The notes under the pieces: model-generated
Database searches by the model: none
What the model was told of the DNA's origin: nothing
Seen by the model: the letters and a program-made list of their open reading frames with translations, nothing else
Shown here: piece after piece, positions 1 to 64,000 of the stretch
Layout: every line of letters begins with the position of its first letter
Numbering within the stretch: the stretch's first letter is position 1
Program-made: the position numbers and the translations under genes
Source: Natrinema gari JCM 14663
GTDB taxonomy: Archaea; Halobacteriota; Halobacteria; Halobacteriales; Natrialbaceae
DNA: 64,000 nt
Assembly (NCBI RefSeq): GCF_000337175.1
Contig: NZ_AOIJ01000033.1
Coordinates: 1-64,000, forward strand
Reading direction: 5' to 3'

Positions 1-18
1 GATGTGTATAAGAGACAG
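1..18 (+). other. Tn5/Nextera mosaic-end adapter remnant
   Basis: These 18 bases equal positions 2-19 of the 19-bp Tn5 mosaic end used in Nextera transposase adapters. Genuine haloarchaeal sequence follows at base 19. This is a library artefact left at a contig end. It supplies a false in-frame GTG at position 4 to the truncated gene behind it, so no start codon should be placed there. Confidence 0.95.
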
Positions 19-222
19 GCCCAGGTGACCGTCTCGAACGGCGACCTCGCCGACGGGGACGGTGACGAAGCCGCCGAAAACGCCGCCGAGTCGACCGACG
101 GAAACGGCGAGGACGCCGCGACCGAGACCGATGCGACGGACGCCGAGGACGACGCGATCGAACTCGGCGGCGAAGTCACCGCCGACGGGACGGACGCTTC
201 CGCCGACGAAGCGGACGAGTAA
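19..222 (+). CDS. grpE: GrpE nucleotide-exchange factor, C-terminal fragment (partial, 5' end missing)
   Basis: This is the 3' end of a gene cut off by the contig edge. Its first real residues (AQVTVSNGD) fit the end of the GrpE beta-domain, where the chain reads RPAQV-type in relatives. A long acidic low-complexity tail of Asp, Glu, Ala and Thr follows, typical of haloarchaeal proteins. Position directly upstream of dnaK on the same strand matches the usual haloarchaeal grpE-dnaK order. GrpE releases ADP from DnaK and so resets the Hsp70 cycle in the cytoplasm. The identification rests on context and a short conserved stretch; the dimerisation helix is not in the window. Confidence 0.7.
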   Translation, partial: AQVTVSNGDLADGDGDEAAENAAESTDGNGEDAATETDATDAEDDAIELGGEVTADGTDASADEADE

Positions 223-358
223 CACACGGGCTCGTCGAGTGGCGACCGCTCGAGCGAGCGCCGGAGTGACGCTGATTTTTACTGCGAGCCAACTGTCGCG
301 AGCGAGGCTGTACGCCGGCAGACGCGCGTTTTATTCGGCTTCGCCGGTCAGCTAGTAA

Positions 359-367
359 CCTTTAAAA
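359..367 (+). promoter_or_regulatory. Probable TATA box of dnaK
   Basis: The AT-rich stretch TTTAAAA at 361-367 lies about 30 bases before the dnaK ATG in an otherwise GC-rich 171-base gap. That spacing fits a haloarchaeal promoter giving a leaderless or nearly leaderless transcript. It implies dnaK can be transcribed separately from grpE. Confidence 0.5.
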
Positions 368-393
368 CAAAGTGCGCACAATACCCGTCCACG

Positions 394-2322
394 ATGGCGA
401 GCAACAAAATTCTCGGAATCGACCTGGGGACGACAAACAGCGCGTTCGCGGTGATGGAAGGCGGCGATCCGGAGATCATCGTCAATGCCGAAGGCGAACG
501 GACGACGCCCTCCGTCGTCGCCTTTACCGACGACGAGCGACTCGTCGGGAAACCGGCGAAGAACCAGGCGATCCAGAACCCCGAAAAGACGATCGCGTCG
601 ATCAAGCGCCACATCGGCGAGGAGGACTACACCGTCGAGATCGAGGGCGAGGAGTATACGCCCGAGGAGATCTCCGCGATGATCCTCCAGAAGATCAAAC
701 GCGACGCCGAGGACTATCTCGGCGACGAGGTCGAGAAGGCCGTCATCACGGTCCCGGCGTACTTCTCCGACCGACAGCGCCAGGCGACCAAAGACGCCGG
801 CGAGATCGCCGGCTTCGAGGTCGAGCGCATCATCAACGAGCCGACCGCCGCGTCGATGGCCTACGGCCTCGACGACGATTCCGACCAGACCGTGCTCGTC
901 TACGACCTCGGCGGCGGCACCTTCGACGTCTCGATTCTCGATCTCGGCGGCGGCGTCTACGAGGTCGTCGCGACCAACGGTGACAACGATCTCGGCGGCG
1001 ACGACTGGGACGAGGCCATCATCGACTACCTCGCCGACCAGTTCGAGGCCGAACACGGGATCGACCTCCACGAGGACCGGCAGGCCCTCCAGCGGCTGAA
1101 AGACGCCGCCGAAGAGGCCAAGATCGAACTCTCCTCGCGCAAGGAGACCGAGATCAACCTGCCGTTCATCACGGCGACCGACGATGGCCCGATCCACCTC
1201 GAGGAGTCGCTGACCCGCGCGAAGTTCGAATCGCTCACCAGCGACCTCATCGATCGCACGGTCGAGCCGACCGAGCAGGCACTCGAGGACGCCGGCTACA
1301 GCAAGGACGACATCGACGAGGTCCTCCTTGTCGGTGGCTCGACTCGAATGCCGCAGGTCTCCGAGAAGGTCGAGGAACTCATCGGCGAAGAGCCCCAGAA
1401 GAACGTCAACCCCGACGAGGCCGTCGCGCTGGGCGCGGCGATTCAGGGTGGCGTCCTGGGCGGCGAGGTCGACGACATCGTGTTGCTCGACGTCACGCCG
1501 CTCTCGCTCGGTATCGAGGTCAAAGGGGGGCTCTTCGAACGACTCATCGAGAAGAACACGACGATTCCGACCGAGGAGTCGAAGGTGTTCACCACCGCAG
1601 CGGACAACCAGACCACGGTCCAGGTCCGGGTCTTCCAGGGCGAGCGCGAACTGGCCGAAGAGAACGAACTGCTCGGCGAGTTCCACCTGACCGGCATCCC
1701 GCCGGCCCCCGCCGGCACACCACAGATCGAGGTGTCCTTCTCGATCGACGAAAACGGCATCGTCAACGTCTCGGCGGAGGACAAAGGCAGCGGCACCACC
1801 GAGGAGATCACCATCGAGGGCGGTGCCGGTCTCTCCGACGAGCAGATCGAAAAGATGCAAGAAGAGGCCGAGAAACACGCCGAGGAAGACCAGCAAAAGC
1901 GCGAGCGCATCGAAGCGCGTAACGCCGCCGAGGCGACGATCCAGCGCGCGGAAACGCTGCTCGAGGAGAACGACGAGCAGGTCGACGACGATCTCCGTGC
2001 CGATATCGAGGCCGCGATCGAGGACTTGGAGGAGACGATCGACGACGACGATGCCGACGCTGACGATATCGAGTCCGCGACCGAGGCCCTGAGCGAGGAA
2101 CTACAGGAAATCGGCAAGCAGATCTATCAGCAGGAGGGCGGTGCCGGCGCTGCCGGCGGTGCTGCGGGTGCTGGCGGTGCGGCCGGTGCCGGTGCAGGCC
2201 CCGGCGGCATGGGCGGCGGTCCGAACCCCGGCCCCGACGCCGGTGCTGCCGGCGGCGAGGACGAGGAGTTCGTCGACGCCGACTTCGAGGACGTCGACTT
2301 CGACGAGGACGACGAGGAGTAA
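394..2322 (+). CDS. dnaK: Molecular chaperone DnaK (Hsp70)
   Basis: A full-length Hsp70 of 642 aa, the usual size for the family. The ATPase domain fills roughly residues 1-360, with the phosphate-1 motif DLGTTNS near residue 10, the second phosphate loop [11 protein letters not shown], and the adenosine motif [10 protein letters not shown]. The substrate-binding beta-sandwich begins near [14 protein letters not shown] and is followed by a helical lid. The tail is rich in Gly and Ala and ends in an acidic segment. DnaK binds exposed hydrophobic peptides in an ATP cycle driven by DnaJ and GrpE, both encoded here on the same strand. The ATG is fixed by the N-terminal [12 protein letters not shown] and by a TATA box about 30 bases upstream. 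Confidence 0.98.
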
Positions 2323-2558
2323 CGAACCCCTTCCAGTTTCGGCACCGGCGAAACGAGTGCTGACTGCGATCCGGTTTTCGAGTCGCGTCGGCCCGCTATT
2401 GTTTTGCGTTCCTCGAGTCGGCTCATCCAATAGTGGATAGATCCACGTCAACCCTGTACAGAAGGCGGAGTCCGCTAACCCCCTCTCTTTCAACCGGAAG
2501 AGTCATTGCTACATTCGATCTAGAATAGATAACAAACCCTCCAGTGGACCCACGACCG

Positions 2559-2756
2559 ATGTCCGAGAAGCAATCAAACGACGGGTTCTATTCGAGTCGG
2601 GTCGGAAAGGCGGTCGTCTATTTTTCCGTTACGTTTTCCGCGGCGGTCATATCTGGAGTGTATACAGGCCGATCCGTCGGGGACGTGATCGGGACCTCGC
2701 TTGTCTTCGCCGCCGTCTTCGCAGCAGTTATCTGGTCCGTATGGATCGAAGGCTAA
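2559..2756 (+). CDS. Small membrane protein between dnaK and dnaJ
   Basis: A 65-aa protein with a short polar N-terminus (MSEKQSNDGF), one hydrophobic segment around residues 15-33, a Gly/Asp turn, and a second hydrophobic segment around residues 45-62. The likely topology is a two-helix hairpin with both ends on one side. I chose the ATG at 2559 over an in-frame GTG 15 bases upstream because the five extra residues add nothing recognisable. I do not recognise the family. Its place between dnaK and dnaJ could be chance, since gaps of 236 and 365 bases flank it. No function is inferred. Confidence 0.6.
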   Translation: MSEKQSNDGFYSSRVGKAVVYFSVTFSAAVISGVYTGRSVGDVIGTSLVFAAVFAAVIWSVWIEG

Positions 2757-3096
2757 CCCCCATTTGAGAACCGTTGTATCGGTCCTCGTCCTGATTGTTT
2801 TCGGCCACCGCGGTCTCTCGTTCCCGACGGTAGAACAGGGCAGTCCAGTATGGCTACCGGTACGTGCCCGAACCGGGATGGTCATCCATCTTATAGAACG
2901 GGCGGCCATTGATCCGTCGGACGAATACGACGAGCCCCTCTTTACCGGTTCGATCTGGGGCGCTCGTCACGGCGAGCGCGTCCTCATCACTGCCGCAACC
3001 GGACGGCAGTGAACTGCAGCAGTGGGTGGGGTCGCTCCTGATGGGGCACGAGCGCACTGGACCGCATGCTCCATGGAACGTTCGTTTCAAGTGGCT
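2757..3096. other. Intergenic region upstream of dnaJ
   Basis: About 340 bases with no supported gene. Frames crossing it lack the acidic bias of real haloarchaeal proteins. The 8-base palindrome GAACGTTC is at 3076-3083, close to the dnaJ start. No RNA gene was recognised. Confidence 0.5.
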
Positions 3097-3113
3097 CAAC
3101 CGAGTATCGGTTG
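3097..3113. promoter_or_regulatory. Perfect inverted repeat just upstream of dnaJ
   Basis: CAACCGA (3097-3103), a 3-base spacer, then TCGGTTG (3107-3113): a perfect 7-bp dyad ending 8 bases before the dnaJ ATG. This is where a repressor site or a 5'-UTR hairpin would sit. It could control heat-shock expression, but no bound factor can be named from sequence. Confidence 0.45.
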
Positions 3114-3121
3114 CACAACGA

Positions 3122-4294
3122 ATGAGCGAGGACTTCTACGACGTTCTCGGCGTGAGCCCCGACGCGTCTGCCGAGGAGATCAAACAGGCGTATCGGTCGA
3201 AGGCCACCGAGTATCACCCCGACGTCAGCGACGACCCCAATGCCGAGGAGAAGTTCAAGAAGATCCAGAAGGCAAAGCAGGTCCTAACCGACGAGGAGAA
3301 GCGCGAGGCCTACGACCGGATGGGCCACGACCGCTACGAACAGGCCGAAAAACACGGCTTCGACGCCAGCGAGTCCGGCGGTGCCGGCGGCATGGGCGGC
3401 GGCCCGTTCGGCGGCATGGGCGGTGGCGGCATGGGCGGGGGTGGCGGTCTCGGCGACCTCTTCGAACAGGTCTTCGGCGGCGGCGGTGGCGGCGGACGCG
3501 GCCGCCGTCAGCCGCGCAAAGGGCGGGACCTGCGGACCGAACTCGAGATCGATCTCGAGGAGGCATACGAAGGTGCTGAAAAGCAGTTTACCGTCGAGCG
3601 ACCCGAGGAGTGCGATGTCTGTGCCGGCGAGGGCCACCCGCCGGAGGCCGACGCCGAAACCTGTCCGCAATGTCAGGGCCGCGGGCAGGTGACGCAGGTC
3701 CAGCAGACGCCGCTCGGCCGGGTCCAACAGACGACGGCCTGTCCCCGCTGTGAGGGCGAGGGGACGCTGTACTCCGAGACCTGCGGCGAGTGTCGCGGCG
3801 AGGGGTACGTCCGCAACGAGGCGACGCTGACCGTCGAAGTCCCGGCGGGCATTCAGGAGGGCCAAACTCTCCGAATGGAAGGCGAAGGCGCGCCCAGTCC
3901 CGAGAACGGCCCGCACGGCGACCTGCTGATCGACGTCTCGATCCGCGACCACGACGAGTTCGAACGCGAGGGCGACGACCTCCAGTACCGGCTGCCGATC
4001 TCGTTCCCGCAGGCGACCTTCGGCGACACCGTCGAAGTCCCGACGCTCGAGGGTGCTGCCGAGTTCGAGATCCCGGCGGGGACCCAGAGCGGCGAGACCT
4101 TCCGCCTCGAGGGGAAAGGCATGCCGCGTCTCCGCGGTCGCGGGCAGGGTGACCTCTACGTGCAGGTCCAAGTCGTCACGCCGGAGAGTTTGAACGAGGA
4201 CCAGCGCGAGGCACTCGAGGCCTTCGCGGAGGCCGGCGGCGACGAGATCGAAGTGACGGAAGGCTTCTTCGAGAAGATCAAGCGGGCGTTCTGA
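3122..4294 (+). CDS. dnaJ: Molecular chaperone DnaJ (Hsp40, type I)
   Basis: A complete type I J-protein of 390 aa. The J-domain occupies residues 1-70 with the HPD motif at 32-34. A Gly/Met/Phe-rich linker spans about 85-125. Four CxxCxGxG zinc motifs lie at about 164-171, 181-188, 207-214 and 221-228, followed by the two C-terminal beta domains. DnaJ delivers substrates to DnaK and stimulates its ATPase. The reading frame stays open for 71 codons upstream, but the J-domain begins exactly at the ATG at 3122 (MSEDFYDVLGV), which is the usual start. The inverted repeat before it suggests its own control rather than simple read-through from dnaK. Confidence 0.98.
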   Translation: MSEDFYDVLGVSPDASAEEIKQAYRSKATEYHPDVSDDPNAEEKFKKIQKAKQVLTDEEKREAYDRMGHDRYEQAEKHGFDASESGGAGGMGGGPFGGMGGGGMGGGGGLGDLFEQVFGGGGGGGRGRRQPRKGRDLRTELEIDLEEAYEGAEKQFTVERPEECDVCAGEGHPPEADAETCPQCQGRGQVTQVQQTPLGRVQQTTACPRCEGEGTLYSETCGECRGEGYVRNEATLTVEVPAGIQEGQTLRMEGEGAPSPENGPHGDLLIDVSIRDHDEFEREGDDLQYRLPISFPQATFGDTVEVPTLEGAAEFEIPAGTQSGETFRLEGKGMPRLRGRGQGDLYVQVQVVTPESLNEDQREALEAFAEAGGDEIEVTEGFFEKIKRAF

Positions 4295-4413
4295 GTCGCG
4301 TTTCGTCCCCGCCGCTCCGTCGGATCGAACGGCGGTGCTCCGGCGACCGGAGTGGCACGGTACCATCCACCACATGTTATGAGCGTTGCGCTCGAATCAT
4401 CGTATGGATTCGC

Positions 4414-5007
4414 ATGCCAGCACAACAGCTCCTGCTCCTCGCCGGCGACTACGTCGAGGACTACGAGGTTATGGTTCCGTATCAGGCCCTCGAGATGGTG
4501 GGGCACGAAGTGCACGCCGTGTGTCCGGAGAAGGAAGCCGGTGAGACCTGTCCGACCGCGATCCACGACTTCGAGGGCGACCAGACATACACCGAAAAGC
4601 CCGGGCACCGGTTCGAACTGACCCACGACTTCGACGCCGTCGATCCGGCCGAGTACGACGCGCTTGTCGTTCCCGGCGGCCGCGCGCCCGAGTACCTCCG
4701 TACCTACGACGCAGTTCTCGAGTACGTTCGACACTTCTTCGCGGAAGACAAACCCGTCGCGTGCCTGTGTCACGGCGTCCAACTCCTCGCCGCCGCGGAC
4801 GTTCTGGACGGCCGAACCTGTACCGGCTATCCGGCGCTCGAGACGGACGTCCGAACGGCCGGCGGTGACTGGGCGGAGGGCGTTACGCGCGACGGGAACC
4901 TCGTGACCGGACAGGCCTGGCCCGACCATCCCGAGTGGCTCGCCATGTTCCTCGAGTGTCTCGGGACCGACATCGATCACGCCGAACCGGCGGCCGCGGA
5001 CGACTGA
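4414..5007 (+). CDS. DJ-1/PfpI family protein
   Basis: A 197-aa class I glutamine-amidotransferase-like fold of the DJ-1/PfpI superfamily. The nucleophile elbow ACLCHG places Cys119 followed by His120, the hallmark of this family. An acidic residue near position 15-18 (VEDYEV) is where the family Glu normally supports the cysteine, and the VVPGGRAPEYLR loop is typical. Members act as stress proteins, deglycases/glyoxalases or intracellular peptidases; sequence alone does not separate these. It stands alone, 119 bases after dnaJ and 82 bases before the next gene, on the same strand. Confidence 0.9.
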   Translation: MPAQQLLLLAGDYVEDYEVMVPYQALEMVGHEVHAVCPEKEAGETCPTAIHDFEGDQTYTEKPGHRFELTHDFDAVDPAEYDALVVPGGRAPEYLRTYDAVLEYVRHFFAEDKPVACLCHGVQLLAAADVLDGRTCTGYPALETDVRTAGGDWAEGVTRDGNLVTGQAWPDHPEWLAMFLECLGTDIDHAEPAAADD

Positions 5008-5089
5008 GCCCGTCGTATGAGGGTCGCATACGGACGGGCCGGTAGAGCGAGTCGGCGCGCTTTTTCGGCCCCGGGACGGAGTGGCTAGT

Positions 5090-5833
5090 ATGAACGTTGG
5101 GACGGTCGACGGCTTGCTGACTCGGGAACTCCGCGACGATCGGATCGCGCTCGTCGACGCGACGGGGCGGGAGTACGACTACCACTGGCTGTGTACGACC
5201 TCGTGGAAAGCCGGCAACTTCCTGCGGCACGCGGGCGTTCGCAACGGCGTCACCGTCGGGGTCGTCGGCGACGGCCCCCTCGCACTGCTGGCCTTTTTCG
5301 GGACGACGTTGCTCGAGGGAACGACCCGCTTCGACCCGCCGACGGATCTCACCGACGAGGACGACTTCCGGACGCTCGTCGCACCCGTCGACCGATTCGC
5401 GGACTACGAGGTACCCCGCGGCGCACAACGGGTCGGCTACGGTGACAAGCCCGACGCGCCGGACATCCATCACTTCGACGCGGGGCTGTGGAGCGAGAAC
5501 CCCTCGTTCCCGCCGCTGTCGATCGATCCCGAAACGGTCATCCTGACCGACGGCGAGCGGCCCGTCACGCACGAGGGGCTGCTCGAGGCCGCACGCGAGG
5601 TCGTCACGGAAACCGGTCTCGAAGCCGACGACCGCGTCGTCGTTCGCACGCCCCTGTCCGATCCTCGGACGATCGCGGCGGGCGTGATCGCGCCGCTGTT
5701 GGCCAAGGCCGTGCTCGTCCTTCCGGGCGACGAGACCGTGGGCGAGCAGGCGAGCTATGCCGTCTCGAGCGCTGCCGCCGAGTCGGTCCCCGAGCCAAAC
5801 CGGATCGATCTCGACGCGGTGGCGCTCCCCTGA
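5090..5833 (+). CDS. Acyl-CoA synthetase-like protein (short, N-terminal domain type)
   Basis: A 247-aa protein that resembles the N-terminal part of adenylate-forming acyl-CoA ligases: the opening (NVGTVDGLLTRELRDDRIALVD) and the VVGDGPLALLAFFGTTLLEGTTRFDPP region match the first Rossmann-like subdomain, and a later VILTDGERPVTHEGLLEAA segment recalls the mid-domain. The signature Ser/Thr/Gly-rich AMP-binding loop and the C-terminal lid with the catalytic Lys are absent, so a normal ligase reaction is unlikely. It may be a conserved haloarchaeal paralogue with a scaffold or regulatory role, or a shortened relic. The start at 5090 (MNVGTV) is preferred over an in-frame GTG 9 bases upstream. 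Confidence 0.65.
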   Translation: MNVGTVDGLLTRELRDDRIALVDATGREYDYHWLCTTSWKAGNFLRHAGVRNGVTVGVVGDGPLALLAFFGTTLLEGTTRFDPPTDLTDEDDFRTLVAPVDRFADYEVPRGAQRVGYGDKPDAPDIHHFDAGLWSENPSFPPLSIDPETVILTDGERPVTHEGLLEAAREVVTETGLEADDRVVVRTPLSDPRTIAAGVIAPLLAKAVLVLPGDETVGEQASYAVSSAAAESVPEPNRIDLDAVALP

Positions 5834-5863
5834 CGGCGACCGGGTCCCGCTGCTTTGCAGCGG

Positions 5864-6118
5864 TCAGAGCTCTCGGGACAGCAACCCCTCGACGGCAGGT
5901 CCCGACAGAACCTCGCCCTCGTGGGTGAACCGCGAGCCGTGACAGGGGCAGTCCCAGATCGCTTCGGCGTCGTTCCACTGGACGAGACAGCCCATGTGCG
6001 GACAGATCACCGAGACGGCGTGCACCGTCTCCGCCTCGTCCGAGACTCCGAGGGGCTGGTCCGGTCGCCGAACGACGCGACCGTCCCCGGTCCGGGGGAT
6101 GCCGTCCGACCCGTGTGC
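5864..6118 (-). pseudogene. Rieske [2Fe-2S] domain remnant
   Basis: Read on the minus strand, this stretch encodes GRVVRRPDQPLGV, then VSVICPHMGCLVQW, then DCPCHGSRFTHEGEVLSGP and a stop at 5866-5864. The two metal-binding boxes CxH and CxxH of a Rieske cluster are intact, and the sequence resembles the C-terminal Rieske domain fused to FAD-dependent oxidoreductases in haloarchaea. Only about 85 codons remain. There is no good start codon and no FAD domain upstream in the same frame; instead the DNA runs into an opposite-strand oxidoreductase fragment. It is most simply a truncated gene end. Confidence 0.75.
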
Positions 6119-6130
6119 CTCGAGCGTGAC

Positions 6131-6375
6131 TGTCCGACGCTCGAGACACTCGCGATCGGCGGCGGCTCCGCTGGACTGAGCGCAGCGCTGTTCACCGCGA
6201 AGAACGGCCTCGAGACGACGGTGGTCGACACGACGAGATGTGGATGCACACGGCCCACCTGTTCACCTCTCCCGGCATTCGGAGCATCAACGGCAGCGCG
6301 TGGGACTCGCGCGCGATCAGGGCAGCGACCGCGGAGCCGACGTGGGCGTTCTCGCGGCCAGCCGAAACGCAATAG
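6131..6375 (+). pseudogene. Thioredoxin-reductase-like FAD oxidoreductase remnant, frameshifted
   Basis: One frame encodes a dinucleotide-binding start (LAIGGGSAGLSAALFTAKNG, then LETTVVDT), the GxGxxG Rossmann motif of TrxB-like pyridine nucleotide-disulphide oxidoreductases. After a frameshift near 6235 the homology resumes as EMWMHTAHLFTSPGIRSI, which fits the next segment of such proteins. A further shift gives RDQGSDRGAD, the expected continuation. The rest of the roughly 300-residue enzyme is missing. It abuts the Rieske relic on the other strand. Several independent lesions argue for a true pseudogene rather than one sequencing error. Confidence 0.75.
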
Positions 6376-6409
6376 CGTTATGCTCTTCGAGTGAATATTC
6401 CAGCGCAGT

Positions 6410-7063
6410 ATGGAATACGATGCGGTCCTGTTCGACTTCGACGGCGTCGTCGTCGAAACACCGTCATCCAAGCGCCTCTCCGACGCTCTCGGCCGGACGT
6501 ACGAGAAACTCGGCCGGTCCGGTCCGGCGGCGGAGACGTTTCAGGAACTCATGGGCGGCGACTTCGAGTCGATCGCCGACCGCTGTCAGGGCCTCGGCAT
6601 CGAGGCGGACGTGTTCTGTGCCCAGGCCGCCCGCGAGATGGTCCGAACCCAACTCGAGGAAGTGGAACGCGGGGTGCGATCCGCGTACGACGACATCGCG
6701 GCGGTGCAGTCGCTCGAGCGTCCCCTCGGCATCGTCAGCGACAATCACCCGACCGTCGTCTCGACGCTGCTCGACCGGTTCGGGCTCCGATCGCTGTTCG
6801 AAACCGTCTACGGCTGTCCCCTGACTCCCGACGGGCTGGCTCGACGCAAGCCCGATCCGACGAACATCGAGGCCGCGATGGACGCGCTCGAGGCGGACGC
6901 CGCGTTGTACGTGGGCGATCGAACCGTCGACATCCGGGCGGCCGACAACGCGGGCATCGATTCGGTGTTGCTCTCCCGGTCCGGGACGGAGCCACCCGAA
7001 GCGGACGTGGACCCCACCTACCGCCTCCCGTCGCTGTCGGGGCTTCCGTCGGTCCTCGAGTGA
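6410..7063 (+). CDS. HAD-family hydrolase (phosphatase-like)
   Basis: A 217-aa haloacid-dehalogenase superfamily protein with all four motifs: the nucleophile DFDGVV near residue 9, a Ser in GIVSDNHP (motif II), Lys in ARRKPDP (motif III), and the metal-binding VGDRTVD (motif IV). An alpha-helical cap lies between motifs I and II, as in phosphoglycolate phosphatase/beta-phosphoglucomutase-type members. It should remove phosphate from a small metabolite in the cytoplasm; the substrate cannot be read from the sequence. The start ATG gives the expected MEYDAVLFDFDG. Confidence 0.9.
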   Translation: MEYDAVLFDFDGVVVETPSSKRLSDALGRTYEKLGRSGPAAETFQELMGGDFESIADRCQGLGIEADVFCAQAAREMVRTQLEEVERGVRSAYDDIAAVQSLERPLGIVSDNHPTVVSTLLDRFGLRSLFETVYGCPLTPDGLARRKPDPTNIEAAMDALEADAALYVGDRTVDIRAADNAGIDSVLLSRSGTEPPEADVDPTYRLPSLSGLPSVLE

Positions 7064-7175
7064 GCGCGCCGACGGCGGGTCGAGCATCGTTCCCGTCGAC
7101 ACGGCTCACTCCCTATAGTAGCTGTCCAGATACAGGGGAACGCATAGGACAGTGCCACGGAAGAGAGCCGAACGT

Positions 7176-7520
7176 ATGGCGACCGTCGAAACCGTTCTGT
7201 CGTCGATTTTCAGCACGATTCCTGAACTCCATTCCGGGCAACTCGGACTGCTGTCGGGCGTCCTCGTCGGGATGCTCTACTGGCACGGCTATCGCCGGCC
7301 TGCGCTCGCGCTCCTCACTGCGTTCTATCTGCTGGCGCTCGGTATCGTGCCCGGGTCCACGAGGGGGCTGATCGTCGCCCAGTCGAACCCGTGGTACTTC
7401 TGTTCGTTTCTGCTCATCGCCTCGCTGAGTGTGATCGGGGCAACCGCCGTCCGGGCGCGGGTGGCACGCTCGAGCCGACATCGAACTCGGCGAGCGGACG
7501 GCAAGCCGTCGGAGTGGTAG
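7176..7520 (+). CDS. Small integral membrane protein
   Basis: A 114-aa protein with about three hydrophobic segments (near residues 17-35, 40-58 and 68-88) and a basic C-terminus (RARVARSSRHRTRRADG), so the tail is probably cytoplasmic. I do not recognise a functional domain. The ATG at 7176 is used; an in-frame GTG at 7152 would add eight basic residues. It precedes the M48 protease gene by 77 bases on the same strand, which may mean co-transcription. Confidence 0.6.
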   Translation: MATVETVLSSIFSTIPELHSGQLGLLSGVLVGMLYWHGYRRPALALLTAFYLLALGIVPGSTRGLIVAQSNPWYFCSFLLIASLSVIGATAVRARVARSSRHRTRRADGKPSEW

Positions 7521-7597
7521 TCGTGGGGAGTCGGTCTCGACGGTGACTCGGGCGTTCGATAGCCGTTTCAGTCGCCCGGTCGTAGTTGACCCGAGCC

Positions 7598-8560
7598 ATG
7601 CCTCCTCGTCGACGCGGTCACGGAACGCGCTTGCTGATGGCGCTGGTCGGCTGTCTGCTCCTGCTGTGGTCGCTCGCGCTGGCCGCGATCAGTTACTGGG
7701 CACTGTCCGCCCTCCGGGCCTCCGCACCCGACCCCGGGACGACGCTTCTCGTTGTCGTCGGTGCCGGTCTCTTGGGCGGGTATCTGAGCTATCGGTTCGG
7801 GACGACCCAGTTGCTCTCGCGGCTCGAGGCGGTCGAACTCCCGCGATCGCACGCACCCCGGTTCTACCGGCGGCTCGACGATCTCGAGTCGCGGATGGAC
7901 GTCGATTCGCCGACCGTCGCGATCGCGCGGCTGCCGATGCCAAACGCCTTCGCACTGGGCAGTCGACGCGGCGGCGTCGTCGTCCTCGATCGGTCGCTGT
8001 TCGGGTTGCTGTCGCTCGACGAACTCGAGGCGCTCGTGGCACACGAATTCGCCCACCTCGAGCGGTACGATGCCTTCGTCCAGACGCTTGCCTACAGCGT
8101 CTTCCGGACGATCGCCGGGCTTGCCGTCCTGCTACTGTCGCCGCTGCTGGTTGCGGTCATGGGGATCGCTCGAGCCGTCGCGTGGCTCCGGGGCGATCCG
8201 CAGTCGTGGTCGCGGACGGCCGTCGGCCGGCTGCTGGGCCGCATCGAAGGCGGCGTCGTGATCTGCGTGCTCCTCGTGACGCTGGCCGTCCGGGCCCACT
8301 CACGACGGCGGGAGTACGCCGCCGACGAGCGGGCCGCAACCGTCACGGGACGGCCGGTCGCGCTCGCTCGCGCGCTCCGGACGATCCAACGCGCCGCGGA
8401 CCCGTCCGCGGGGTTGCTCGGTCCCCTGTACGTTCACACCGAGGACGACGAGACGTGGCGGCGGTTGCTCTCGACGCATCCCCCGACGGACGACCGGATC
8501 GAGCGGTTGCTCGAACGGGCGCGACACGACCGCGATCGCGCGCAGACTCGAGAGGTCTAA
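7598..8560 (+). CDS. M48 family metalloprotease (HtpX-like)
   Basis: A 320-aa membrane zinc protease. Two N-terminal transmembrane helices (about 11-32 and 48-65) are followed by the catalytic domain with zinc motif HEFAH at 149-153, two more hydrophobic segments (about 168-190 and 218-240), and a downstream RRREYAADERA segment whose Glu is the expected third zinc ligand. This layout matches HtpX/Ste24-like proteases that remove damaged membrane proteins. An in-frame TTG four codons upstream exists, but the ATG at 7598 is the better start. Confidence 0.92.
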   Translation: MPPRRRGHGTRLLMALVGCLLLLWSLALAAISYWALSALRASAPDPGTTLLVVVGAGLLGGYLSYRFGTTQLLSRLEAVELPRSHAPRFYRRLDDLESRMDVDSPTVAIARLPMPNAFALGSRRGGVVVLDRSLFGLLSLDELEALVAHEFAHLERYDAFVQTLAYSVFRTIAGLAVLLLSPLLVAVMGIARAVAWLRGDPQSWSRTAVGRLLGRIEGGVVICVLLVTLAVRAHSRRREYAADERAATVTGRPVALARALRTIQRAADPSAGLLGPLYVHTEDDETWRRLLSTHPPTDDRIERLLERARHDRDRAQTREV

Positions 8561-8682
8561 CAGTCGTGGGTGGTGTGCGTTCCGACCGTAGTGGTGGCAT
8601 CCCAACCCGGTGACGGCGGGAGCGTCGCCGACGTACTGGCAACCCACAAACGCTTTTTGCTGCACACCTCCTACGTCAGGCC

Positions 8683-9270
8683 ATGTACGTTCGGGACGCG
8701 AAAAACAGGGAAGAGGTCTGGCTGCTGGATCACATCGAGTCGATGGGGCTCGACGAGACGGCGTTTCGCTCCCGTGACTACGTCATTGCGATCGACGAGG
8801 AGTCCGGCGAGAAGGCCGGCTTCGGTCGCATCCGCATCCACAAAACCGACGCGGACTCGGGAGCCGTCTGCGAACTGACTAGCATCGGGGTCCTCGAGCG
8901 GTGGCGCGGGCAGGGCGTCGGGGCCCACATCGTCGAACGGCTCGTGGAGTACGCCAGCGACGAGGGGTTCGAAACCGTCTACGTCCTGACCGGCGACGGG
9001 GCCTACCTCGCTCAGTTCGGCTTCCAGCGGATCGAGGAGGCCGATCTGCCGGCGGTCCTCCAGGACCGACTCGCGGACAAGCGCGAGGGGATCGATCCCG
9101 ACGCAGTGCCCCTGGCGATCGATGTCGCGGAGTTCCGAATGCCGGATCGGCTTCGGGAGGCGTTCAAGCACGCCCCCGAGGGGCGCGACGAGGCCGACGA
9201 CACGGAGTCCCCCGAGGACTTCGGTATCGATCCGGACTCGGCGACGTACAAGTACGATACGGGGCAGTAG
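8683..9270 (+). CDS. GNAT family N-acetyltransferase
   Basis: A 195-aa acetyltransferase of the GCN5-related fold. The acetyl-CoA loop is ERWRGQGVGAHIVERL (R/Q-x-x-G-x-G/A type), preceded by the beta4 strand VCELTSIGVL and followed by TVYVLTGDGAYLAQFGFQRI, the typical tyrosine-containing end of the fold. An acidic tail of about 40 residues follows. It transfers acetyl from acetyl-CoA to an amine; the substrate is unknown. The start is set by MYVRDAKNREE and an AT-rich stretch about 30 bases upstream. Confidence 0.9.
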   Translation: MYVRDAKNREEVWLLDHIESMGLDETAFRSRDYVIAIDEESGEKAGFGRIRIHKTDADSGAVCELTSIGVLERWRGQGVGAHIVERLVEYASDEGFETVYVLTGDGAYLAQFGFQRIEEADLPAVLQDRLADKREGIDPDAVPLAIDVAEFRMPDRLREAFKHAPEGRDEADDTESPEDFGIDPDSATYKYDTGQ

Positions 9271-9303
9271 ATGACGGCGATAGGGCCGCCCGTCCGTCCT
9301 GCC

Positions 9304-9552
9304 TTACCGGTTCGATCCCGATCCGGCGGGGCGCTCGTCGAAGCCGTATCGGAACGCGACCCAGGCGATCCCGGAGAGGAACAGCATCGGCGGGAGGACG
9401 GCGAACGCCCACAACGGGTCCAGTCCCCAGCGGAGCAAGAGTCCGAGGGTCACCACTCCGACTGCGAGCAACGGCGCGACGTACCGGGCCGCTCGACGCC
9501 GATCGCCCGTCCCGTCGCTCGACAGCGGCGACCCCGATGGCTCGCTGGACAT
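9304..9552 (-). CDS. Small two-helix membrane protein
   Basis: An 82-aa protein with a polar Ser/Gly/Asp-rich N-terminus, then two hydrophobic helices (about 29-46 and 50-68) separated by a short turn, and a charged tail. The start at 9552 (MSSEPSGS) is chosen; an extension to 9606 would overlap the divergent gene's promoter. It lies convergent to the GNAT gene. No family is recognised. Confidence 0.55.
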   Translation of the reverse strand: MSSEPSGSPLSSDGTGDRRRAARYVAPLLAVGVVTLGLLLRWGLDPLWAFAVLPPMLFLSGIAWVAFRYGFDERPAGSGSNR

Positions 9553-9608
9553 GTTCGAGCCGTCGACGCCGTGAGAAATAAGCGATTGTGGCGATTCCGA
9601 ACACACTC

Positions 9609-9962
9609 ATGACCGCGAACCGCTCCGATTCGGCGGCCGACGGCAGCGATTCCGACACCGACGGGTCAGACGATGGCGCTCCCGCCGCGGACGAAGCCGT
9701 TCCCGTCTGGCTCGTCGAGCGAACGTACGGCGACGACGAACTCAATCTCATCATCCTCGTCTACGCGACCGAGGACGGCCGGCGATATCACCGCCGGGAG
9801 CGCGCGCTGACCAGCTTTACCGGCCCCACTCGAGAGACGACGGCCGGACTCCGCGTCCCGCCCGACGCGCTCGGGAGCGTCGACGATCCGGCGACGCGGG
9901 AGCGCTATGCCGAGGAAGCGTCGCGGATGGCACGGCAACACGACCCTGCCGACAGCGTTTGA
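9609..9962 (+). CDS. Conserved-looking haloarchaeal hypothetical protein
   Basis: A 117-aa acidic protein with a disordered Ser/Asp N-terminus (about 1-28) and a compact middle segment beginning PVWLVERTYGDDELNLIILVYAT and continuing YHRRERALTSFTG. There are no transmembrane helices, cysteines or known motifs. Codon use and acidity look normal. It is transcribed divergently from the small membrane protein gene with only 56 bases between starts. Function unknown. Confidence 0.6.
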   Translation: MTANRSDSAADGSDSDTDGSDDGAPAADEAVPVWLVERTYGDDELNLIILVYATEDGRRYHRRERALTSFTGPTRETTAGLRVPPDALGSVDDPATRERYAEEASRMARQHDPADSV

Positions 9963-10050
9963 GGCGACGGGGGTCGTGAGTCGACGACGCGACCGCGAAG
10001 CTTGACGTGTTCATCAAAGTTGAAGCCCCGCCCGACCCACGATAATCATA

Positions 10051-11733
10051 ATGTTCGACCCCGACGAACTCGAGGAGATCCGTGCCAACAAGGCGTCGTG
10101 GCACGAGGCGGAAGTCGAACCGGTCCTCGATCGGTTCGGCGAGCGCAAGGAAACGTTCACGACCGATACGGGCGGTCAGGAGGTCGATCGGCTCTACACA
10201 CCCGACGACGTCGGCGATCTCGACTACGAGGAGGATCTGGGGAATCCGGGCGAGCCGCCGTACACGCGCGGCGTCTACTCGACGGGCTACCGCGGTCGGC
10301 TCTGGACGATGCGCCAGTACGCCGGGTTCTCGACGCCGGCGGACACCAACGAGCGCTACCACTACCTGCTCGACGAGGGACAGACCGGGCTCTCGATGGC
10401 GTTCGACCTGCCGACGCAGATGGGGTACGACTCGGACGCCGCCATGGCCGCCGGCGAGGTGGGGAAAGCCGGCGTGGCGATCGACTCGCTTGCCGACATG
10501 GAGACCGTCTTCGACGGCATTCCGTTAGACGAGGTCTCGACGTCGATGACGATCAACGCACCCGCGTCGGTGCTGCTGGCGATGTACATTGCGGTGGGGG
10601 ACCAGCAGGGGGTCGACCGCTCGAAGCTTCGCGGGACGATTCAAAACGATATCCTGAAAGAGTATATCGCGCGCAACACGTACATCTACCCGCCGGAGCC
10701 GTCGATGCGAATCATCACGGACATCTTCGAGTTCTGTGCCGAGGAAACGCCGAAGTTCAACACCATCTCCATCTCGGGCTATCACATCCGCGAGGCCGGG
10801 TCCACGGCCGCCCAGGAACTCGCGTTTACGCTCGGTAACGGGATCGAGTACGTCGAAACGGCGATCGAGGCCGGTCTCGACGTCGACGAGTTCGCGCCCC
10901 AACTCTCCTTTTTCTTCAACGGCCACAACAACATCTTCGAGGAGGTCGCGAAGTTCCGCGCGGCCCGCCGGATGTGGCACGACATCATCGAGGAGCGCTT
11001 CGACCCGGACGACCCCAAGTCCAAACAGCTCAAGTTCCACACCCAGACCGCGGGCTCGATGCTGACCGCCCAGCAGATCGAGAACAACGTCGTCCGCGTC
11101 GCCTACCAGGCGCTGGCGGCAGTGCTCGGGGGGACGCAGAGCCTCCACACCAACGGCAAGGACGAAGCGCTTGCCCTGCCGACCGAGGAATCCGTCCGGA
11201 CGGCGCTGCGAACCCAGCAGATCCTCGCCCACGAGTCCGGCGCGGCCGACACCATCGACCCGCTGGCGGGCAGCTACTACGTCGAATCGCTGACCGACGA
11301 CGTCGAGGAAGAGGCCTACGAGATCATGGCCGAGGTCGACGACCGCGGCGGCATGCTCGAGGCCGTCGAGCAACAGTGGGTCCAGCGCCAGATCCAGGAC
11401 ACGGCGTTCGACCGCCAGCGGGAGATCGAGGAGAAAGAGCGGATCATCGTCGGCGTCAACGAGTTCGAAGTCGACGAGGACCCCGAAATGGACGTCGAGG
11501 AGGTCACCGAGGAGGACCAACAGCGCAAGATCGACGGTCTCGAGGAAACCCGCGCGGAGCGCGACGACGAAGCGGTCGACACGGCCCTCGAGGCGCTTCG
11601 CGACGCGGCACGGAGCGACCGGAACCTGATGCCGTATATCATCGACGCGGTCAAAGCGTACGCGACGGTCGGCGAGATCTGTAACGTCATGCGCGACGAG
11701 TTCGGCGAGTATCAGCCGGGCAGCGCGATGTAG
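10051..11733 (+). CDS. mcmA1: Methylmalonyl-CoA mutase, large (catalytic) subunit
   Basis: A 560-aa protein spanning the substrate-binding TIM-barrel of methylmalonyl-CoA mutase. Recognisable blocks are YTRGVY, the [14 protein letters not shown] segment, [45 protein letters not shown] and [15 protein letters not shown]. The DxHxxG cobalamin-binding domain is absent, as expected for the split archaeal enzyme, whose B12 subunit is encoded separately and is not in this window. The enzyme interconverts (R)-methylmalonyl-CoA and succinyl-CoA in propionyl-CoA metabolism. The epimerase gene lies 383 bases downstream. Confidence 0.97.
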
Positions 11734-11837
11734 GCGCTCGGGGGCCGAACTCGAGCCGAAATCGGGTTCTCGCAAATAACGCGCTGCTACCCGGTCAGAG
11801 ACCGCTCCCGGCGGCTCCGTGGCCAGTCATGGAGAAT

Positions 11838-11943
11838 CGTGCCGCCGGGCGAGAGCGACTCCCTCTCGAGCCCCGACACGGACGATGGCGGTGCTGCCAC
11901 GGCGGACGACCAAGCGGACGAGAACGCGTCGACCGACGAGTAA
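11838..11943 (+). other. Short acidic reading frame, possible gene-end relic
   Basis: Within the 383-base gap between the mutase and epimerase genes, one frame reads VPPGESDSLSSPDTDD and ends in a very acidic tail (DDQADENASTDE) before a TAA at 11941-11943. This looks like the disordered C-terminus of a haloarchaeal protein with no body attached. It could be a 34-codon GTG-started ORF or the relic of a deleted gene. Nothing else is seen in the gap. Confidence 0.3.
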
Positions 11944-12116
11944 CGACGGTTCCCGACCGCGAACCGAAACACGAACACGCGCGATCGCGCCGACGGCCGT
12001 TTTTCATCCTGACGGACGTCCCGTCGGGAGTCCGGTGTTGCCGTGCACGCTGCTCGAGGCGGGGACCTCACGAAAAATCACAACAGTAACACGGCCATCG
12101 ACCGGAGTACAGGCCG

Positions 12117-12500
12117 ATGCACTTCGATCACGCCGGCATCGCGACCGACGATGCACAGGGACTCGCAACGCTGTACGGCGACCTCTTCGGCCTCGAGATC
12201 GCCCACGAGGAGGAGTTCGATGGCATGCGCGTCGTCTTCCTCGACTGTGGTGACGGGTACTTCGAACTGCTCGAGCCCCTCGAGGAAGGGACGATCGCGC
12301 GCTATCTCGAGGACAACGGGGCGGGCATCCACCACCTCGCGCTCGCGACCGACGACATCGATGGTGCCCTCGAAACGGCCCGCGACCACGGCGTGGCGCT
12401 GATCGACGCGGAGCCGCGGCCGGGCGCGTGGGGGCACTCGGTGGCGTTCCTCCATCCGACGGACACGGGCGGCATCCTGATCGAACTCGTCGAACACTGA
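12117..12500 (+). CDS. mce: Methylmalonyl-CoA epimerase
   Basis: A 127-aa protein of the vicinal-oxygen-chelate (glyoxalase/bleomycin) fold made of two paired beta-alpha-beta-beta-beta modules. Metal ligands are visible at the family positions: His in MHFDHAGIA, His in GAGIHHLALAT, and Glu in ILIELVEH at the C-terminus. The motif LLEPLEEGT is typical of the epimerase. It converts (S)- to (R)-methylmalonyl-CoA, feeding the mutase encoded just upstream on the same strand. Confidence 0.95.
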   Translation: MHFDHAGIATDDAQGLATLYGDLFGLEIAHEEEFDGMRVVFLDCGDGYFELLEPLEEGTIARYLEDNGAGIHHLALATDDIDGALETARDHGVALIDAEPRPGAWGHSVAFLHPTDTGGILIELVEH

Positions 12501-12509
12501 CGGCGGTGG

Positions 12510-13442
12510 CTACTCAGCCGCCGGCGACTCGGTCGTTGTGAGCCGTCGCGTCTCGTCGCGGTGTTCGTGGCGGACCGCGACGGTGTCGGGATACCGCCCC
12601 TCGAGATCGATCCGCGCATCGTAGCCGACGATCCCGAGACAGTCGATGCAGGTGGCTGCCGGTTGGGTGCCGACAGCGACGGTGACCGCGAGGAGATCGC
12701 GGTCCGCGTCGTAGGTCGCCTCGGTGAGCGAGAGGTCGTGACAGGGCGTCGGCGTTCCGAGAGCGCCCGCGATGACGACGCGTTCGGCGGTGAATTCGAC
12801 GGTGGCTCGCTCGCGGTCCGTTCGCCCCGCACACTCGCCCTCGCCGACAGCGAGCGATGCGTCGACGACGTCGGGGTCCGGACAGGGGATCGTCGTCGAA
12901 CTCGACGCTGTCTCGATGCCGGTCCCGCGGAGCGTGATGGTTGTTCGGGAGCGGAGACAGTCGAACGGCCGCCGGCTGACGCCGTCGGTAACGGTCGACT
13001 CGCTCGTGCCGTCATCGCCGCTGGTCGTGACGGTAATCGCGTACGACCGCGGCTCGATGAGGGAAAGCACGAGCCTCTCCCCCGCCGGGAGCTCGAACTC
13101 GTGCTCGAGCAGTGCGTCGTCGCCGCTGTCGGCCGTGCTATCGGCTCCGTCGTCCCCGTGCCCCTGGTCGGTCGTGATCGTAACGGAGACCGTTCGGTCC
13201 CGGTCGCCTTCGTTGCGGAGTGTGAGTTCGTGCGGCGGATGCGCGCCGAGAAACGGGACATCGTCGGGATCGCCGACCGTGATCGCGTCGTCCGATTCCG
13301 ATTCGGCGACGTCCCGGTCGGTATCGCCGCTCGAGTCGGTCCCGGGGTGGATCGTCCGGAATCGGTCGACCGTCGAACCCGTACAGCCGGCCAGTCCACA
13401 GACCGCGCCGGTGGTGCCGGCGAGGAGGTCTCGTCGTCGCAT
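12510..13442 (-). CDS. Tat-exported lipoprotein of unknown function
   Basis: A 310-aa protein beginning MRRRDLLAGTTGAVCGLAGC: a twin-arginine motif followed by a hydrophobic stretch and an LAGC lipobox, so it is predicted to be exported by Tat and lipid-anchored outside the membrane. After an acidic Ser/Asp linker it has beta-rich segments such as HELTLRNEGDRDRTVSVTI, suggesting Ig-like or cupredoxin-like sheets, and several cysteines in the second half that could form disulphides. I do not recognise a catalytic motif. The start at 13442 is preferred because it places the RR motif at the N-terminus. Confidence 0.75.
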   Translation of the reverse strand: MRRRDLLAGTTGAVCGLAGCTGSTVDRFRTIHPGTDSSGDTDRDVAESESDDAITVGDPDDVPFLGAHPPHELTLRNEGDRDRTVSVTITTDQGHGDDGADSTADSGDDALLEHEFELPAGERLVLSLIEPRSYAITVTTSGDDGTSESTVTDGVSRRPFDCLRSRTTITLRGTGIETASSSTTIPCPDPDVVDASLAVGEGECAGRTDRERATVEFTAERVVIAGALGTPTPCHDLSLTEATYDADRDLLAVTVAVGTQPAATCIDCLGIVGYDARIDLEGRYPDTVAVRHEHRDETRRLTTTESPAAE

Positions 13443-13743
13443 ACGCGCTCCCACCACGATACGGAATAAACACTTTTGTCAGGAACGCGAACCTGTCCGC
13501 CGTCGGGAGTGTCAGTGGGTACGGGACGTGGCCGTCACGACGTCGTCGAATCCGGTTCGAGCGGGCCCGCGAGGCCGATCGAAGCAGTGGCGACACGATG
13601 TGCCCGCACCCGGGGACGCTTTCGCCGACCACTGCGGTAGGGCAGGGCTCGCTGTCCCCCAGTTGGGCCGAACCTGGGATGCCGGGGATAGGCCACTTGA
13701 TCGCGCCCGCGATCCGACCGTGGGCTCCGATCGGTACGGCGCG
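13443..13743. other. Intergenic region, nothing recognised
   Basis: About 300 bases between two minus-strand genes. I see no RNA gene, repeat or frame with a haloarchaeal protein composition. The segment just above 13442 holds a moderately AT-rich stretch (GGAATAAACACTTTTG) that can act as the promoter of the lipoprotein gene. Confidence 0.4.
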
Positions 13744-14382
13744 TCAGCCGAAGTTCTCGATCAACGCCTCGTCGGAATCGCCGCCGGCGTCGTCGATCGC
13801 CTCGGCGACGAACGTGACGAAGCCGTCGAAGCCGAACGCGTAGATCTGTCCGTCCTTGCGGTGCGTCGCGATCGCATCGGCCAGTTCGTCGTCGGCGTCC
13901 TCCCCGACGGTGACGACCGTCGCGCCCGCATCCGCGAGCGCCTCGAGACGCTCGGTGTGGGCGGGTTCGTCGGCCTGATAGATCACCACGGCGTCGTGGC
14001 CCGTGTCCTGGGCGGCTTCGGCAACGGCGATCGAAGGGCCGATACCCGGGCCGCCAGCGGCCGCCACGATATCGTCCTCGCCCTCGTAGGTGATCTGCCC
14101 GAACGGTCCCTCAACGTGTACGGTCTCGCCGCCCTCGAGATCCGCGAGCCACGGCGAGAGGTCGCCGTCGGGATCGATGCCCACGGTGAGTTCGAACGTC
14201 TCGCCGACGGACGGTGACGAGAGCGTATAGTGACGCGAGATCGCCTCATCGTCGGGTGCCGCTCGGAGCAAGACGAACTGTCCCGGCAAGGCATCGAACC
14301 CGTCGGGCGTCTCGAGTTCGAGCGTGACCGTATCGGGACCGACTTCACTGACCGATTCGACGGTGACTGGTGTCCCTTCCAT
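13744..14382 (-). CDS. Ferredoxin-NADP reductase-like FAD/NAD(P)-binding protein
   Basis: A 212-aa flavoprotein reductase of the FNR-like fold. The FAD-binding barrel contains the RHYTLSSPSVG segment, equivalent to the RxYS motif, after PGQFVLLRA. The nucleotide-binding half starts with AAAGGPGIGPSIAVAEAA, a typical dinucleotide loop. It probably moves electrons between NAD(P)H and a ferredoxin or another small carrier. It is divergent from the 2-oxoacid:ferredoxin oxidoreductase genes, so a shared redox role is plausible but only inferred. Confidence 0.88.
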   Translation of the reverse strand: MEGTPVTVESVSEVGPDTVTLELETPDGFDALPGQFVLLRAAPDDEAISRHYTLSSPSVGETFELTVGIDPDGDLSPWLADLEGGETVHVEGPFGQITYEGEDDIVAAAGGPGIGPSIAVAEAAQDTGHDAVVIYQADEPAHTERLEALADAGATVVTVGEDADDELADAIATHRKDGQIYAFGFDGFVTFVAEAIDDAGGDSDEALIENFG

Positions 14383-14626
14383 ATCGAAGCCGTTCGGCGG
14401 CTGATTGAAAAGACGTTCCGTTCCGTCGACGACGTGGTTCGACGGCCCGTAGGGCAGACGCCCGTGAAAACGACGGTGGGGAACCGCCGGGGTCGCTCTC
14501 CGGTATCGGTTGCCGTCCCGCGGTACGCCTCTCGCCGAGATTCATACCGATTAGTATGGAATAATTTGTGCTATCAAACAGATCACGCGTCGTTACACTC
14601 ATCCGGGTGGGGTTTCAGAAGCCTTT

Positions 14627-14634
14627 TCATTTAT
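14627..14634 (+). promoter_or_regulatory. TATA box of korAB
   Basis: The AT-rich CATTTATG lies 23-30 bases before the ATG at 14657. An in-frame ATG at 14633 falls inside this element and therefore cannot be the start of a leaderless transcript. Confidence 0.55.
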
Positions 14635-14656
14635 GGGGGGCAAGGCCCATCATAAC

Positions 14657-16411
14657 ATGGCTGAGGACCTCAACTGGGCGGTTGGAGGCGAGGCCGGGGA
14701 CGGAATCGACTCCACGGGCAAAATTTTCGCTCAGGCACTCGCCCGAGCCGGACGGCACGTATTCACCTCGAAAGACTTCGCATCACGGATCCGCGGGGGG
14801 TACACGGCCTACAAGATTCGGACCTCCGTGGACAAGGTCCAGAGCGTCGTCGACCGACTCGACATTCTGGTCGCGCTCACCCAGCGGACGATCGACGAGA
14901 ACCTGGACGAACTCCACGAGGGCAGCGCCATCATCTACGACGGCGAGCGCTCCTGGGAAGCCGAGATTCCCGACGAGATGACCGCCGTGGATGTCCCCCT
15001 GAAGTCGCTGGCCGAGGAGGCCGGCGGCGCGATCATGCGCAACATCGTCGCGCTCGGTGCCGCGTGTGAGATCACCGGCTTCGACGTCGAATACCTCGAC
15101 GAAGCCCTCGAGAAGCGCTTCGGCGGCAAGGGCTCGAAGATCGTCGAGAACAACAAGGCGGCGGCCCGCGCCGGCCAGGAGTACGTTCGGGAAAATTACG
15201 ATCTGGACCACCTCGGCTACAACATCGAGACGACCGACAACGATTACGTCCTGCTCAACGGCAACGAGGCGATCGGGATGGGCGCACTCGCTGCCGGCTG
15301 TCGGTTCTACGCCGGCTACCCGATCACGCCCGCGACGTCGATCATGGAGTATCTGACGGAGCGTATCGAGGACTACGGCGGGCACGTCGTTCAGGCGGAA
15401 GACGAACTCTCGGCCATCAACATGTCGCTCGGAGCCGCACGTGCCGGAGCACGATCGATGACCGCGACATCCGGGGCCGGCGTCGACCTCATGACTGAGA
15501 CCTTCGGTCTGGTCGCGACCAGCGAGACGCCGCTGGTCATCGCCGACGTACAGCGCTCGGGCCCCTCGACGGGGATGCCGACGAAGCAGGAACAGGGCGA
15601 TCTGAATATGGCGCTGTACGGCGGTCACGGCGAGGTCCCCCGGTTCGTCGTCGCTCCCACGTCGATCACCGAGTGCTTCTGGAAGACCGTCGAGGCGTTC
15701 AACCTCGCGGAGAAGTACCAGACGCCGGTCTTCCTGATTTCGGATCTGGCGATGTCGGTCACCGAACAGACGTTCCCGCCCGAGGCCTTCGACATGGACG
15801 AGGTCGAGATCGATCGCGGCAAACTCGTCGACGAGGACGAGGTCGACGAGTGGCTCGACTCGCAGGGCCGGTTCCGCGCCCACGCCGTCACCGACGACGG
15901 CGTCAGTCCCCGCGCCATCCCCGGCACGACCGACGCCGCCCACATGTCCACCGGCCTCGAGCACGACGAGCTCGGCCGCCGGACGGAAGAAGAGGACGAG
16001 CGCGTCCATCAGGTCGACAAGCGAAACCGCAAGGTCGAGACCGCACGGGCCGAGGAGGACTGGGATTACCGCGAGTTCGGCGACGCCGACGCCGACAATC
16101 TCATCATCTCGTGGGGCTCGAACGAGGGCGCACTCGTCGAAGCGCTCGACTACCTCGAGGCGGACGGCATCGACGTGCGCGTCATTTCGGTGCCCTACAT
16201 CTTCCCGCGGCCGGACCTGACCGAGGAAATCGAGGCCGCCGACGACACGATCGTCGTGGAGTGTAACGCGACCGGGCAGTTCGCCGACGTGATCGAACAC
16301 GACGTGCTGACCCGCGTAAAGCGCATCAACAAGTACACGGGCGTCCGCTTCAAGGCGGACGAACTCGCGGACGACATCACCGAGAAACTCTCCGAGGAGG
16401 TACCAGCATAA
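14657..16411 (+). CDS. korA: 2-oxoacid:ferredoxin oxidoreductase, alpha subunit (probably 2-oxoglutarate type)
   Basis: A 584-aa fused gamma-alpha subunit. The N-terminal gamma domain starts GGEAGDGIDSTGKIFAQAL and includes RIRGGYTAYKIRTS. The alpha domain (from about residue 200) has the pyrimidine-binding YPITPATSIMEYL and the conserved ATSGAGVDLMTETFGL. The enzyme oxidatively decarboxylates a 2-oxoacid to acyl-CoA and CO2 with ferredoxin as acceptor. Haloarchaea carry pyruvate (Por) and 2-oxoglutarate (Kor) versions; size and N-terminus favour Kor, but substrate is not proven. The stop codon overlaps the beta-subunit ATG by one base. Confidence 0.92.
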   Translation: MAEDLNWAVGGEAGDGIDSTGKIFAQALARAGRHVFTSKDFASRIRGGYTAYKIRTSVDKVQSVVDRLDILVALTQRTIDENLDELHEGSAIIYDGERSWEAEIPDEMTAVDVPLKSLAEEAGGAIMRNIVALGAACEITGFDVEYLDEALEKRFGGKGSKIVENNKAAARAGQEYVRENYDLDHLGYNIETTDNDYVLLNGNEAIGMGALAAGCRFYAGYPITPATSIMEYLTERIEDYGGHVVQAEDELSAINMSLGAARAGARSMTATSGAGVDLMTETFGLVATSETPLVIADVQRSGPSTGMPTKQEQGDLNMALYGGHGEVPRFVVAPTSITECFWKTVEAFNLAEKYQTPVFLISDLAMSVTEQTFPPEAFDMDEVEIDRGKLVDEDEVDEWLDSQGRFRAHAVTDDGVSPRAIPGTTDAAHMSTGLEHDELGRRTEEEDERVHQVDKRNRKVETARAEEDWDYREFGDADADNLIISWGSNEGALVEALDYLEADGIDVRVISVPYIFPRPDLTEEIEAADDTIVVECNATGQFADVIEHDVLTRVKRINKYTGVRFKADELADDITEKLSEEVPA

Positions 16412-17277
16412 TGAGCTCCGACGTACGATTCACCGACTTCAAATCCGACAAGCAGCCGACGTGGTGTCCCGGATGCGGCGACTTCGGGACGATGAACGGC
16501 ATGATGAAAGCCCTCGCGAACACCGGCAACGATCCCGACAACACCTTCGTGGTGGCCGGGATCGGGTGTTCCGGCAAGATCGGGACCTACATGCACAGCT
16601 ACGCGCTGCACGGGGTCCACGGTCGCGCGCTCCCGGTCGGCACCGGCGTCAAAATGGCCCGTCCCGATATCGAGGTCATGGTCGCCGGTGGCGACGGCGA
16701 CGGCTACTCGATCGGAGCCGGTCACTTCGTCCACGCCGTCCGTCGGAACGTCGACATGACCTACTGCGTCATGGACAACCGCATCTACGGGCTGACCAAG
16801 GGACAGGCCTCGCCGACCTCGCGGTCGGACTTCGAGACCTCGACGACCCCCGAAGGACCCAAACAGCCGCCGGTCAACCCGCTTGCCCTCGCGCTCGCGT
16901 CGGGTGCCTCGTTCATCGCTCAGTCGTTCAGTTCCGACGCGATGCGACACGCCGAGATCGTCCAGAAGGCCATCGAACACGACGGCTTCGGCTTCGTCAA
17001 CGTCTTCAGTCCGTGTGTCACGTTCAACGACGTCGACACCTACGACTACTTCCGCGACAGCTTAGTCGACCTACAGGAAGACGAGGAACACGACCCGACC
17101 GACTACGAGGCAGCCAAAGAAGTCATCCTCGACGCCGACAAGGAGTATCAGGGCGTGATGTATCAGGACGAAAACTCCGTGCCGTACCACGAACAACACG
17201 GCGTCACCGAGGACATGTCCGAGATTCCGGACGGCGCGCCCGAGGACGCGATGGACCTCGTTCGCGAGTTCTACTAA
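16411..17277 (+). CDS. korB: 2-oxoacid:ferredoxin oxidoreductase, beta subunit
   Basis: A 288-aa thiamine-diphosphate-binding beta subunit. The N-terminus WCPGCGDFG carries a CxxC pair, and a further Cys is in GIGCSGKIGTY. The ThDP/Mg motif is GGDGDGYSIGAGHFVHAVRR followed by MDNRIYGLTKGQASPT. With the alpha subunit it forms the catalytic heterodimer and hands electrons to ferredoxin through the cofactor system of this short, haloarchaeal-type enzyme. Start and stop overlap with korA (TAATG), showing translational coupling. Confidence 0.95.
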   Translation: MSSDVRFTDFKSDKQPTWCPGCGDFGTMNGMMKALANTGNDPDNTFVVAGIGCSGKIGTYMHSYALHGVHGRALPVGTGVKMARPDIEVMVAGGDGDGYSIGAGHFVHAVRRNVDMTYCVMDNRIYGLTKGQASPTSRSDFETSTTPEGPKQPPVNPLALALASGASFIAQSFSSDAMRHAEIVQKAIEHDGFGFVNVFSPCVTFNDVDTYDYFRDSLVDLQEDEEHDPTDYEAAKEVILDADKEYQGVMYQDENSVPYHEQHGVTEDMSEIPDGAPEDAMDLVREFY

Positions 17278-17323
17278 CGCCGTTTCGGTGACGCTCGCCG
17301 CCCGTCGTCGGGCGACCCCCGAT

Positions 17324-17989
17324 TCAGGTATCGGCCGGGTGTTCGACCGATTCCATCAGTAGTTCGACGTTCGCCGACTCCTCGGTGAGACGCTTCGGAA
17401 GCACGCCGAGTAACACGAGCAGATCGTCCTCGTGATCGAACGACGCGAGTGTGAGCTCCACGTCGAGTGGCTCGCCATCGAGTTCGGACTCCCCGACGAA
17501 GCTGTCGACGTCCCGGCTCTCACCGAGGATCTCGAGCACGAACGACTCCTGATGCCGGATGTTGTCGACAGTGCCACGGTTGCTATCGACCCGGCCGAGG
17601 AACTCCTCGAGGAGTTCTTCGTTCGACATCTCGTCGAGCGGGTTGACCGACTGTCCGGCGACTTCCATTCCCGGGACCGAGACGGCGGTAAAGACGCTTC
17701 CCTCCCGCGTTTGGCCCCTGTATTCGACCGCCTTCGAATAGCTCGAGGTCCAGAGCGACGCTTCGAAGTCGCGCTCGATGCCGCCGATGCTCTCGGAGCG
17801 CTCCATCGTCCGCTGTTCGACCGCGCGTTCTTTGTATCCGGTCTCCGCGACCATCTCGTCGATCGGCGCGACGCGGTCGGCAGCGAACTCGAGCGGTTCG
17901 TTCCCAAGGACGAATCCGAGACAGCCGGCGGTCAGTGCGATCGTCCCGGTCGCACCCGCAGCGAGCAACGATCGTCGAGCGTGAGCCAT
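17324..17989 (-). CDS. DUF6517-type lipoprotein
   Basis: A 221-aa exported protein with a basic N-terminus and hydrophobic core (ARRSLLAAGATGTIALTAGC) ending in a lipobox cysteine, so a membrane-anchored lipoprotein on the outer face is expected. The body matches a haloarchaea-restricted family that I associate with DUF6517: AADRVAPIDEMVAETGYKER, an AVEYRG strand, a VPGMEVAGQSVNPLDEM segment and a C-terminal VLLGVLPKRL. There are no catalytic residues I can name. It is convergent with korB and separated by 46 bases. Confidence 0.75.
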   Translation of the reverse strand: MAHARRSLLAAGATGTIALTAGCLGFVLGNEPLEFAADRVAPIDEMVAETGYKERAVEQRTMERSESIGGIERDFEASLWTSSYSKAVEYRGQTREGSVFTAVSVPGMEVAGQSVNPLDEMSNEELLEEFLGRVDSNRGTVDNIRHQESFVLEILGESRDVDSFVGESELDGEPLDVELTLASFDHEDDLLVLLGVLPKRLTEESANVELLMESVEHPADT

Positions 17990-18139
17990 TATCCCATTAA
18001 TTCGAGGAGAATGGCATATTCCTTACGCAACCTTCAAATGTATAGACACTATTAGTGGACGTTCGTGACAATATAGTCATGTGAGTCGAGACCAGCAAAC
18101 ACATCAAGAGTTATCGGGGTCGGCCCCTCCCGTTTAGCT

Positions 18140-19297
18140 ATGACCGACTTCGCAACTCGAGTCGAGCAGGTGTCGATCAGCGGTATCCGCGAAGTGTTCG
18201 AGGCCGCGGACGAGGACGCGATCAACCTCGGGCTGGGCCAGCCGGACTTCCCGACGCCCGCCCACGCCCGCCGCGGGGCCATCGAGGCGATCGAGTCCGG
18301 ACAGTCCGACGCCTACACCTCGAACAAGGGCACGCCCCAGCTTCGGGAGGCGATCGCGGCCAAGTACGACCGCGACTACGGCCTCGAGATCAACCCCGCG
18401 GACGTGATCGCGACCGCCGGCGGCAGCGAAGCGCTGCACCTCGCGCTCGAGGCCCACGTCGATCCGGGCGAGGAAGTACTCTTCCCCGATCCCGGCTTCG
18501 TCTCCTACGACGCGTTGACCCGCATCGCCAGCGGAACGCCGAAGCCGGTCGGGTTGCGAGACGATCTGACGCTCGACCCCGCGGCGGTCGAGGACGCCAT
18601 TACGGAGGAGACGGCGGCGTTTATCGTCAACAGCCCCGCGAACCCAACCGGAGCCGTTCAAAGCAAAGCTGACATGCAGGAGTTCGCCCGCATCGCCGAC
18701 GAGCACGACGTGCTCTGTCTCTCCGACGAAGTCTACGAACACATCGTCTTCGATGCCGACCACCATTCGCCGCTCGAGTTCGCCGAAACGGACAACGTCG
18801 TCGTCGTCAGCGCCTGCTCGAAGACCTACTCGATGACCGGCTGGCGGCTCGGCTGGGTCGTCACGACGCCGGCTCGTCGCGACGAGGCCTCGACGCCCGG
18901 CTCGAACCCCCGCATCGAGCGCATGCTCCGGGTCCACCAGTACGCGCAGGCCTGCGCCTCCGCACCGGCCCAGTACGCCGCCGAGGCCGCGCTGACCGGC
19001 CCGCAGGAGCCGGTCCAAGAGATGGTCGACACCTTCGAACGGCGGCGGGATCTCGTCCTCGACGGCCTCACGGACGCCGGGCTCGAGGTGCCGACGCCCG
19101 AGGGCGCGTTCTACGCGATGCCGAAGGTTCCCGAAGGCTGGTGTGACGAAGTGCTTGACCGCGGCGTGGTCGTCGTCCCCGGCGACGCCTTCGGGTCGAA
19201 CGGCGAGGGGTATGCACGACTCTCCTATGCGACGGGAACGGAGGAGTTGAAGGAGGCACTCGAGATTATGGCCGACGCGACGACGGCAGTGCGATAG
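18140..19297 (+). CDS. PLP-dependent aminotransferase, class I (aspartate aminotransferase-like)
   Basis: A 385-aa fold-type I aminotransferase. It has LGLGQPDFPTPAH near the N-terminus, the NSPANPTGAV Asn that contacts PLP, SDEVYEHIVFD with the Asp and Tyr that hold the ring, and the Schiff-base Lys in ACSKTYSMTGWRLGW. A C-terminal Arg in YARLSYATG is the alpha-carboxylate ligand. It moves an amino group between an amino acid (probably aspartate, alanine or an aromatic/branched residue) and 2-oxoglutarate. It is a single gene with its own 5' region after a 150-base gap. Confidence 0.92.
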   Translation: MTDFATRVEQVSISGIREVFEAADEDAINLGLGQPDFPTPAHARRGAIEAIESGQSDAYTSNKGTPQLREAIAAKYDRDYGLEINPADVIATAGGSEALHLALEAHVDPGEEVLFPDPGFVSYDALTRIASGTPKPVGLRDDLTLDPAAVEDAITEETAAFIVNSPANPTGAVQSKADMQEFARIADEHDVLCLSDEVYEHIVFDADHHSPLEFAETDNVVVVSACSKTYSMTGWRLGWVVTTPARRDEASTPGSNPRIERMLRVHQYAQACASAPAQYAAEAALTGPQEPVQEMVDTFERRRDLVLDGLTDAGLEVPTPEGAFYAMPKVPEGWCDEVLDRGVVVVPGDAFGSNGEGYARLSYATGTEELKEALEIMADATTAVR

Positions 19298-19396
19298 CGG
19301 TCCGGCGGATTCGTCGCCGGTCGTCTCGCGACCGGCCTCGAGTCCCCTGCCTCAGGTGTACCGTTCTTACCGTCCCGCTTCGTGGATACGAACGAG

Positions 19397-20187
19397 ATGC
19401 GAGCTGTACGCCTTCACGAACACGGCGATCCGGACGTACTGCAGGTCGAAGAGGTCGACCGACCCGAGCCCGCCGCGGACGAGCTCCTGATCGAGGTCGC
19501 GGCCGCGGGTGTCAACCCCGTCGATACCTACTTCCGGGACGGGTCGTACGAACCGGTCGACGTGCCGTTCACGCCCGGCGTCGACTTCGCGGGCACCGTC
19601 GTGGAGACGGGTCCAACGGTCGAGCACTTCGAGGCCGGTGACTCCGTCTACGGCACCGGTATGGGAAACGGTGCGTTTCAGGGATCCTACGCCGATACGC
19701 GACGGTACCGACCGATCGCGTCGTTCACCTCTCCGACGGTGTCGACGTGACCGAAGCGGGTGCCGCGGGCGTCGCCGCCGTCACTGCCTGGCGCGCGTTG
19801 ATCGACCACGCCGACCTCGAGCCGGCGGAATACTGTCTGGTCCACGGCGGCGTCGATGCGATCCTCGACCATCGGCTGGACGACTACCTGCAGTTCGACG
19901 CGGACGTCGCCACAACGGGCGCTCGCGTCGTCGGCATCGGGGAGCACAGCCCCGATCCGGGCTTTTCGAACGACGGCGTGGCCCGATCGAAGGACGTCTC
20001 CTACCAGTTCATGAGTATGTTCAACACGCCGGATCTCCGCGTGCCGCTTCAGGGCGTCGCGTCCCTCATGGAAACCGGTGCGCTCTCGATCGAGGTGGCG
20101 CGAACCTACGATCTCGAGGCGGCGGCCAACGCACAGCGGGCGGTCGTAAACGATAGCGTCCTCGGTAAACTCGTCATCGAACCGTAG
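19397..20187 (+). pseudogene. NADPH:quinone reductase (zeta-crystallin type) pseudogene
   Basis: The first part encodes MRAVRLHEHGDPDVLQVEEV and TPGVDFAGTVVETG, an intact N-terminal GroES-like domain of a Qor-type medium-chain reductase. Near 19698 one base is missing: SYADT is followed in the next frame by ATVPTDRVVHL. The new frame continues to LEPAEYCLVHGG, then jumps directly to DAILDHRLDDYLQF, so the nucleotide-binding GxGGVG segment and about 60-70 residues are deleted. The C-terminal end (LRVPLQGVASLMETGALSIE) is intact to the stop. A frameshift plus an internal deletion shows a real pseudogene. Confidence 0.88.
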
Positions 20188-20240
20188 GGCCAGCGCGGGT
20201 GCGCCGTGCGCGTGAGAGTGAAGACGAATCCCGGACGCGG

Positions 20241-21248
20241 TCAGGACAGGTCGGCGACCGCTTCCATCGTCGTTTCCTTGTCCGTGTCGGACATCCCGTT
20301 GACGAACCCGACACGAACGGCGTCGACGCCTTCGATCTCGCCGTACTCCGCGACCCACTCGCGGACTTCGTCGGGCGTACCCGCGGGGGCCAGTTCGTCG
20401 AGGACGTCCGCCGGCAGCGCTCGAGCCATCGCATCGGTATCCCGCTCCTCCCAGGCGGCCCGGATCTCGTCGACGACGTCGGGATACCCCTGCTCGGCGA
20501 CCGAGTTCCCGTAGTAGGGACCGTAGGCCCCGAGCAAGAACGCAACCGTACTGCGGGCCTTCTCCCGTGCCGCCTCGCGGTCCTCCGATGCGATCCCCCG
20601 GACGATCGGGGCCACTCGCAGGTCCGAGGGGTCTTTGCCGCCGAGTTCGGCACCGCGTTCCAGGTCCTCGAGCCGGTTCCGAAGGCCGTCTTTCGTGAAC
20701 AGTTGCGGGGCCCACCCGTCGCCGAAGCGGCCGGCCATCTCGGTGGCCTTGGGGCCGAGGGCCCCGACGTCGATCGGCGGCGGGTTCTCGCTCGGCCCGC
20801 GCTCGTAGTCCAGGCCGGGGATGTCGAAGATCTCGCCGTCGTAGGAGGGAGTGCCGTCCTCGAAGACCCCTCGCATGATCTCGATCACTTCCCGGGTCCG
20901 ACGGAGCGGTCGGTCGAACTCCTGCCCGTGCCAGCGCTCGGTGATCGCCGGCGAACTCGGCCCGATCCCGAACCGGAAGCGGCCGTCGGCGGCCGCCTGC
21001 AGCGTGAGCGCCGTCTGGGCGAGCATCGACGGCGTTCGCCCGTACGGCGAGATGACGTCGTTGGAGATGCCCAGTTCCTCGGTCCGGTCGGCGGCCAGCG
21101 TCAGCGGGGGCACGATGTTCCAGCCGGTCGTCTCGCCGACCGTGAGCCGGTCGAATCCGAGCGCTTCCGCCTGGACGGCGCGATCGGCGACACCCTGTGG
21201 CTCGTCGTAGTCGCCGAGTCGGACCAGGAGATCCAGTTCGGCGTTCAT
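20241..21248 (-). CDS. F420-dependent oxidoreductase, LLM class (luciferase-like)
   Basis: A 335-aa TIM-barrel protein of the bacterial luciferase-like superfamily. The N-terminal strand LDLLVRLGDYDEPQGVADRA, the RFRFGIGPSSPAITERW segment and the substrate-pocket VGALGPKATEMAGRFGDGW are typical of archaeal F420-using members. It probably transfers hydride between reduced F420 and an organic substrate that is unknown. The frame is open 23 codons upstream, but the domain begins at the ATG at 21248 (MNAELDLL). It is convergent with the quinone reductase pseudogene. Confidence 0.88.
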   Translation of the reverse strand: MNAELDLLVRLGDYDEPQGVADRAVQAEALGFDRLTVGETTGWNIVPPLTLAADRTEELGISNDVISPYGRTPSMLAQTALTLQAAADGRFRFGIGPSSPAITERWHGQEFDRPLRRTREVIEIMRGVFEDGTPSYDGEIFDIPGLDYERGPSENPPPIDVGALGPKATEMAGRFGDGWAPQLFTKDGLRNRLEDLERGAELGGKDPSDLRVAPIVRGIASEDREAAREKARSTVAFLLGAYGPYYGNSVAEQGYPDVVDEIRAAWEERDTDAMARALPADVLDELAPAGTPDEVREWVAEYGEIEGVDAVRVGFVNGMSDTDKETTMEAVADLS

Positions 21249-21432
21249 CGGCTCTGCCTCCGTCTCGGCACGCGAATCGTGGATCGCGCTCTCATCACCA
21301 TCCACCGCGTCACGCACTCACATAAAACTGTAGCGTTTCCATCCAGTCGCACGCGCGACCGATCGCAGGCCGGCGACGGGTCGGTCGTCACAGCGCCGGC
21401 GACCCGCTCGAGGCGACCCACCAACCGCGTGG

Positions 21433-23160
21433 CTACAGTTCCGTGAGAGCGAGGTCGCCGTCCGGGGTACGATATCGGGCGAGGGTCGACCGCTCGGCAT
21501 CCCGCGGATCCGCGTCCTTGTCGACGCCGTACACGGTGTACGTACAGTGATCACGGGTGAACTCGACGACGGCGTAGCCGTGCTGATGCCAGTCGACGTA
21601 CTCGAGGTGGTCGTTTTGCTCTTTGGTCAATTCCGCGAGCGCGTCGTCGTCCCAGTCACCCGGGAAATCGATCACGTCGGCGGCGTTGACGCTTGTAACG
21701 GCGGGAGTCATCAGTTCGACGCCGATCCGGTCGTACGTCTCGAGCGGCTCGATCTCGCCGTAGCCGGCTTTCACGTGGCCGGCAAGCGACGCGTGGAGGT
21801 CGCCGGTCAGGACGACGAAGTTGCGCGGATCGACATCCGCGACGTGTTGCATGAGTTCCCAGCGTTCGTGCTGGAAGCCGTCCCACGAGTCGTGGAGCAG
21901 TTCGATCTGTGACCAGTTATCGCCGATGGTCAGGGGCATCGTCAGCACTTCGTTGGCCCAGACCGACCAGACGGCGTCGGACTCAGTGAGCCACTCCTTG
22001 AAATACTGTTTCTGTTCGCGGCCGAGCATCGTCCGCCCCTGTGCTTCCTCTTCCGTGCAGGTGATCCGTGCGTCGCCGCAGGGCGGGCCATCGCGATACA
22101 GTCGTTCGTCGGTGACGGTCAGATCGACGAGGTCGCCGAACTGGAGGTCCCGCCACAATCGGAGCTGGTCCTGCAGTGCCGACTCGTTCGGATCGAACTC
22201 GACGCGGGCGGGAACGTACTCGACCCACGCCTGAATGCCGTCGGCCGTGATCTCCATCGCCCGCTCCGGCTGCTCGCCGCCGTCCGTATCCGGCAGCACC
22301 GGCGCGTTCGCTTCGTCGTCCCAGTATCGATTGTTCCCGATTTCGTGGTCATCCCAGCCGTGAATAACCGTGTGTTGCTCGAGTCCTTCTTGGAGGAATT
22401 CGTTCCCCTTGTAGGTCCGATACAGCGTCCGGAAGTCGGCCAGGGACTCGGCCAGCGCAGCGCCGCTGGGGAGGTCGATGTCGCGCCCGTCCGTGATATC
22501 CGTCGTCGGCGAGGTGTAGGCACCGTCGGCGGATTCGTAGATGAAATCGCCGAGGTGGACGACGAAGTCGACGTCTTCGGCCGCGATGTGGCGGTAGGCT
22601 CCGTAGTAGCCGTTCTGGTAGTCCTGACACGTAAGGACCGCAAACGACAGCGAATCGGGGCTCGCGCCGGCCGCCGGCAGCGTCCGACAGCGACCGGTTC
22701 GGGTCGCGACGCCGTCGTAGACGAACCGATAGTAGTAGCGCCGATCCGACTCGAGAGCCCCGTCGAGGTCGACTTTGACCGTGTAATCGTGTGCACTCGA
22801 GAGTCGGTCGGCGGGGACCGTTCCCTCGTACACCGCATCCTCGAAGTCGTCGTCGGTCGCGACCTGGACACCGACCGGCTCCTCGGAGACGACCGCGCTG
22901 GGGGCGATCCGTGTCCAGAGAATAACGCCGCTCGGGGTCGGCCCGCCGCTGGCCACCGATTGCGGAAACGTCGCGTCGGGATCGGCTGCCCCGTCAACGG
23001 CGAAGACGCTCCGATCGGTCGCCGACGCCGCGGCGACCGGCTGGACGATATCGCGCTGAGCGAGAATCGCCGCGAGGCCGCCAGCGACCGAGGTGGTGCC
23101 GATGCTCTCGAGAAAGCCGCGCCGATTCGTCCGGTTCCGTGTGCCATTTTTCTCTGGCAT
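21433..23160 (-). CDS. phoD: Alkaline phosphatase D family (PhoD), Tat-exported
   Basis: A 575-aa secreted phosphatase/phosphodiesterase. The N-terminus has a twin-arginine signal (NRRGFLESIGTTSVAGG). An N-terminal Ig-like PhoD_N domain (DATFPQSVASGGPTPSGVILW) precedes the metallophosphatase core with LTCQDYQNGYYGAYRH, VHLGDFIYE, IHGWDDHEIGNN and VVLTGDLHASLAG. These supply the Cys, Asp, Asn and His metal ligands of the PhoD class. It should release phosphate from esters outside the cell. The upstream region is extremely AT-rich, consistent with a strong or regulated promoter shared with the divergent oxidase gene. Confidence 0.96.
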   Translation of the reverse strand: MPEKNGTRNRTNRRGFLESIGTTSVAGGLAAILAQRDIVQPVAAASATDRSVFAVDGAADPDATFPQSVASGGPTPSGVILWTRIAPSAVVSEEPVGVQVATDDDFEDAVYEGTVPADRLSSAHDYTVKVDLDGALESDRRYYYRFVYDGVATRTGRCRTLPAAGASPDSLSFAVLTCQDYQNGYYGAYRHIAAEDVDFVVHLGDFIYESADGAYTSPTTDITDGRDIDLPSGAALAESLADFRTLYRTYKGNEFLQEGLEQHTVIHGWDDHEIGNNRYWDDEANAPVLPDTDGGEQPERAMEITADGIQAWVEYVPARVEFDPNESALQDQLRLWRDLQFGDLVDLTVTDERLYRDGPPCGDARITCTEEEAQGRTMLGREQKQYFKEWLTESDAVWSVWANEVLTMPLTIGDNWSQIELLHDSWDGFQHERWELMQHVADVDPRNFVVLTGDLHASLAGHVKAGYGEIEPLETYDRIGVELMTPAVTSVNAADVIDFPGDWDDDALAELTKEQNDHLEYVDWHQHGYAVVEFTRDHCTYTVYGVDKDADPRDAERSTLARYRTPDGDLALTEL

Positions 23161-23335
23161 ACGATTGCGATTTCAGAATTAAGTAAAATAATATTATAAT
23201 TTAACTATGTTAGATATTGTTATTATAATTTCAGATACGATGAATATATACGATCGGGTTCACGGAAGTCCCGCGAGAGGGATTGCGTGCGAACCAGTGG
23301 GAAACGTTGATATTGTTAGTTACTAACGAACACAC
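23161..23335. promoter_or_regulatory. AT-rich divergent promoter region (phoD / GlcD-type oxidase) with an inverted repeat
   Basis: A 175-base gap whose 23175-23255 part is far more AT-rich than its surroundings, with several TATA-like stretches on both strands. The dyad GTTAG-TTA-CTAAC at 23315-23327 ends 8 bases before the oxidase ATG, and GATATTGTT near 23309-23317 is a possible TATA for that gene. It is a plausible operator, perhaps phosphate-responsive; that link is inference from the phosphatase neighbour. Confidence 0.5.
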
Positions 23336-24763
23336 ATGACACACGATTGCTCGTTTCTCGAGGATCTCCCCCTCGCGACCGACCGGATTTCCGTCGCGGA
23401 CGGGCGGCGGGAATCGCACGCGACCGACTACGGGGCGGAGCGAATCGACGACGGGGGCGTGCTCCCGGACGCCGTCGTCTGGCCAGCGTGTACGGCCGAC
23501 GTGTCCGCGGTGGTGGCCGCCGCGACCGACCGCGGCGTCCCGGTGACGCCCTACGCCGCGGGGACCGGGCTCGAGGGCAACGCCGTCCCCGCACACGGCG
23601 GTATCAGCCTCGATCTCACGCGGATGGACGGGGTCGTCGACTACCGGCCCGCGGACCGTCAGATCGACGTCGGACCGGGGATCATCGGGTCGGACGTCGA
23701 CGAGTACGTCGCCGGGGACGGTCTCTTTTTCCCGCCGTTGCCCTCCTCGGGCGATATCTCGACGATCGGCGGGATGATCGCGACGGACGCCAGCGGAATG
23801 CAGACGGTCCGATACGGCGAAGTCGCCGACTGGGTGCTCGGTCTCGAGGCGGTACTGGCCGACGGCACCGTCATCGAGACGGGCTCGCGGGCGAGCAAGA
23901 CCTCAAGCGGCTACAACCTGACCGATCTCATCGTCGGCAGCGAGGGCACGCTGGCGGTCGTCACCGAAGCGACGCTTGAACTCGCCGGCCGACCCGAACA
24001 GGTTCGCGGCGGACGAGCCATCTTCGAAACCCTCGACGACGCCGTGGAGGCCGTCTTCGACGCGGTCCGGACCGGCGTCGGCGTCGCCAAAATCGAACTC
24101 GTCGACGGACTGAGCGCGACCATGGCGAACGCGTATCTCGGGAGCGACCTGCCCGATGCGCCGATGGTCTTCCTCGAGTTCCACGCGAATCACGGCATCG
24201 AGACGGAGATCGATCTCTGCCGGATGATCTTCGAGGACCACGCTGTCGGTCGCTTCGAGATGAGCGACGACGACGCCGAGATGGCCGCCCTCTGGCAGGC
24301 CCGCCGGGAGCTGGCCTATGCGATCTCGGCGTACGATCCCGATCTCGAGCCGATCCATCCCGGCGACGTGACGGTCCCGATCAGTTCCTACCCCGAGATC
24401 GTCCGCGAGACGAAGCGCCTCGCCGACGAGTACGACCTCCTTGTCCCCTGTTTCGGGCACGCGGGCGACGGCAATCTCCACTACAGCGTCCTCGCCGATC
24501 CGGACGACCCCGAGCAACGCACCCGCGGCGAGGACCTGTACCGGGAGATCGTCGCCCTCGCGATCGAACTCGGCGGGACCGCGACGGGAGAACACGGCAT
24601 CGGCGCGGGAAAACAACGCTTCCTCGAGCCGGAGCACGGGGCCGGGGCTGTCGAGGCCATGCGGGCGGTGAAACGTGCACTGGACCCGACAGACACGCTC
24701 AATCCGGGGAAGATCTTCCCCGAAACGGCCGACGGCGAGCGGCTCACCGAGGCGGAGCGGTGA
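23336..24763 (+). CDS. glcD: FAD-binding oxidase, GlcD/D-lactate dehydrogenase family
   Basis: A 475-aa flavoprotein of the vanillyl-alcohol-oxidase/PCMH superfamily. The FAD pyrophosphate loop is VTPYAAGTGLEGNAVPAHGGISLDL, followed by PPLPSSGDISTIGGMIATDASG and LTDLIVGSEGTLAVVTEATLEL. The C-terminal cap ends with CFGHAGDGNLHYSVL and TGEHGIGAGKQRFL, whose His residues are typical for D-2-hydroxyacid oxidases. It probably oxidises glycolate, D-lactate or a similar 2-hydroxyacid. No FeS partner (GlcF) is encoded alongside, so the electron acceptor is unknown. Confidence 0.93.
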   Translation: MTHDCSFLEDLPLATDRISVADGRRESHATDYGAERIDDGGVLPDAVVWPACTADVSAVVAAATDRGVPVTPYAAGTGLEGNAVPAHGGISLDLTRMDGVVDYRPADRQIDVGPGIIGSDVDEYVAGDGLFFPPLPSSGDISTIGGMIATDASGMQTVRYGEVADWVLGLEAVLADGTVIETGSRASKTSSGYNLTDLIVGSEGTLAVVTEATLELAGRPEQVRGGRAIFETLDDAVEAVFDAVRTGVGVAKIELVDGLSATMANAYLGSDLPDAPMVFLEFHANHGIETEIDLCRMIFEDHAVGRFEMSDDDAEMAALWQARRELAYAISAYDPDLEPIHPGDVTVPISSYPEIVRETKRLADEYDLLVPCFGHAGDGNLHYSVLADPDDPEQRTRGEDLYREIVALAIELGGTATGEHGIGAGKQRFLEPEHGAGAVEAMRAVKRALDPTDTLNPGKIFPETADGERLTEAER

Positions 24764-24864
24764 GCGTGGCTGGACCGCTCGAGTCGTGCTCGAGCGGCGA
24801 ACGGCTCGCTGATCACTCGTTCGGCCACCGATAGTTTACGTCTCGCGTCGCATCACGTTCGATA

Positions 24865-25725
24865 ATGAACCGTCGAGAGTTCCTCTCGAGTGCCTGTCTC
24901 GCCGGCACCGCCGTCGTCCCCACGACCGGGTCGGCCGACGCCGGCGACGGTGCCCTCACGGTCGAGGTCATCCGTCACGAGTCGGTCTCCGCGACCGACG
25001 GTGCGATGCGTGCTATCGTCGACGGAGCGACCCTGTTCGCCGACACGTGGACGGACGCGACCGCGGGGACGGCAACGGTAACGATCGACGAGGAGTCGGT
25101 CGCTGACTTCGGGATTTCGGCGTCACACACCGCGACCCTCGATGCGATCGAGGACGCCGGGCTTCGACCCGACCGGACGCCCGAAACGATCACGGTGTTC
25201 GTCATCGGGGACGGGAGGACGTCCGCAGGTGCGATGCGATCCTACGCGGGACACGACGGGGGAGGTGACGGCGAACCCGGTGCGTACGGCTACGTCAACA
25301 CCGAAATCGTGTCCGGACTCGGATTCGGTATCGGGACGCCCGAGGATTTGCGGCGGAACTTCGCCGCACACGAGTGTGGCCACGCGGTCATCGGCTGGGC
25401 CGACTTCCCACACTATCCGGCTGACGCGACCGCAGACGATCCCTCGCCGGTGGTGCGGGCACACAGCTGTGGCGCACAGGACCATCCCGACGCGAGCGGC
25501 TGGCTCACCCACCACGGGATCACCGTGATGGCCACGGGCTATTCGGCACGGGAAAGCCGAAACACGCCGCGGAACCACCAGTTTGCGACCCAGCAAGGAG
25601 CGATCGACGACACCGCTGACCCTGTCGACGAATCGTGGTCCGTCCTCAACATGGATTACGTCGCCGCGTTCTCGGACACGTCTCGAGCCGTAATGAGCGA
25701 CCACTATCGCCAGTTCCTCTCGTAA
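24865..25725 (+). CDS. Tat-exported putative zinc metalloprotease (HECGH motif)
   Basis: A 286-aa secreted protein. MNRREFLSSACLAGTAVVP is a twin-arginine signal with likely cleavage after the SADA segment. The mature part has a zincin-like motif AAHECGHAVIGW, with HExxH at about 169-173, preceded by a strand-turn region (YGYVNTEIVSG) as in metzincin-type folds. His and Cys residues in VRAHSCGAQDHPD and the THHGITVMATGY turn downstream could supply a third zinc ligand and a Met-turn. It is encoded 101 bases after the oxidase gene. I cannot assign a named peptidase family, so activity is predicted only from the motif. Confidence 0.7.
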   Translation: MNRREFLSSACLAGTAVVPTTGSADAGDGALTVEVIRHESVSATDGAMRAIVDGATLFADTWTDATAGTATVTIDEESVADFGISASHTATLDAIEDAGLRPDRTPETITVFVIGDGRTSAGAMRSYAGHDGGGDGEPGAYGYVNTEIVSGLGFGIGTPEDLRRNFAAHECGHAVIGWADFPHYPADATADDPSPVVRAHSCGAQDHPDASGWLTHHGITVMATGYSARESRNTPRNHQFATQQGAIDDTADPVDESWSVLNMDYVAAFSDTSRAVMSDHYRQFLS

Positions 25726-25799
25726 CCTGTGGATCGGGACGGGCATCGACACCGATGCGTGGCCCGATCCGATACCGACGGCCGTAGCGCGGCCGGGAC

Positions 25800-27488
25800 T
25801 CAGTCGTGGACGAGCACGTCGAGGACGTCCGGCCCCTCGCGAGCGAGTGCCGCCTCGAGCGCGTCCTCGATTCCGTCGGGCGTCTCGACCAGTTCGGCAC
25901 GCGCACCGTGGCTCTCGGCGTTTTTCACCAGATCGACTGCGGGATCGAAGTCCATTCCGACGAACTCGTAGTCCGATTCCTCGCCGCCCATAATGTGCAG
26001 CGTGTTGTCTTTCAGGATCCGGTAGTTGCGGTTGTCCGAGATGACGACCGTCAGGTCCAGCCCGTAGCGAGCGGCGCTGTAGATCGAGTGGGGATAGTAC
26101 TGGTAGGACCCGTCACCGATGAAGCCAACCACGTCGCGGGGCTCGTCGCGTTGTGCCTCGGCGACGGCGGCACCGACCGCCGCCGGTAACCCGTACCCGA
26201 GACCGCCGCCCTTGTTCGAGATGTACTGCTCCGGCGCGAGATCCCACCGCGTCAGCATGGCGTACTTCGAGGTGACACCCTCGTCGACGATCGCGGCGTC
26301 GCCCGCGACTCGCTCCATCGCGTCGACCAACTGGACTTTCGAGGCCCGTGGGTCGTCCCCTTCGGCTTCGCCGGAGCCGGCCATCCGGGTCTCGACCATC
26401 TCCTTGACTTCGGCGACTCCCTCGAGACGATCGGCGACGACGTCCTCGGAGAGCCTCGTTTGGACGCGCTCGGCGATGTCCTGCATGACGAGCCCCGGGT
26501 CGCCGATCACGGCCGCGTCGGCGGGCTGGTTCTTCCCGACCTGCCAGCTGTCGTCGGAGAGGTGGATGCAGGTCGTGTCGGGATCGACCAGTGCCTCCTC
26601 GTGGCGGGTCAGCGTCGTGTTCGTTGAACAGCCCGCGAAGCAGATCGTATCGGTATCCATCAGCATCGCGGCCAAGTCCCCGTTGGTCGGCAGGTAGGAG
26701 ACCCACTGCTCATGGCCGGTCGGGAAGTCCACCTCGCAGGCGAGGATCTCGCCGTGGACGCGGGCCCCCGTCGCCTCCGCGAGGCCAACCGCCGCGGCGA
26801 CGGCGTCAGCCCCGGAGCGGGCAACGTGATCGCCGACGACCAGTACCGGTTCGTCGGCCTCGGCCAGCAGGTCGGCCGCGCGCTCGAGTTGGCCGGGATC
26901 GCCGCTGCCGGCGCTGGGAATCGGGCCCAGTCGTTCGGGCTCGGCGTCGGTCTCCGCGAGCATCACGTCCAGCGGGAGACCGAGGAAGACCGGACCCGTC
27001 GGCGGCGTCATCGCGACCCGGAACGCCCGTCGGAGCATCGTCGGCAGGGCTTCCACGTTCAGCACTTCGTCGGACCACTTACAGAACGCACGAGCCATGT
27101 CGGCCAGCCGACCCGAGAGGATCGGCTCCTCGTGGCGGAAGTCGGTGCTGTGGTTGCCCGCGGTCACGACCAGCGGCGCGCCGGCGATCTTGGCCGCATA
27201 GAGGTTTCCCAGCCCGTGGGCCAGCCCCGGCGCGATATGGAGGTTCGCCACGCCGACCGGCGTGATCGAGTCGTCGTGATGGGCGTGGTAGCGACGCCGC
27301 TGGGCGTAGCCGCCAGCCATCCCGACCGCGATGTCCTCGTGGAGCCCGAGGCGGTACTCGAGGTCGCTGTCGCCGATCGCGTCCATGATCGGCAGTTCGG
27401 TCGTCCCCGGATTGCCGAAGACGTAGTCGACGCCGTAGGCCTCCAGAGCGTCAGTGAAGAGATCCGCGCCGGTATATTCGTCCGTCAT
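25800..27488 (-). CDS. Thiamine-diphosphate enzyme (benzoylformate decarboxylase/acetolactate synthase-like)
   Basis: A 562-aa three-domain ThDP enzyme. The N-terminal domain starts TGADLFTDALEAYGVDYVFGNPGTTELP and contains the cofactor-activating Glu in GLHEDIAVGMAGGYA. The middle domain resembles the FAD/nucleotide-binding fold of this family. The C-terminal domain has the ThDP motif VGFIGDGSYQYYPHSIYSAAR ending in ISDNRNY. Conserved EGVTSKYAML and GGGLGYGLPAAVG support a benzoylformate-decarboxylase-like 2-oxoacid decarboxylase. The substrate is not determined. The start at 27488 (MTDEYTGADLF) is preferred over a longer frame. Confidence 0.85.
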   Translation of the reverse strand: MTDEYTGADLFTDALEAYGVDYVFGNPGTTELPIMDAIGDSDLEYRLGLHEDIAVGMAGGYAQRRRYHAHHDDSITPVGVANLHIAPGLAHGLGNLYAAKIAGAPLVVTAGNHSTDFRHEEPILSGRLADMARAFCKWSDEVLNVEALPTMLRRAFRVAMTPPTGPVFLGLPLDVMLAETDAEPERLGPIPSAGSGDPGQLERAADLLAEADEPVLVVGDHVARSGADAVAAAVGLAEATGARVHGEILACEVDFPTGHEQWVSYLPTNGDLAAMLMDTDTICFAGCSTNTTLTRHEEALVDPDTTCIHLSDDSWQVGKNQPADAAVIGDPGLVMQDIAERVQTRLSEDVVADRLEGVAEVKEMVETRMAGSGEAEGDDPRASKVQLVDAMERVAGDAAIVDEGVTSKYAMLTRWDLAPEQYISNKGGGLGYGLPAAVGAAVAEAQRDEPRDVVGFIGDGSYQYYPHSIYSAARYGLDLTVVISDNRNYRILKDNTLHIMGGEESDYEFVGMDFDPAVDLVKNAESHGARAELVETPDGIEDALEAALAREGPDVLDVLVHD

Positions 27489-27583
27489 GCTCGCTCGTGG
27501 CACGGCACACCACATCAAATTGAGTGTTTCGGAACCGTAGCGCCTGCCCCGGGTATTATCCGTCAGTTCGTTGTCGTCCCGGT

Positions 27584-28444
27584 ATGGCCCTCGCGAGAGA
27601 CGGGACGGGGTCGGGCACGATCGCTCGAGCGTACTGGTCCCAGGTCCATCCCGTCTTCATGACGCCGCCGATCGCCGCGTCGCTGTTCGGGGCGATCCTC
27701 GCGGGGAACGTCGATCCGGTTCTCGCAGCGGTCCACGTCCTCGCGATGTTCGCGGCGGTCTACACGGCCCACGTCAAGGACGGCTACGTCGACTTCTACG
27801 TCCGCGGGGAGGACGACGACCACCCGCTGACCGAACGCGGCTGTCGGCTCGGGCTCGCGGCGTCGACGGCGACGTTCGCGGGCTGTTGTCTCCTGCTCGC
27901 GGCGCTGGTCGATGCCCTCGTGCTGGCGGTCGTCGTCCCGACGTGGCTGATCGCCTACTACCACGCACCGCAACTCGACACGAACCCAGTGACGGCGACG
28001 ACCGGCTACCCGCTGGGCATCGCCCTCTCCGTACTCGGTGGGTTTTACGTGCAGGCGGGAACGATCACCGTCGTCCCGCTCGGATTCGCCGGCGTCTTCC
28101 TCGCGTTGCTCTCCGGGGTCAAGGTGATCGACGACGCACAGGACTACACCTACGACCGGTCGATCGAGAAGCGAACCGTTGCGGTGGCGGTCGGCCCCAG
28201 TCGTGCTTACGATATCGCGTACGGGTTGATGGCCGTCGCGTTGGCGGCCGTCGTCGTCTTCGCCGTCGCTCGCGTCTTCCCGCTGACGGCGCTGCTCGCT
28301 GCGCTGGCCTTCGCTGCAGTCGCCGCCGTCGCGCGGCGGGCCGGTCCCGAACTCGCGACCATGTTGCTCGTTCGGGGTTCCTACGTCTTCCTCGCCGTCC
28401 TCGTGGCCGCGGTTCGGTTCGATCCTCTTGGGAGTCTTATGTGA
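27584..28444 (+). CDS. UbiA family prenyltransferase
   Basis: A 286-aa polytopic membrane protein with about eight helices. The two Asp-rich motifs of UbiA enzymes are present in modified form: AHVKDGYVDFYVRGEDDDHPLT in the first cytoplasmic loop, and VIDDAQDYTYDRSIEKRTVAV in the second. These bind Mg-pyrophosphate. The family transfers isoprenyl chains to aromatic or glycerol-phosphate acceptors in quinone, heme or archaeal lipid synthesis; which acceptor applies here is unknown. It is divergent from the ThDP enzyme with 95 bases between starts. The ATG at 27584 opens the domain (MALARDGTGSG). Confidence 0.85.
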   Translation: MALARDGTGSGTIARAYWSQVHPVFMTPPIAASLFGAILAGNVDPVLAAVHVLAMFAAVYTAHVKDGYVDFYVRGEDDDHPLTERGCRLGLAASTATFAGCCLLLAALVDALVLAVVVPTWLIAYYHAPQLDTNPVTATTGYPLGIALSVLGGFYVQAGTITVVPLGFAGVFLALLSGVKVIDDAQDYTYDRSIEKRTVAVAVGPSRAYDIAYGLMAVALAAVVVFAVARVFPLTALLAALAFAAVAAVARRAGPELATMLLVRGSYVFLAVLVAAVRFDPLGSLM

Positions 28445-28479
28445 ACAACCCGTTCGGACTATCGTACTCTCGAGAGGGG

Positions 28480-28728
28480 CTATATCGATCGCCGGTAGCC
28501 ACATCTCGGACAGTACATCGTGTCGTCCTTAATGAGCGTGTGACTCTCGTCACAGTGTCCGCATAAACAGCCGATGGAGACGCCAACTTCCCGTGCGAGC
28601 CCGGCCAGCGTGTTCTGTAATTGCTGCTGGCGACGCTCCGTCGCCTCGAGTCGATCGGTGAGGACGGCCAACTGTGCCGTCGTTCGCTTACGATTGGGAT
28701 CGGAAACACGGGTTGGACGGGGCGTCAT
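28480..28728 (-). CDS. Small zinc-ribbon protein with coiled coil
   Basis: An 82-aa protein. Residues about 18-48 form a charged heptad-like helix (LAVLTDRLEATERRQQQLQNTL), probably a dimerising coiled coil. The C-terminal half has CLCGHC, then CPRCGYRRS, four or five cysteines suited to a zinc ribbon. Such small haloarchaeal zinc proteins are often regulatory or RNA/DNA binding, but no partner is indicated. The TATA-like GACTATTTGCTC segment lies upstream around 28751-28762 on its strand. Confidence 0.7.
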   Translation of the reverse strand: MTPRPTRVSDPNRKRTTAQLAVLTDRLEATERRQQQLQNTLAGLAREVGVSIGCLCGHCDESHTLIKDDTMYCPRCGYRRSI

Positions 28729-28882
28729 AGTCGATATAGGTCGACAGTGAGCAAATAGTCATCTCTACCCGACAGCCGTTGTGAGACTCCGGCCGGATGG
28801 CTATCGCCCCTCAGTGACGACTCTGCTCGCGATCCCAGATAGTGCGACCTGATTCACACGTTATCGGACAGAGTAGCGTCGC

Positions 28883-28904
28883 TACGGGTGCAATACCACC
28901 CGTA
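28883..28904. repeat. 8-bp perfect stem-loop
   Basis: TACGGGTG (28883-28890), six-base loop CAATAC, CACCCGTA (28897-28904). A compact hairpin in the gene-free stretch. A second short hairpin, CGTGG-AAA-CCACG, follows at 28950-28962. Confidence 0.6.
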
Positions 28905-29209
28905 CACAAGTATCAGAGAAACGGAGTGGGTCTGTCAATGGTAGCCACACGTGGAAACCACGCGGGCTGAAAGGTGCTGGCTGACCGTGCCGACTACCAC
29001 CTACTCTCTTCCATCGGCACAAACACCTCCAGTACTCAGTTGAGATGAGGCGGGACCGAGCGTGTGACTCGTACCGACCGGAGCGTATCACGTAAATAAT
29101 GCACTGTGGACAGTTTTACGTATCCGTATGAACAAGGCGAGCGGTTCACCTCCGGAACGAGGTAAAACTCCGTGACGGCGACTTTTTAGCCTCATCAAAA
29201 TCGTTAAGC

Positions 29210-29230
29210 GTTCTGATTAGCACTCAGAAC
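29210..29230. repeat. 7-bp perfect stem-loop with a nearby third copy of one arm
   Basis: GTTCTGA (29210-29216), seven-base loop, TCAGAAC (29224-29230). The arm GTTCTGA occurs again at 29238-29244, so two alternative pairings are possible, which is reminiscent of a switchable RNA or repeated protein site. Confidence 0.55.
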
Positions 29231-29257
29231 ACATTGCGTTCTGACGGCATCAACGGG

Positions 29258-29311
29258 TTTTGCCGGGGGGTGAGGCTGGCGTCGCAGACATCAACAGATT
29301 CCCCGGCAAAA
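29258..29311. repeat. 11-bp perfect inverted repeat
   Basis: TTTTGCCGGGG at 29258-29268 and its exact reverse complement CCCCGGCAAAA at 29301-29311, separated by 32 bases. Each arm is preceded by a related CATCAACRG sequence (29248-29256 and 29290-29298). The unit is large enough for a stable RNA stem or the ends of a tiny non-autonomous element. Confidence 0.65.
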
Positions 29312-29518
29312 GAGGATCTAAGCAGAGCTTTCAAAAAGCGAGTCCGAGAATCGAACTACGCCTCTCAGCCTACACAGACTGAAGGATCTCCACTACCCCA
29401 ACTCGGACACGCGGACACTGCACCTCTTGTTATCACGGTCATCTGATTACAGGCCAGGATGGTTTTCAGGTGATGAAGTAGAAGTTAATTCTAGATAGAT
29501 GATAGTTTGTTGTTCCCC

Positions 29519-30652
29519 CTATTCGGAGTTGCCGTCGGATTCTTCATCTCCTATGGCCTGTTTATACCGGTAATAGAGTGACCGCATGGTCCGATCCGCA
29601 TCACGACTCATGAGGACAGTCACGTCGTTTCGGTCAGCAAGCGCCTCCTGCACCGGAGTAAATACGAGGTCCCAAAGCCCGGATTTCCGTTCGGGCGAAC
29701 CAATAGACGTGAAGTCATGGTTCTTTGCTTCCTGGATGATAACGTCAGCCGGGTCAGTTGCTTCCCTCAGTTCCGTCTCCGACTCAGCGTCAGAGCCAAG
29801 CACGAACTCCGCAAACTTCAGCAGTCCCTTCGCGTCATTCCACTTCTTACTAGATGCATCCGGTGGGATAACGTGCAGGACCGTAACTGAAGCATTGGAT
29901 GCTCGAGCTACCGCACGAGCCGCCTCTGAAGCAAGCGCTGCATGCGGTCCGGTTCCTACTGGAAGCAGTATCGAATCGATCGTTTTGGCCACCGGTTCTG
30001 ATAGAGAAGCGACAGTGTGGTCTTCGATATCCGGAACGTATAATGCGTCCGTCCCTTCTTGAACGCCAACGTTTTCTACAAACACGTCACAGTTTGCCTC
30101 CTCGATCACTGTCTCAATCATGTTTTTTCCGAGCAACCAGCTTTTGTCGAACCCGGTTCCCTGAAGGAGGAGTACAGCTGTTTCACTTCTGCCAGCGAGA
30201 GCGTCGAGAATACCCTGTGTCGTATTCGTCACCGTCTGTACCGTAGCGCGTACGGGCACGTTCGGATTAATCTCTCCTGCAATGGATACCACCTGCGCTA
30301 ACTGGCTTTGACGTTCTATGACGAGTTCTGGAGCCGACTGCTCTTGACCTTCTGCCATGCCTCCTAAAGAAGCGTACTCTCGTATCTGTTTGAGCGTGGC
30401 TTTATCATCCACCTCTGCAATTCCTAGCAGAACGACTCGACCGTCGTTATCCGCTGCCAAGGCTATTGCAGTCTGAAGGAACCGACGAGCGTTGATTCCA
30501 GCACTGCTATCAAGCGGATCGTCGATAACAGGTACTACGATGGAGTAATCAGGCTGATGGATAACTTCCCCGTCGTATCCATACGCGTCCACCTCCGACT
30601 CCGACGACGGCGCTGGCGCTGTGATCGGGACATCAGGAGAACTGTTCGACAT
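29519..30652 (-). CDS. Universal stress protein with two Usp domains
   Basis: A 377-aa protein made of two UspA-like alpha/beta domains (about residues 35-195 and 220-350) after a disordered Pro/Ser N-terminus. Domain 1 begins DYSIVVPVIDDPLDSSAG; domain 2 begins DSILLPVGTGPHAALASEAAR and has VTVLHVIPPDAS. The GxxG ATP-loop is modified in both (for example SIGSPERKSGLWD). Its ATG overlaps the stop of the upstream trkA-like gene by one base, so the two are translated together; it probably tunes the K+ uptake system, as Usp proteins near transporters are thought to do. Confidence 0.85.
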   Translation of the reverse strand: MSNSSPDVPITAPAPSSESEVDAYGYDGEVIHQPDYSIVVPVIDDPLDSSAGINARRFLQTAIALAADNDGRVVLLGIAEVDDKATLKQIREYASLGGMAEGQEQSAPELVIERQSQLAQVVSIAGEINPNVPVRATVQTVTNTTQGILDALAGRSETAVLLLQGTGFDKSWLLGKNMIETVIEEANCDVFVENVGVQEGTDALYVPDIEDHTVASLSEPVAKTIDSILLPVGTGPHAALASEAARAVARASNASVTVLHVIPPDASSKKWNDAKGLLKFAEFVLGSDAESETELREATDPADVIIQEAKNHDFTSIGSPERKSGLWDLVFTPVQEALADRNDVTVLMSRDADRTMRSLYYRYKQAIGDEESDGNSE

Positions 30653-31320
30653 CAGTATGACCTCGTGAATGCATCCGTGATTTGGTCACTCGCACCGTTT
30701 TTAGCGAACATCGTCACGGTGTCGCCTGCTTGGATGGCTGATTCCCCGCGCGGAATGAGCAGTTCACCATCCCGCACTATCGCTACGATAACCGTCTCTT
30801 GGGGAAGGAGGCCCTCCGAGTCGGCGTTGATCAGACTGAGTCCGGCGATTGGAGCGTCCGCCTCCACGGTCAACTCAAATATTTCGGCACCACCGCCGAC
30901 TTCCATGAAATCCCGGATAGCGGGCCGTTGAACAGTCCGGTAGAGATACTGCCCGTTGAGTTCGTGCGGGCTTTCGACGATGTTCACGCCGAGATCACCG
31001 AACAGATCCATATGTTGGGGATCGTTGATCGAACTCACGAGCGTCTCGACACCGTACTGTTTGCCGAGCATGGAGATCATGAGATTTACTGAGTCGTTCT
31101 CCGTCGTGGAGATGAGTGCGCTAGCCTCCTCCACACCCGCTTCGAGGAGTATCTGCTTGGAGGCAGCGTCAGCGTTGATGACCATGCAGTCGTACGTTGC
31201 GCTCACCTTTTCGGCGAGGTCTTGGTCTCGTTCGATGACGACTACCTCGTGATCGTCTTGGGTCGCTAATTCGATGACTTTGCTTCCGGTGCGGCCTGCG
31301 CCGACAACGATGATGTACAT
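30652..31320 (-). CDS. trkA: TrkA-like K+ uptake regulatory subunit (second copy)
   Basis: A 222-aa protein with an RCK N-terminal NAD-binding domain (MYIIVVGAGRTGSKVIELA, glycine motif GAGRTG, then VVVIERDQD) and a C-terminal TrkA_C domain (AEIFELTVEADAPIAGLSL). It forms the cytoplasmic gating ring on TrkH and senses nucleotides. The start at 31320 is used because the RCK strand begins there and an AT-rich promoter lies about 25-30 bases before it. It has its own promoter after a 124-base gap from trkH, and is coupled to the downstream Usp gene. Confidence 0.93.
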   Translation of the reverse strand: MYIIVVGAGRTGSKVIELATQDDHEVVVIERDQDLAEKVSATYDCMVINADAASKQILLEAGVEEASALISTTENDSVNLMISMLGKQYGVETLVSSINDPQHMDLFGDLGVNIVESPHELNGQYLYRTVQRPAIRDFMEVGGGAEIFELTVEADAPIAGLSLINADSEGLLPQETVIVAIVRDGELLIPRGESAIQAGDTVTMFAKNGASDQITDAFTRSY

Positions 31321-31334
31321 TGGGATTTGCAAGG

Positions 31335-31352
31335 TATGTCTGATAATTGATA
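31335..31352 (-). promoter_or_regulatory. Probable promoter of the trkA-usp pair
   Basis: On the minus strand this segment reads TATCAATTATCAGACATA, an AT-rich box 15-32 bases upstream of the ATG at 31320 within the 124-base trkH-trkA gap. It suggests that trkA-usp is a second transcription unit rather than a simple tail of the trkH operon. Confidence 0.45.
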
Positions 31353-31444
31353 GACGGTGCTAGCAGGTGATCCTGAACGGCGCGGTGGTGGTCCAGGAAC
31401 GTCGAGAACTGGCTTACTGGAAGGGATCAAGTAGTGCATGTGGA

Positions 31445-33088
31445 TCACCGCCTGACGATGCTGTTTATCAGGACGAGGACTGGAACGATTTCGAGCCGCC
31501 CCATCCACATCTGGAGGATGAACAGACTCTCCGCGATGACCGGCATTTCCGGCCCGGTGAGTCCGGCGGAGAGGCCGACGGTCCCCTGTGCGGTCGCCAC
31601 CTCGAAAATCGCGTCCGCGAGCGTGAACTCCGACGGCAGAACCGTCAAGAGCACGAACAGCGAGGCGGTTAACAGGAGCAGATAGATGAACGCGAAGGTC
31701 GCCGCAGCCCGAATCTCGTCGTTCGCTTCGTCAACTGTGAACGTCCGCTGGCCGATTCGGAGATCCTGGATCGCGTGTCGTGGGAGGAACACGCGAGAAA
31801 CCTCCCAGCGGAGTCCACGACCGATGATGTAGCCACGAATAATCTTGATCCCTCCGACCGTCGCACCAGCGCACCCACCGATCAGCATCGCTCCGAGGAC
31901 GATGGACATGACCGCTCCGTCGTTCCAATTGCCGATGGCAGACGTCTGCCATCCGGTGGTCGTCTGTGCACTGATGAACTGGAACAGGCCGTCGCGGAAC
32001 GCCTGACTCGTCGCTACTCGTCCGATGTACCCTATTGGGTCACCGTCGTATGGAACACCGACCCACCGGGCGAGAAACGCCGTCAAGACGACGACACCGA
32101 CGGCGAACATCCCGAATAGCATCCGAACCTGAGGATTACGAGTAAAGTCTCGAATATTTCGCTCGGAGAGGACTCCCCAGTAGACGGGAATCGAGATCGC
32201 TCCCGTAACCATCGCAGGAATATGAATGAGTTCCATCGCATAGGAGTTGTAACCCGCAATGGAATCATCGAGCGTACTGAATCCGCCGGTAGACTGGCCG
32301 GTCATCGCGTGATTGATCGCGTCGAAGAGCGTGTTTTCGATGCCGTATCCGGGTTGGACGAGGAACGTTGCCACCACGAGATACACCGCCACAGCTGCGG
32401 TCACCCCGACGTAAACCTTCCAGATCGCTCGTGCGGTCCCGACGATGCTGGGGCGGAGTTTCTCGCTCCGTCCCTCCGACTGATACAGTGAAATCCCCGC
32501 CGTCCCGTGGGGCTGTCGAAGGATCGCCAGGGACAGGACGATCATTCCTGCACCGCCGATCCACTGCATCTGCGAGCGGTACCAGAGGAAGCCGTGTCCG
32601 ACCGACGGCTCTCGGACGCTCATCGTCAGTCCCGTTGTGGTATACCCGCTCATGCTCTCGAAGAACGCGTGCAGCGGATTCCGGAAGTACAGGAGACTCG
32701 AGTGGTAGTTCGATCCAGCGGGAACGAAGGACTCGAGGACCACCGGTGGTGTAATGTAGGCCGCGATGACGAACGGGAGCGCGCCGAAGAACGCTGTCAC
32801 GGCCCAGCCGAGCGCCGCGACGATCATGGCATGATGTCGTTGCGGTTCGGGGGCGTCTTCGCTCAGTTTGTACGCGCCTCCACCGACGAGTACAGTGATT
32901 CCTGCTGCGATCAGAAACGCAAGTGCAGTGTACCATTCTTGGTAGAGGAATGCGACGAGCATCGGGACGAGCATTGAGCTGCCGATGAGAACCTGAAGAG
33001 CGCCAACGTCTCTGAAGATCGTTTTCGTAGCTGTCGCAAAGGTGAACCGCCGACCTGCCGATATCGTAGCTGCTTCGTAATCAGACAT
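31445..33088 (-). CDS. trkH: TrkH family potassium transporter
   Basis: A 547-aa membrane protein with about ten helices and four re-entrant P-loops of the SKT family. Filter-region segments seen are ESMSGYTTTGLTM, AINHAMTGQSTGGFSTLDDS, ISAQTTTGWQTSAIGNW and VATAQGTVGLSAG, each carrying the selectivity Gly. An MQWIGGAGMIVLSLAIL segment is typical. It imports K+, the main compatible solute of salt-in haloarchaea. Its ATG lies inside the end of the preceding trkA gene (8-base overlap), so assembly with that TrkA is likely. The region is slightly less GC-rich than its flanks. Confidence 0.95.
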   Translation of the reverse strand: MSDYEAATISAGRRFTFATATKTIFRDVGALQVLIGSSMLVPMLVAFLYQEWYTALAFLIAAGITVLVGGGAYKLSEDAPEPQRHHAMIVAALGWAVTAFFGALPFVIAAYITPPVVLESFVPAGSNYHSSLLYFRNPLHAFFESMSGYTTTGLTMSVREPSVGHGFLWYRSQMQWIGGAGMIVLSLAILRQPHGTAGISLYQSEGRSEKLRPSIVGTARAIWKVYVGVTAAVAVYLVVATFLVQPGYGIENTLFDAINHAMTGQSTGGFSTLDDSIAGYNSYAMELIHIPAMVTGAISIPVYWGVLSERNIRDFTRNPQVRMLFGMFAVGVVVLTAFLARWVGVPYDGDPIGYIGRVATSQAFRDGLFQFISAQTTTGWQTSAIGNWNDGAVMSIVLGAMLIGGCAGATVGGIKIIRGYIIGRGLRWEVSRVFLPRHAIQDLRIGQRTFTVDEANDEIRAAATFAFIYLLLLTASLFVLLTVLPSEFTLADAIFEVATAQGTVGLSAGLTGPEMPVIAESLFILQMWMGRLEIVPVLVLINSIVRR

Positions 33089-33818
33089 CGTTGAAACTGT
33101 TACAGAACTCTTCGGGAATCGATTCTAGATCCGCGTTGCCGTGACCTTCGTACTGTCCGAATACGTCGGTAACTTTGGCCATCGCCCCGGTTTCCGAGTA
33201 GACGGTCAGCCGGTCACCCGAGCGAATGCGAGTAGTGCCTCGGGGGGTGATCGGTTCGCCCTCACCATCGCGTTCGATCGCGACGATGAGAACATCACCG
33301 CCGAGCAAACCGGTGTCGCCCGCCTCGTGAAGGGTCCGATCAGCGATCGGTGCGTCAGGGCCGACATCGATCTCAAACACTTCTGGACGGTCACCGATAC
33401 GCATGTAGTCAACGATCGTCGGACGCTTCACGGCTCGATAGAGGTATTCGGCGATGAGGCGCTGCGGATTCTCTATGGTATTGACGCCGATCCGCTCGAA
33501 GATCCCCATATGTTGAGGGTTATGAACGACCGAAACGACGCCGGGAACCTCCAACCCGGCAGCGAGCAAGCACACCATGATGTTCGTCGCGTCTCGATCG
33601 GTGGTAGAGATCAACGCGTCCGCACGGTTACCCCCCGCGTCGATCAGCGATGATTTCGTCGTCGCATCGGTATTGAGAACCAGACAGTCGTACTCGCTCG
33701 TGATCGTACTCGCCCGCTGGTCGTCGCGCTCGATCACGACGACTTCGTTGCCCGAGCGAGTGTCGATGTCGATGAGCGGCGTTCCGATGCCTCCCGCTCC
33801 GACGATGATGACATGCAT
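33081..33818 (-). CDS. trkA: TrkA-like K+ uptake regulatory subunit (first copy)
   Basis: A 245-aa RCK protein. The NAD-binding domain starts MHVIIVGAGGIGTPLID with the GAGGIG loop and VVVIERDDQRA; the middle has NPQHMGIFERIGVNTIENPQ, and the TrkA_C domain starts VFEIDVGPDAPIADRTL. The C-terminus extends about 20 residues past the domain. It overlaps trkH by 8 bases (ATGTCTGA) and begins one base after the Usp gene, so the three are probably co-translated. It differs clearly from the second copy and may respond to another ligand or form mixed rings. Confidence 0.93.
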   Translation of the reverse strand: MHVIIVGAGGIGTPLIDIDTRSGNEVVVIERDDQRASTITSEYDCLVLNTDATTKSSLIDAGGNRADALISTTDRDATNIMVCLLAAGLEVPGVVSVVHNPQHMGIFERIGVNTIENPQRLIAEYLYRAVKRPTIVDYMRIGDRPEVFEIDVGPDAPIADRTLHEAGDTGLLGGDVLIVAIERDGEGEPITPRGTTRIRSGDRLTVYSETGAMAKVTDVFGQYEGHGNADLESIPEEFCNSFNDV

Positions 33819-33819
33819 T

Positions 33820-34242
33820 TCAGTGATTCACCTCCGCTCCGTCGTGAACAGCGATGACCGGCAGTTCTGCCTCAGTCACAAGCCGGAGCGCTTTATCACC
33901 AGCGAGTAACTGCACGATGCGGTTGCCACCTCGAGGTCGGAACGCGATGGCATCGACCTCCAGTTCGACCGCGAGTTCGTTGATCGCCTTGACAACATCC
34001 GTGGCGTACGTTATTTCCGTCTCGACATTGGGAACGATTTCTCGGAAGGCAGCGAAGGAGTCTTCCGCTCTCGACCGCGCCTGTTCGAGCGGTATCTTAT
34101 CGGGTACGCCGCCACCTTTCTCGACGACGTGAACGACTGTGATCCGGTTATACGGACACTCTTCGAGGGCGGTCGCGGTCGCTCGAGCATCCTCCGCGTT
34201 GGCGACCGGGACGACGAGATGAGCCGTGAGGAAGTGACTCAT
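33820..34242 (-). CDS. Universal stress protein (single Usp domain)
   Basis: A 140-aa single-domain Usp protein: LTAHLVVPVANAEDARATA at the N-terminus, RITVVHVVEKGGGVPDK, and VDAIAFRPRGGNRIVQLLAGDKALRL, which carries a variant of the nucleotide-binding GxxG region. The open frame runs 81 codons upstream, but that stretch overlaps the previous gene and has a non-haloarchaeal composition, so the ATG at 34242 is used. It sits between the unknown first gene and trkA with spacers of 4 bases and 1 base. Confidence 0.88.
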   Translation of the reverse strand: MSHFLTAHLVVPVANAEDARATATALEECPYNRITVVHVVEKGGGVPDKIPLEQARSRAEDSFAAFREIVPNVETEITYATDVVKAINELAVELEVDAIAFRPRGGNRIVQLLAGDKALRLVTEAELPVIAVHDGAEVNH

Positions 34243-34246
34243 TAAA

Positions 34247-34648
34247 TCACGCACCCTCGTTATCGTGAGATATCCCCTCACCGCGGTACTCACACTCGAC
34301 AGTGGATTGCTTCGGAACGTCTCCCAGGAACGTCCAGTGGAGCGTTTCTTCACCGTCCAGTTGCTTCTCACGCCTGACGCTGTAGATGGAGAGCGGTTGT
34401 GTGGATTGCTCAGAACTCTTCTGGGATGGCGGATACTTCCGGACGAGGGTATCTGTTCCACAGTTCTCGATATCGATGATCTCACCCTTCGCCTCCGAAC
34501 GGATCATTTCTCGGAGAGAAGGTCGAAGATCGTCGAGTCGCTGTTCAGCGTACTTACGAACCGCGCGAAGAGTTGGTGCGTCCAACTCGTTGAGGATCTC
34601 AAGGAGTCTATCCGGAGGCTCCTGATCATCTGTCGGTATGCTCATCAC
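34247..34648 (-). CDS. Unknown first gene of the trk operon
   Basis: A 133-aa soluble acidic protein. The N-terminal half looks helical (RLLEILNELDAPTLRAVRKYAEQRLDDL), with a later ENCGTDTLVRKYPP and a WTFLGDVPK segment. No transmembrane helix or known domain is visible. Similar leading proteins are not something I can name. It starts 4 bases of spacer before the Usp gene and about 25 bases after a TATA-like box, so it is the first cistron of the K+ uptake operon and may have a regulatory role; this is inference from position. Confidence 0.7.
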   Translation of the reverse strand: MMSIPTDDQEPPDRLLEILNELDAPTLRAVRKYAEQRLDDLRPSLREMIRSEAKGEIIDIENCGTDTLVRKYPPSQKSSEQSTQPLSIYSVRREKQLDGEETLHWTFLGDVPKQSTVECEYRGEGISHDNEGA

Positions 34649-34668
34649 TCTCCGATCCGCAACGTATC

Positions 34669-34742
34669 GATAAATAATTTCCGCATATTTCTTCTAATCG
34701 TTTGTGTATAGACCATACATATTCTAATCGTTCGATCCAATA
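34669..34742 (-). promoter_or_regulatory. trk operon promoter with paired direct repeats and a dyad
   Basis: TAAATAATT at 34671-34679 is a TATA box 23-31 bases before the ATG at 34648. Upstream, the 11-base sequence TTCTAATCGTT occurs twice, at 34692-34702 and 34732-34742, exactly 40 bases apart. Between them lies a dyad, TGTAT-AGACC-ATACA (34705-34719). The upstream arrangement looks like a regulator-binding platform, perhaps for an osmotic or K+ signal. Confidence 0.55.
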
Positions 34743-34881
34743 TATCACTTCGTACAGACAGTAGAACGCCGTTTCACCGCCATACGTTAGCTACTTGATA
34801 GAGTTTATCGACATGGAAATGATCGATAAAGTCGAGAATATTAAAGGAAGATTGGGAACCAATTCTCGAATATAAGAATGA

Positions 34882-35116
34882 ATGAAGGAATCGATGGAAC
34901 CGACGAGCGAATTCTCTAAAGAGAAGGAATACTTCTGCCCGTACGCACAGTTTGGTCCAAAGGATGAGGAGGCGACATCACCCGTCACAGGTGTCGCAGG
35001 GCTGGCTGGTGCCGCCGACGTAGTCGAAGTAATCGTGAAGGACGATGCGCCTATCGCTGGCAAAACACTCAAAAAGGCAAATGGAGAAGGTCTGATCGCG
35101 TCCGGCATACTGCACG
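34882..35116 (+). pseudogene. TrkA_C domain remnant
   Basis: A frame from an ATG at 34882 reads, from about residue 45 on, AADVVEVIVKDDAPIAGKTL and KKANGEGLIASGILHV, which is the start of a TrkA C-terminal (RCK_C) domain. The preceding 45 residues (including YFCPYAQFGPK) do not look like the RCK NAD domain. After HV the frame degenerates into Arg-rich sequence, where an unrelated acetyltransferase begins in another frame. It is best read as a truncated copy of a trkA gene, near the live trk locus. Confidence 0.65.
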
Positions 35117-35494
35117 TCCGAACTGAACGAACTCGACGCGGACGTAACCGACGGACCCATCGAAGACGCCTTCCCCACTCACCTCAACGAAGAAGACATC
35201 ACCGACTCCCTCATCGTCCACGATGGTGAGACTTTCGGCTTCGTCACGCTCTGCGAGGGTCACATCTTACCCGGAAATACTCGCAGTACCTCCATATCGT
35301 GAATCTCGCTATCGACGGGGGTGAGCAGAATCAAGGCCACGGGGCGGCGGTCGTCGAAGTATGAAAGAACTCGCTCGCGAGGGTGTGACGACCTCAAATC
35401 GCCCTGCGGATGACAGATTAAGGGCGCACGCCGGTTCTACCGCAACGCGGACTTGCAACCTAGGCAAGCCGACTACGTACAGCCGCTAGAGTAA
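35117..35494 (+). pseudogene. GNAT acetyltransferase pseudogene, multiply frameshifted
   Basis: One frame encodes SELNELDADVTDGPIEDAF and NEEDITDSLIVHDGETFGFVTL. Near 35275 the homology shifts frame to KYSQYLHIVNLAID and NQGHGAAVVEV, the acetyl-CoA loop, then hits TGA. It resumes with MKELAREG, shifts again (CDDLK), and ends GARRFYRNADLQPRQADY before TAA at 35492-35494. All parts appear in the right order for one acetyltransferase, with at least three frame changes, so it is inactive. Confidence 0.8.
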
Positions 35495-35551
35495 GTAGAA
35501 GTACGCCGGTCTATCTGGTCGCTCCAAACACCGATAAAATCTGGCCATGTA

Positions 35552-36730
35552 TTAGTTAGTGCTCACGATCTTGATCACGTCGCCTTCCTCGAGTTCGTAC
35601 TCCTCGCCGATCTCGCGGTTCGATTTCGCGTTCACGGCGTGGAGGTAGCCGTCGCCGATGTCGGAGTGGACGCTGTAGGCGAGGTCGACCGGGGTCGACC
35701 CGTCGGGCAGCAGGAAGGCGTCGGGCAAGACGTTGCCGCTGCCGTCGGACCACTTCGAGGCGTCCTCGACCGGATAGGCGGTGAGGTGCTCGAGGAGGTC
35801 GTACACAGCGTGATCGAGCGCCGCCTGTACGCCAGTGCCGCCCCACTCGGCCATAGTGTCCGCGAGGTCCTCAAGGGCCCCACGCTGGGCGTCGTTGACG
35901 CCGTCCCCGATCGCGATCGTCTCGTCGCCGGGATCGTACTCGATGAGATCGTTGTCGGCGGCCCGGCGCAGGGCGAGTTCGCCTTCCGCGGTCGTCGGGA
36001 TCACCGGTTTATCGAGGTCGAGCAGGCGTTCGACGTTCTCCGCGGGTGCAACGTCGATCTTGTTCGCCGCGACGACGATCGGCTTGGTTCGCTGTCGGAC
36101 ATCACGGGCCAGCGCTTCGCGGTGTTCGTCCTCCCACTGGATCGGGTCATCGGGATAGTCGAGATCCCGAAGGGTCATCGCGATCTGTTTGGGCGACGCG
36201 CCAAAGCCCGAGAGCATGTCCGCGAGCGCGTCGTCGATGTCGAAATCGGGCGAGCGGGACTTGCGCTCGACGGATTCCCAGTTGCGCTCGACGATGCCGG
36301 CAAGCCAGAGGTCCATCTCCTCCTCGATGAAGTCGATGTCCGCGAGCGGGTCGTGGTCGCCGATGTCGACGGGTTCGCCCTTCTCGTTGGTGCCACCGGA
36401 GGCGTCGACGACGTTGACGATCACGTCCGCGTTCGTCAGTTCGTCGAGGAACTGATTGCCCAGCCCCTTCCCCTCGTGAGCGCCGGGGACGAGTCCAGCC
36501 ACGTCCAGCAGTTCGATCGGCACGTAGCGCTTGCCGTCCTCGCAGTTCTCGGCGTTACAGCGCTCCTCGCGCTCGAGACAGGGACACGTGGTCCGAACGT
36601 AGCTCACCCCGCGGTTGGCGTCGATCGTCGTGAAGGGGTAGTTGGCGACGTCTACCTCCGCCATCGTCGCCGCCGTGTAGAACGTGGACTTGCCGGCGTT
36701 CGGTTTCCCGGCAAGTGCGATCGAAAGCAT
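35552..36730 (-). CDS. YchF/Obg-family translation-associated GTPase with TGS domain
   Basis: A 392-aa TRAFAC GTPase. G1 is GKPNAGKST at residues 7-15, G2/switch PFTTIDANRG, G3 DVAGLVPGAHEGKGLG, G4 ANKID, and a C-terminal TGS domain (GSTPVDLAYSVHSDIGDGYLH) ends in EYELEEGDVIKIVS. A Cys-rich insert after G2 (CPCLEREERCNAENC) is a known archaeal feature that can bind zinc. It most likely associates with ribosomes. The frame is open 39 codons upstream, but the G-domain starts at the ATG at 36730 (MLSIALAGKPN). Confidence 0.94.
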   Translation of the reverse strand: MLSIALAGKPNAGKSTFYTAATMAEVDVANYPFTTIDANRGVSYVRTTCPCLEREERCNAENCEDGKRYVPIELLDVAGLVPGAHEGKGLGNQFLDELTNADVIVNVVDASGGTNEKGEPVDIGDHDPLADIDFIEEEMDLWLAGIVERNWESVERKSRSPDFDIDDALADMLSGFGASPKQIAMTLRDLDYPDDPIQWEDEHREALARDVRQRTKPIVVAANKIDVAPAENVERLLDLDKPVIPTTAEGELALRRAADNDLIEYDPGDETIAIGDGVNDAQRGALEDLADTMAEWGGTGVQAALDHAVYDLLEHLTAYPVEDASKWSDGSGNVLPDAFLLPDGSTPVDLAYSVHSDIGDGYLHAVNAKSNREIGEEYELEEGDVIKIVSTN

Positions 36731-36872
36731 GCTCTGGCGTAGCGCCGTCGACAGGAATTGTCTTTCGATTCGACCGGTGCCGATCGCCGCGAGCGACGCG
36801 GTCGCAACGAGGGAACGGTCCTGAGACTGGCGAGCGCGCGTCTGCAACCCGACGAATCGAACCGAGAAGGAG

Positions 36873-37604
36873 CTACAGTTCGACGGCCATCATCACCTCA
36901 TCGACGTAGTGGCCGTTGAGTTTGTAGTGGTCCTCGCGGACCGCTTCGGTTTCCCAGCCGTGTTCCTCGAGGAACGTGATCGCCTCCTCGTTTGTCGACG
37001 GCACGCTCTGGTAGACCTTCTCGTAGCCGTTCGAGCCGGCCCACTCGAGGCCCCGCGAGAGGAGGTGTGAACCCACGCCGTGGCCACGGTAGTCCTCCAA
37101 GACCCCGACTGTGAGTTCGGCGGTGTGGCTCAGCTTCTCTACCTCCGGGGCGTGGAGGTGAACCCAGCCGACGACGTCGTCTTCGACCGTGGCGACGAAG
37201 AACATCCGCGACTGGAGTTCGTTGTGTCGGAGCAGGGCCTCCTCGTGGTCGATCTCGTCGGCGACGGTCTCGGCCTCGATGTAGGTCTTCTCTTCGGCAA
37301 CCTGTCTGATCGCACCGACGATCCCGGTCAGGTCTTCCTGTCGGGCCGGTCGAATGTGGAACTCGAGGTCCGCGGAGACGTATTCCTCCGCGGCACCCGC
37401 GTCGATCGTTACCCTGAGCGTCCCGCCGTCCGCCTCGATTCGGCCATCCCGCTTGAGGATCGCGACGTGATGGCGGAATCCGCTCGGATCGAGTCCGAGT
37501 CGTGCTCGCGTCTCGTCGGGGTCGACCGCACCGTGTCGCTCGACGTACTCGTAGATCTCTCTGCGGTCCGCATGACCGAACTCGAGTGTATTGGTCGATG
37601 CCAT
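36873..37604 (-). CDS. HTH-GNAT fusion protein (paralogue A)
   Basis: A 243-aa protein. Residues 1-70 form a small winged-helix-like unit (REIYEYVERHGAVDPDETRARL, then LKRDGRIEADGGTLRV). Residues about 80-243 are a GNAT domain with the acetyl-CoA loop EDYRGHGVGSHLLSRGLEWA, an FVATVEDDVVGWVHL strand and a YVDEVMMAVEL end. It closely resembles the gene at 54751-55482 in length and order. It may acetylate a protein or small molecule under a built-in DNA- or ligand-sensing domain; that is inference. Start at 37604 (MASTNTLEF). Confidence 0.85.
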   Translation of the reverse strand: MASTNTLEFGHADRREIYEYVERHGAVDPDETRARLGLDPSGFRHHVAILKRDGRIEADGGTLRVTIDAGAAEEYVSADLEFHIRPARQEDLTGIVGAIRQVAEEKTYIEAETVADEIDHEEALLRHNELQSRMFFVATVEDDVVGWVHLHAPEVEKLSHTAELTVGVLEDYRGHGVGSHLLSRGLEWAGSNGYEKVYQSVPSTNEEAITFLEEHGWETEAVREDHYKLNGHYVDEVMMAVEL

Positions 37605-37975
37605 GGCACGCGCTACCACTCGACAATACTTAATGCTTGGCCGAGCGACACCCGTGGGCTGTGCTCCGCGGAGCGGATGAGGGGTCGGTCAGAACACGAC
37701 GGGGCGGAGGTCCGACTGAAAGCGGCGCTTCGATGGGCCTGACTGAAGACGACAACTAGTACAGGCGGGGGGACTTCTCCCGGAGGGGCATCCACTCGAT
37801 ACGTGAGATGAGTGGTGCCCCGGTCGCCGGCGGCTCCGCCCATCGGCTCCTCGAGCGGTCCGCCGATCCGACCACGGCAGTCACTTCCCGCGCCGACTGA
37901 CGGTCGTCGTCTGGCTCCCGTGTTCGAGTGTTGTGATCGACTTCTCGCGGACGGATCGCGGCCGCCGTCGGGAGA
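37605..37975. other. Intergenic region, nothing recognised
   Basis: About 370 bases between two minus-strand genes. Apart from an AT-rich ATACTTAATG stretch at 37625-37634, suitable as promoter of the HTH-GNAT gene, I see no gene, RNA or notable repeat. Confidence 0.4.
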
Positions 37976-38539
37976 CTACCGGCGAACGATGGTCGACCAC
38001 GCGTGTGCGACCGTGACGGCGGTCACCGCGGCGAGTACGATCCCCGCGCCGGCGAGGCCGGCGATCGGAACGATCCCCGCCCCGATACCACAGATCAGCA
38101 GCCAACAGAGACCGACTGTCGCCGCGTATCGCTGTGGCCACCGGTCGGGCGAACCCGTCTTCCGCGGGGGCTCGAGATACGAGTCCAACTGCGAGAGCCG
38201 CGGGGTCGCTTCGACCCGTCCCCGATCCTTGTCGTAGTCGACGATCCCGTGGTTGTCGAGTTTCGGCAAATGCGACTGATACAACGAGATGTAGACCCGC
38301 TGGCGTTCGTCGGAACTCAGGTTCTCGACCGCCGTGTCCTGCTCCCAGGCGGCGACCTGTTCGGCGAGTTCGCGCAACCGAACCGGTCCGTCCGCCCCGC
38401 GGAGGTATCGGAGGACGTCCCGACGCCGTTTCGTCTGGAGGAGGTGGTAGACATCGTCCAACGATAGGTCCGACGGAGTCCCCTGCTCGACCGCTCGAGC
38501 GGCCTCGTCGATGGCTCCCGTTGGGCTTCGTCCGATCAC
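37976..38539 (-). CDS. DUF7344-type winged-helix protein with C-terminal membrane anchor
   Basis: A 187-aa haloarchaeal protein. The N-terminal 110 residues form a winged helix of the DUF7344 type (LSLDDVYHLLQTKRRRDVLRYL, LRELAEQVAAWE, YISLYQSHLPKLDNHGIVDYD). Two hydrophobic helices near the C-terminus (CWLLICGIGAGIVPIAGLAG and a further Val/Ala-rich helix) would hold it at the membrane. It is probably a membrane-tethered regulator. There is no good ATG; the GTG at 38539 is chosen because a TATA-like GGTTTTATC lies about 36 bases upstream, and the longer frame has no haloarchaeal character. Confidence 0.75.
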   Translation of the reverse strand: MIGRSPTGAIDEAARAVEQGTPSDLSLDDVYHLLQTKRRRDVLRYLRGADGPVRLRELAEQVAAWEQDTAVENLSSDERQRVYISLYQSHLPKLDNHGIVDYDKDRGRVEATPRLSQLDSYLEPPRKTGSPDRWPQRYAATVGLCWLLICGIGAGIVPIAGLAGAGIVLAAVTAVTVAHAWSTIVRR

Positions 38540-38943
38540 TTCTCTCTCGAGGTCGTGTATTTCAGCGTAACAGATAAAACCACGGACCTGTATCTGAGTT
38601 GAAAATAACTCGTTCGAGTCGAACGGGGACCGGGTCGCGAGACGACCCAGCAGCCGTCCGGTAGTGTCGCAGCCACACAGCCACGAGCGACCGCGACTCC
38701 GGATGTGAGCACGGGTGATCCACCGGCGCTTACGGCACGCTCGGTGCGCCGGTCGGTCGGCACCACGCCGACATCTAATTATCGTCATGTGCAGTAATAA
38801 GGCTATTCATTGGCTCAAATGCAGCCACTTTGGCGAGTAGATGCACCATATATAGCTAAAACAGCGGTAGAATAGGATAGACAGCCACTGAGTTCGGTCG
38901 GTGTCTGACGGTCCCCGAGGCACCGACGGTCTGCTACCGCGTC
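38540..38943. promoter_or_regulatory. Intergenic region with promoter and dyad
   Basis: About 400 bases. A perfect dyad, CGTTCGA-G-TCGAACG at 38611-38625, lies 70-90 bases upstream of the DUF7344 gene's start, beyond its TATA box. A second AT-rich patch at 38787-38880 contains ATATATAGCTAAAAC around 38849-38863, with no gene attached on either strand. No RNA gene was recognised. Confidence 0.4.
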
Positions 38944-39642
38944 TCAGAGGTCGATTTCCATCGGTGCGCTGCGATCGGACAGTTCCGCACTGACGAGGGC
39001 AGCGTGACTCCGACGCAGCCGCTCCGACAGCGCCTGGTGTGAGATGTCTAGTTCCGCCGCCAACTCCTTGAGGGTCACTCCCCGCGGCACGTCGAAGTAG
39101 CCGAGTTCGTGGGCTTTGCAAATCGTCTCGTACTGCGTTTCCGTCAGGGGTGTCTGTGCACTCGCGAGGTCGTCGATCCCACTGATCCGGGTGACATCGG
39201 CTCCGAACTCGTACTGCTCGAGGAGGTCGTGACACGCCGATACCGACTCTCGGTCGTGAAAGAGTAGTTTCACCATCCATCGCTCCTCCCGTCCCCGGGC
39301 CGTCAGGATCGCGCCGTCGTTTTCCGTGACGATTTGCTCGAACAGTTTCACGCCCTCCCCGAACTCGAGTCGGAACAGCCAGCGATCGTTCAAGCCAGTA
39401 GCCGTCCCGGTATCGGTCGTGGCCTTCCCGCCGTCGTCGGCAACGCTCGCGATCACGTCGACCGACGGGTCCGACTCGAGCGCTCGCCGAACGGTCTCTC
39501 GATCGCCGCCGGTCGCCCAGACGAGCGGTGGGGAGCCACCGATCATGCCGCCGATCTGGAATTCGAACGCCGACACGCGATCGAACGTGCGGGCGAGTCC
39601 GAGCCGATCAGCCGAAATCCCGAGTTCGACGACTGTGGTCAT
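38944..39642 (-). CDS. Bat-type HTH_10 transcriptional regulator
   Basis: A 232-aa regulator. The C-terminal 55 residues are an HTH_10 domain (LTETQYETICKAHELGYFDVPRGVTLKELAAELDISHQALSERLRRS), the signature of bacterio-opsin-activator-like proteins. The N-terminal part is an alpha/beta sensor module (VVELGISADRLGLARTFDRV, FEFQIGGM) of the type that precedes HTH_10 in haloarchaea. It should bind DNA as a dimer and respond to an unknown signal. The start at 39642 (MTTVVELG) is preferred because the longer frame adds a non-acidic segment. Confidence 0.88.
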   Translation of the reverse strand: MTTVVELGISADRLGLARTFDRVSAFEFQIGGMIGGSPPLVWATGGDRETVRRALESDPSVDVIASVADDGGKATTDTGTATGLNDRWLFRLEFGEGVKLFEQIVTENDGAILTARGREERWMVKLLFHDRESVSACHDLLEQYEFGADVTRISGIDDLASAQTPLTETQYETICKAHELGYFDVPRGVTLKELAAELDISHQALSERLRRSHAALVSAELSDRSAPMEIDL

Positions 39643-40219
39643 CACCGGACTCAACCACAAAGACGTATAGACGGATTTGGTTACCGGTAGCCTTTCCCGC
39701 AACCCAATCCCAGTGACTGTCATTTCACCCCACTGATCACCGCTGCTAATCAATCGGGAAAGACGCGGTCGTCAGACACTCTCTGAAGAAAGTCACGAAC
39801 CCGTCTCATCTCATCCTTTCGAAATTTGTCGGTAGAATATACTATCACGAGCCGATAGGATAACGGTGACAGTGAACGGCCGTCGTCACACGTCGGCGTT
39901 CTCATTCCCTGCAATCGTCGGCCACGTACAAGTGAGACCGGACACTTTTTCCGATAGGCCACACATTGGAAACTGGCCGCTAGGGAATGCACGGCGCTCG
40001 GCATCACTTGCCGTTTTGCCACCGACCGTTATCCGCCCGATAGCGTCGGTACCGACGTTTCTGTCCTCATATCGCCGTCACTCGGATCGCCTGTGGATCG
40101 CCAGTCGAAGTTGCCCGCGTCATCGATCGAGAACGGTGAGCCGCTCGGACCTCCCGATGCTGACAACGGTGGACACGAACAGGGTCGATCGGACCGTGTT
40201 CGGCGGTCGTTCGATCGCA
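39643..40219. other. 577-base gap, nothing firmly recognised
   Basis: No frame here shows typical haloarchaeal composition or a known domain. One minus-strand frame of about 90 codons (39750-40022) is Arg/Ser-rich and lacks acidity, so I treat it as noise. The GC content is a little lower than in the flanks. No repeats or tRNA stood out. Confidence 0.4.
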
Positions 40220-41155
40220 TTAACGCCGGAGGCGGGCGACGTGTTCTCCGTCCGCGTCGCGCTCGAGGTCGACCAGTCCGTCCGACTCGAGGTCGGTCAG
40301 CAGCTCCGTAAGCCAGTCACGGCCGTACTCGCCGCCGGGCACGTAGTCGACGCGGATGCGGTGACCGAGCGCGTCGAGTTCGAGTTCGTCGTACTCCCGA
40401 AGCGTGCCGATCACGCGGCCACGGAACTGCCGGCGGCTTCCCTCGAAACTCGGCTGTGTAGGCACGTCGGGGGCGGTAAAGTCGCCGGTCTGGTAGGCGT
40501 GACACCACTCCCGCCAGGGACAGCCGGCCTCGTCACAACGGGGTGTCTGCTCGCAGGCGACGCCGCCCAGTTCCATGATCGCGTTGTTCCAGACCCGCGA
40601 CCGGCCCTCGGGCATGAGGTCGTTGGCAGCGTCCTCGAAGGTCGCGTCGTCGTCGGGAACGTCGAACGCCCGGTAGAGCACGCGTTTGACGTTCGTATCC
40701 ACGACGGCGTCGCCGTCGTTGAACGCGAAACTCGCCACCGCGTTGGCCGTGTACGGGCCGACACCCATCAGTTCCTGTAGCTCCTCGGGCGTCTCGGGGA
40801 AGTCGCCGCCGTATTCGGCTTCGACCTGTTGGGCGGCCTCGTGGAGGTACTTCGCCCGATTGTTGTACCCCAGGCTGTGGTCCGTCCAGAATCCCACGAC
40901 ATCGGCACGGTCGGCGTCGGCGAGGTCGGCGGTGGTCGGCCAGTGCTCGAGGAATTCCGTCCAGGCCTCGACCACGCGGCCGAGTTGGGTCTGCTGGCTC
41001 ATCACCTCGCTGACGAGGATTTCGTAGGGATCGTCCGTCCGTCGCCACGGGAACTCGCGATGGTCGGCCTCGTACCACTCGATCAGGGCCTCGCGAACGG
41101 CCCTCGGGTCGTCGGGCAGGGTCCACTCGTCGGCCGGTGCCTCGGCGTCACTCAT
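40220..41155 (-). CDS. mutY: A/G-specific adenine glycosylase MutY
   Basis: A 311-aa base-excision-repair enzyme of the HhH-GPD superfamily. It has FPWRRTDDPYEILVSEVMSQQTQ, with the catalytic Glu, the helix-hairpin-helix LMGVGPYTANAVASFAF, and the catalytic Asp in VVDTNVKRVLYR. The Fe-S loop has cysteines in CEQTPRCDEAGCPWREWC, spaced x5-x4-x5 rather than the usual x6-x2-x5. It removes adenine mispaired with 8-oxoguanine. The C-terminal domain is shorter than the bacterial NUDIX-like one. Confidence 0.93.
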   Translation of the reverse strand: MSDAEAPADEWTLPDDPRAVREALIEWYEADHREFPWRRTDDPYEILVSEVMSQQTQLGRVVEAWTEFLEHWPTTADLADADRADVVGFWTDHSLGYNNRAKYLHEAAQQVEAEYGGDFPETPEELQELMGVGPYTANAVASFAFNDGDAVVDTNVKRVLYRAFDVPDDDATFEDAANDLMPEGRSRVWNNAIMELGGVACEQTPRCDEAGCPWREWCHAYQTGDFTAPDVPTQPSFEGSRRQFRGRVIGTLREYDELELDALGHRIRVDYVPGGEYGRDWLTELLTDLESDGLVDLERDADGEHVARLRR

Positions 41156-41277
41156 CGGTCCCGCTAGCGACTGGGACGCCTTACTGGTGGCGGTCCCGAA
41201 CGAGTGACCTGCCGGGTCGGCATCGCCGATGCGACGACCACGAAAAGCCTATCCGGCCCGCTCGAGTCCCCTCCCGT

Positions 41278-41601
41278 ATGAGCCTCGACGATCTCACGGC
41301 TGAAGTCACGGACTCGTACAGCGACATCGGCGACGACCTCACCGTCTCGCTGGACCGCGAAACGCGCAACGAACTCGCCCTGCTCGAGACGGCCTTAGAG
41401 CCCGAGGAAACCGACGAACTCGTCCGGCGGGCGATCCACATGCTCTTTCAGTCGACCGTCGACACCGGGAAACTGGACTTTCAGCTCCGGTCGGCCTACG
41501 ACGTGACCTACGACGAGTACCTCTCGGGAATGACCTTCGAGGAGATGACCGGTGCCGACCAGTATCCGTCGATGGACGACGAGCGACGCTACCAGTTTTA
41601 A
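41278..41601 (+). CDS. Conserved-looking small acidic protein
   Basis: A 107-aa protein with a strongly acidic, largely helical sequence: DLTAEVTDSYSDIGDDLTVSLDRETRNEL, ALEPEETDELVRRAIHMLF, and a C-terminal EYLSGMTFEEMTGADQYP. No cysteines, membrane helices or known motifs. It is divergent from mutY with 122 bases between starts. The start at 41278 is chosen because the long upstream extension of the frame is basic and overlaps mutY's promoter. Function unknown. Confidence 0.65.
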   Translation: MSLDDLTAEVTDSYSDIGDDLTVSLDRETRNELALLETALEPEETDELVRRAIHMLFQSTVDTGKLDFQLRSAYDVTYDEYLSGMTFEEMTGADQYPSMDDERRYQF

Positions 41602-41771
41602 TTCGGTCGCGGCGACCACTTCCCGTCGTGTCAGCGCCCGGGTCACTCGCCCCCGGAGAAGTGTGAGAGCCGTCGTTCCGGGGCGAGAGACTGCCGCACG
41701 TTCTGGGCTAACTAGATGATTTCACGGGCATAATCGGTGAGCGTATTAGCGCTCGGCCCCTCGTGTTACAT

Positions 41772-41900
41772 ATGGCAATCAATCAAAATTCACTCGGATC
41801 CGAATTCCATTGTCCCGAATGCTCGGGCTCGCTGTCGATCCGACACGAGTCGCTCGTCTGCGACGGCTGTGGATACACGCCGCGTCACGGCGCTGACTGA
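41772..41900 (+). CDS. 42-aa zinc-finger microprotein (CPxCG type)
   Basis: A tiny protein, MAINQNSLGSEFHCPECSGSL and so on, with two zinc knuckles: CPEC near residue 14 and CDGCGY near residue 31. This is the two-CPxCG-like layout of haloarchaeal microproteins, which often act in regulation. An AT-rich TACATATG leads directly into the ATG, and the 170-base gap upstream leaves room for its own promoter. No partner is suggested by the neighbours. Confidence 0.7.
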   Translation: MAINQNSLGSEFHCPECSGSLSIRHESLVCDGCGYTPRHGAD

Positions 41901-41981
41901 CGGGGGTTCGACTCCTCGAGACGGTCGTCCAGTCCCAGTGGAAAACGATTTTTCGCCGACGCGACGTTCGCTCGAGTCGCG

Positions 41982-43886
41982 TCAGTCGTCGATCGGGGCC
42001 GCACTCGAGAGCGCTTCGTCGATGTCGGCCTCGGCCATCTTCTCGACCAGGGCGTCGATGACCTCCTCGCGTTTGCCGGTCACGAACTTGATCGAGCCGA
42101 CGACGAGGTGGCCGCCACCGGAGACGCCGCCGCCAGCGATTTCGGCCTCGAGTTCGGAGACCATGTTCGGAATGTCCAGTCGCACGCCGTCGCTCCGAAG
42201 CACGGCGAAGTCGGGGCCGTAGCCGACCGTGATGACCGGATCACCGGTTTCCTCGATCTTCCGGTCGTGGATCTCGCCGGTGGTCTTCCCCGGCGCGGGG
42301 TAGGTAAAGCGGTGCGCGTAGTTCTCGACGTCGATCCGGTAGAGGTGGGCCCCGTTCTCGAGCGTCTCGTGCTCTAAGTGGGGCATCGCGGCGTCGAGTT
42401 GCTCGTCGACTTCCTCGCGGCCGCGGTCGGCGAAGAACTCGACGAGTTCGCGGTGGCGCTGTTCGTCGTCGCTGTCGACCTGGAGCAGGTCCTGAATGAG
42501 TTGGTCGCCGGAGTTGTAGCGCAGCCAGAAGGCGGCGTAATCCAGCGCCTCGCTGACGTCCTGCAGGCGGTCCTCGTCGTAGCCTTCCGCGGCGGCCAAC
42601 TCGAGGTAGTCGTCCATCGCGTCGGCCTTCGAGCGGTCCGAGAGGCCCGCGACGGCGGGGATGTGACGGAGTTCCTCGCCGAGGTCGGGGTAGATCATCC
42701 GCGCGAGTTCGACACAGAGCATCCCCGTAGTGATCCGGTAGTCCTCGTCGTGGAGGTACGGGTTGACGTGGGCATCGAGCAGGTCGCCGACCGCGTCCGG
42801 ATCGGGGTGATGGTGGTCAACGGCGACGATCGGGATATCGTAGTGGGCCAGCGTCTCGTAGGCCGGCACGTCCTCGGCCGTCGACCCGTTGTCGAGCATC
42901 AGCAATAGCGGCAGTTGCTGGCCGTGCTTCTCGCGGTCCTCGAGCGCGAAGTTCAGGTCCCGCGTGGCGTCTTCCATCTCGTAGAAGGGCGCTTTCGCCG
43001 GCAGCCGCTTGATGAGGTGACGCGGCGCGTTTTCGTCTTCGTGAACGTCGGCGATGAATCGCTGGAGCGCGATCTGAACGGGGACGGCGGCACACATCCC
43101 GTCGCCGTCGGCGTGGTGGCGTACGCGGATCGGACGGCCCTCGAGCACCGTCCGCCGGAGCAGTTGCGCGACTTCCTCCAAGTTCGGCCGCAGCTTTTCG
43201 AACGCCGGCCAGTCGATCAGGGGCTCGACGTCATGGGGTTCGGCACGCTCCTCGAGGGCGTCCTCGAGTCGCTCGCGGGCCGCGTCGGCGTCCTCGCCCT
43301 CGAGTTTCGAGAGGCCATCGACCTCGATCTGGACCGAGCCCTCGCGGTGTTCCGGCGTCCCGGTGACACGAACGATGTCACCGACTTCGATCGCGGGGTA
43401 GGCCCGGACGCCGGCCTCCTCGAAGGCGGCACAGGGGACGACGCCCTGCTCGTCGGCGACGTGGAAGATCGTCGGGCCGCCGGTCTGTTTGACCTGTGTG
43501 ACCGTTCCTTCGAGGTGGATCTGTTCGCCGATGGTGCTCTCGAGGCGGTGGGTGCCGGTCAGCGAGTAGTCGTGGCCGACAGTGTCGACCGTATAGTCGT
43601 CGATATCGACGGGTTCAAAGGCCATGTCGCCGTTCTCGCGGACAGTCTCGAGTTCGACGACGAGTTCGTCGCCGACGGCGAACGTGCCCTCGAGAACGGA
43701 TTCGTGGACGAGACCGGAAACGGAGTCGGAGAGATCGACGAAGACGCCGTAGTCGACGATACCGTTGATCTCGGCGAGATAGGGGCGGCCGTGCTCGACA
43801 TCGTCGGCGGTACAATCGGAAGCGAGATCGTAGACGACGGAATCCCCGTCGTCTGCGCCGGGTTCCCCGGCGGAGTCACGCGTCAT
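41982..43886 (-). CDS. RecJ-like DHH/DHHA1 phosphoesterase with S1 and OB domains
   Basis: A 634-aa protein. Order: S1-like RNA-binding domain (about 20-95, YLAEINGIVDYGVFVDLSDSVSGLVHESVL), OB-fold (about 115-205, HLEGTVTQVKQTGGPTIFHVADEQG), DHH domain with RHHADGDGMCAAVPVQ and VDHHHPDPDAVGD, and DHHA1 near the C-terminus (GGGVSGGGHLVVGSIKF). These are archaeal RecJ/Cdc45-family nucleases, linked to replication, repair or RNA processing. The start at 43886 is used because the upstream extension is basic. Confidence 0.92.
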   Translation of the reverse strand: MTRDSAGEPGADDGDSVVYDLASDCTADDVEHGRPYLAEINGIVDYGVFVDLSDSVSGLVHESVLEGTFAVGDELVVELETVRENGDMAFEPVDIDDYTVDTVGHDYSLTGTHRLESTIGEQIHLEGTVTQVKQTGGPTIFHVADEQGVVPCAAFEEAGVRAYPAIEVGDIVRVTGTPEHREGSVQIEVDGLSKLEGEDADAARERLEDALEERAEPHDVEPLIDWPAFEKLRPNLEEVAQLLRRTVLEGRPIRVRHHADGDGMCAAVPVQIALQRFIADVHEDENAPRHLIKRLPAKAPFYEMEDATRDLNFALEDREKHGQQLPLLLMLDNGSTAEDVPAYETLAHYDIPIVAVDHHHPDPDAVGDLLDAHVNPYLHDEDYRITTGMLCVELARMIYPDLGEELRHIPAVAGLSDRSKADAMDDYLELAAAEGYDEDRLQDVSEALDYAAFWLRYNSGDQLIQDLLQVDSDDEQRHRELVEFFADRGREEVDEQLDAAMPHLEHETLENGAHLYRIDVENYAHRFTYPAPGKTTGEIHDRKIEETGDPVITVGYGPDFAVLRSDGVRLDIPNMVSELEAEIAGGGVSGGGHLVVGSIKFVTGKREEVIDALVEKMAEADIDEALSSAAPIDD

Positions 43887-44009
43887 CTTGGTTCGCTGTT
43901 TGAGGTGGTCGCGTATAACCCTTGTCAAGAAGCGATGGGGCTCGAGGGAGTCGATCACCGGCTCGTACGGTCGGGCTCCGCGGATCGATGCTCGCGGAGT
44001 AGCGGGGTC

Positions 44010-45179
44010 TCACTCGGGGGGAGACAGGGCCCAAAGCGTTCCCGCACTGGTCTGGGCGAACGCCTGGTTGCCGGCGGCACCGAGCCCGAAGCCGCTGGTC
44101 GGAAGTGACGTCTCTGGCCGAGCGAAGAACGACGCGCCGTCGGTCCACGTTACGGTTCCGTCGCCCGTCCCGACGACGAACGTCGCCGTCGTCGATGCTG
44201 CTCGAGTAACGGGTGCGTCGAACCGCATTTCGTACCGTTCGCTCCCGTCTTCCGCCGAGAGTTCGTACACCGTTCCGAACGTGTCCGACGGGGCGTCGTC
44301 CGTCGACTCTGCGACGAGCAGCGACGAATCGGTCGCGTGGACCCCCGTGATCTCGGCACCGCGACCGAACGGCGTCCGCCACCGATCGGAACCGTCCGCC
44401 GCGTCGAGTGCGACGACATCTCCGCCACCGCCGACGTAGATCGTGTCGTCGATCGGTACCGGACCGACGGTGGTTGCCTCCCACTGTGTCGGTCGCCAAC
44501 TCCACGAGGCGGTCCCGTCGGTGGGGGAGATCGCAACTACTCCATCCCCGTCACCGAAATAGACCGCGTGGTCGTCGGCCGCCAACTGGTCGTCCGGGGC
44601 GGCGACGACGGTAAAATCCGTTTCGGGGACGTGGGACTGTTCCCCTCGAACCGATCCGTCGGCGGTCTCGAGCGCGGCGAGACCGCCGTTTGCAGCGTAT
44701 AGCGTTCCGTTCGATACGGCCATCGCCGACGAGAGATTGGATACCATCTGCCGCCACCGTCGTGACCCCGTCCGGGCGTCGAAAGCGGAGATCCGTGACT
44801 GCCCCGAATCCCGTTTTTCGCCGACGTACACGGTGCCGTCAGCGGCGACGAGACCGGTCGGTCGTCCGAGGTCGCGGTCCCACTGCTGCGTTCCCGTTTC
44901 CGTATCGAACGCGACCAGCTGCCCGTTTTCGAGACGACCGTCGCGGCTGCCACCCGCAGCGACGATTCCCTCGGTAGTCACTGGTGACGCGAGGCCACCC
45001 AGCTCGGGGACCGAGGCCGACCAGTCAGCTCCGTCCGGCTCACGAAACCAGGGCACCGATACACAGCCGGCGATCCCGAACGAGACGATGCCGACGCCAG
45101 CAGCGAGAACCGAGCGGCGGGAAGATATCGATCGATAGTAGCCGGGAAGCGTGAATATGTCTTTTGAATGAACATACAC
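44010..45179 (-). CDS. Exported PQQ-like beta-propeller lipoprotein
   Basis: A 389-aa protein with a twin-arginine motif (SRRSVLAAGVGIVSFGIAGC) ending in a lipobox Cys. The mature part repeats AxDxxTGxxxW blades of a PQQ/quinoprotein-type propeller, for example LVAFDTETGTQQWDRDLG, ISAFDARTGSRRWRQ and VVALDAADGSDRWRT, about seven to eight in total. PQQ catalytic residues are not evident, so it is likelier a BamB-like scaffold than a dehydrogenase. About 20 residues precede the RR pair; no better start codon exists. Confidence 0.85.
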   Translation of the reverse strand: MYVHSKDIFTLPGYYRSISSRRSVLAAGVGIVSFGIAGCVSVPWFREPDGADWSASVPELGGLASPVTTEGIVAAGGSRDGRLENGQLVAFDTETGTQQWDRDLGRPTGLVAADGTVYVGEKRDSGQSRISAFDARTGSRRWRQMVSNLSSAMAVSNGTLYAANGGLAALETADGSVRGEQSHVPETDFTVVAAPDDQLAADDHAVYFGDGDGVVAISPTDGTASWSWRPTQWEATTVGPVPIDDTIYVGGGGDVVALDAADGSDRWRTPFGRGAEITGVHATDSSLLVAESTDDAPSDTFGTVYELSAEDGSERYEMRFDAPVTRAASTTATFVVGTGDGTVTWTDGASFFARPETSLPTSGFGLGAAGNQAFAQTSAGTLWALSPPE

Positions 45180-45334
45180 GAGTGGAACTGGCTCGACCTG
45201 TCAGCGGTCTCGAGCGGAACTGAACACGTTCGAATCGTGCACCCGGTCCGCTGTCGCAGACCAGTCGACCGCGCAGCGTTCGAGACAACCGGTGCATCGG
45301 AACGTTTAGCAACCGCAAGGCCGCACGTGGGGAT

Positions 45335-45832
45335 ATGGGGCTGTTCGACGCGCTGTTTCGCTCGAGCGAGATCCTCGGCATCGCCGAGGAGACCCTCGAG
45401 TTCGCCCTCGAGTCCTCCGAGGAGACCCACCCGAACGAGTACATGGGGTTTCTCCGGGGGACAGAGGCCGATCGCCTGGGGCTGGACCGGGATGGCCTGG
45501 TCATCACGGACGTGCTCGTGGTCCCCGGGACCGAGACCAACAGCGTCAGCGCGACCGTCAAGACGAACCAGATTCCGAACGACGTGAAGGCGCTGGGGAG
45601 TATCCACTCCCACCCCAACGGGGTGATCAGGCCCAGCAACGCGGATCTGGATACGTTCGGCCGCGGGAGCGTCCACGTCATCATCGGCGCGCCCTACCGC
45701 CGGACCGACTGGAAGGCGTTCGATTCGAAGGGCCAGCCGACCACGTTGAACGTGATCGATGTCGACCTGCCCGATACCGAGGACTTCTTCGATTTCACGC
45801 AGGCGGATATCGACGAGGAACTGCGACGATGA
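45335..45832 (+). CDS. JAMM/MPN+ metalloprotease (desampylase-like)
   Basis: A 165-aa protein with a complete JAMM zinc centre: Glu35 in PNEYMGFL, then HSHPNGVIRPSNAD giving His91, His93, Ser101 and Asp104 (HxH-x7-S-x2-D). Archaeal proteins of this size cleave isopeptide or linear bonds of ubiquitin-like SAMP modifiers, as known for the haloarchaeal JAMM desampylase. Two helices with no membrane segment precede the fold. It starts the tight string JAMM, 30-codon ORF and RibL. Confidence 0.92.
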   Translation: MGLFDALFRSSEILGIAEETLEFALESSEETHPNEYMGFLRGTEADRLGLDRDGLVITDVLVVPGTETNSVSATVKTNQIPNDVKALGSIHSHPNGVIRPSNADLDTFGRGSVHVIIGAPYRRTDWKAFDSKGQPTTLNVIDVDLPDTEDFFDFTQADIDEELRR

Positions 45833-45833
45833 G

Positions 45834-45926
45834 ATGCGCTATGCTCGAGACGATGCCATCAGTGACTACCGGACCGACGACGACGGGATCGACGCGGCAA
45901 CCGCCGGCGACAACAGTGGAGGATGA
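45834..45926 (+). CDS. Possible 30-aa ORF between JAMM protease and RibL
   Basis: ATG at 45834 begins one base after the JAMM stop, and the TGA at 45924-45926 ends 3 bases before the ribL ATG at 45930. The peptide begins MRYARDDAISDY, continues RTDDDGIDAATAGD and has a normal acidic composition. Tight packing suggests translation in the same operon, but 30 codons is short and it may be only a spacer. No motif is visible. Confidence 0.4.
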   Translation: MRYARDDAISDYRTDDDGIDAATAGDNSGG

Positions 45927-45929
45927 CGG

Positions 45930-46361
45930 ATGACACGGACCGTCATCGCCCAGGGCACTTTCGACATCCTCCACCCCGGCCACGTCCACTATCTCGAGGA
46001 GGCCGCGGCGATGGGCGACGAACTGTCGGTCATCGTCGCCCGCAAGGCCAACGTCGATCACAAGGAGACGCCGATCTGTCCGGCGACGCAGCGCCGCGAC
46101 GTCGTCGGCGCGCTCGCGGCCGTCGACGAGGCCCTGCTCGGTCACGAGGAGGACATCTTCGTTCCCATCGAGGAGATCGATCCCGACGTGATCGCGCTCG
46201 GTCACGACCAGCACCACGACGACGAGGCCATCGCGGCCGAACTCGAGCGACGGGGGATCGACTGCGAGGTCCGCCGGGCGAGCGGCCGCGAAACCGACGA
46301 CGAGCAACTGCTCTCGACGCGACTGATCATCGAGCGCATCCTCGAGCGGCGAGGGGACTGA
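45930..46361 (+). CDS. ribL: FAD synthase (archaeal RibL type)
   Basis: A 143-aa nucleotidyltransferase with the class-I HxGH motif HPGH at 15-18 in [19 protein letters not shown], a [15 protein letters not shown] segment, and a C-terminal [13 protein letters not shown] carrying the STR-type signature that follows the KMSKS-like position. Archaeal RibL adenylates FMN to FAD and contains conserved cysteines; Cys69 or thereabouts is visible in TPICPAT. It is encoded right after the JAMM protease and small ORF, probably in one transcript. Confidence 0.9.
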
Positions 46362-46430
46362 CACACGGTGTGGCCCACGGCTCGTCGCGCTCGCGTCGAC
46401 TCGCCGACGCCACGGTGATGGGGGACGCGA

Positions 46431-46589
46431 TTAGTTCTCGAGGACGGCCGTCGGCGGCGGCAGCCGAAGCGAATCGACCGTATGCCCTGTCTCGACGAAG
46501 TGCTCGATCGCTTTCTCCGACACTTCCTTTTCGGTGTAGCCGTCAGCAGTACTGATCCGCCAGTCACACTCGAGGCAGTACTTACACAT
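46431..46589 (-). CDS. 52-aa small zinc-binding-like protein
   Basis: A compact protein, MCKYCLECDWRISTADGYTE and so on, ending VDSLRLPPPTAVLEN. The N-terminal CKYCLEC supplies three cysteines in seven residues, and HFVETGH supplies two histidines, so a C3H/C2H2-like zinc knuckle is possible. The start at 46589 puts the cysteines at the N-terminus; an in-frame extension adds nine residues. It lies between ribL (convergent) and ilvD (same strand). Confidence 0.6.
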   Translation of the reverse strand: MCKYCLECDWRISTADGYTEKEVSEKAIEHFVETGHTVDSLRLPPPTAVLEN

Positions 46590-46702
46590 CCGTTGCTCTA
46601 TCCGAGAGTGGGTCACAAAGGCGGGAAAGACTCGTGCAGGAAATCGAAGGGAGTTCCTGCGAGGAACGGAGAACGGGGCCGTACCGGTCGCCGTCGACCG
46701 CG

Positions 46703-48430
46703 CTACTCGTCCGTGACGCCGGGGTTGGTCACGGCACCGTTGGCCGCCGACCCGAAGTCACGGCCGTACTTCGCCAGCACCCCGGTGGTGTACTGCGGCT
46801 CCGGCAGGTCGTGGTCCGCGAGGCGCTGTTCGATTTCCGCGTCGGAGAGGTCCACGGACAGTTCGAGGTCGTCGATGTCGATGGTGATCGTATCGCCGTC
46901 CTCGAGCGCGGCGATGGGGCCGCCGACCGCCGCTTCGGGGGCGACGTGGCCGATGGAGAACCCGCGAGTCGCGCCCGAGAAGCGGCCGTCGGTGAACAAG
47001 GCGACGTCCTCCGCGTGACCCTGGCCCGCCACGGCGGAGGTGACGCCGAGCATCTCGCGCATGCCGGGGCCGCCGCGTGGCCCCTCGTTGCGGATGCCGA
47101 TGACGTCGCCGGATTCGACGTTGCCCTCCTGGACGTACGCCATCGCGTCTTCTTCCTGCTCGAAGATCCGGACCGGCCCCTCGTGGTGGAGGTGGTCTTC
47201 GCCGGTGATCTTGATGACCGCGCCGTCGGGCGCGAGGTTGCCGGTGAGGATGCGGATGGCACCGCGTTCGTGGATCGGATCGTCGACGGTATGCAGGAAG
47301 TCGGCGTCGAGATCCGAAATCGCGGGCGGATCGACCCGTTCGATGGCCTCGGCCATCGTCTCGCCGGTAACGGTCAGCGCGTCGCCAGAGAGTAGGCCGG
47401 CCTCGAGCAGTTCGCGCAGGACGACCGGCACGCCGCCGACCTCGTGGAGGTCGTTCATCACGCGCTCGCCGCCGGGCTGGAGATTGGCGATCTTCGGCGT
47501 GCGGGCGCTGATCTCGTTGAACGTCTCGATGTCCAGATCGACACCGGCTTCGGCGGCCATCGCCAGCAGGTGGAGGACGGCGTTGGTCGAGCCGCCGACG
47601 GCGACCTGCAGGGCGATGGCGTTCTCGAACGCCGCTTCGCTGAGGAAGTCGGAGGGTTTCCGCCCCGCTTCGACGGCTTCGACGGCGATCTCGCCGGCCT
47701 CGCGGGCGACCTCGTAGCGCGAGTCGGCCTCCGCGGGCGGGCTGGCGCTGCCCAGCGGCGCGAAGCCGATCGCCTCGGAGATCGACGCCATCGTGTTGGC
47801 GGTAAACATGCCGCCACAGGACCCCGCGCCGGGGCAGGCGTTGCGCTCCATCTCGTCGAGTTCGTCCGGGCTCATCTCGCCGTCGGCGACGGCACCGACG
47901 CCTTCGAAGAGGTTCTGGACGGTGACTTCCCGACCCTCGTGCTCGCCGGGCATGATCGATCCGCCGTAGAGGAAGACCGACGGAAGGTCCGTCCGGATCG
48001 AGGCCATCATCATCCCCGGCATGTTCTTGTCACAGCCGCCGATGGTGACCAGCCCGTCCATGCGCTCGCCGAAGGAGACGAGTTCGACGGAGTCGGCGAT
48101 GAGCTCCCGGGAGATCAGCGAGGCCTTCATGCCTTCCGTTCCCATCGAAATGGCGTCGGAGATGGTGATCGTCCCGAACTCGATCGGCATGCCGCCGGTC
48201 TCGTCGACCCCCTCGAGCGCGGCGTCGGCGACGTCGTCGAGGTGGACGTTACACGGCGTGATGTCGGCCGCCGGATTCGGAACGCCGATCATCGGCGACC
48301 CGAAGTCGTCGTCGTCGAACCCCATCGCACGGAACATCGCTCGATGGGGTGCCTTGTCCGGCCCCTCCGTCACTTCGCGGCTCCGCAACTGCTCGTCTTT
48401 CCCGTAGTCGAACTCGTCGTCGCTACTCAT
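46703..48430 (-). CDS. ilvD: Dihydroxy-acid dehydratase
   Basis: A 575-aa enzyme of the IlvD/Edd family. Fe-S ligands appear in [21 protein letters not shown] and [18 protein letters not shown]. The C-terminal half has [26 protein letters not shown], typical for IlvD. It dehydrates 2,3-dihydroxy-isovalerate and its methyl homologue in valine/isoleucine synthesis. It is a lone gene here: no ilvB, ilvC or leu genes are adjacent. The ATG at 48430 opens with an acidic [10 protein letters not shown]. Confidence 0.96.
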
Positions 48431-48761
48431 GGGTTGAGCTTGATTCCCACAGGTATAAGTTACCCTTTCTCGGCCAACCGTTCGGTCGCGAGCGGTTCTG
48501 CCTAACCGGTTCGGGACGGCCCTGGGGAATACCGTCCGGACGGCCCGGACTCGGAGCCGAACCGTCGGCCGGTCGGGTGTGAATCGCTGCCGGTACCACG
48601 ACGGGCAGCACCGACGCTCTCGGACGGACGGCGATCCGGACCGAGCACAGCCGCAGTCGATCGTTCGCCATCGTCGAGTCGAATCAGCCCGCGGTTTCGG
48701 CAGTCCCAGTCGTTGCCACCGTCGAAACCCCCTTCCCGGGAGCCTCCGTAGGCGGCGTATC
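48431..48761. other. Divergent intergenic region (ilvD / RFAP-synthase-like gene)
   Basis: About 330 bases. The ilvD side has an AT-rich TATAAGTTACC at 48453-48463, about 25 bases upstream of its start. The rest is GC-rich, with no gene, RNA or repeat recognised. A frame upstream of the plus-strand gene remains open but is Arg-rich and is not counted as coding. Confidence 0.4.
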
Positions 48762-49748
48762 GTGACGACCGCGACCGTTAGTACGGGGGCACGGCTCCAC
48801 GTCGGCTTCCAGAACCTCTCGCTCGCTCGCGAGCGACTCTACGGCGGGATCGGGATCGGGCTCGCGGAGCCGCGGGTCACCGTCACTGCCGAGCCCGCCG
48901 CCTCGGTCGCCGCCGCCGATCCGCTGATCCGGGACTACGCGAACCGCGCCGTCGACGTGCTCGCGGTCTCCGGTGTCACGATCACGCTCGAGGAGTCCCT
49001 ACCCCGCCACGTCGGCCTCGGAAGCGGGACCCAGCTCGCGCTCGCCGTGCTGACGGCGACGGCGCGAGCGCACGGCCTTGAGCCGCGGAGCCGTGACCGC
49101 GCGCCGGCGATGGGACGGGGCGGTCGCAGCGGCGTCGGGGTCGCGACGTTCGCGGCCGGCGGCTTCGTCGTCGACGCCGGCCATCCGACCACCCGGTTTA
49201 CCACCGAGCCGCCGGCGGCGGGCGACTGGACGGTGCCACCCGTCGTCGCCCGCCACGACCTGCCGCCCGAGTGGCGGTTTCTGGTCGTCGTCCCCGACGC
49301 TGAGCCCGGCCGCAACGGCAACGACGAGGACGCGAGCATGCGCGCCGTCGTCGAACGCGCCGACCCCGCCATCGCGGACGAGATCGCCGGCGTCGTCACC
49401 CGCAAACTGCTGCCGGCGGCCGCCGCGGGCCGCCTCGAGCGCTTCGGCGAGGCCATCGCGGAAATCGGCCGCAAAAACGGTGCCTGGTACGCCGACGCCC
49501 AGGGGGGCGTCTTCCGGCCGCCTGCGGGCGAACTCGTCGCATCGCTCGAGGACTGTCCGGTCCTCTCGGGCGTCGGCCAGTCGTCGTGGGGGCCAGTCGT
49601 CTACGGCGTGACCGACGCCGCCCACGCCGAGGAGGCCGCGGCCGCGGCTCAGGACGCGCTTACGGACCGCGGGCTCGAGGGGGAAGTCGTCCTCGCTGCG
49701 CCGGCGGGGACCGGGGCTCGGATCCGGACGACCGGCGACCGCCAGTAG
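48762..49748 (+). CDS. Beta-ribofuranosylaminobenzene 5'-phosphate synthase-like (RFAP synthase family)
   Basis: A 328-aa GHMP-superfamily protein. It starts [24 protein letters not shown], has the GHMP glycine loop [19 protein letters not shown], and ends with [16 protein letters not shown]. This is the layout of RFAP synthase, which joins 4-aminobenzoate and PRPP in the first step of methanopterin-type cofactor synthesis. Whether the haloarchaeal relative makes that product is not proven. No ATG is available at the domain start; the GTG at 48762 (GTG ACG ACC) is used. Confidence 0.85.
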
Positions 49749-49838
49749 AAACAGGGTGGAGGCGGAGCGTAGCGCACGGCGTCGGGAGAGGGCGGTCGAC
49801 TGGAGTCTTTTTGCGTGCCGAGTCCGTACGTGACCGAT

Positions 49839-50168
49839 ATGCAATTCTGCGACGACTGCGGTTCGATGATGAAAGCGCGGGGCGATCGCATGGTCTGTAC
49901 GAACGACGACTGCGGGGCCGCGAGCGAGCGGGACCGCGAACGAGAAGACGCGTTCGTCACGACGGAATCACAGACCGACGGTGACGTAATCGAGTCCAGC
50001 GAGGAGGCGAACTTCGAGGGCAAACCGAAGGCGACGGACGTCGTCTGTGACGAGTGCGGTGCCGAAGAAGCGTGGTACACGCTCAAACAGACCGCCTCGG
50101 CCGACGAGCCACCGACGAGGTTTTTCAAATGCACCGACTGCAAGAATAAGTGGCGAGAATACAATTAA
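49839..50168 (+). CDS. tfs: Transcription factor S (TFS, RPA12/TFIIS-like)
   Basis: A 109-aa two-ribbon protein. The N-terminal ribbon has CDDCG and CTNDDCG; the C-terminal ribbon has CDECGAEEAWYTLKQTASADEP and CTDCKNKWREYN, with the acidic DEP-type tip residues that enter the RNA polymerase channel and trigger cleavage of backtracked RNA. The linker is rich in Ser, Asp and Glu. The start at 49839 (MQFCDDCGSMM) matches the family; an in-frame GTG 24 bases upstream is unlikely. It follows the RFAP-synthase-like gene by 90 bases. Confidence 0.96.
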   Translation: MQFCDDCGSMMKARGDRMVCTNDDCGAASERDREREDAFVTTESQTDGDVIESSEEANFEGKPKATDVVCDECGAEEAWYTLKQTASADEPPTRFFKCTDCKNKWREYN

Positions 50169-50338
50169 ACGGCCTTGTTGAAACCTGCTATCGGTGATCG
50201 GTCTCAACAGTGCTGCTGGAAACACAGCGCTTATACAGCGGGTCAGTCGAGTCCGTTAGCGGCTTCGACCGCTGTCAGCACGTCGGTGGCAACATGTTGA
50301 CCACAACTCCCAATCTGATTGCAGTAGTAACAGGTGAT

Positions 50339-50761
50339 ATGCGGACTCCCGAGGACACACTCACCCAACTGTATGAAGACGTCTGGAACGGCTCAAACCC
50401 GAACACTGCGAACGAATTAGTCCATGAAGAGTACCAGATCCACGACCGCGAATTGGCAGCCGAAATGCAGGGGCCTGCCTTGTACAGGGCACTGGCAAGC
50501 GGAACACGAGACATCTTTCCGGACATGACGGTCACGATAGACGACCTGATGGCTGCTGACGAGAAGGTGGCACTTCGATGGACGATGACAGGCACTCACG
50601 AGGGCGGGCCTCTGTTCGGTGTCGAGCCAACAGGACAGGAGGTCGAACTCACGGCCATCGAAATCAATCGCTTCGAGGACGGGAAACTCATCGAGACGTG
50701 GACGCAAAGCGACCAACTCGGCCTCATGCAACAGTTGGGTGGCGAGTTGGAGGACAGCTGA
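50339..50761 (+). CDS. SnoaL-like/ester cyclase family protein
   Basis: A 140-aa alpha+beta-barrel protein of the SnoaL/NTF2-like superfamily: EDTLTQLYEDVWNGSNPNTANELVHEEY, then FPDMTVTIDDLMAADEKVALRWTMTGTH, then TAIEINRFEDGKLIETWTQSDQLGLMQQLG. The paired His/Asp positions of cyclases are only partly evident, so it may be a cyclase, hydratase or ligand-binding protein. ATG 50339 (MRTPEDTL) is the domain start; in-frame ATGs at 50294 and 50210 exist. GC is lower than in the flanking genes, and the next gene follows after 17 bases. Confidence 0.8.
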   Translation: MRTPEDTLTQLYEDVWNGSNPNTANELVHEEYQIHDRELAAEMQGPALYRALASGTRDIFPDMTVTIDDLMAADEKVALRWTMTGTHEGGPLFGVEPTGQEVELTAIEINRFEDGKLIETWTQSDQLGLMQQLGGELEDS

Positions 50762-50778
50762 CCACAGCAACTAAATCC

Positions 50779-51399
50779 ATGCCCCAGGCGACACTGAAAA
50801 TCAAGTCCAACGAAGCACTCGTTTCCCTATCAGAGAGCCATCCTGAAACCGAGTTCAGCGTGCTGGGTGCATGGCCGACTGATGACAAACTCAGGGTGCT
50901 CGTTGAAACGTATACTATTGCGTTACCCTCGCTTGAAGAGACGCTTTCAGCGATCCCCTCACTCACCGATGTCGAAATCAGACATTCCACAGACGAGACA
51001 ACCCTCTTCGAGGTAAGTACGCCAACGCCCCCGCCGCACGGAGCAATGGCGAATTCGGGAATCGTCCCCTCGTTTCCGCTCCATCTGGAAAACGGGTGGT
51101 TTGTCGGCGAACTCACAGCGTCGCGAGAGCAACTCTCGGCGTTTCGTGACGAACTGGAAGCTGGAGAGATAGAGTACCAACTCGTCCAGATTTCTTGTAT
51201 GGACGGAACAGGTGATGTACTTACTGCCAGGCAACTGGAAGTCGTCGAGTTGGCAGTCGAACATGGGTATTACGACTCACCACGCCGGTGTACGTTGAGC
51301 GATCTCGCCAACCGGCTGGACGTAAACAAATCCGTCGTCAGCCGAATCCTCCAGCGGGCGGAAAGACACATCATCACCGCATACTGTTCCTCGTGCTGA
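50779..51399 (+). CDS. Bat-type HTH_10 regulator next to the SnoaL-like gene
   Basis: A 206-aa regulator with a C-terminal HTH_10 domain (LTARQLEVVELAVEHGYYDSPRRCTLSDLANRLDVNKSVVSRILQRAERH) and an N-terminal sensor-like module (LKIKSNEALVSLSESHPETEF, FPLHLENGWFVGEL). It begins 17 bases after the SnoaL-like gene, so the two are probably co-transcribed and it may control that gene. Lower GC and the IS5 remnant immediately downstream suggest the pair was gained together. Confidence 0.85.
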   Translation: MPQATLKIKSNEALVSLSESHPETEFSVLGAWPTDDKLRVLVETYTIALPSLEETLSAIPSLTDVEIRHSTDETTLFEVSTPTPPPHGAMANSGIVPSFPLHLENGWFVGELTASREQLSAFRDELEAGEIEYQLVQISCMDGTGDVLTARQLEVVELAVEHGYYDSPRRCTLSDLANRLDVNKSVVSRILQRAERHIITAYCSSC

Positions 51400-51431
51400 G
51401 TGTCTCCTCTATATCCAGCAGGCCAGTCCTC

Positions 51432-51839
51432 TCAGCAGTAGGGACATCCGCTCTCTTCAGGCGAAATAGCGAGGTTTCGTTCCACGTTGTGAACGACGCA
51501 CTTGATGACGAGTTCGCGGAACTGCTTCAACCACCGGGTGACCGCACGAAGGCACCGAATTTCCGTTTGATTGCCGCATTGACTGTCTCGTTCAGGTTGC
51601 GGCGATGGTAAAGGTCGCCGTCCAGCCGTGCATGCCATGCTTTGTGAAGTGAGGTGAACTCACGATGCTTGATGAGTGGTCGGATATCGTGGTCTCGGGC
51701 GAGCTGCCGGGGTTTTGATCGTCGTGGCTCTTGTACCGGTCAAGACCGCGATGGACTGTGCGTTCCGTTTCACTACCTGTGGCGCGATCTGCGTATCGTG
51801 CTTCCGCGTTGTCGTCACGTGAATATCGAGCACGGCGTT
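51432..51839 (-). mobile_element. IS5-type transposase remnant (3' half, frameshifted)
   Basis: On the minus strand one frame reads NAVLDIHVTTTRKHDTQIAP and VVKRNAQSIAVLTG; the next frame continues with RQLARDHDIRPLIKHREFT, ARLDGDLYHRRNLNETVN and AAIKRKFGAFVRS; a third gives LKQFRELVIKCVVHNVERNL and a stop at 51432. These are ordered blocks of a DDE transposase of the IS5/ISH type, covering the second Asp region and the R-x-x-x-x-x-x-E helix. The first half and both ends are missing. It abuts the APC gene's stop codon exactly. Confidence 0.8.
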
Positions 51840-54123
51840 AGTCCTGGTCCGTAATACCCAGCAACCGTTCACGCAGGGTCCGCTTGCGAGCCGTCTGAGC
51901 GAGTAACACCGAACACTCGACATCGTCGAGGACATCCAAGACCGGCGATCCGCGGACCAATCGGGACAACAGCCCGCGTTCGGTCGCCCCGATCACGACG
52001 AGGGTTGCATCCGTGGCTGCATCGCCGATGGCGGTCTCGACGTCTCGGTCGTCGACAACCAGATCTGCGTCAGTGAGCCCGTTTTCGGCGGCCCACTCTT
52101 CGAGGAACTGTTCGCCCTCGTCAGTGGTCTCATCATCCGAAAGAGCGTGTAGGACCGTCACGTCGGAGTCGAACTCGTTGCGAAGCAACTGGGTCACCTC
52201 TGCACCGAGCACCGAGTCGGGGCCGCCAGCAGTTGGCACGAGGATATGCGAGGGGTCGAACCCGCGCTCTCTCAGGACCAGGCAGTCACAGGGGAGATCA
52301 TGGGTCAGTTCATCGAGACGCGATTCGGCACGGCCATGAGAGGCGGGCCCCCAGCCCATGACGACCTGGTCAGCGTCGAAGGTACGGGCGGCGTCGAAGA
52401 CCTCCTCGAACGACCGGTGTGAAAGCACTGTCTGCGTCTCAATGGGAACATTAAATGTCTCGGCGTCGGTACGTGCCTGCTCGAGTAATTTCTTTGATTC
52501 GGCGTTGATCCGGTCGTTCTGTTCGGCACGTTCAAGCGGCGTCTGGTCGGGAACCTGCACGATGTGGACTGCATGCACTGTGCCGCCACGTTGCTTTGCG
52601 ATGGCACCGCCGAGTGTGATGAGTTCTTTTTCGGTTCGGGGGTTTGCCAACGGAACCATTACGCGGAAATCGCCCCCGTCCGGAACACTGGCAGTCGGTC
52701 GGATCGAGTCAGCCGCCGCCACTGCAGCATCGGGCATCTTCTCGGAGCGGTCGAGGATCCAGCCGGCGAAGACGCCGTCGTTCTCGACGCGCTGGCGCGC
52801 GTACAGCAGGTACCACACGCCTGCAAAGACGACGAGTCCCGCCGAGAGCAGAATGACGCGTGGTTCGATGTACGCGATCAGTGCGAACGACGAAATCGTC
52901 CCGAGAATGGGAACGACGGGGTAGAACGGAACCTCGAAGTCGGGATCATAATCGGCGGGGTCGGCCTCTCGCATGACGATCAGCGCGATATTCAACAGGC
53001 CGTAGACGATCAGATGCAGCACCGAGCCGGCTGTCGACAGGAACTCGAGGTCGCCAAAGAGGAGGAAGGCGATAATAAGCGAGCCGGTGATCAGGATCGA
53101 CTTGTACGGCGTCCCGAACCGTGGGTGGATCTCGTTGACTGACGGCGAGATAATCTTCTCGCGTCCCATCGCGAAGTTGATCCGCGAGGAAGAGAGGATC
53201 GATGCGTTTGCGCTCGAGGCGGTCGCAAGAAGGCCGCCGAGCAACAGCAACCCCCAGCCGACCGTCCCCAAACCGAAGCCGAAGACGCTGTACTGGCCGA
53301 AGAGCAGTTGAGCAGCCGTAACGACGGCCGCGTCATTGTTCGCCACCAGGTCGTTCGGCACCGCCGCAAGCAAGACAACGAGAAACAGGGCATAGACGAC
53401 GGTGACGATGACGACCGACCCGATAACCGCCAGCGGGAGGTTTCGGCCCGGGTTCTTGATTTCTTCGGCGACCGATGTGATCTGGACGAAGCCGAGGTAG
53501 GAGACGAAAACGATGGCAGTGACCGGGAGTACCTGTTCGGCCGTCCCCGGCGGCGCAAACGGTCGCAACGACTCGAGATCACCGTTCAGGAGGCCGACAA
53601 CGGTGAAGACGCCGAGGATGGCGAGTAGCGTGAGGACGATCCCGATCTGGAGGCCGCCGGTCTCTTTGGCACCGATGTAGTTGATGGTGATAAACAGCGC
53701 TGCCCCGATGAGCCCGATCATCTTAACCGCCGATACCGTCACCGGGCCGAGCGCGAGCGCCGAAGCGCCGACGAGTTCGTTGACGTACTTGCCGAAGCCG
53801 TACATGTAGAACGCGGACGCAAACGCCAATCCAAGCCAGTTAGCCCAGCCGCTTATCGATCCGAAAAGCGGTCCGAGCGCACGGTTAATATAAAAGTAGG
53901 CACCGCCGGACTTGGGCATCGCCGTCCCCAGTTCTGAGGCCGAGAGTGCCGTGAACAGTGCGGTGACGCCGCCAATGACGAACGTCAGTGCTGCGAGCGG
54001 GCCCGCTCGAGCGACGGCGGTACCCGGCAGCACGAAGATTCCCGCCCCGATCATCGTGCCGATGCCGATCGCGATCGCCGAGAGGAGTCCGAGGTCCTTT
54101 GCGAGTTCCTCGTCGGCGCTCAT
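51838..54123 (-). CDS. APC-family amino acid permease fused to two Usp domains
   Basis: A 761-aa fusion. Residues about 10-450 form twelve membrane helices of the APC superfamily, starting LGLLSAIAIGIGTMIGAGIFVLPGTAV, with the substrate-binding unwound region GIGTMIGAG and a second helix PKSGGAYFYINRALG. From about 490 on there are two cytoplasmic Usp domains (RVMVPLANPRTEKELITLG and HILVPTAGGPDSVLGAEVTQLL; the second has VVIGATERGLLSRLVRGSPV, a nucleotide-binding loop). It imports or exchanges amino acids under stress-nucleotide control. Its last codons meet the IS5 relic. Confidence 0.93.
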   Translation of the reverse strand: MSADEELAKDLGLLSAIAIGIGTMIGAGIFVLPGTAVARAGPLAALTFVIGGVTALFTALSASELGTAMPKSGGAYFYINRALGPLFGSISGWANWLGLAFASAFYMYGFGKYVNELVGASALALGPVTVSAVKMIGLIGAALFITINYIGAKETGGLQIGIVLTLLAILGVFTVVGLLNGDLESLRPFAPPGTAEQVLPVTAIVFVSYLGFVQITSVAEEIKNPGRNLPLAVIGSVVIVTVVYALFLVVLLAAVPNDLVANNDAAVVTAAQLLFGQYSVFGFGLGTVGWGLLLLGGLLATASSANASILSSSRINFAMGREKIISPSVNEIHPRFGTPYKSILITGSLIIAFLLFGDLEFLSTAGSVLHLIVYGLLNIALIVMREADPADYDPDFEVPFYPVVPILGTISSFALIAYIEPRVILLSAGLVVFAGVWYLLYARQRVENDGVFAGWILDRSEKMPDAAVAAADSIRPTASVPDGGDFRVMVPLANPRTEKELITLGGAIAKQRGGTVHAVHIVQVPDQTPLERAEQNDRINAESKKLLEQARTDAETFNVPIETQTVLSHRSFEEVFDAARTFDADQVVMGWGPASHGRAESRLDELTHDLPCDCLVLRERGFDPSHILVPTAGGPDSVLGAEVTQLLRNEFDSDVTVLHALSDDETTDEGEQFLEEWAAENGLTDADLVVDDRDVETAIGDAATDATLVVIGATERGLLSRLVRGSPVLDVLDDVECSVLLAQTARKRTLRERLLGITDQD

Positions 54124-54439
54124 ACGGGATCACCACCGGATAGTATCTGCTCGTGCACTGATATCGGCGGTCGGTTCGATATCAGCCTTCCCGGTGGATC
54201 GGACGTTCGATTGCGGACGTTCATTGAATCGAAGTTCACAAGGAGATGGTGATAAACCCTAGGATTGCGTTATTGAATCCGTAGTTTCATACCCAGACAG
54301 TGACATTCAGTAGAAATCATCTTCAAAAGAGAACGTTCGATCATCCGTCCGGGAGTGTTGATACTGCTGAGTGGTCGCTGTGAAGTCCAACGGGAGCTCG
54401 TAACGCATAGCGTTTTTCGTGTGTCCGTGACCGAACGCA
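54124..54439. other. Intergenic region between APC permease and IS6 relic
   Basis: About 315 bases, lower in GC than average. The APC promoter should lie close to 54150. No intact gene, RNA gene or CRISPR-type repeat is seen. Some of the right half may be eroded IS6 sequence. Confidence 0.35.
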
Positions 54440-54709
54440 TCATCCTCACTGGATCTCTTGACCGACTTGAGCGAGGTTCGTGGAGTGAGTGGCACTTCGC
54501 TTTCGAGTACTGTCGCTATTCTTGAACTGTTCGATGTTGAACGGGCGTATTGCGCCGTTCACAAGTGGGTTCACACAGCCGAGCTACAGCCTGCGGATGG
54601 ACGGCATCCGGCTCACAGTGGGGTCGACGAGACCGTGATCCACCTCGATGATGGGCGATCTTGGCTGTACGCCGCAGTCGACCTGCGACGAGCGATAGTT
54701 GTATGGTAG
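54440..54709 (+). mobile_element. IS6-type transposase remnant (N-terminal part)
   Basis: The frame reads SSTVAILELFDVERAYCAVHKWVHTAELQPADGR, then VDETVIHLDDGRSWLYAAVDL. This matches the N-terminal HTH-like helix and the first catalytic Asp (VDET) of haloarchaeal IS6-family DDE transposases. After AAVDL the frame loses homology, with a stop shortly after, and the N-terminus is also damaged. No complete terminal repeat was recognised, although GGTAGCATTGAACAAGG at 54711-54727 is at the right place for one. Confidence 0.78.
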
Positions 54710-54750
54710 CATTGAACAAGGAATAAGCGGACGGCGTGCGTACCAATCAT

Positions 54751-55482
54751 ATGGACGCGATTGAACGGCCGACGTTTGCGTCCGAAGCCAGCAGGCGTAT
54801 ATACGAATACGTCGAACGGCACGGAACCGTCGAACGACACAAACTGCCAGAGATCATGTCCCTCCCGGACGAGGAGTTCCGAGCCTGCCTTGCGGAACTG
54901 AAATCGGACGGCTACCTCGAAGATGCGGACGGAACCCTTCGGATCGCCCTCGAGTTCGGTGCCGTCGAGAAACACGAACTCGACGAGTTCACCGTGACCG
55001 TTCGGCCCGCTCGACAGGCGGATTTCGACGGTCTCGTCGATACCATTCGGGATGTCACGGCCGAGGAGACGTACGTCGTCGCCGAGACGATCGCCGAACA
55101 GTTGTTGTACGAAAACGCCGTTACCAGACACAACACGGTGCGGTCGCGGCGATTCTTCGTTGCAACCGTCGACGGCGATGTCGTCGGCTGGACCCACCTC
55201 GATCTCCAGCAGGTCGATCCGGTCCGGGAGGTCGCCCAACAGACCGTCGGGGTCCGCGAGGCCTATCGGGGCCACGGGATCGGGAGCACACTCCTGCAGC
55301 GAGGGATCGAGTGGGCCGAAGCGAACGGGTATCGGAAGGTCTACAACAGTATTCCCGTCGTCAACGAGACCGCCCTCGAGTTCCTGACCGTCCACGGCTG
55401 GGACACCGAGGCGATCCGCAGGGACCACTACACGATCGACGGCGAGTACGTCGACGAGGTGATGATGGCGTACGAGTTGTAG
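54751..55482 (+). CDS. HTH-GNAT fusion protein (paralogue B)
   Basis: A 243-aa protein with the same design as the one at 36873-37604: an N-terminal winged-helix unit (SRRIYEYVERHGTVERHKLPEI, LKSDGYLEDADGTLRIAL) and a GNAT domain (FFVATVDGDVVGWTHL, REAYRGHGIGSTLLQRGIEWAEANGY) ending in DGEYVDEVMMAYEL. It starts 41 bases after the IS6 relic. Duplication plus divergence of one gene is the simplest origin. The start at 54751 (MDAIERPTF) mirrors the other copy's N-terminus. Confidence 0.85.
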   Translation: MDAIERPTFASEASRRIYEYVERHGTVERHKLPEIMSLPDEEFRACLAELKSDGYLEDADGTLRIALEFGAVEKHELDEFTVTVRPARQADFDGLVDTIRDVTAEETYVVAETIAEQLLYENAVTRHNTVRSRRFFVATVDGDVVGWTHLDLQQVDPVREVAQQTVGVREAYRGHGIGSTLLQRGIEWAEANGYRKVYNSIPVVNETALEFLTVHGWDTEAIRRDHYTIDGEYVDEVMMAYEL

Positions 55483-55560
55483 CCGCCGGCGGATGAGCCG
55501 CGTCGCCCCGACTCGGGGCACAACGTTCACGTCCGTTCGGACGAATCGGTCGGTAGACGA

Positions 55561-56907
55561 ATGTCCGACGGGCCCCGACTCCCGGGCGTCGAGGGCGAGG
55601 ACGACGAGGATCGCATCGTCTGCCACGTCGACGCCGATTGCTTCTACGCCGCCTGCGAGCGACTGCGCGAACCCGAACTCCGCGGCGAGCCCCTCGTCGT
55701 CGGGATGGGTTACGAGGCAGGGGAGACAAACGGTGCAGTCGCCACCGCCAGCTACGAGGCCCGGGAGTTCGGCATCGAGAGCGCGCAGGCGATTTCGACG
55801 GCCCTCGAGCGACTGCCCAGACGCGCGGCCTTCGATCCCGGCGAGATCGCCGCTCCCGACCGCGAGGGCGGGGCACAACGCGCTTCGGACGACTCGAGCG
55901 GGTCACCGCGAGAGCGCGAGGACACTGGCTACTACCGGCCCGTCGATATGGACTACTACGAGTCGGTCGCGGCCGACGTCCGGGAGATCCTTCACGACTG
56001 CGCCGACGTCGTCCGTGAGGTGAGCATCGACGAGGCCTACCTCGACGTGACCGAGCGGACCGCCTGGGAGGTCGCGGACGGCTTCGCCCGTCACGTCAAG
56101 GACCGCATCCGACGGGAGGTCGGCGTCACCGTCAGCGTCGGCGTCGCACCGACGATGAGCACGGCCAAGATCGCCAGCGACTTCGACAAGCCCGACGGGC
56201 TCACCGTCGTCGAGCCCGGCGACGTCCGGGCGTTTCTCGCGCCGCTCGCCGTCGATCTGCTTCACGGCGTCGGCCCCGTGACCGCCCGCGAACTTCGCGA
56301 GATGGGCCTCGAGACGGCGGGCGACGTGGCCAGCGCCGATCCGGAGCCGCTGGTCGACCGCTTCGGCGAACGCGGCCGGGAACTCTACGACCGCGCCCGC
56401 GGCGAGGACGACCGCCGCGTCGAACCGAAAGGCGACCCCAAGAGCTTCTCCCGCGAGTCGGCGTTCGCCGATCCCGTCGAAGCGCCGACCCCGAAGTACG
56501 AACTGATCGAGACGCTCGCGGCGGCCGTCGCCGACCGCGCTCGACGGGAGGGGGCGCTGTACCGAACCATTGGCGTCAAAGCCGTCACGCCGCCCTACGA
56601 TGTCAACACGCGCGAGCGGTCGCTGCCGGGCCCGATCGACGACCCGGCTCTCGTCGATCGCATCGCGCGGGACCTGTTCGCCGAGTTCGAGGACGCACCC
56701 GTCCGCAAGCTCGGCGTCCGGGTCGCCAACCTCGAGTTCGCGACCGCCGATCAGGCGAGCCTCGAGAGTTGGGAGCGGGACGCGGACGGTGCCGGAACCG
56801 AGTCCGACGCGGTCTCCGCCGACGACGGCTCGGCGGCGGAGACGGCCCCAGATTCCGATCGCGGGAATCGGCCGGCCGGGCAATCGTCGCTCGCGGATTT
56901 CCGGTGA
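55561..56907 (+). CDS. dinB: DNA polymerase IV (Y-family)
   Basis: A 448-aa lesion-bypass polymerase. Palm motifs are HVDADCFYAACE (first metal Asp) and REVSIDEAYLDVT (second and third acidic residues). The HhH/thumb region VDLLHGVGPVTARELREMGL and the little-finger domain follow. A haloarchaeal insertion rich in Arg, Glu and Ser lies in the fingers/palm region (about 100-130). The last residues GQSSLADFR resemble a PIP-box (Q-x-x-L-x-x-F) for binding the PCNA clamp. It copies past damaged bases. No SOS-type operator is visible upstream. Confidence 0.95.
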   Translation: MSDGPRLPGVEGEDDEDRIVCHVDADCFYAACERLREPELRGEPLVVGMGYEAGETNGAVATASYEAREFGIESAQAISTALERLPRRAAFDPGEIAAPDREGGAQRASDDSSGSPREREDTGYYRPVDMDYYESVAADVREILHDCADVVREVSIDEAYLDVTERTAWEVADGFARHVKDRIRREVGVTVSVGVAPTMSTAKIASDFDKPDGLTVVEPGDVRAFLAPLAVDLLHGVGPVTARELREMGLETAGDVASADPEPLVDRFGERGRELYDRARGEDDRRVEPKGDPKSFSRESAFADPVEAPTPKYELIETLAAAVADRARREGALYRTIGVKAVTPPYDVNTRERSLPGPIDDPALVDRIARDLFAEFEDAPVRKLGVRVANLEFATADQASLESWERDADGAGTESDAVSADDGSAAETAPDSDRGNRPAGQSSLADFR

Positions 56908-57042
56908 GCGATGTCCGGTTGTCGTCGGCCGACCGGTCGCCGCCCTCGAGCCGCGGGACGGGTTCCCGAATCGGAAAGAACGCTGAAATTATAACCCCAC
57001 CCCGACAATCAATGCAGCAGACCACAGTACCCGTCTGATTAC

Positions 57043-58272
57043 ATGACAGAGGACTTTTACGATCTTCTCGAGATCCCGCCCGACGCCTCCCAGGACGAGA
57101 TCAAAGACGCCTATCGCGATCAGGTTCGCGTCTACCATCCGGATCTGAACGACGACGATCGCGCGCAGGCGCAGTTTACTGCGGTACAAACGGCCTACGA
57201 TATCCTCGGCGATCCGGTCGAACGGCAGGCCTACGACCGACTCGGCCACGAAGACTACGTCGCGAAGCGAACCAGCGGCCTCCCCTCCCCCGACGTCTGG
57301 AAGAGCGACGACGACTCGAGCGGCACGGACCTGAGCGATTCGCAATCGGACACGGCCTCCGCATCGGCAACGGCCGGATCGGCCGCGTCCGGAGCGAGGT
57401 CCAGCGGTCGATCGTCGGCGACGAACGGCTCGAGCGGTGCCGGGAGCGCGGCCGGTTCCGGAACCGGAGCCAGATCCGGGGGTGCCGGCGCGGGGGCGAG
57501 TCGTCGAGCCCACGAGCCGAACGCTGGGACGGCCGGCGACACCGGGCGGTCCAGCCGGTCCGCGACTGGCTCGGGAGCGGAGACCGACGCCGGCGTCGGG
57601 AACCCGCTCGCGCGCTGGTGGCGGCGACAGAACTTCTCGCTGCCGCTCCTCTGGCTTTCCGTCCTCGTTTACGCGGCCGGCCTCGGCCACTTCGCTCTCA
57701 AGAACGCGGCTGCTCTCGGCTCGCTCTGGACCGAACTGCTCGCGACCGGCCCCGATCCGACCGGGATCGGCACTGTGCTGACGGAGAGTCGTCACGGACT
57801 CGAGACGACGGTCGCATTCGTTCGAGGCGTCGAGTTCGTGACGCCGCCGCTCGAGCAACCGCTGTGGGACGGCGCGCTGGCGGGTCTGGTCGCGCTCACG
57901 CTCCTTGCGCTGCTCGCCGTCCGGGCCGGCCGTCGGGAGACTACCTGGGGGCCGCTGACGATCGACGAGACGATCGTCGTCGCCCTCGCCGTCACGGTGA
58001 CAGCGACGCTCGTCGGCGGCCCGCTGCTGGCCGGTGCGGTACTCATGCCGCTGCTGTTCGGCGTCGTCGTCCGCCATACCAGACGCGGACGGGGCTGGAC
58101 GCCGTCGTATCTCTACGTGCTCCCCGTCTTCGCGCCGCTCGCCGGCTTCGGTGCCGTCACGGCCGGCTATACGTCGCTGCCGGTCGATCTGGTCGCGTTC
58201 GTGGGCCTCCCGCTGATCGGCGGCCTGTGGCTCCCGCTGCGGGTGACGATCATGAAACGGTTCGGTTGGTGA
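57043..58272 (+). CDS. Membrane-anchored J-domain protein
   Basis: A 409-aa protein. Residues 1-68 are a J-domain (EDFYDLLEIPPDASQDEIKDAYRDQVRVYHPD, HPD near 31-33; ILGDPVERQAYDRLGH). A long Ser/Ala/Gly/Thr linker (about 90-185) has no DnaJ zinc fingers. The C-terminal half contains about six membrane helices (for example LPLLWLSVLVYAAGLGHFAL and TLLALLAVRAG). It probably recruits DnaK to the membrane for protein insertion or quality control. It is the second J-protein in the window and is far from dnaK. Confidence 0.9.
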   Translation: MTEDFYDLLEIPPDASQDEIKDAYRDQVRVYHPDLNDDDRAQAQFTAVQTAYDILGDPVERQAYDRLGHEDYVAKRTSGLPSPDVWKSDDDSSGTDLSDSQSDTASASATAGSAASGARSSGRSSATNGSSGAGSAAGSGTGARSGGAGAGASRRAHEPNAGTAGDTGRSSRSATGSGAETDAGVGNPLARWWRRQNFSLPLLWLSVLVYAAGLGHFALKNAAALGSLWTELLATGPDPTGIGTVLTESRHGLETTVAFVRGVEFVTPPLEQPLWDGALAGLVALTLLALLAVRAGRRETTWGPLTIDETIVVALAVTVTATLVGGPLLAGAVLMPLLFGVVVRHTRRGRGWTPSYLYVLPVFAPLAGFGAVTAGYTSLPVDLVAFVGLPLIGGLWLPLRVTIMKRFGW

Positions 58273-58379
58273 CCCCGAACCGCTTCGTTCGAGGGTGCTC
58301 GGGTCCGTGTTCCGAGTCGACGCCCCGCGGACACACGCGGTACCGAACAGTTGAAATGCAACAGATGCCAAACGCTCGC

Positions 58380-58904
58380 ATGGCCAAATACTCGACCGGT
58401 TCGTCCGGTAGCGGCGGCGGGACGAACTGCGAACTCTGCGGTGCCGAGAGCGAGTCGCTGACGCTCGCATCGGTCGCGGGAGCCGAGCTCGAGGTCTGTC
58501 CGGACTGTGCGCCACACGACGATTCCGAGGCACGCGGCGAGGACCGCTCTCGGGATCGCAGCGACCACGCTTCGCGTGCCGACGACGAACCGAGCCGCAA
58601 GCAGAAGGCGGCCCAGAACGTCGCGAAAGCGAACCCGGTCTGGGACGGCGACTCCGAACACTGGGAAAGCGAGGGGACCAACTACGACGACGACCCGCTG
58701 CCGTATCTCGTCTCGGACTACGGCGAGGCGCTCGTCGAGGCACGCCGGGACGCGGGCCTCCAGCGCGAGGAACTCGCCGACGAACTCGGCGCACCGGCGA
58801 AAGACGTCCTCGCGATCGAACAGGGACGCGCGACGCAGGCCGGAGTCGGCGGCGGCCTGATCGAAGCCCTCGAGGACCGACTGGACGTGACCCTCGCGGA
58901 GTAA
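58380..58904 (+). CDS. MBF1-type zinc-ribbon/HTH protein
   Basis: A 174-aa protein with an N-terminal zinc ribbon (CELCGAESESL, then CPDCAPHDD) and a C-terminal Cro-like HTH (ALVEARRDAGLQREELADELGAPAKDVLAIEQGRA). This is the architecture of archaeal multiprotein bridging factor 1, linked to transcription and ribosome contacts. A charged linker with Arg/Asp repeats lies between. The ATG at 58380 (MAKYSTGSS) is chosen; an ATG 15 bases upstream is in frame and also possible. Confidence 0.88.
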   Translation: MAKYSTGSSGSGGGTNCELCGAESESLTLASVAGAELEVCPDCAPHDDSEARGEDRSRDRSDHASRADDEPSRKQKAAQNVAKANPVWDGDSEHWESEGTNYDDDPLPYLVSDYGEALVEARRDAGLQREELADELGAPAKDVLAIEQGRATQAGVGGGLIEALEDRLDVTLAE

Positions 58905-58972
58905 ACGATCGCGCTCCGTCGGTGCCGGACTCGGCGAGCAGACTGTTATTCACTACCAACAGAGGCAACCCA

Positions 58973-59510
58973 ATGACCGGCCAACGGGCGGCGGAGCCGT
59001 ACGCGACGCGATTCGAGACCGAAGTGACGGCGGTCGACGGGCGACGGGTCCGACTCGAGCGCAGTCACTTCTACGGTGCGAGCGGTGGCCAGCCGGCGGA
59101 TCGGGGGTATCACGGTCGCGGACGTCCGACTCGTCACGATCGAGGGCGAGAACGACCGGCGAAGCGGGTCCCGTCTCGCCGGTGCGAGCGGCGCGACGAC
59201 CCGTGTGGGACGTGGCGGCCTGTGGTGGCACTCACGTCCGAAATACCCGCGAGATCGGCCCCGTTACGGTACTCGGCAGTTCAACCCCCGCCGAGGACGT
59301 GACCCGGATCGAACTCGCCGTCGGCCCGCAGGCGATTGCGCGACGAACGGTGGAGAAACGGGCCGCGTTCGCCGCGGCGGCGGCGCTGGATGTCGCTCTC
59401 GAGGACGTTGCTGCCGAACTCGAGCGGCCGTAACGGCGACCGCAGTCGGTGGAACTCGCTTGGGAGAGCGACGAGCGCGTCGCAAGCAGTGAATTCATTA
59501 CTCTCGATCT
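58973..59510 (+). pseudogene. AlaX-type alanyl-tRNA editing protein, decayed
   Basis: The start encodes an N-terminal AlaX segment (YATRFETEVTAVDGRRVRLE, HFYGASGGQPADRG). A frameshift near 59105 moves the homology to GGITVADVRL. The HxxxH zinc-binding centre and about 120 residues are then missing, and the match resumes in a different frame with VWDVAACGGTHVRNTREIGPVTVL and IELAVGPQAIARRTVEKRAAF. Trailing fragments reach about 59510. The gene once removed mischarged Ser/Gly from tRNA-Ala; it cannot do so now. Confidence 0.85.
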
Positions 59511-59546
59511 CCGTGTGGCAGGCAACCGGGACCGGTCCGGTGAAGG

Positions 59547-59557
59547 TATAAACTATT
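59547..59557 (+). promoter_or_regulatory. TATA box of the dehydratase gene
   Basis: GTATAAACTAT at 59546-59556 lies 28-38 bases before the ATG at 59584, inside a longer AT-rich patch that interrupts the GC-rich AlaX relic. It supports the ATG at 59584 over the longer open frame. Confidence 0.55.
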
Positions 59558-59583
59558 ACTATCTTCGGAGTGAAATTCTACCC

Positions 59584-60822
59584 ATGGGAGTCGATTACTC
59601 ACAGTTGCACGACCCGAACGCCGAGTATACGATGCGGGACCTCTCGGCGGAGACGATGGGCGTTACCCGAGAGCGCGGCGGCAACCGGGACGTCGAGATC
59701 ACCGATATCCAGACGACGATGGTCGACGGCAACTTCCCGTGGACGCTCGTGCGGATCTACACCGACGCGGGACCCGTCGGCACCGGCGAAGCCTACTGGG
59801 GTGCCGGCGTCCCGGAACTGATCGAGCGAATGACGCCGTTCCTCGTCGGCGAGAACCCGCTGGACATCGACCGACTGACCGAGCACCTCGTCCAGAAAAT
59901 GTCCGGCGAGGGCTCGATCGGCGGCGTCACCGTCACCGCAATTTCGGGTATCGAGGTCGCCTTACACGACCTGGCCGGCAAGATCCTTGAAGTACCGGCC
60001 TATCAGCTCCTGGGCGGCAAGTACCGCGACGAGATGCGGGTGTACTGTGACTGCCACACCGAGGAGGAAGCCGATCCCGAGGCCTGCGCCGACGAGGCGG
60101 AACGCGTGGTCGAAGACCTGGGCTACGACGCCCTGAAGTTCGACCTCGACGTGCCGAGCGGTCACGAGAAGGACCGCGCGAACCGACACCTCCGCGAGCC
60201 CGAGATCGAACACAAGGCCGAGATCGTCGAGCAAGTCACCGAGCGCGTCGGTGACCGTGCGGACGTCGCCTTCGACTGCCACTGGACGTTCTCCGGCGGC
60301 AGCGCGACGCGTCTCGCGAAGCGACTCGAGGAGTACGACGTCTGGTGGCTCGAGGACCCCGTGCCGCCGGAGAACCACGACGTGCAGCGCGAAGTCACGC
60401 AGTCGACATCGACGCCGATCACCGTCGGCGAGAACGTCTACCGGAAACACGGCCAGCGCCGCCTGCTCGAGGAGCAGGCGGTCGACATGATCGCGCCGGA
60501 CATGCCCAAGGTCGGCGGGATGCGCGAGACACGTAAGATCGCCGATCTGGCGGACATGTACTACATCCCGGTCGCGATGCACAACGTCGCCTCGCCGGTC
60601 GCGACGGTCGCCAGCGCCCACGTCGGCGCGGCGATTTCGAATTCGCTGGCCGTGGAATACCACTCCTACGAACTCGACTGGTGGGCGGACCTCGTCGAGG
60701 AGGACGTCATCGAGGGCGGCTACATCGAGATCCCCGAAGAGCCCGGATTAGGCGTCACGCTCGATATGGATGCCGTCGAGGAGCACATGGTCGACGGCGA
60801 GACGTTGTTCGACGAAGCGTGA
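59584..60822 (+). CDS. gnaD: D-gluconate/D-xylonate dehydratase (enolase superfamily)
   Basis: A 412-aa protein of the mandelate-racemase subgroup of enolases. Metal ligands Asp231 and the adjacent His233 lie in FDCHW, Glu257 in WWLEDPVPPEN, and Glu283 in TVGENVYRK. The general base His333 lies in VAMHNVASP. The size and N-terminus fit haloarchaeal sugar-acid dehydratases, which make 2-keto-3-deoxy acids from gluconate or xylonate. The KDPG aldolase gene follows after 175 bases, which favours the gluconate route. The upstream frame is open but belongs to the AlaX relic. Confidence 0.88.
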   Translation: MGVDYSQLHDPNAEYTMRDLSAETMGVTRERGGNRDVEITDIQTTMVDGNFPWTLVRIYTDAGPVGTGEAYWGAGVPELIERMTPFLVGENPLDIDRLTEHLVQKMSGEGSIGGVTVTAISGIEVALHDLAGKILEVPAYQLLGGKYRDEMRVYCDCHTEEEADPEACADEAERVVEDLGYDALKFDLDVPSGHEKDRANRHLREPEIEHKAEIVEQVTERVGDRADVAFDCHWTFSGGSATRLAKRLEEYDVWWLEDPVPPENHDVQREVTQSTSTPITVGENVYRKHGQRRLLEEQAVDMIAPDMPKVGGMRETRKIADLADMYYIPVAMHNVASPVATVASAHVGAAISNSLAVEYHSYELDWWADLVEEDVIEGGYIEIPEEPGLGVTLDMDAVEEHMVDGETLFDEA

Positions 60823-60997
60823 GCCGCGTCGGGCCCACTCCCGGCCCAGGAGCGAACGCCATCGGCGGGCGTTTACTTCGGCTATGAGTAAATCTCTTGT
60901 CGACGGGACGCGCATGTCTTGGCACGATGGAACGTCTCACTGGAATGCGGCCGGCGATCGAGCGCCGGACGGCGGTCACCATGCGAGGGGTAGACGA

Positions 60998-61651
60998 ATG
61001 ACCGAGCGCGAAGCAGTCAGGGACCGAATCGTCGATGGCGGCGTCATCGCGGTCCTCCGCGGTATCGACGAGGAACGAATCGTTCCGGTCGCCCGCGCGA
61101 TCCACGACGCCGGGGTCGATGTGCTCGAGATCACGGCCGACGGGACGCGTGCCGCCGAGCGGATCGCGGCCGTCGACCGGGAACTCGCGGATACCGACGC
61201 GGTCGTCGGCGCGGGGACCGTCCTCGACGCGGCGACCGCACAGTCCGTGATCGACGCGGGCGCGTCGTTCGTCGTCTCGCCACACATCGAACCGGCGGTG
61301 GTGCGGACGTGTAACCGACACGGCGTCCTCGTCGCGCCTGGTGTCATGACGCCGACGGAGGCCGTGACTGCGATGGAGGCCGGCGCGGACCTCCTCAAGC
61401 TGTTCCCCGCATCGACGGTCGGGCCGGGTCACATCGGCGCACTCTCGGGGCCGCTGGGTGACGTCGACATCGTTCCGACGGGCGGCGTCTCGCGGGACAA
61501 CGTCGCTGACTTCTTCGACGCCGGCGCAGCGGCCGTCGGTGCTGGCGGGGCCATCATCGACGACGCAGCCGTCGATGACGGCGACATGGATCGCGTTCGA
61601 GAGACCGCGGCGTCGTTCGTCGACGCGGTCGAGGCGGCACGAAGCGAGTAA
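60998..61651 (+). CDS. 2-keto-3-deoxy-6-phosphogluconate aldolase
   Basis: A 217-aa TIM-barrel class I aldolase of the bacterial-type KDPG/KHG family. The general acid/base Glu44 is in VLEITADGT; the Schiff-base Lys134 is in DLLKLFPAS; the phosphate-binding VPTGGVSRDN follows. It splits KDPG to pyruvate and glyceraldehyde-3-phosphate, the lower step of the semi-phosphorylative Entner-Doudoroff path; the intervening kinase is not in the window. In-frame ATGs at 60884 and 60981 would add 38 or 6 residues; 60998 (MTEREAVRDR) fits the family. Confidence 0.9.
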   Translation: MTEREAVRDRIVDGGVIAVLRGIDEERIVPVARAIHDAGVDVLEITADGTRAAERIAAVDRELADTDAVVGAGTVLDAATAQSVIDAGASFVVSPHIEPAVVRTCNRHGVLVAPGVMTPTEAVTAMEAGADLLKLFPASTVGPGHIGALSGPLGDVDIVPTGGVSRDNVADFFDAGAAAVGAGGAIIDDAAVDDGDMDRVRETAASFVDAVEAARSE

Positions 61652-61759
61652 TCGAACGCCGACGCGGAGGACCCGTTCATCTCCCGCGAGTCCGCGAGAC
61701 GATCGACTGCTGGTGCTGGCGGCCGTTTTATACTCCTCGTTGGGGTGGAGACGGGCGTG

Positions 61760-62911
61760 ATGCCAGAGCCAGCTCAGTGTACTCGCAGACGGATACTCGG
61801 CGCGGTCGGAGCGACCGGAGCCGTGGCGGCGGTCGGTCTCGGCGGCACCGGGGCCGGCACCGCTCAGAACGAAACCGCCGACTCGAACGTCACGGTGAGC
61901 GACGGGAACGATGTCGACAGCCCATACAGGGACACGTATCGCAACACCATCGACTCCGTCGTCCTCGTCACCGTCTCCGGGATGAGCAGCGCTCCAGGCG
62001 GCGGTGGCGGCGGACTCGGTTCCGGATTCGTCATCGACGACCAGCATCTCGTGACGAACAACCACGTCGTCGCGAGTGCCAGCGACGACGGGATCGAAGT
62101 CCAGTTCAGCAACGAGGAGTGGCGCGCCGCGTCGATCGTCGGCACCGATGTCTACAGCGATCTCGCCGTCCTCCGCGTCGAGGAGATGCCCGACATCGCT
62201 ACCGGGCTCTCGTTTCTGGCGTCCAAACCCGTCATCGGACAGGAAGTGCTCGCAATCGGCAATCCGCTCGGACTCGACGCATCGGTTACACAGGGGATCG
62301 TCAGCGGCATCGACAGATCGCTCCCCAGCCCCACCGGCTTCTCGATTCCGGCCGCGATCCAGACCGACGCACCGATCAATCCCGGCAACAGCGGCGGTCC
62401 GCTGGTGAGCCTCGAGGGCGAAGTACTTGGCGTCGTCTTCGCCGGGGCCGGCCAGACGATCGGCTTCGCGATCGCCGCGGTGCTGGCGAACCGGGTCGTT
62501 CCTGCGCTCATCGAGGACGGCACGTACGAGCACCCGTACATGGGGATCGGAGTCCAACCGGTCGGCCCGGCGATCGCCGATGAGATCGGACTCGAGGACG
62601 CCACCGGCGTCCTAGTCATGGAGGTCGTGCCGAACTCGCCCGCGGACGGCGTCCTCGAGTCGGGCAGTACCGGTCGGCCGGGCAGCGGCGACGTGATCGT
62701 CGCCATCGACGGCACGGAGATACCGACGCAGGAGCAGCTCTCGTCGTATCTCGCCCTCGAGACCGCGCCGGGTGACACGATCGAACTCGAGGTCGTCCGC
62801 GACGGCGACCGACAATCGGTCGAGTTGACGCTCGCCGAGCGGCCGGCGGCGGAACTGCCACGGACGCCGATTCCGGGCCGCCCGGGCGGACGGCCGCCGC
62901 TGGAGCCGTGA
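61760..62911 (+). CDS. HtrA/DegP-type serine protease with PDZ domain, Tat signal
   Basis: A 383-aa exported protease. The signal is CTRRRILGAVGATGAVAAVG, a twin-arginine type. The trypsin-like domain has His102 in TNNHVVAS, Asp134 in YSDLAVLRV and Ser211 in NPGNSGGPLV. A PDZ domain (about 260-370) starts MGIGVQPVGPAIADEIGL and includes VVPNSPADGVL. It ends in a Pro/Gly-rich tail. It likely degrades misfolded extracytoplasmic proteins. TTTTATAC at 61727-61734 is a TATA box about 30 bases upstream of the chosen ATG. Confidence 0.93.
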   Translation: MPEPAQCTRRRILGAVGATGAVAAVGLGGTGAGTAQNETADSNVTVSDGNDVDSPYRDTYRNTIDSVVLVTVSGMSSAPGGGGGGLGSGFVIDDQHLVTNNHVVASASDDGIEVQFSNEEWRAASIVGTDVYSDLAVLRVEEMPDIATGLSFLASKPVIGQEVLAIGNPLGLDASVTQGIVSGIDRSLPSPTGFSIPAAIQTDAPINPGNSGGPLVSLEGEVLGVVFAGAGQTIGFAIAAVLANRVVPALIEDGTYEHPYMGIGVQPVGPAIADEIGLEDATGVLVMEVVPNSPADGVLESGSTGRPGSGDVIVAIDGTEIPTQEQLSSYLALETAPGDTIELEVVRDGDRQSVELTLAERPAAELPRTPIPGRPGGRPPLEP

Positions 62912-63058
62912 CGGGGCACGGCGAGGCACCGCCGCGACCGAGTCCCGGTCTATCGGTACTGGACCTGAACACGGAGTCGTCCCGTGTACCGGCGGCGTCC
63001 ACACGCTGCCGTAATCGGTCGCGTAACGGCCGTGGTCACTGCACGGACACGAAAGACA

Positions 63059-63066
63059 GATAAAAG
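63059..63066 (+). promoter_or_regulatory. TATA box of secE-spt5
   Basis: GATAAAAG at 63059-63066 is about 28 bases before the secE ATG in a 179-base gap, consistent with a leaderless transcript covering secE and spt5. Confidence 0.5.
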
Positions 63067-63090
63067 ACGCCGCGCTGTGAATAGACATAT

Positions 63091-63267
63091 ATGGACGTTC
63101 CGTACGACCTCAACTCGTACGTTCGAGTGCTGAAAATGGCGACGACACCCTCCACTGAGGAGTTCCTCCAGGTATCGAAAATCGCCGGGGCCGGTATCCT
63201 GCTAGTCGGTCTTATGGGATTCCTCATCGGCGCGATCATGCTGCTCCTGCCCGGTGGTGGCGTCTAA
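63091..63267 (+). CDS. secE: Preprotein translocase subunit SecE (Sec61-gamma)
   Basis: A 58-aa protein with one membrane helix. A short amphipathic part ([27 protein letters not shown]) precedes the hydrophobic segment [20 protein letters not shown] near the C-terminus. This is the standard archaeal SecE layout. It clamps SecY in the protein-conducting channel. Its stop overlaps the spt5 ATG by one base (TAATG), an arrangement kept across archaea, which makes the assignment secure despite its size. Confidence 0.95.
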
Positions 63268-63704
63268 TGGGTATCTTCGCTGTCAAAACGACGGCGAGCC
63301 AGGAGCGGACCGTCGCGGACATGATCATCAACCGCGAGGAGTCGGAGATCCACGCCGCGCTCGCGCCCGACTCGCTGACCTCCTACGTCATGGTCGAGGC
63401 CGAAGGCGATGCAGTCCTCAACCGCGTCCTCGAGGACATTCCGCACGCACGGAGTATCGTTCCCGGCGAGTCGGACATCTCTGAGGTCGAACACTTCCTC
63501 TCGCCGAAGCCGGATGTCGAAGGGATCGCCGAGGGCGACATCGTCGAACTCATCGCCGGTCCGTTCAAGGGTGAGAAAGCGCAGGTCCAACGGATCGACG
63601 AGGGCAAAGACCAGGTGACGGTCGAACTGTACGAGGCGACGGTTCCGATTCCCGTGACGGTGCGGGGCGACCAGATTCGCGTGCTCGATTCCGACGAACG
63701 GTAG
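63267..63704 (+). CDS. spt5: Transcription elongation factor Spt5 (NusG)
   Basis: A 145-aa NusG/Spt5 protein. The NGN domain spans about 1-82 ([39 protein letters not shown]) and the KOW domain about 88-145 ([22 protein letters not shown]). With Spt4 it closes the RNA polymerase clamp and supports elongation; the KOW domain contacts other factors such as ribosomal proteins. It is translated together with secE. Confidence 0.97.
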
Positions 63705-63957
63705 TTCGTCAGCCACCGACCCGATCCGTTCCATCGCGGATCGGCCCCGACGACTCAGCGGGTGTCTCTTCTCGACTCGGTCGTCGCACCCATCGCGCCG
63801 TCGTCAGCGCGTTTCGCAGCACTCTCGAGTCCCCACTGACCGAGCGTCCACTGTAGCCGTTTGCATATGGACGCCAATATAGCAGAACACAGACAAAAAT
63901 TATTTTCTCCGATAGCGAAACATAGTTCGTTCGCAGCAGCTATGCGAACGGGATCCA

Positions 63958-64000
63958 ATGCCAGCAAACGAACACACGGATTCGACCGCAGCGAACAGTG
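63958..64000 (+). CDS. Possible start of a further gene cut by the window end
   Basis: After an AT-rich patch with AAAAATTATTTTC around 63895-63907, an ATG at 63958 opens a frame (MPANEHTDSTAAN) that runs off the window. Its composition, with Glu, Asp, Thr and Ala, is compatible with a haloarchaeal N-terminus. A second frame from ATG 63943 is also open. Only about 14 codons can be read, so this is tentative. The 63705-63957 gap holds nothing else that I recognise. Confidence 0.3.
   Translation, partial: MPANEHTDSTAANS

What the first reader, a model, noticed from the sequence alone, without database searches (positions are those of the whole stretch)
28729..29518. Structured gene-free stretch with four perfect inverted repeats
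Within about 430 bases there are stems of 8, 5, 7 and 11 bp, a third copy of one arm allowing alternative pairing, and related sequences before both arms of the longest repeat. No protein frame fits. This may be a structured non-coding RNA, a regulatory RNA of the adjacent K+ locus, or a tiny mobile element.
Basis: seen in the sequence. Interest (0 to 1): 0.55.

Follow-up and report, generated by a model that had tools for sequence, protein, structure and literature searches.

The report
Decayed copy of haloarchaeal small RNA
The gene-free stretch is a mosaic: a worn-out copy of a structured RNA gene found in many salt-loving archaea but absent from the RNA-family catalogue, beside the edge of an inserted potassium-transport island that carries a small repeat element and a broken tRNA-like gene.

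Summary
The inverted repeats are real and exceed chance, but they are not one structure. The stretch is three unrelated things side by side in a Natrinema-group genome. (1) Window 28889-28998, minus strand, is a copy of an unnamed ~110-nt RNA. A covariance model finds it in 122 of 392 sampled genomes of the order (34 of 95 genera), one copy in 118 of the 122, and in none outside the order among 392 sampled across the phylum. It has a conserved promoter-like box on the minus strand, G-U wobbles that fit only the minus strand (92 cells against 14), two-sided changes in 9 of 23 pairs, and no Rfam match. The window copy is degenerate; an intact second copy lies elsewhere in the same genome. (2) From ~29036 to ~35551 runs a Usp-TrkA-TrkH-TrkA-Usp island that three relatives lack at this place. 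(3) At its left edge lie a dispersed palindromic repeat (29137-29315, holding the 11-bp stem) and a broken tRNA-His-like gene (29340-29410). The RNA belongs to the backbone, so a K+ regulator is not supported. Most likely it is a trans-acting small RNA; its target and any expression remain unshown.

The parts
28889..28998 (-). degenerate copy of the conserved ~110-nt structured RNA (5' end near 28998, 3' end near 28889)
   Evidence: matches model R1 at 90.1 bits and R2 at 94.3 bits, E 1.5e-20; 23-sequence genus alignment
   Evidence: helix 3 of the pair count
29018..29036 (-). promoter-like box of the RNA (TACCGGAGGTGTTTTRTA in relatives), altered here to TACTGGAGGTG-TTTGTG
   Evidence: 98 aligned upstream regions
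28883..28904 (.). 8-bp perfect inverted repeat at the 3' end of the RNA copy; not conserved in relatives
29036..35551 (.). island absent from this place in G020, G023 and G028; lower G+C (about 0.45-0.62) than the flanks (mostly 0.62-0.72)
   Evidence: (flanks 34 and 51 bases apart in G020 and G023, about 700 in G028)
29258..29311 (.). 11-bp perfect inverted repeat with 32-base loop, part of the dispersed repeat
29340..29410 (-). broken tRNA-His-like gene; about 6 bases lost between T arm and acceptor 3' strand; not called by ARAGORN
   Evidence: 87% identical to G000:C51:74080-74160
29519..30652 (-). universal stress protein gene, first gene of the island
   Evidence: PF00582
30652..31332 (-). 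TrkA-type K+ uptake subunit
   Evidence: PF02254/PF02080
31445..33088 (-). TrkH-type K+ channel subunit
   Evidence: PF02386
33081..33818 (-). second TrkA-type subunit
   Evidence: PF02254/PF02080
33820..34485 (-). second Usp gene (the start is uncertain)
   Evidence: PF00582
35552..36847 (-). backbone GTPase gene that lies directly upstream of the RNA in relatives without the island
   Evidence: PF08438/PF01926/PF02824; synteny
28480..28728 (-). backbone small zinc-ribbon-like ORF downstream of the RNA (Pfam match just below its cut-off)

Best explanation
The stretch is a junction between chromosomal backbone and an inserted K+ transport island. On the backbone side lies a decaying copy of a small structured RNA gene whose relatives carry their own promoter-like box and read from the minus strand. 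In intact copies the RNA should start near GTAGACGG and fold into a long hairpin: an invariant outer stem (GRCGG/CCGTY), an internal loop (CAC against UAMN), a second stem, a large loop with a nearly invariant CCUUUC on its 5' side, and an apical hairpin; a short 3' hairpin (GAGC...GCU) follows. The mechanism I think most likely is that it works in trans as a small regulatory RNA and offers the unpaired CCUUUC tract and the pyrimidine-rich 3' tail to messenger RNAs or to an RNA-binding protein. One working copy per genome suffices; this genome keeps an intact copy at G000:C82:16339-16447 while the window copy, whose upstream side now faces the island, has lost conserved bases. The 7- and 11-bp repeats belong to a dispersed palindromic element and the third piece is a broken tRNA-like gene; neither is part of the RNA. 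Shown by computation: composite structure, conservation, strand, fold, promoter-like box, degeneracy, island. Inferred: transcription, trans action, the role of the CCUUUC loop, and that redundancy and/or the insertion caused the decay.
For: Conservation: 56 of 125 family genomes (R1), 67 of 243 order genomes (R1), 122 of 392 order genomes and 34 of 95 genera (R2); exactly one copy in 118 of the 122. 70 stretches in the named genome collection match an exact three-block pattern and all are titled as haloarchaea. Fold: on 78 sequences 93.0% of cells pair against 90.6% in shuffles, 9 pairs have two-sided changes against 4.0 (1 of 500 shuffles reached 9), and sliding the partner drops pairing to 33-48%. 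Strand: 92 G-U cells against 14 A-C cells. Promoter-like box at a near-fixed distance upstream in 98 aligned copies, the window's included. Not a leader: downstream gene co-oriented in 32 of 70 loci, opposite in 32, none found in 6; upstream gene co-oriented in 48 of 70, 34 of them within 200 bases. Degeneracy of the window copy: 7 changes at columns invariant in all 22 other genus copies, next highest 3; intact copy in the same genome 131 bits against 90. Island. In G023 the same locus keeps only the RNA's 3' tail, while an intact copy sits elsewhere.
Against: No transcript was seen; nothing here shows expression. Presence is patchy: 270 of 392 order genomes had no hit; 23 genomes negative in earlier searches, re-searched with laxer filters, gave only weak hits (best E 0.009; the two best look like chance matches in coding sequence). 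Helices 1 and 4 show no two-sided changes, and helix 4 is weak. Related sequences inflate shuffle tests. The window copy does not fold unusually well by itself (z -1.1, against -4.4 for the intact copy), and across all 78 sequences it is only third in changes at nearly invariant columns. No pairing with 23S rRNA better than shuffled queries (one genome), no association with Cas1 (39 genomes hold both against 40.8 expected, p 0.73), and no mRNA target was searched. The island could in principle have been lost from the three relatives rather than gained here.
Confidence: 0.7

Rival explanations
1. The conserved element is a housekeeping or RNA-modification guide (H/ACA-like or otherwise) rather than a regulator.
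For: Nearly always single copy with its own promoter-like box; a hairpin with internal loops. Haloarchaeal H/ACA hairpins are reported as conserved but separated by a long spacer (PMC2584109, section 24 read).
Against: Missing from most order genomes (270 of 392), which does not suit a housekeeping part. No fixed ANA box after the stem, and no C box, in the alignment (by inspection). No 23S pairing better than shuffled queries, tested in one genome.
Confidence: 0.1
2. It is a protein-binding or RNA-binding part of an accessory system (defence, toxin-antitoxin, mobile genetic element), which explains patchiness and changing neighbours.
For: Patchy, single copy, many different neighbourhoods; presence and loss at one locus within a genus.
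Against: No constant protein partner nearby; no association with Cas1 (39 shared genomes, 40.8 expected); none in the viral contigs scanned with an exact pattern.
Confidence: 0.2
3. 28889-28998 and 29137-29315 form one long structured RNA with the K+ genes as its target.
For: They lie within 430 bases beside Trk genes.
Against: An insertion boundary near 29036 separates them; each occurs alone elsewhere; relatives have the RNA at this place without the K+ island.
Confidence: 0.03
4. The conserved block acts as DNA (a protein-binding or recombination site) and is not transcribed.
For: Several blocks are nearly invariant in sequence.
Against: Paired positions change together and G-U is tolerated on one strand only, 92 against 14 cells; a promoter-like box stands at a near-fixed distance.
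Confidence: 0.07

Closest known systems
Haloferax volcanii intergenic sRNAs (e.g. sRNA132, H225.2R, s479)
   Same: small intergenic RNA genes of haloarchaea; trans regulation is the inferred mode
   Different: passages of PMC3956466 say 22 of 27 tested are confined to H. volcanii and only 3 occur in more than 10 genomes; the RNA here is in 122 of 392 order genomes.
22 function-unknown ncRNAs shared by several Halobacteria species in the halite community (PMC7002113, passages read)
   Same: expressed intergenic RNAs found in several Halobacteria genomes, not in Rfam
Methanosarcina mazei sRNA154/sRNA162 (mechanism recalled; papers seen only in search listings)
   Same: works like: structured archaeal sRNA with conserved single-stranded loops, acting in trans (recalled)
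   Different: the model hits only the window's own order; no relationship of sequence was tested
MITE/REP-type dispersed palindromic repeats (for part 29137-29315)
   Same: short, non-coding, palindromic, several copies in unrelated intergenic places
   Different: no terminal inverted repeat or target duplication was shown and no source transposon identified

Membership tests
any Rfam 15 family (for 28889-28998) | score at or above the family's gathering threshold | tested here: not met
   none in the window; at E up to 10 only a weak 15.7-bit AaHKsRNA22 match elsewhere in the stretch; loci with intact copies L003, L071, L091, L101, L107, L147 have no match over the RNA at E up to 1
H/ACA guide RNA | conserved ANA box a fixed distance after the stem | tested here: not met
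   by inspection of alignment A5 the bases after CCGTC vary in sequence and length
H/ACA guide RNA | guide pocket complementary to rRNA | tested here: inconclusive
   23S of one genome only; best duplexes no better than shuffled queries; 16S and tRNAs not tested
C/D box guide RNA | C box RUGAUGA and D box CUGA | tested here: not met
   the consensus has no TGATGA (by inspection)
riboswitch / 5' leader | constant co-oriented downstream gene | tested here: not met
   downstream gene co-oriented 32, opposite 32, none found 6, of 70 loci; neighbour families differ
trans-acting archaeal sRNA | own transcript | not testable with these tools
   promoter-like box only
trans-acting archaeal sRNA | regulated target | not tested
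   no genome-wide mRNA target search was run
MITE (for 29137-29315) | several copies in unrelated places | tested here: met
   21 of the 22 loci given to one search match; flanking genes mostly unrelated
MITE (for 29137-29315) | terminal inverted repeats and target-site duplication | tested here: inconclusive
   aligned ends show no clear inverted repeat; empty sites not compared
tRNA-His (for 29340-29410) | intact cloverleaf | tested here: not met
   ARAGORN finds none in the window or in L001; alignment shows a deletion

The most novel reading that the evidence does not exclude
The RNA is the founding member of an order-wide class of haloarchaeal regulatory RNA: a single-copy gene with its own conserved promoter that keeps fold and core sequence while changing chromosomal neighbourhood, and that is replaced copy for copy (gain at one locus, decay or deletion at the old one), as a stand-alone global regulator or accessory ribonucleoprotein would be.
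Probability: 0.3. Interest if true: 0.8.

Novelty: new member of a known kind. Interest (0 to 1): 0.55.

Why it matters
Haloarchaeal small RNAs have been described as poorly conserved (3 of 27 tested in more than ten genomes, PMC3956466, passages read), which makes function hard to infer. An RNA with a defined fold, a near-fixed promoter-like box and one copy in most of the 122 of 392 sampled genomes that hold it gives a gene that can be deleted cleanly and compared between genera, and conserved loops to mutate. The window also shows a natural decay of one copy while an intact second copy remains.

Tried and rejected
Rfam at gathering and relaxed thresholds: no family for the RNA. sigma-70-type promoter and intrinsic terminator scans: no excess over shuffles (not the right promoter type for archaea). 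Idea that the promoter-like box is shared with rRNA or other stable RNAs: the genome-wide pattern gave 10 sites against 3 for the reversed control, but no Rfam RNA other than one CRISPR repeat and no tRNA near them, the best-scoring site lies inside an ORF, and the sequence upstream of the 16S gene in this genome did not show the box; dropped. rRNA guide idea: negative in one genome. Link to CRISPR: PF01905 was too rare to use (3 of 392); Cas1 showed no association (39 genomes with both, 40.8 expected, p 0.73). Transposase beside the dispersed repeat: nearest ORFs of 21 loci were looked at by eye in the script output, none looked like a transposase, and no family search was run on them. Viral copies of the RNA: none in viral contigs by exact pattern. 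PHROGs for four proteins of the island and one neighbour: none. Literature: eight answered searches listed no paper whose title or abstract start names this RNA; passages of four papers were read (PMC2584109, PMC3956466, PMC7002113, PMC5892119); papers outside the library were not seen, and supplements could not be read.

Rows dropped: six weak matches on the opposite strand of strong ones were left out of the later alignments, as were the two weakest copies (L137, L138); 3 of the 102 loci L071-L172 (L073, L115, L172) were not given to that call because of its limit; redundancy filtering kept 78 of 98 sequences. The genus alignment uses one locus per copy (L050, L051 and L052, larger pieces of the same places, were left out).

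Full report
What is in the stretch. Searching the 790 bases against the own genome and 28 genus relatives split the stretch at once into separately distributed pieces: query 181-311 (window 28909-29039) in most genus genomes, query 402-587 (29130-29315) as a dispersed repeat, and query 605-697 (29333-29425) matching tRNA-His-like genes.

The insertion boundary. Aligning window 20001-40000 to the same region of three relatives shows 25800-29023 and 35551-36743 both matching G020, with only 34 bases between them there; in G023 the gap is 51 bases and in G028 about 700. The window therefore holds about 6.5 kb extra, from about 29036 to 35551, with lower G+C and the genes Usp, TrkA, TrkH, TrkA and Usp. 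Gain here is the simpler reading; loss in three relatives is not excluded. The exact ends and any duplication were not settled.

The conserved RNA. On the backbone side, 23 genus sequences align over about 110 nt with long invariant blocks. Model R1 from these found the element in 56 of 125 family genomes and 67 of 243 order genomes. A second model R2, from 78 non-redundant sequences, found it in 122 of 392 order genomes, 34 of 95 genera, with exactly one copy in 118 of the 122; exceptions are G000 (2), G041 (3), G042 (2) and G323 (2). In a sample of 392 across the phylum all 23 positive genomes belong to the same order. An exact three-block pattern hit 70 stretches among named genomes, all titled as haloarchaea, including Natrinema, Haloterrigena, Natronococcus, Haloferax, Halosimplex, Natronomonas, Halorussus, Halolamina and Halobaculum, and none among viral contigs. 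Absence is largely real: 23 genomes negative in earlier searches, searched again with laxer filters, gave a best E of 0.009, and the two best hits look like chance matches in coding sequence.

Strand and fold. In the 78-sequence alignment, 93.0% of cells pair (shuffled mean 90.6%, 0 of 500 shuffles as high), 9 of 23 pairs show changes on both sides (shuffled mean 4.0, 1 of 500), and the covariation score is 0.138 against 0.095; sliding partners by 1 to 3 columns drops pairing to 33-48%. The clearest pair goes from A-U (49 sequences) to G-C (18). Helices 1 and 4 have no two-sided changes. G-U cells number 92 when read on the minus strand and 14 when read on the plus strand. Ninety-eight upstream regions (the window's among them) carry a conserved TACCGGAGGTGTTTTRTA-like box about 27 bases before GRCGG on the minus strand, about the distance expected of an archaeal TATA element (recalled). 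The intact copy of this genome folds at z -4.4, the window copy at -1.1. Neighbours differ between genera and the downstream gene is co-oriented in 32 loci, opposite in 32 and not found in 6 of 70; the upstream gene is co-oriented in 48 of 70. The element thus looks like a stand-alone small RNA gene that often sits just after a co-oriented gene, not a leader.

The window copy is decaying. It differs at 7 columns that are invariant in all 22 other genus copies (next highest 3), including the GAGC of the 3' hairpin, a base of the CCUACC side of the internal loop, the outer stem and the TATA-like box. Across the 78-sequence alignment, where far more distant copies are included, it ranks third in changes at nearly invariant columns. 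The same genome has an intact copy at G000:C82:16339-16447 (131 bits against 90). G020 and G028 have one copy each, intact, at the window's locus; G023 kept only the RNA's 3' tail there and has its intact copy elsewhere. Copies are therefore gained and lost while, where present, nearly always one remains. The decay may follow from redundancy, from the insertion directly upstream of the promoter, or from both; the order of events is inference.

The other two pieces. The dispersed repeat occurs in 12 of 29 genus genomes counting this one (counted, matches of 50 bases or more), in a long and a short form that differ by an internal palindromic block. Flanking genes are mostly unrelated between copies; two pairs of loci share long flanks, i.e. 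are the same insertion in related genomes. No clear terminal inverted repeats were seen, so its class is open. In the window it is degraded and is the only copy in the genome. The tRNA-like relic at 29340-29410 (minus) is 87% identical to a tRNA-His-like gene at G000:C51:74080 and 83% to the tRNA-His gene at G000:C58:45178; a deletion of about 6 bases merges T arm and acceptor strand, and ARAGORN does not call it.

What it does. Expression and targets are not shown. A trans-acting small RNA is the most economical reading: single copy, own promoter-like box, nearly invariant unpaired CCUUUC, no constant neighbour. A guide RNA is less likely (patchy; no C box; no fixed ANA box by inspection; no 23S pairing better than shuffles in the one genome tested). 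A part of an accessory system is possible; no link to Cas1 was found (39 genomes with both, 40.8 expected, p 0.73).

Against what is known. No Rfam family matches. Passages of PMC3956466 report that 22 of 27 tested H. volcanii sRNAs are confined to that species and three occur in more than ten genomes; sequences of those three were not available here. Passages of PMC7002113 mention 22 conserved, function-unknown intergenic RNAs of Halobacteria without sequences in the text. So this RNA may already have been seen as an unnamed transcript; the searches listed under Tried and rejected found no paper that names it.

Noticed in passing
L002:1497-1570 (G000:C51), also L010, L011, L012, L013, L016, L018, L019, L020, L021: A second, tRNA-His-like gene conserved at one place in the genus, with an unusual anticodon loop (CC-TGTGCA-GG; ARAGORN reads a four-base anticodon gtgc, or gtgt in L013) and an extra base in the T stem; it lies between peroxiredoxin-like and prephenate-dehydratase-like genes (names recalled from the sequences). 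Rfam's tRNA model did not report it at E up to 1 in the two loci scanned, L002 and L010.
   Followed up: partly
window 34880-35550: The right end of the island holds what look like broken pieces of genes (a TrkA-C-like fragment at 34882-35229 without a Pfam match) in low-G+C DNA.
   Followed up: no
L246:2262-2291 (G000:C85): A CRISPR-DR24 repeat reported once in the 3-kb locus scanned, thus possibly a stand-alone repeat.
   Followed up: no
   Followed up: no
L052:7120-7230 (G023): The window's locus in G023 keeps only the 3' tail of the RNA: a deletion scar of the gene.
   Followed up: partly
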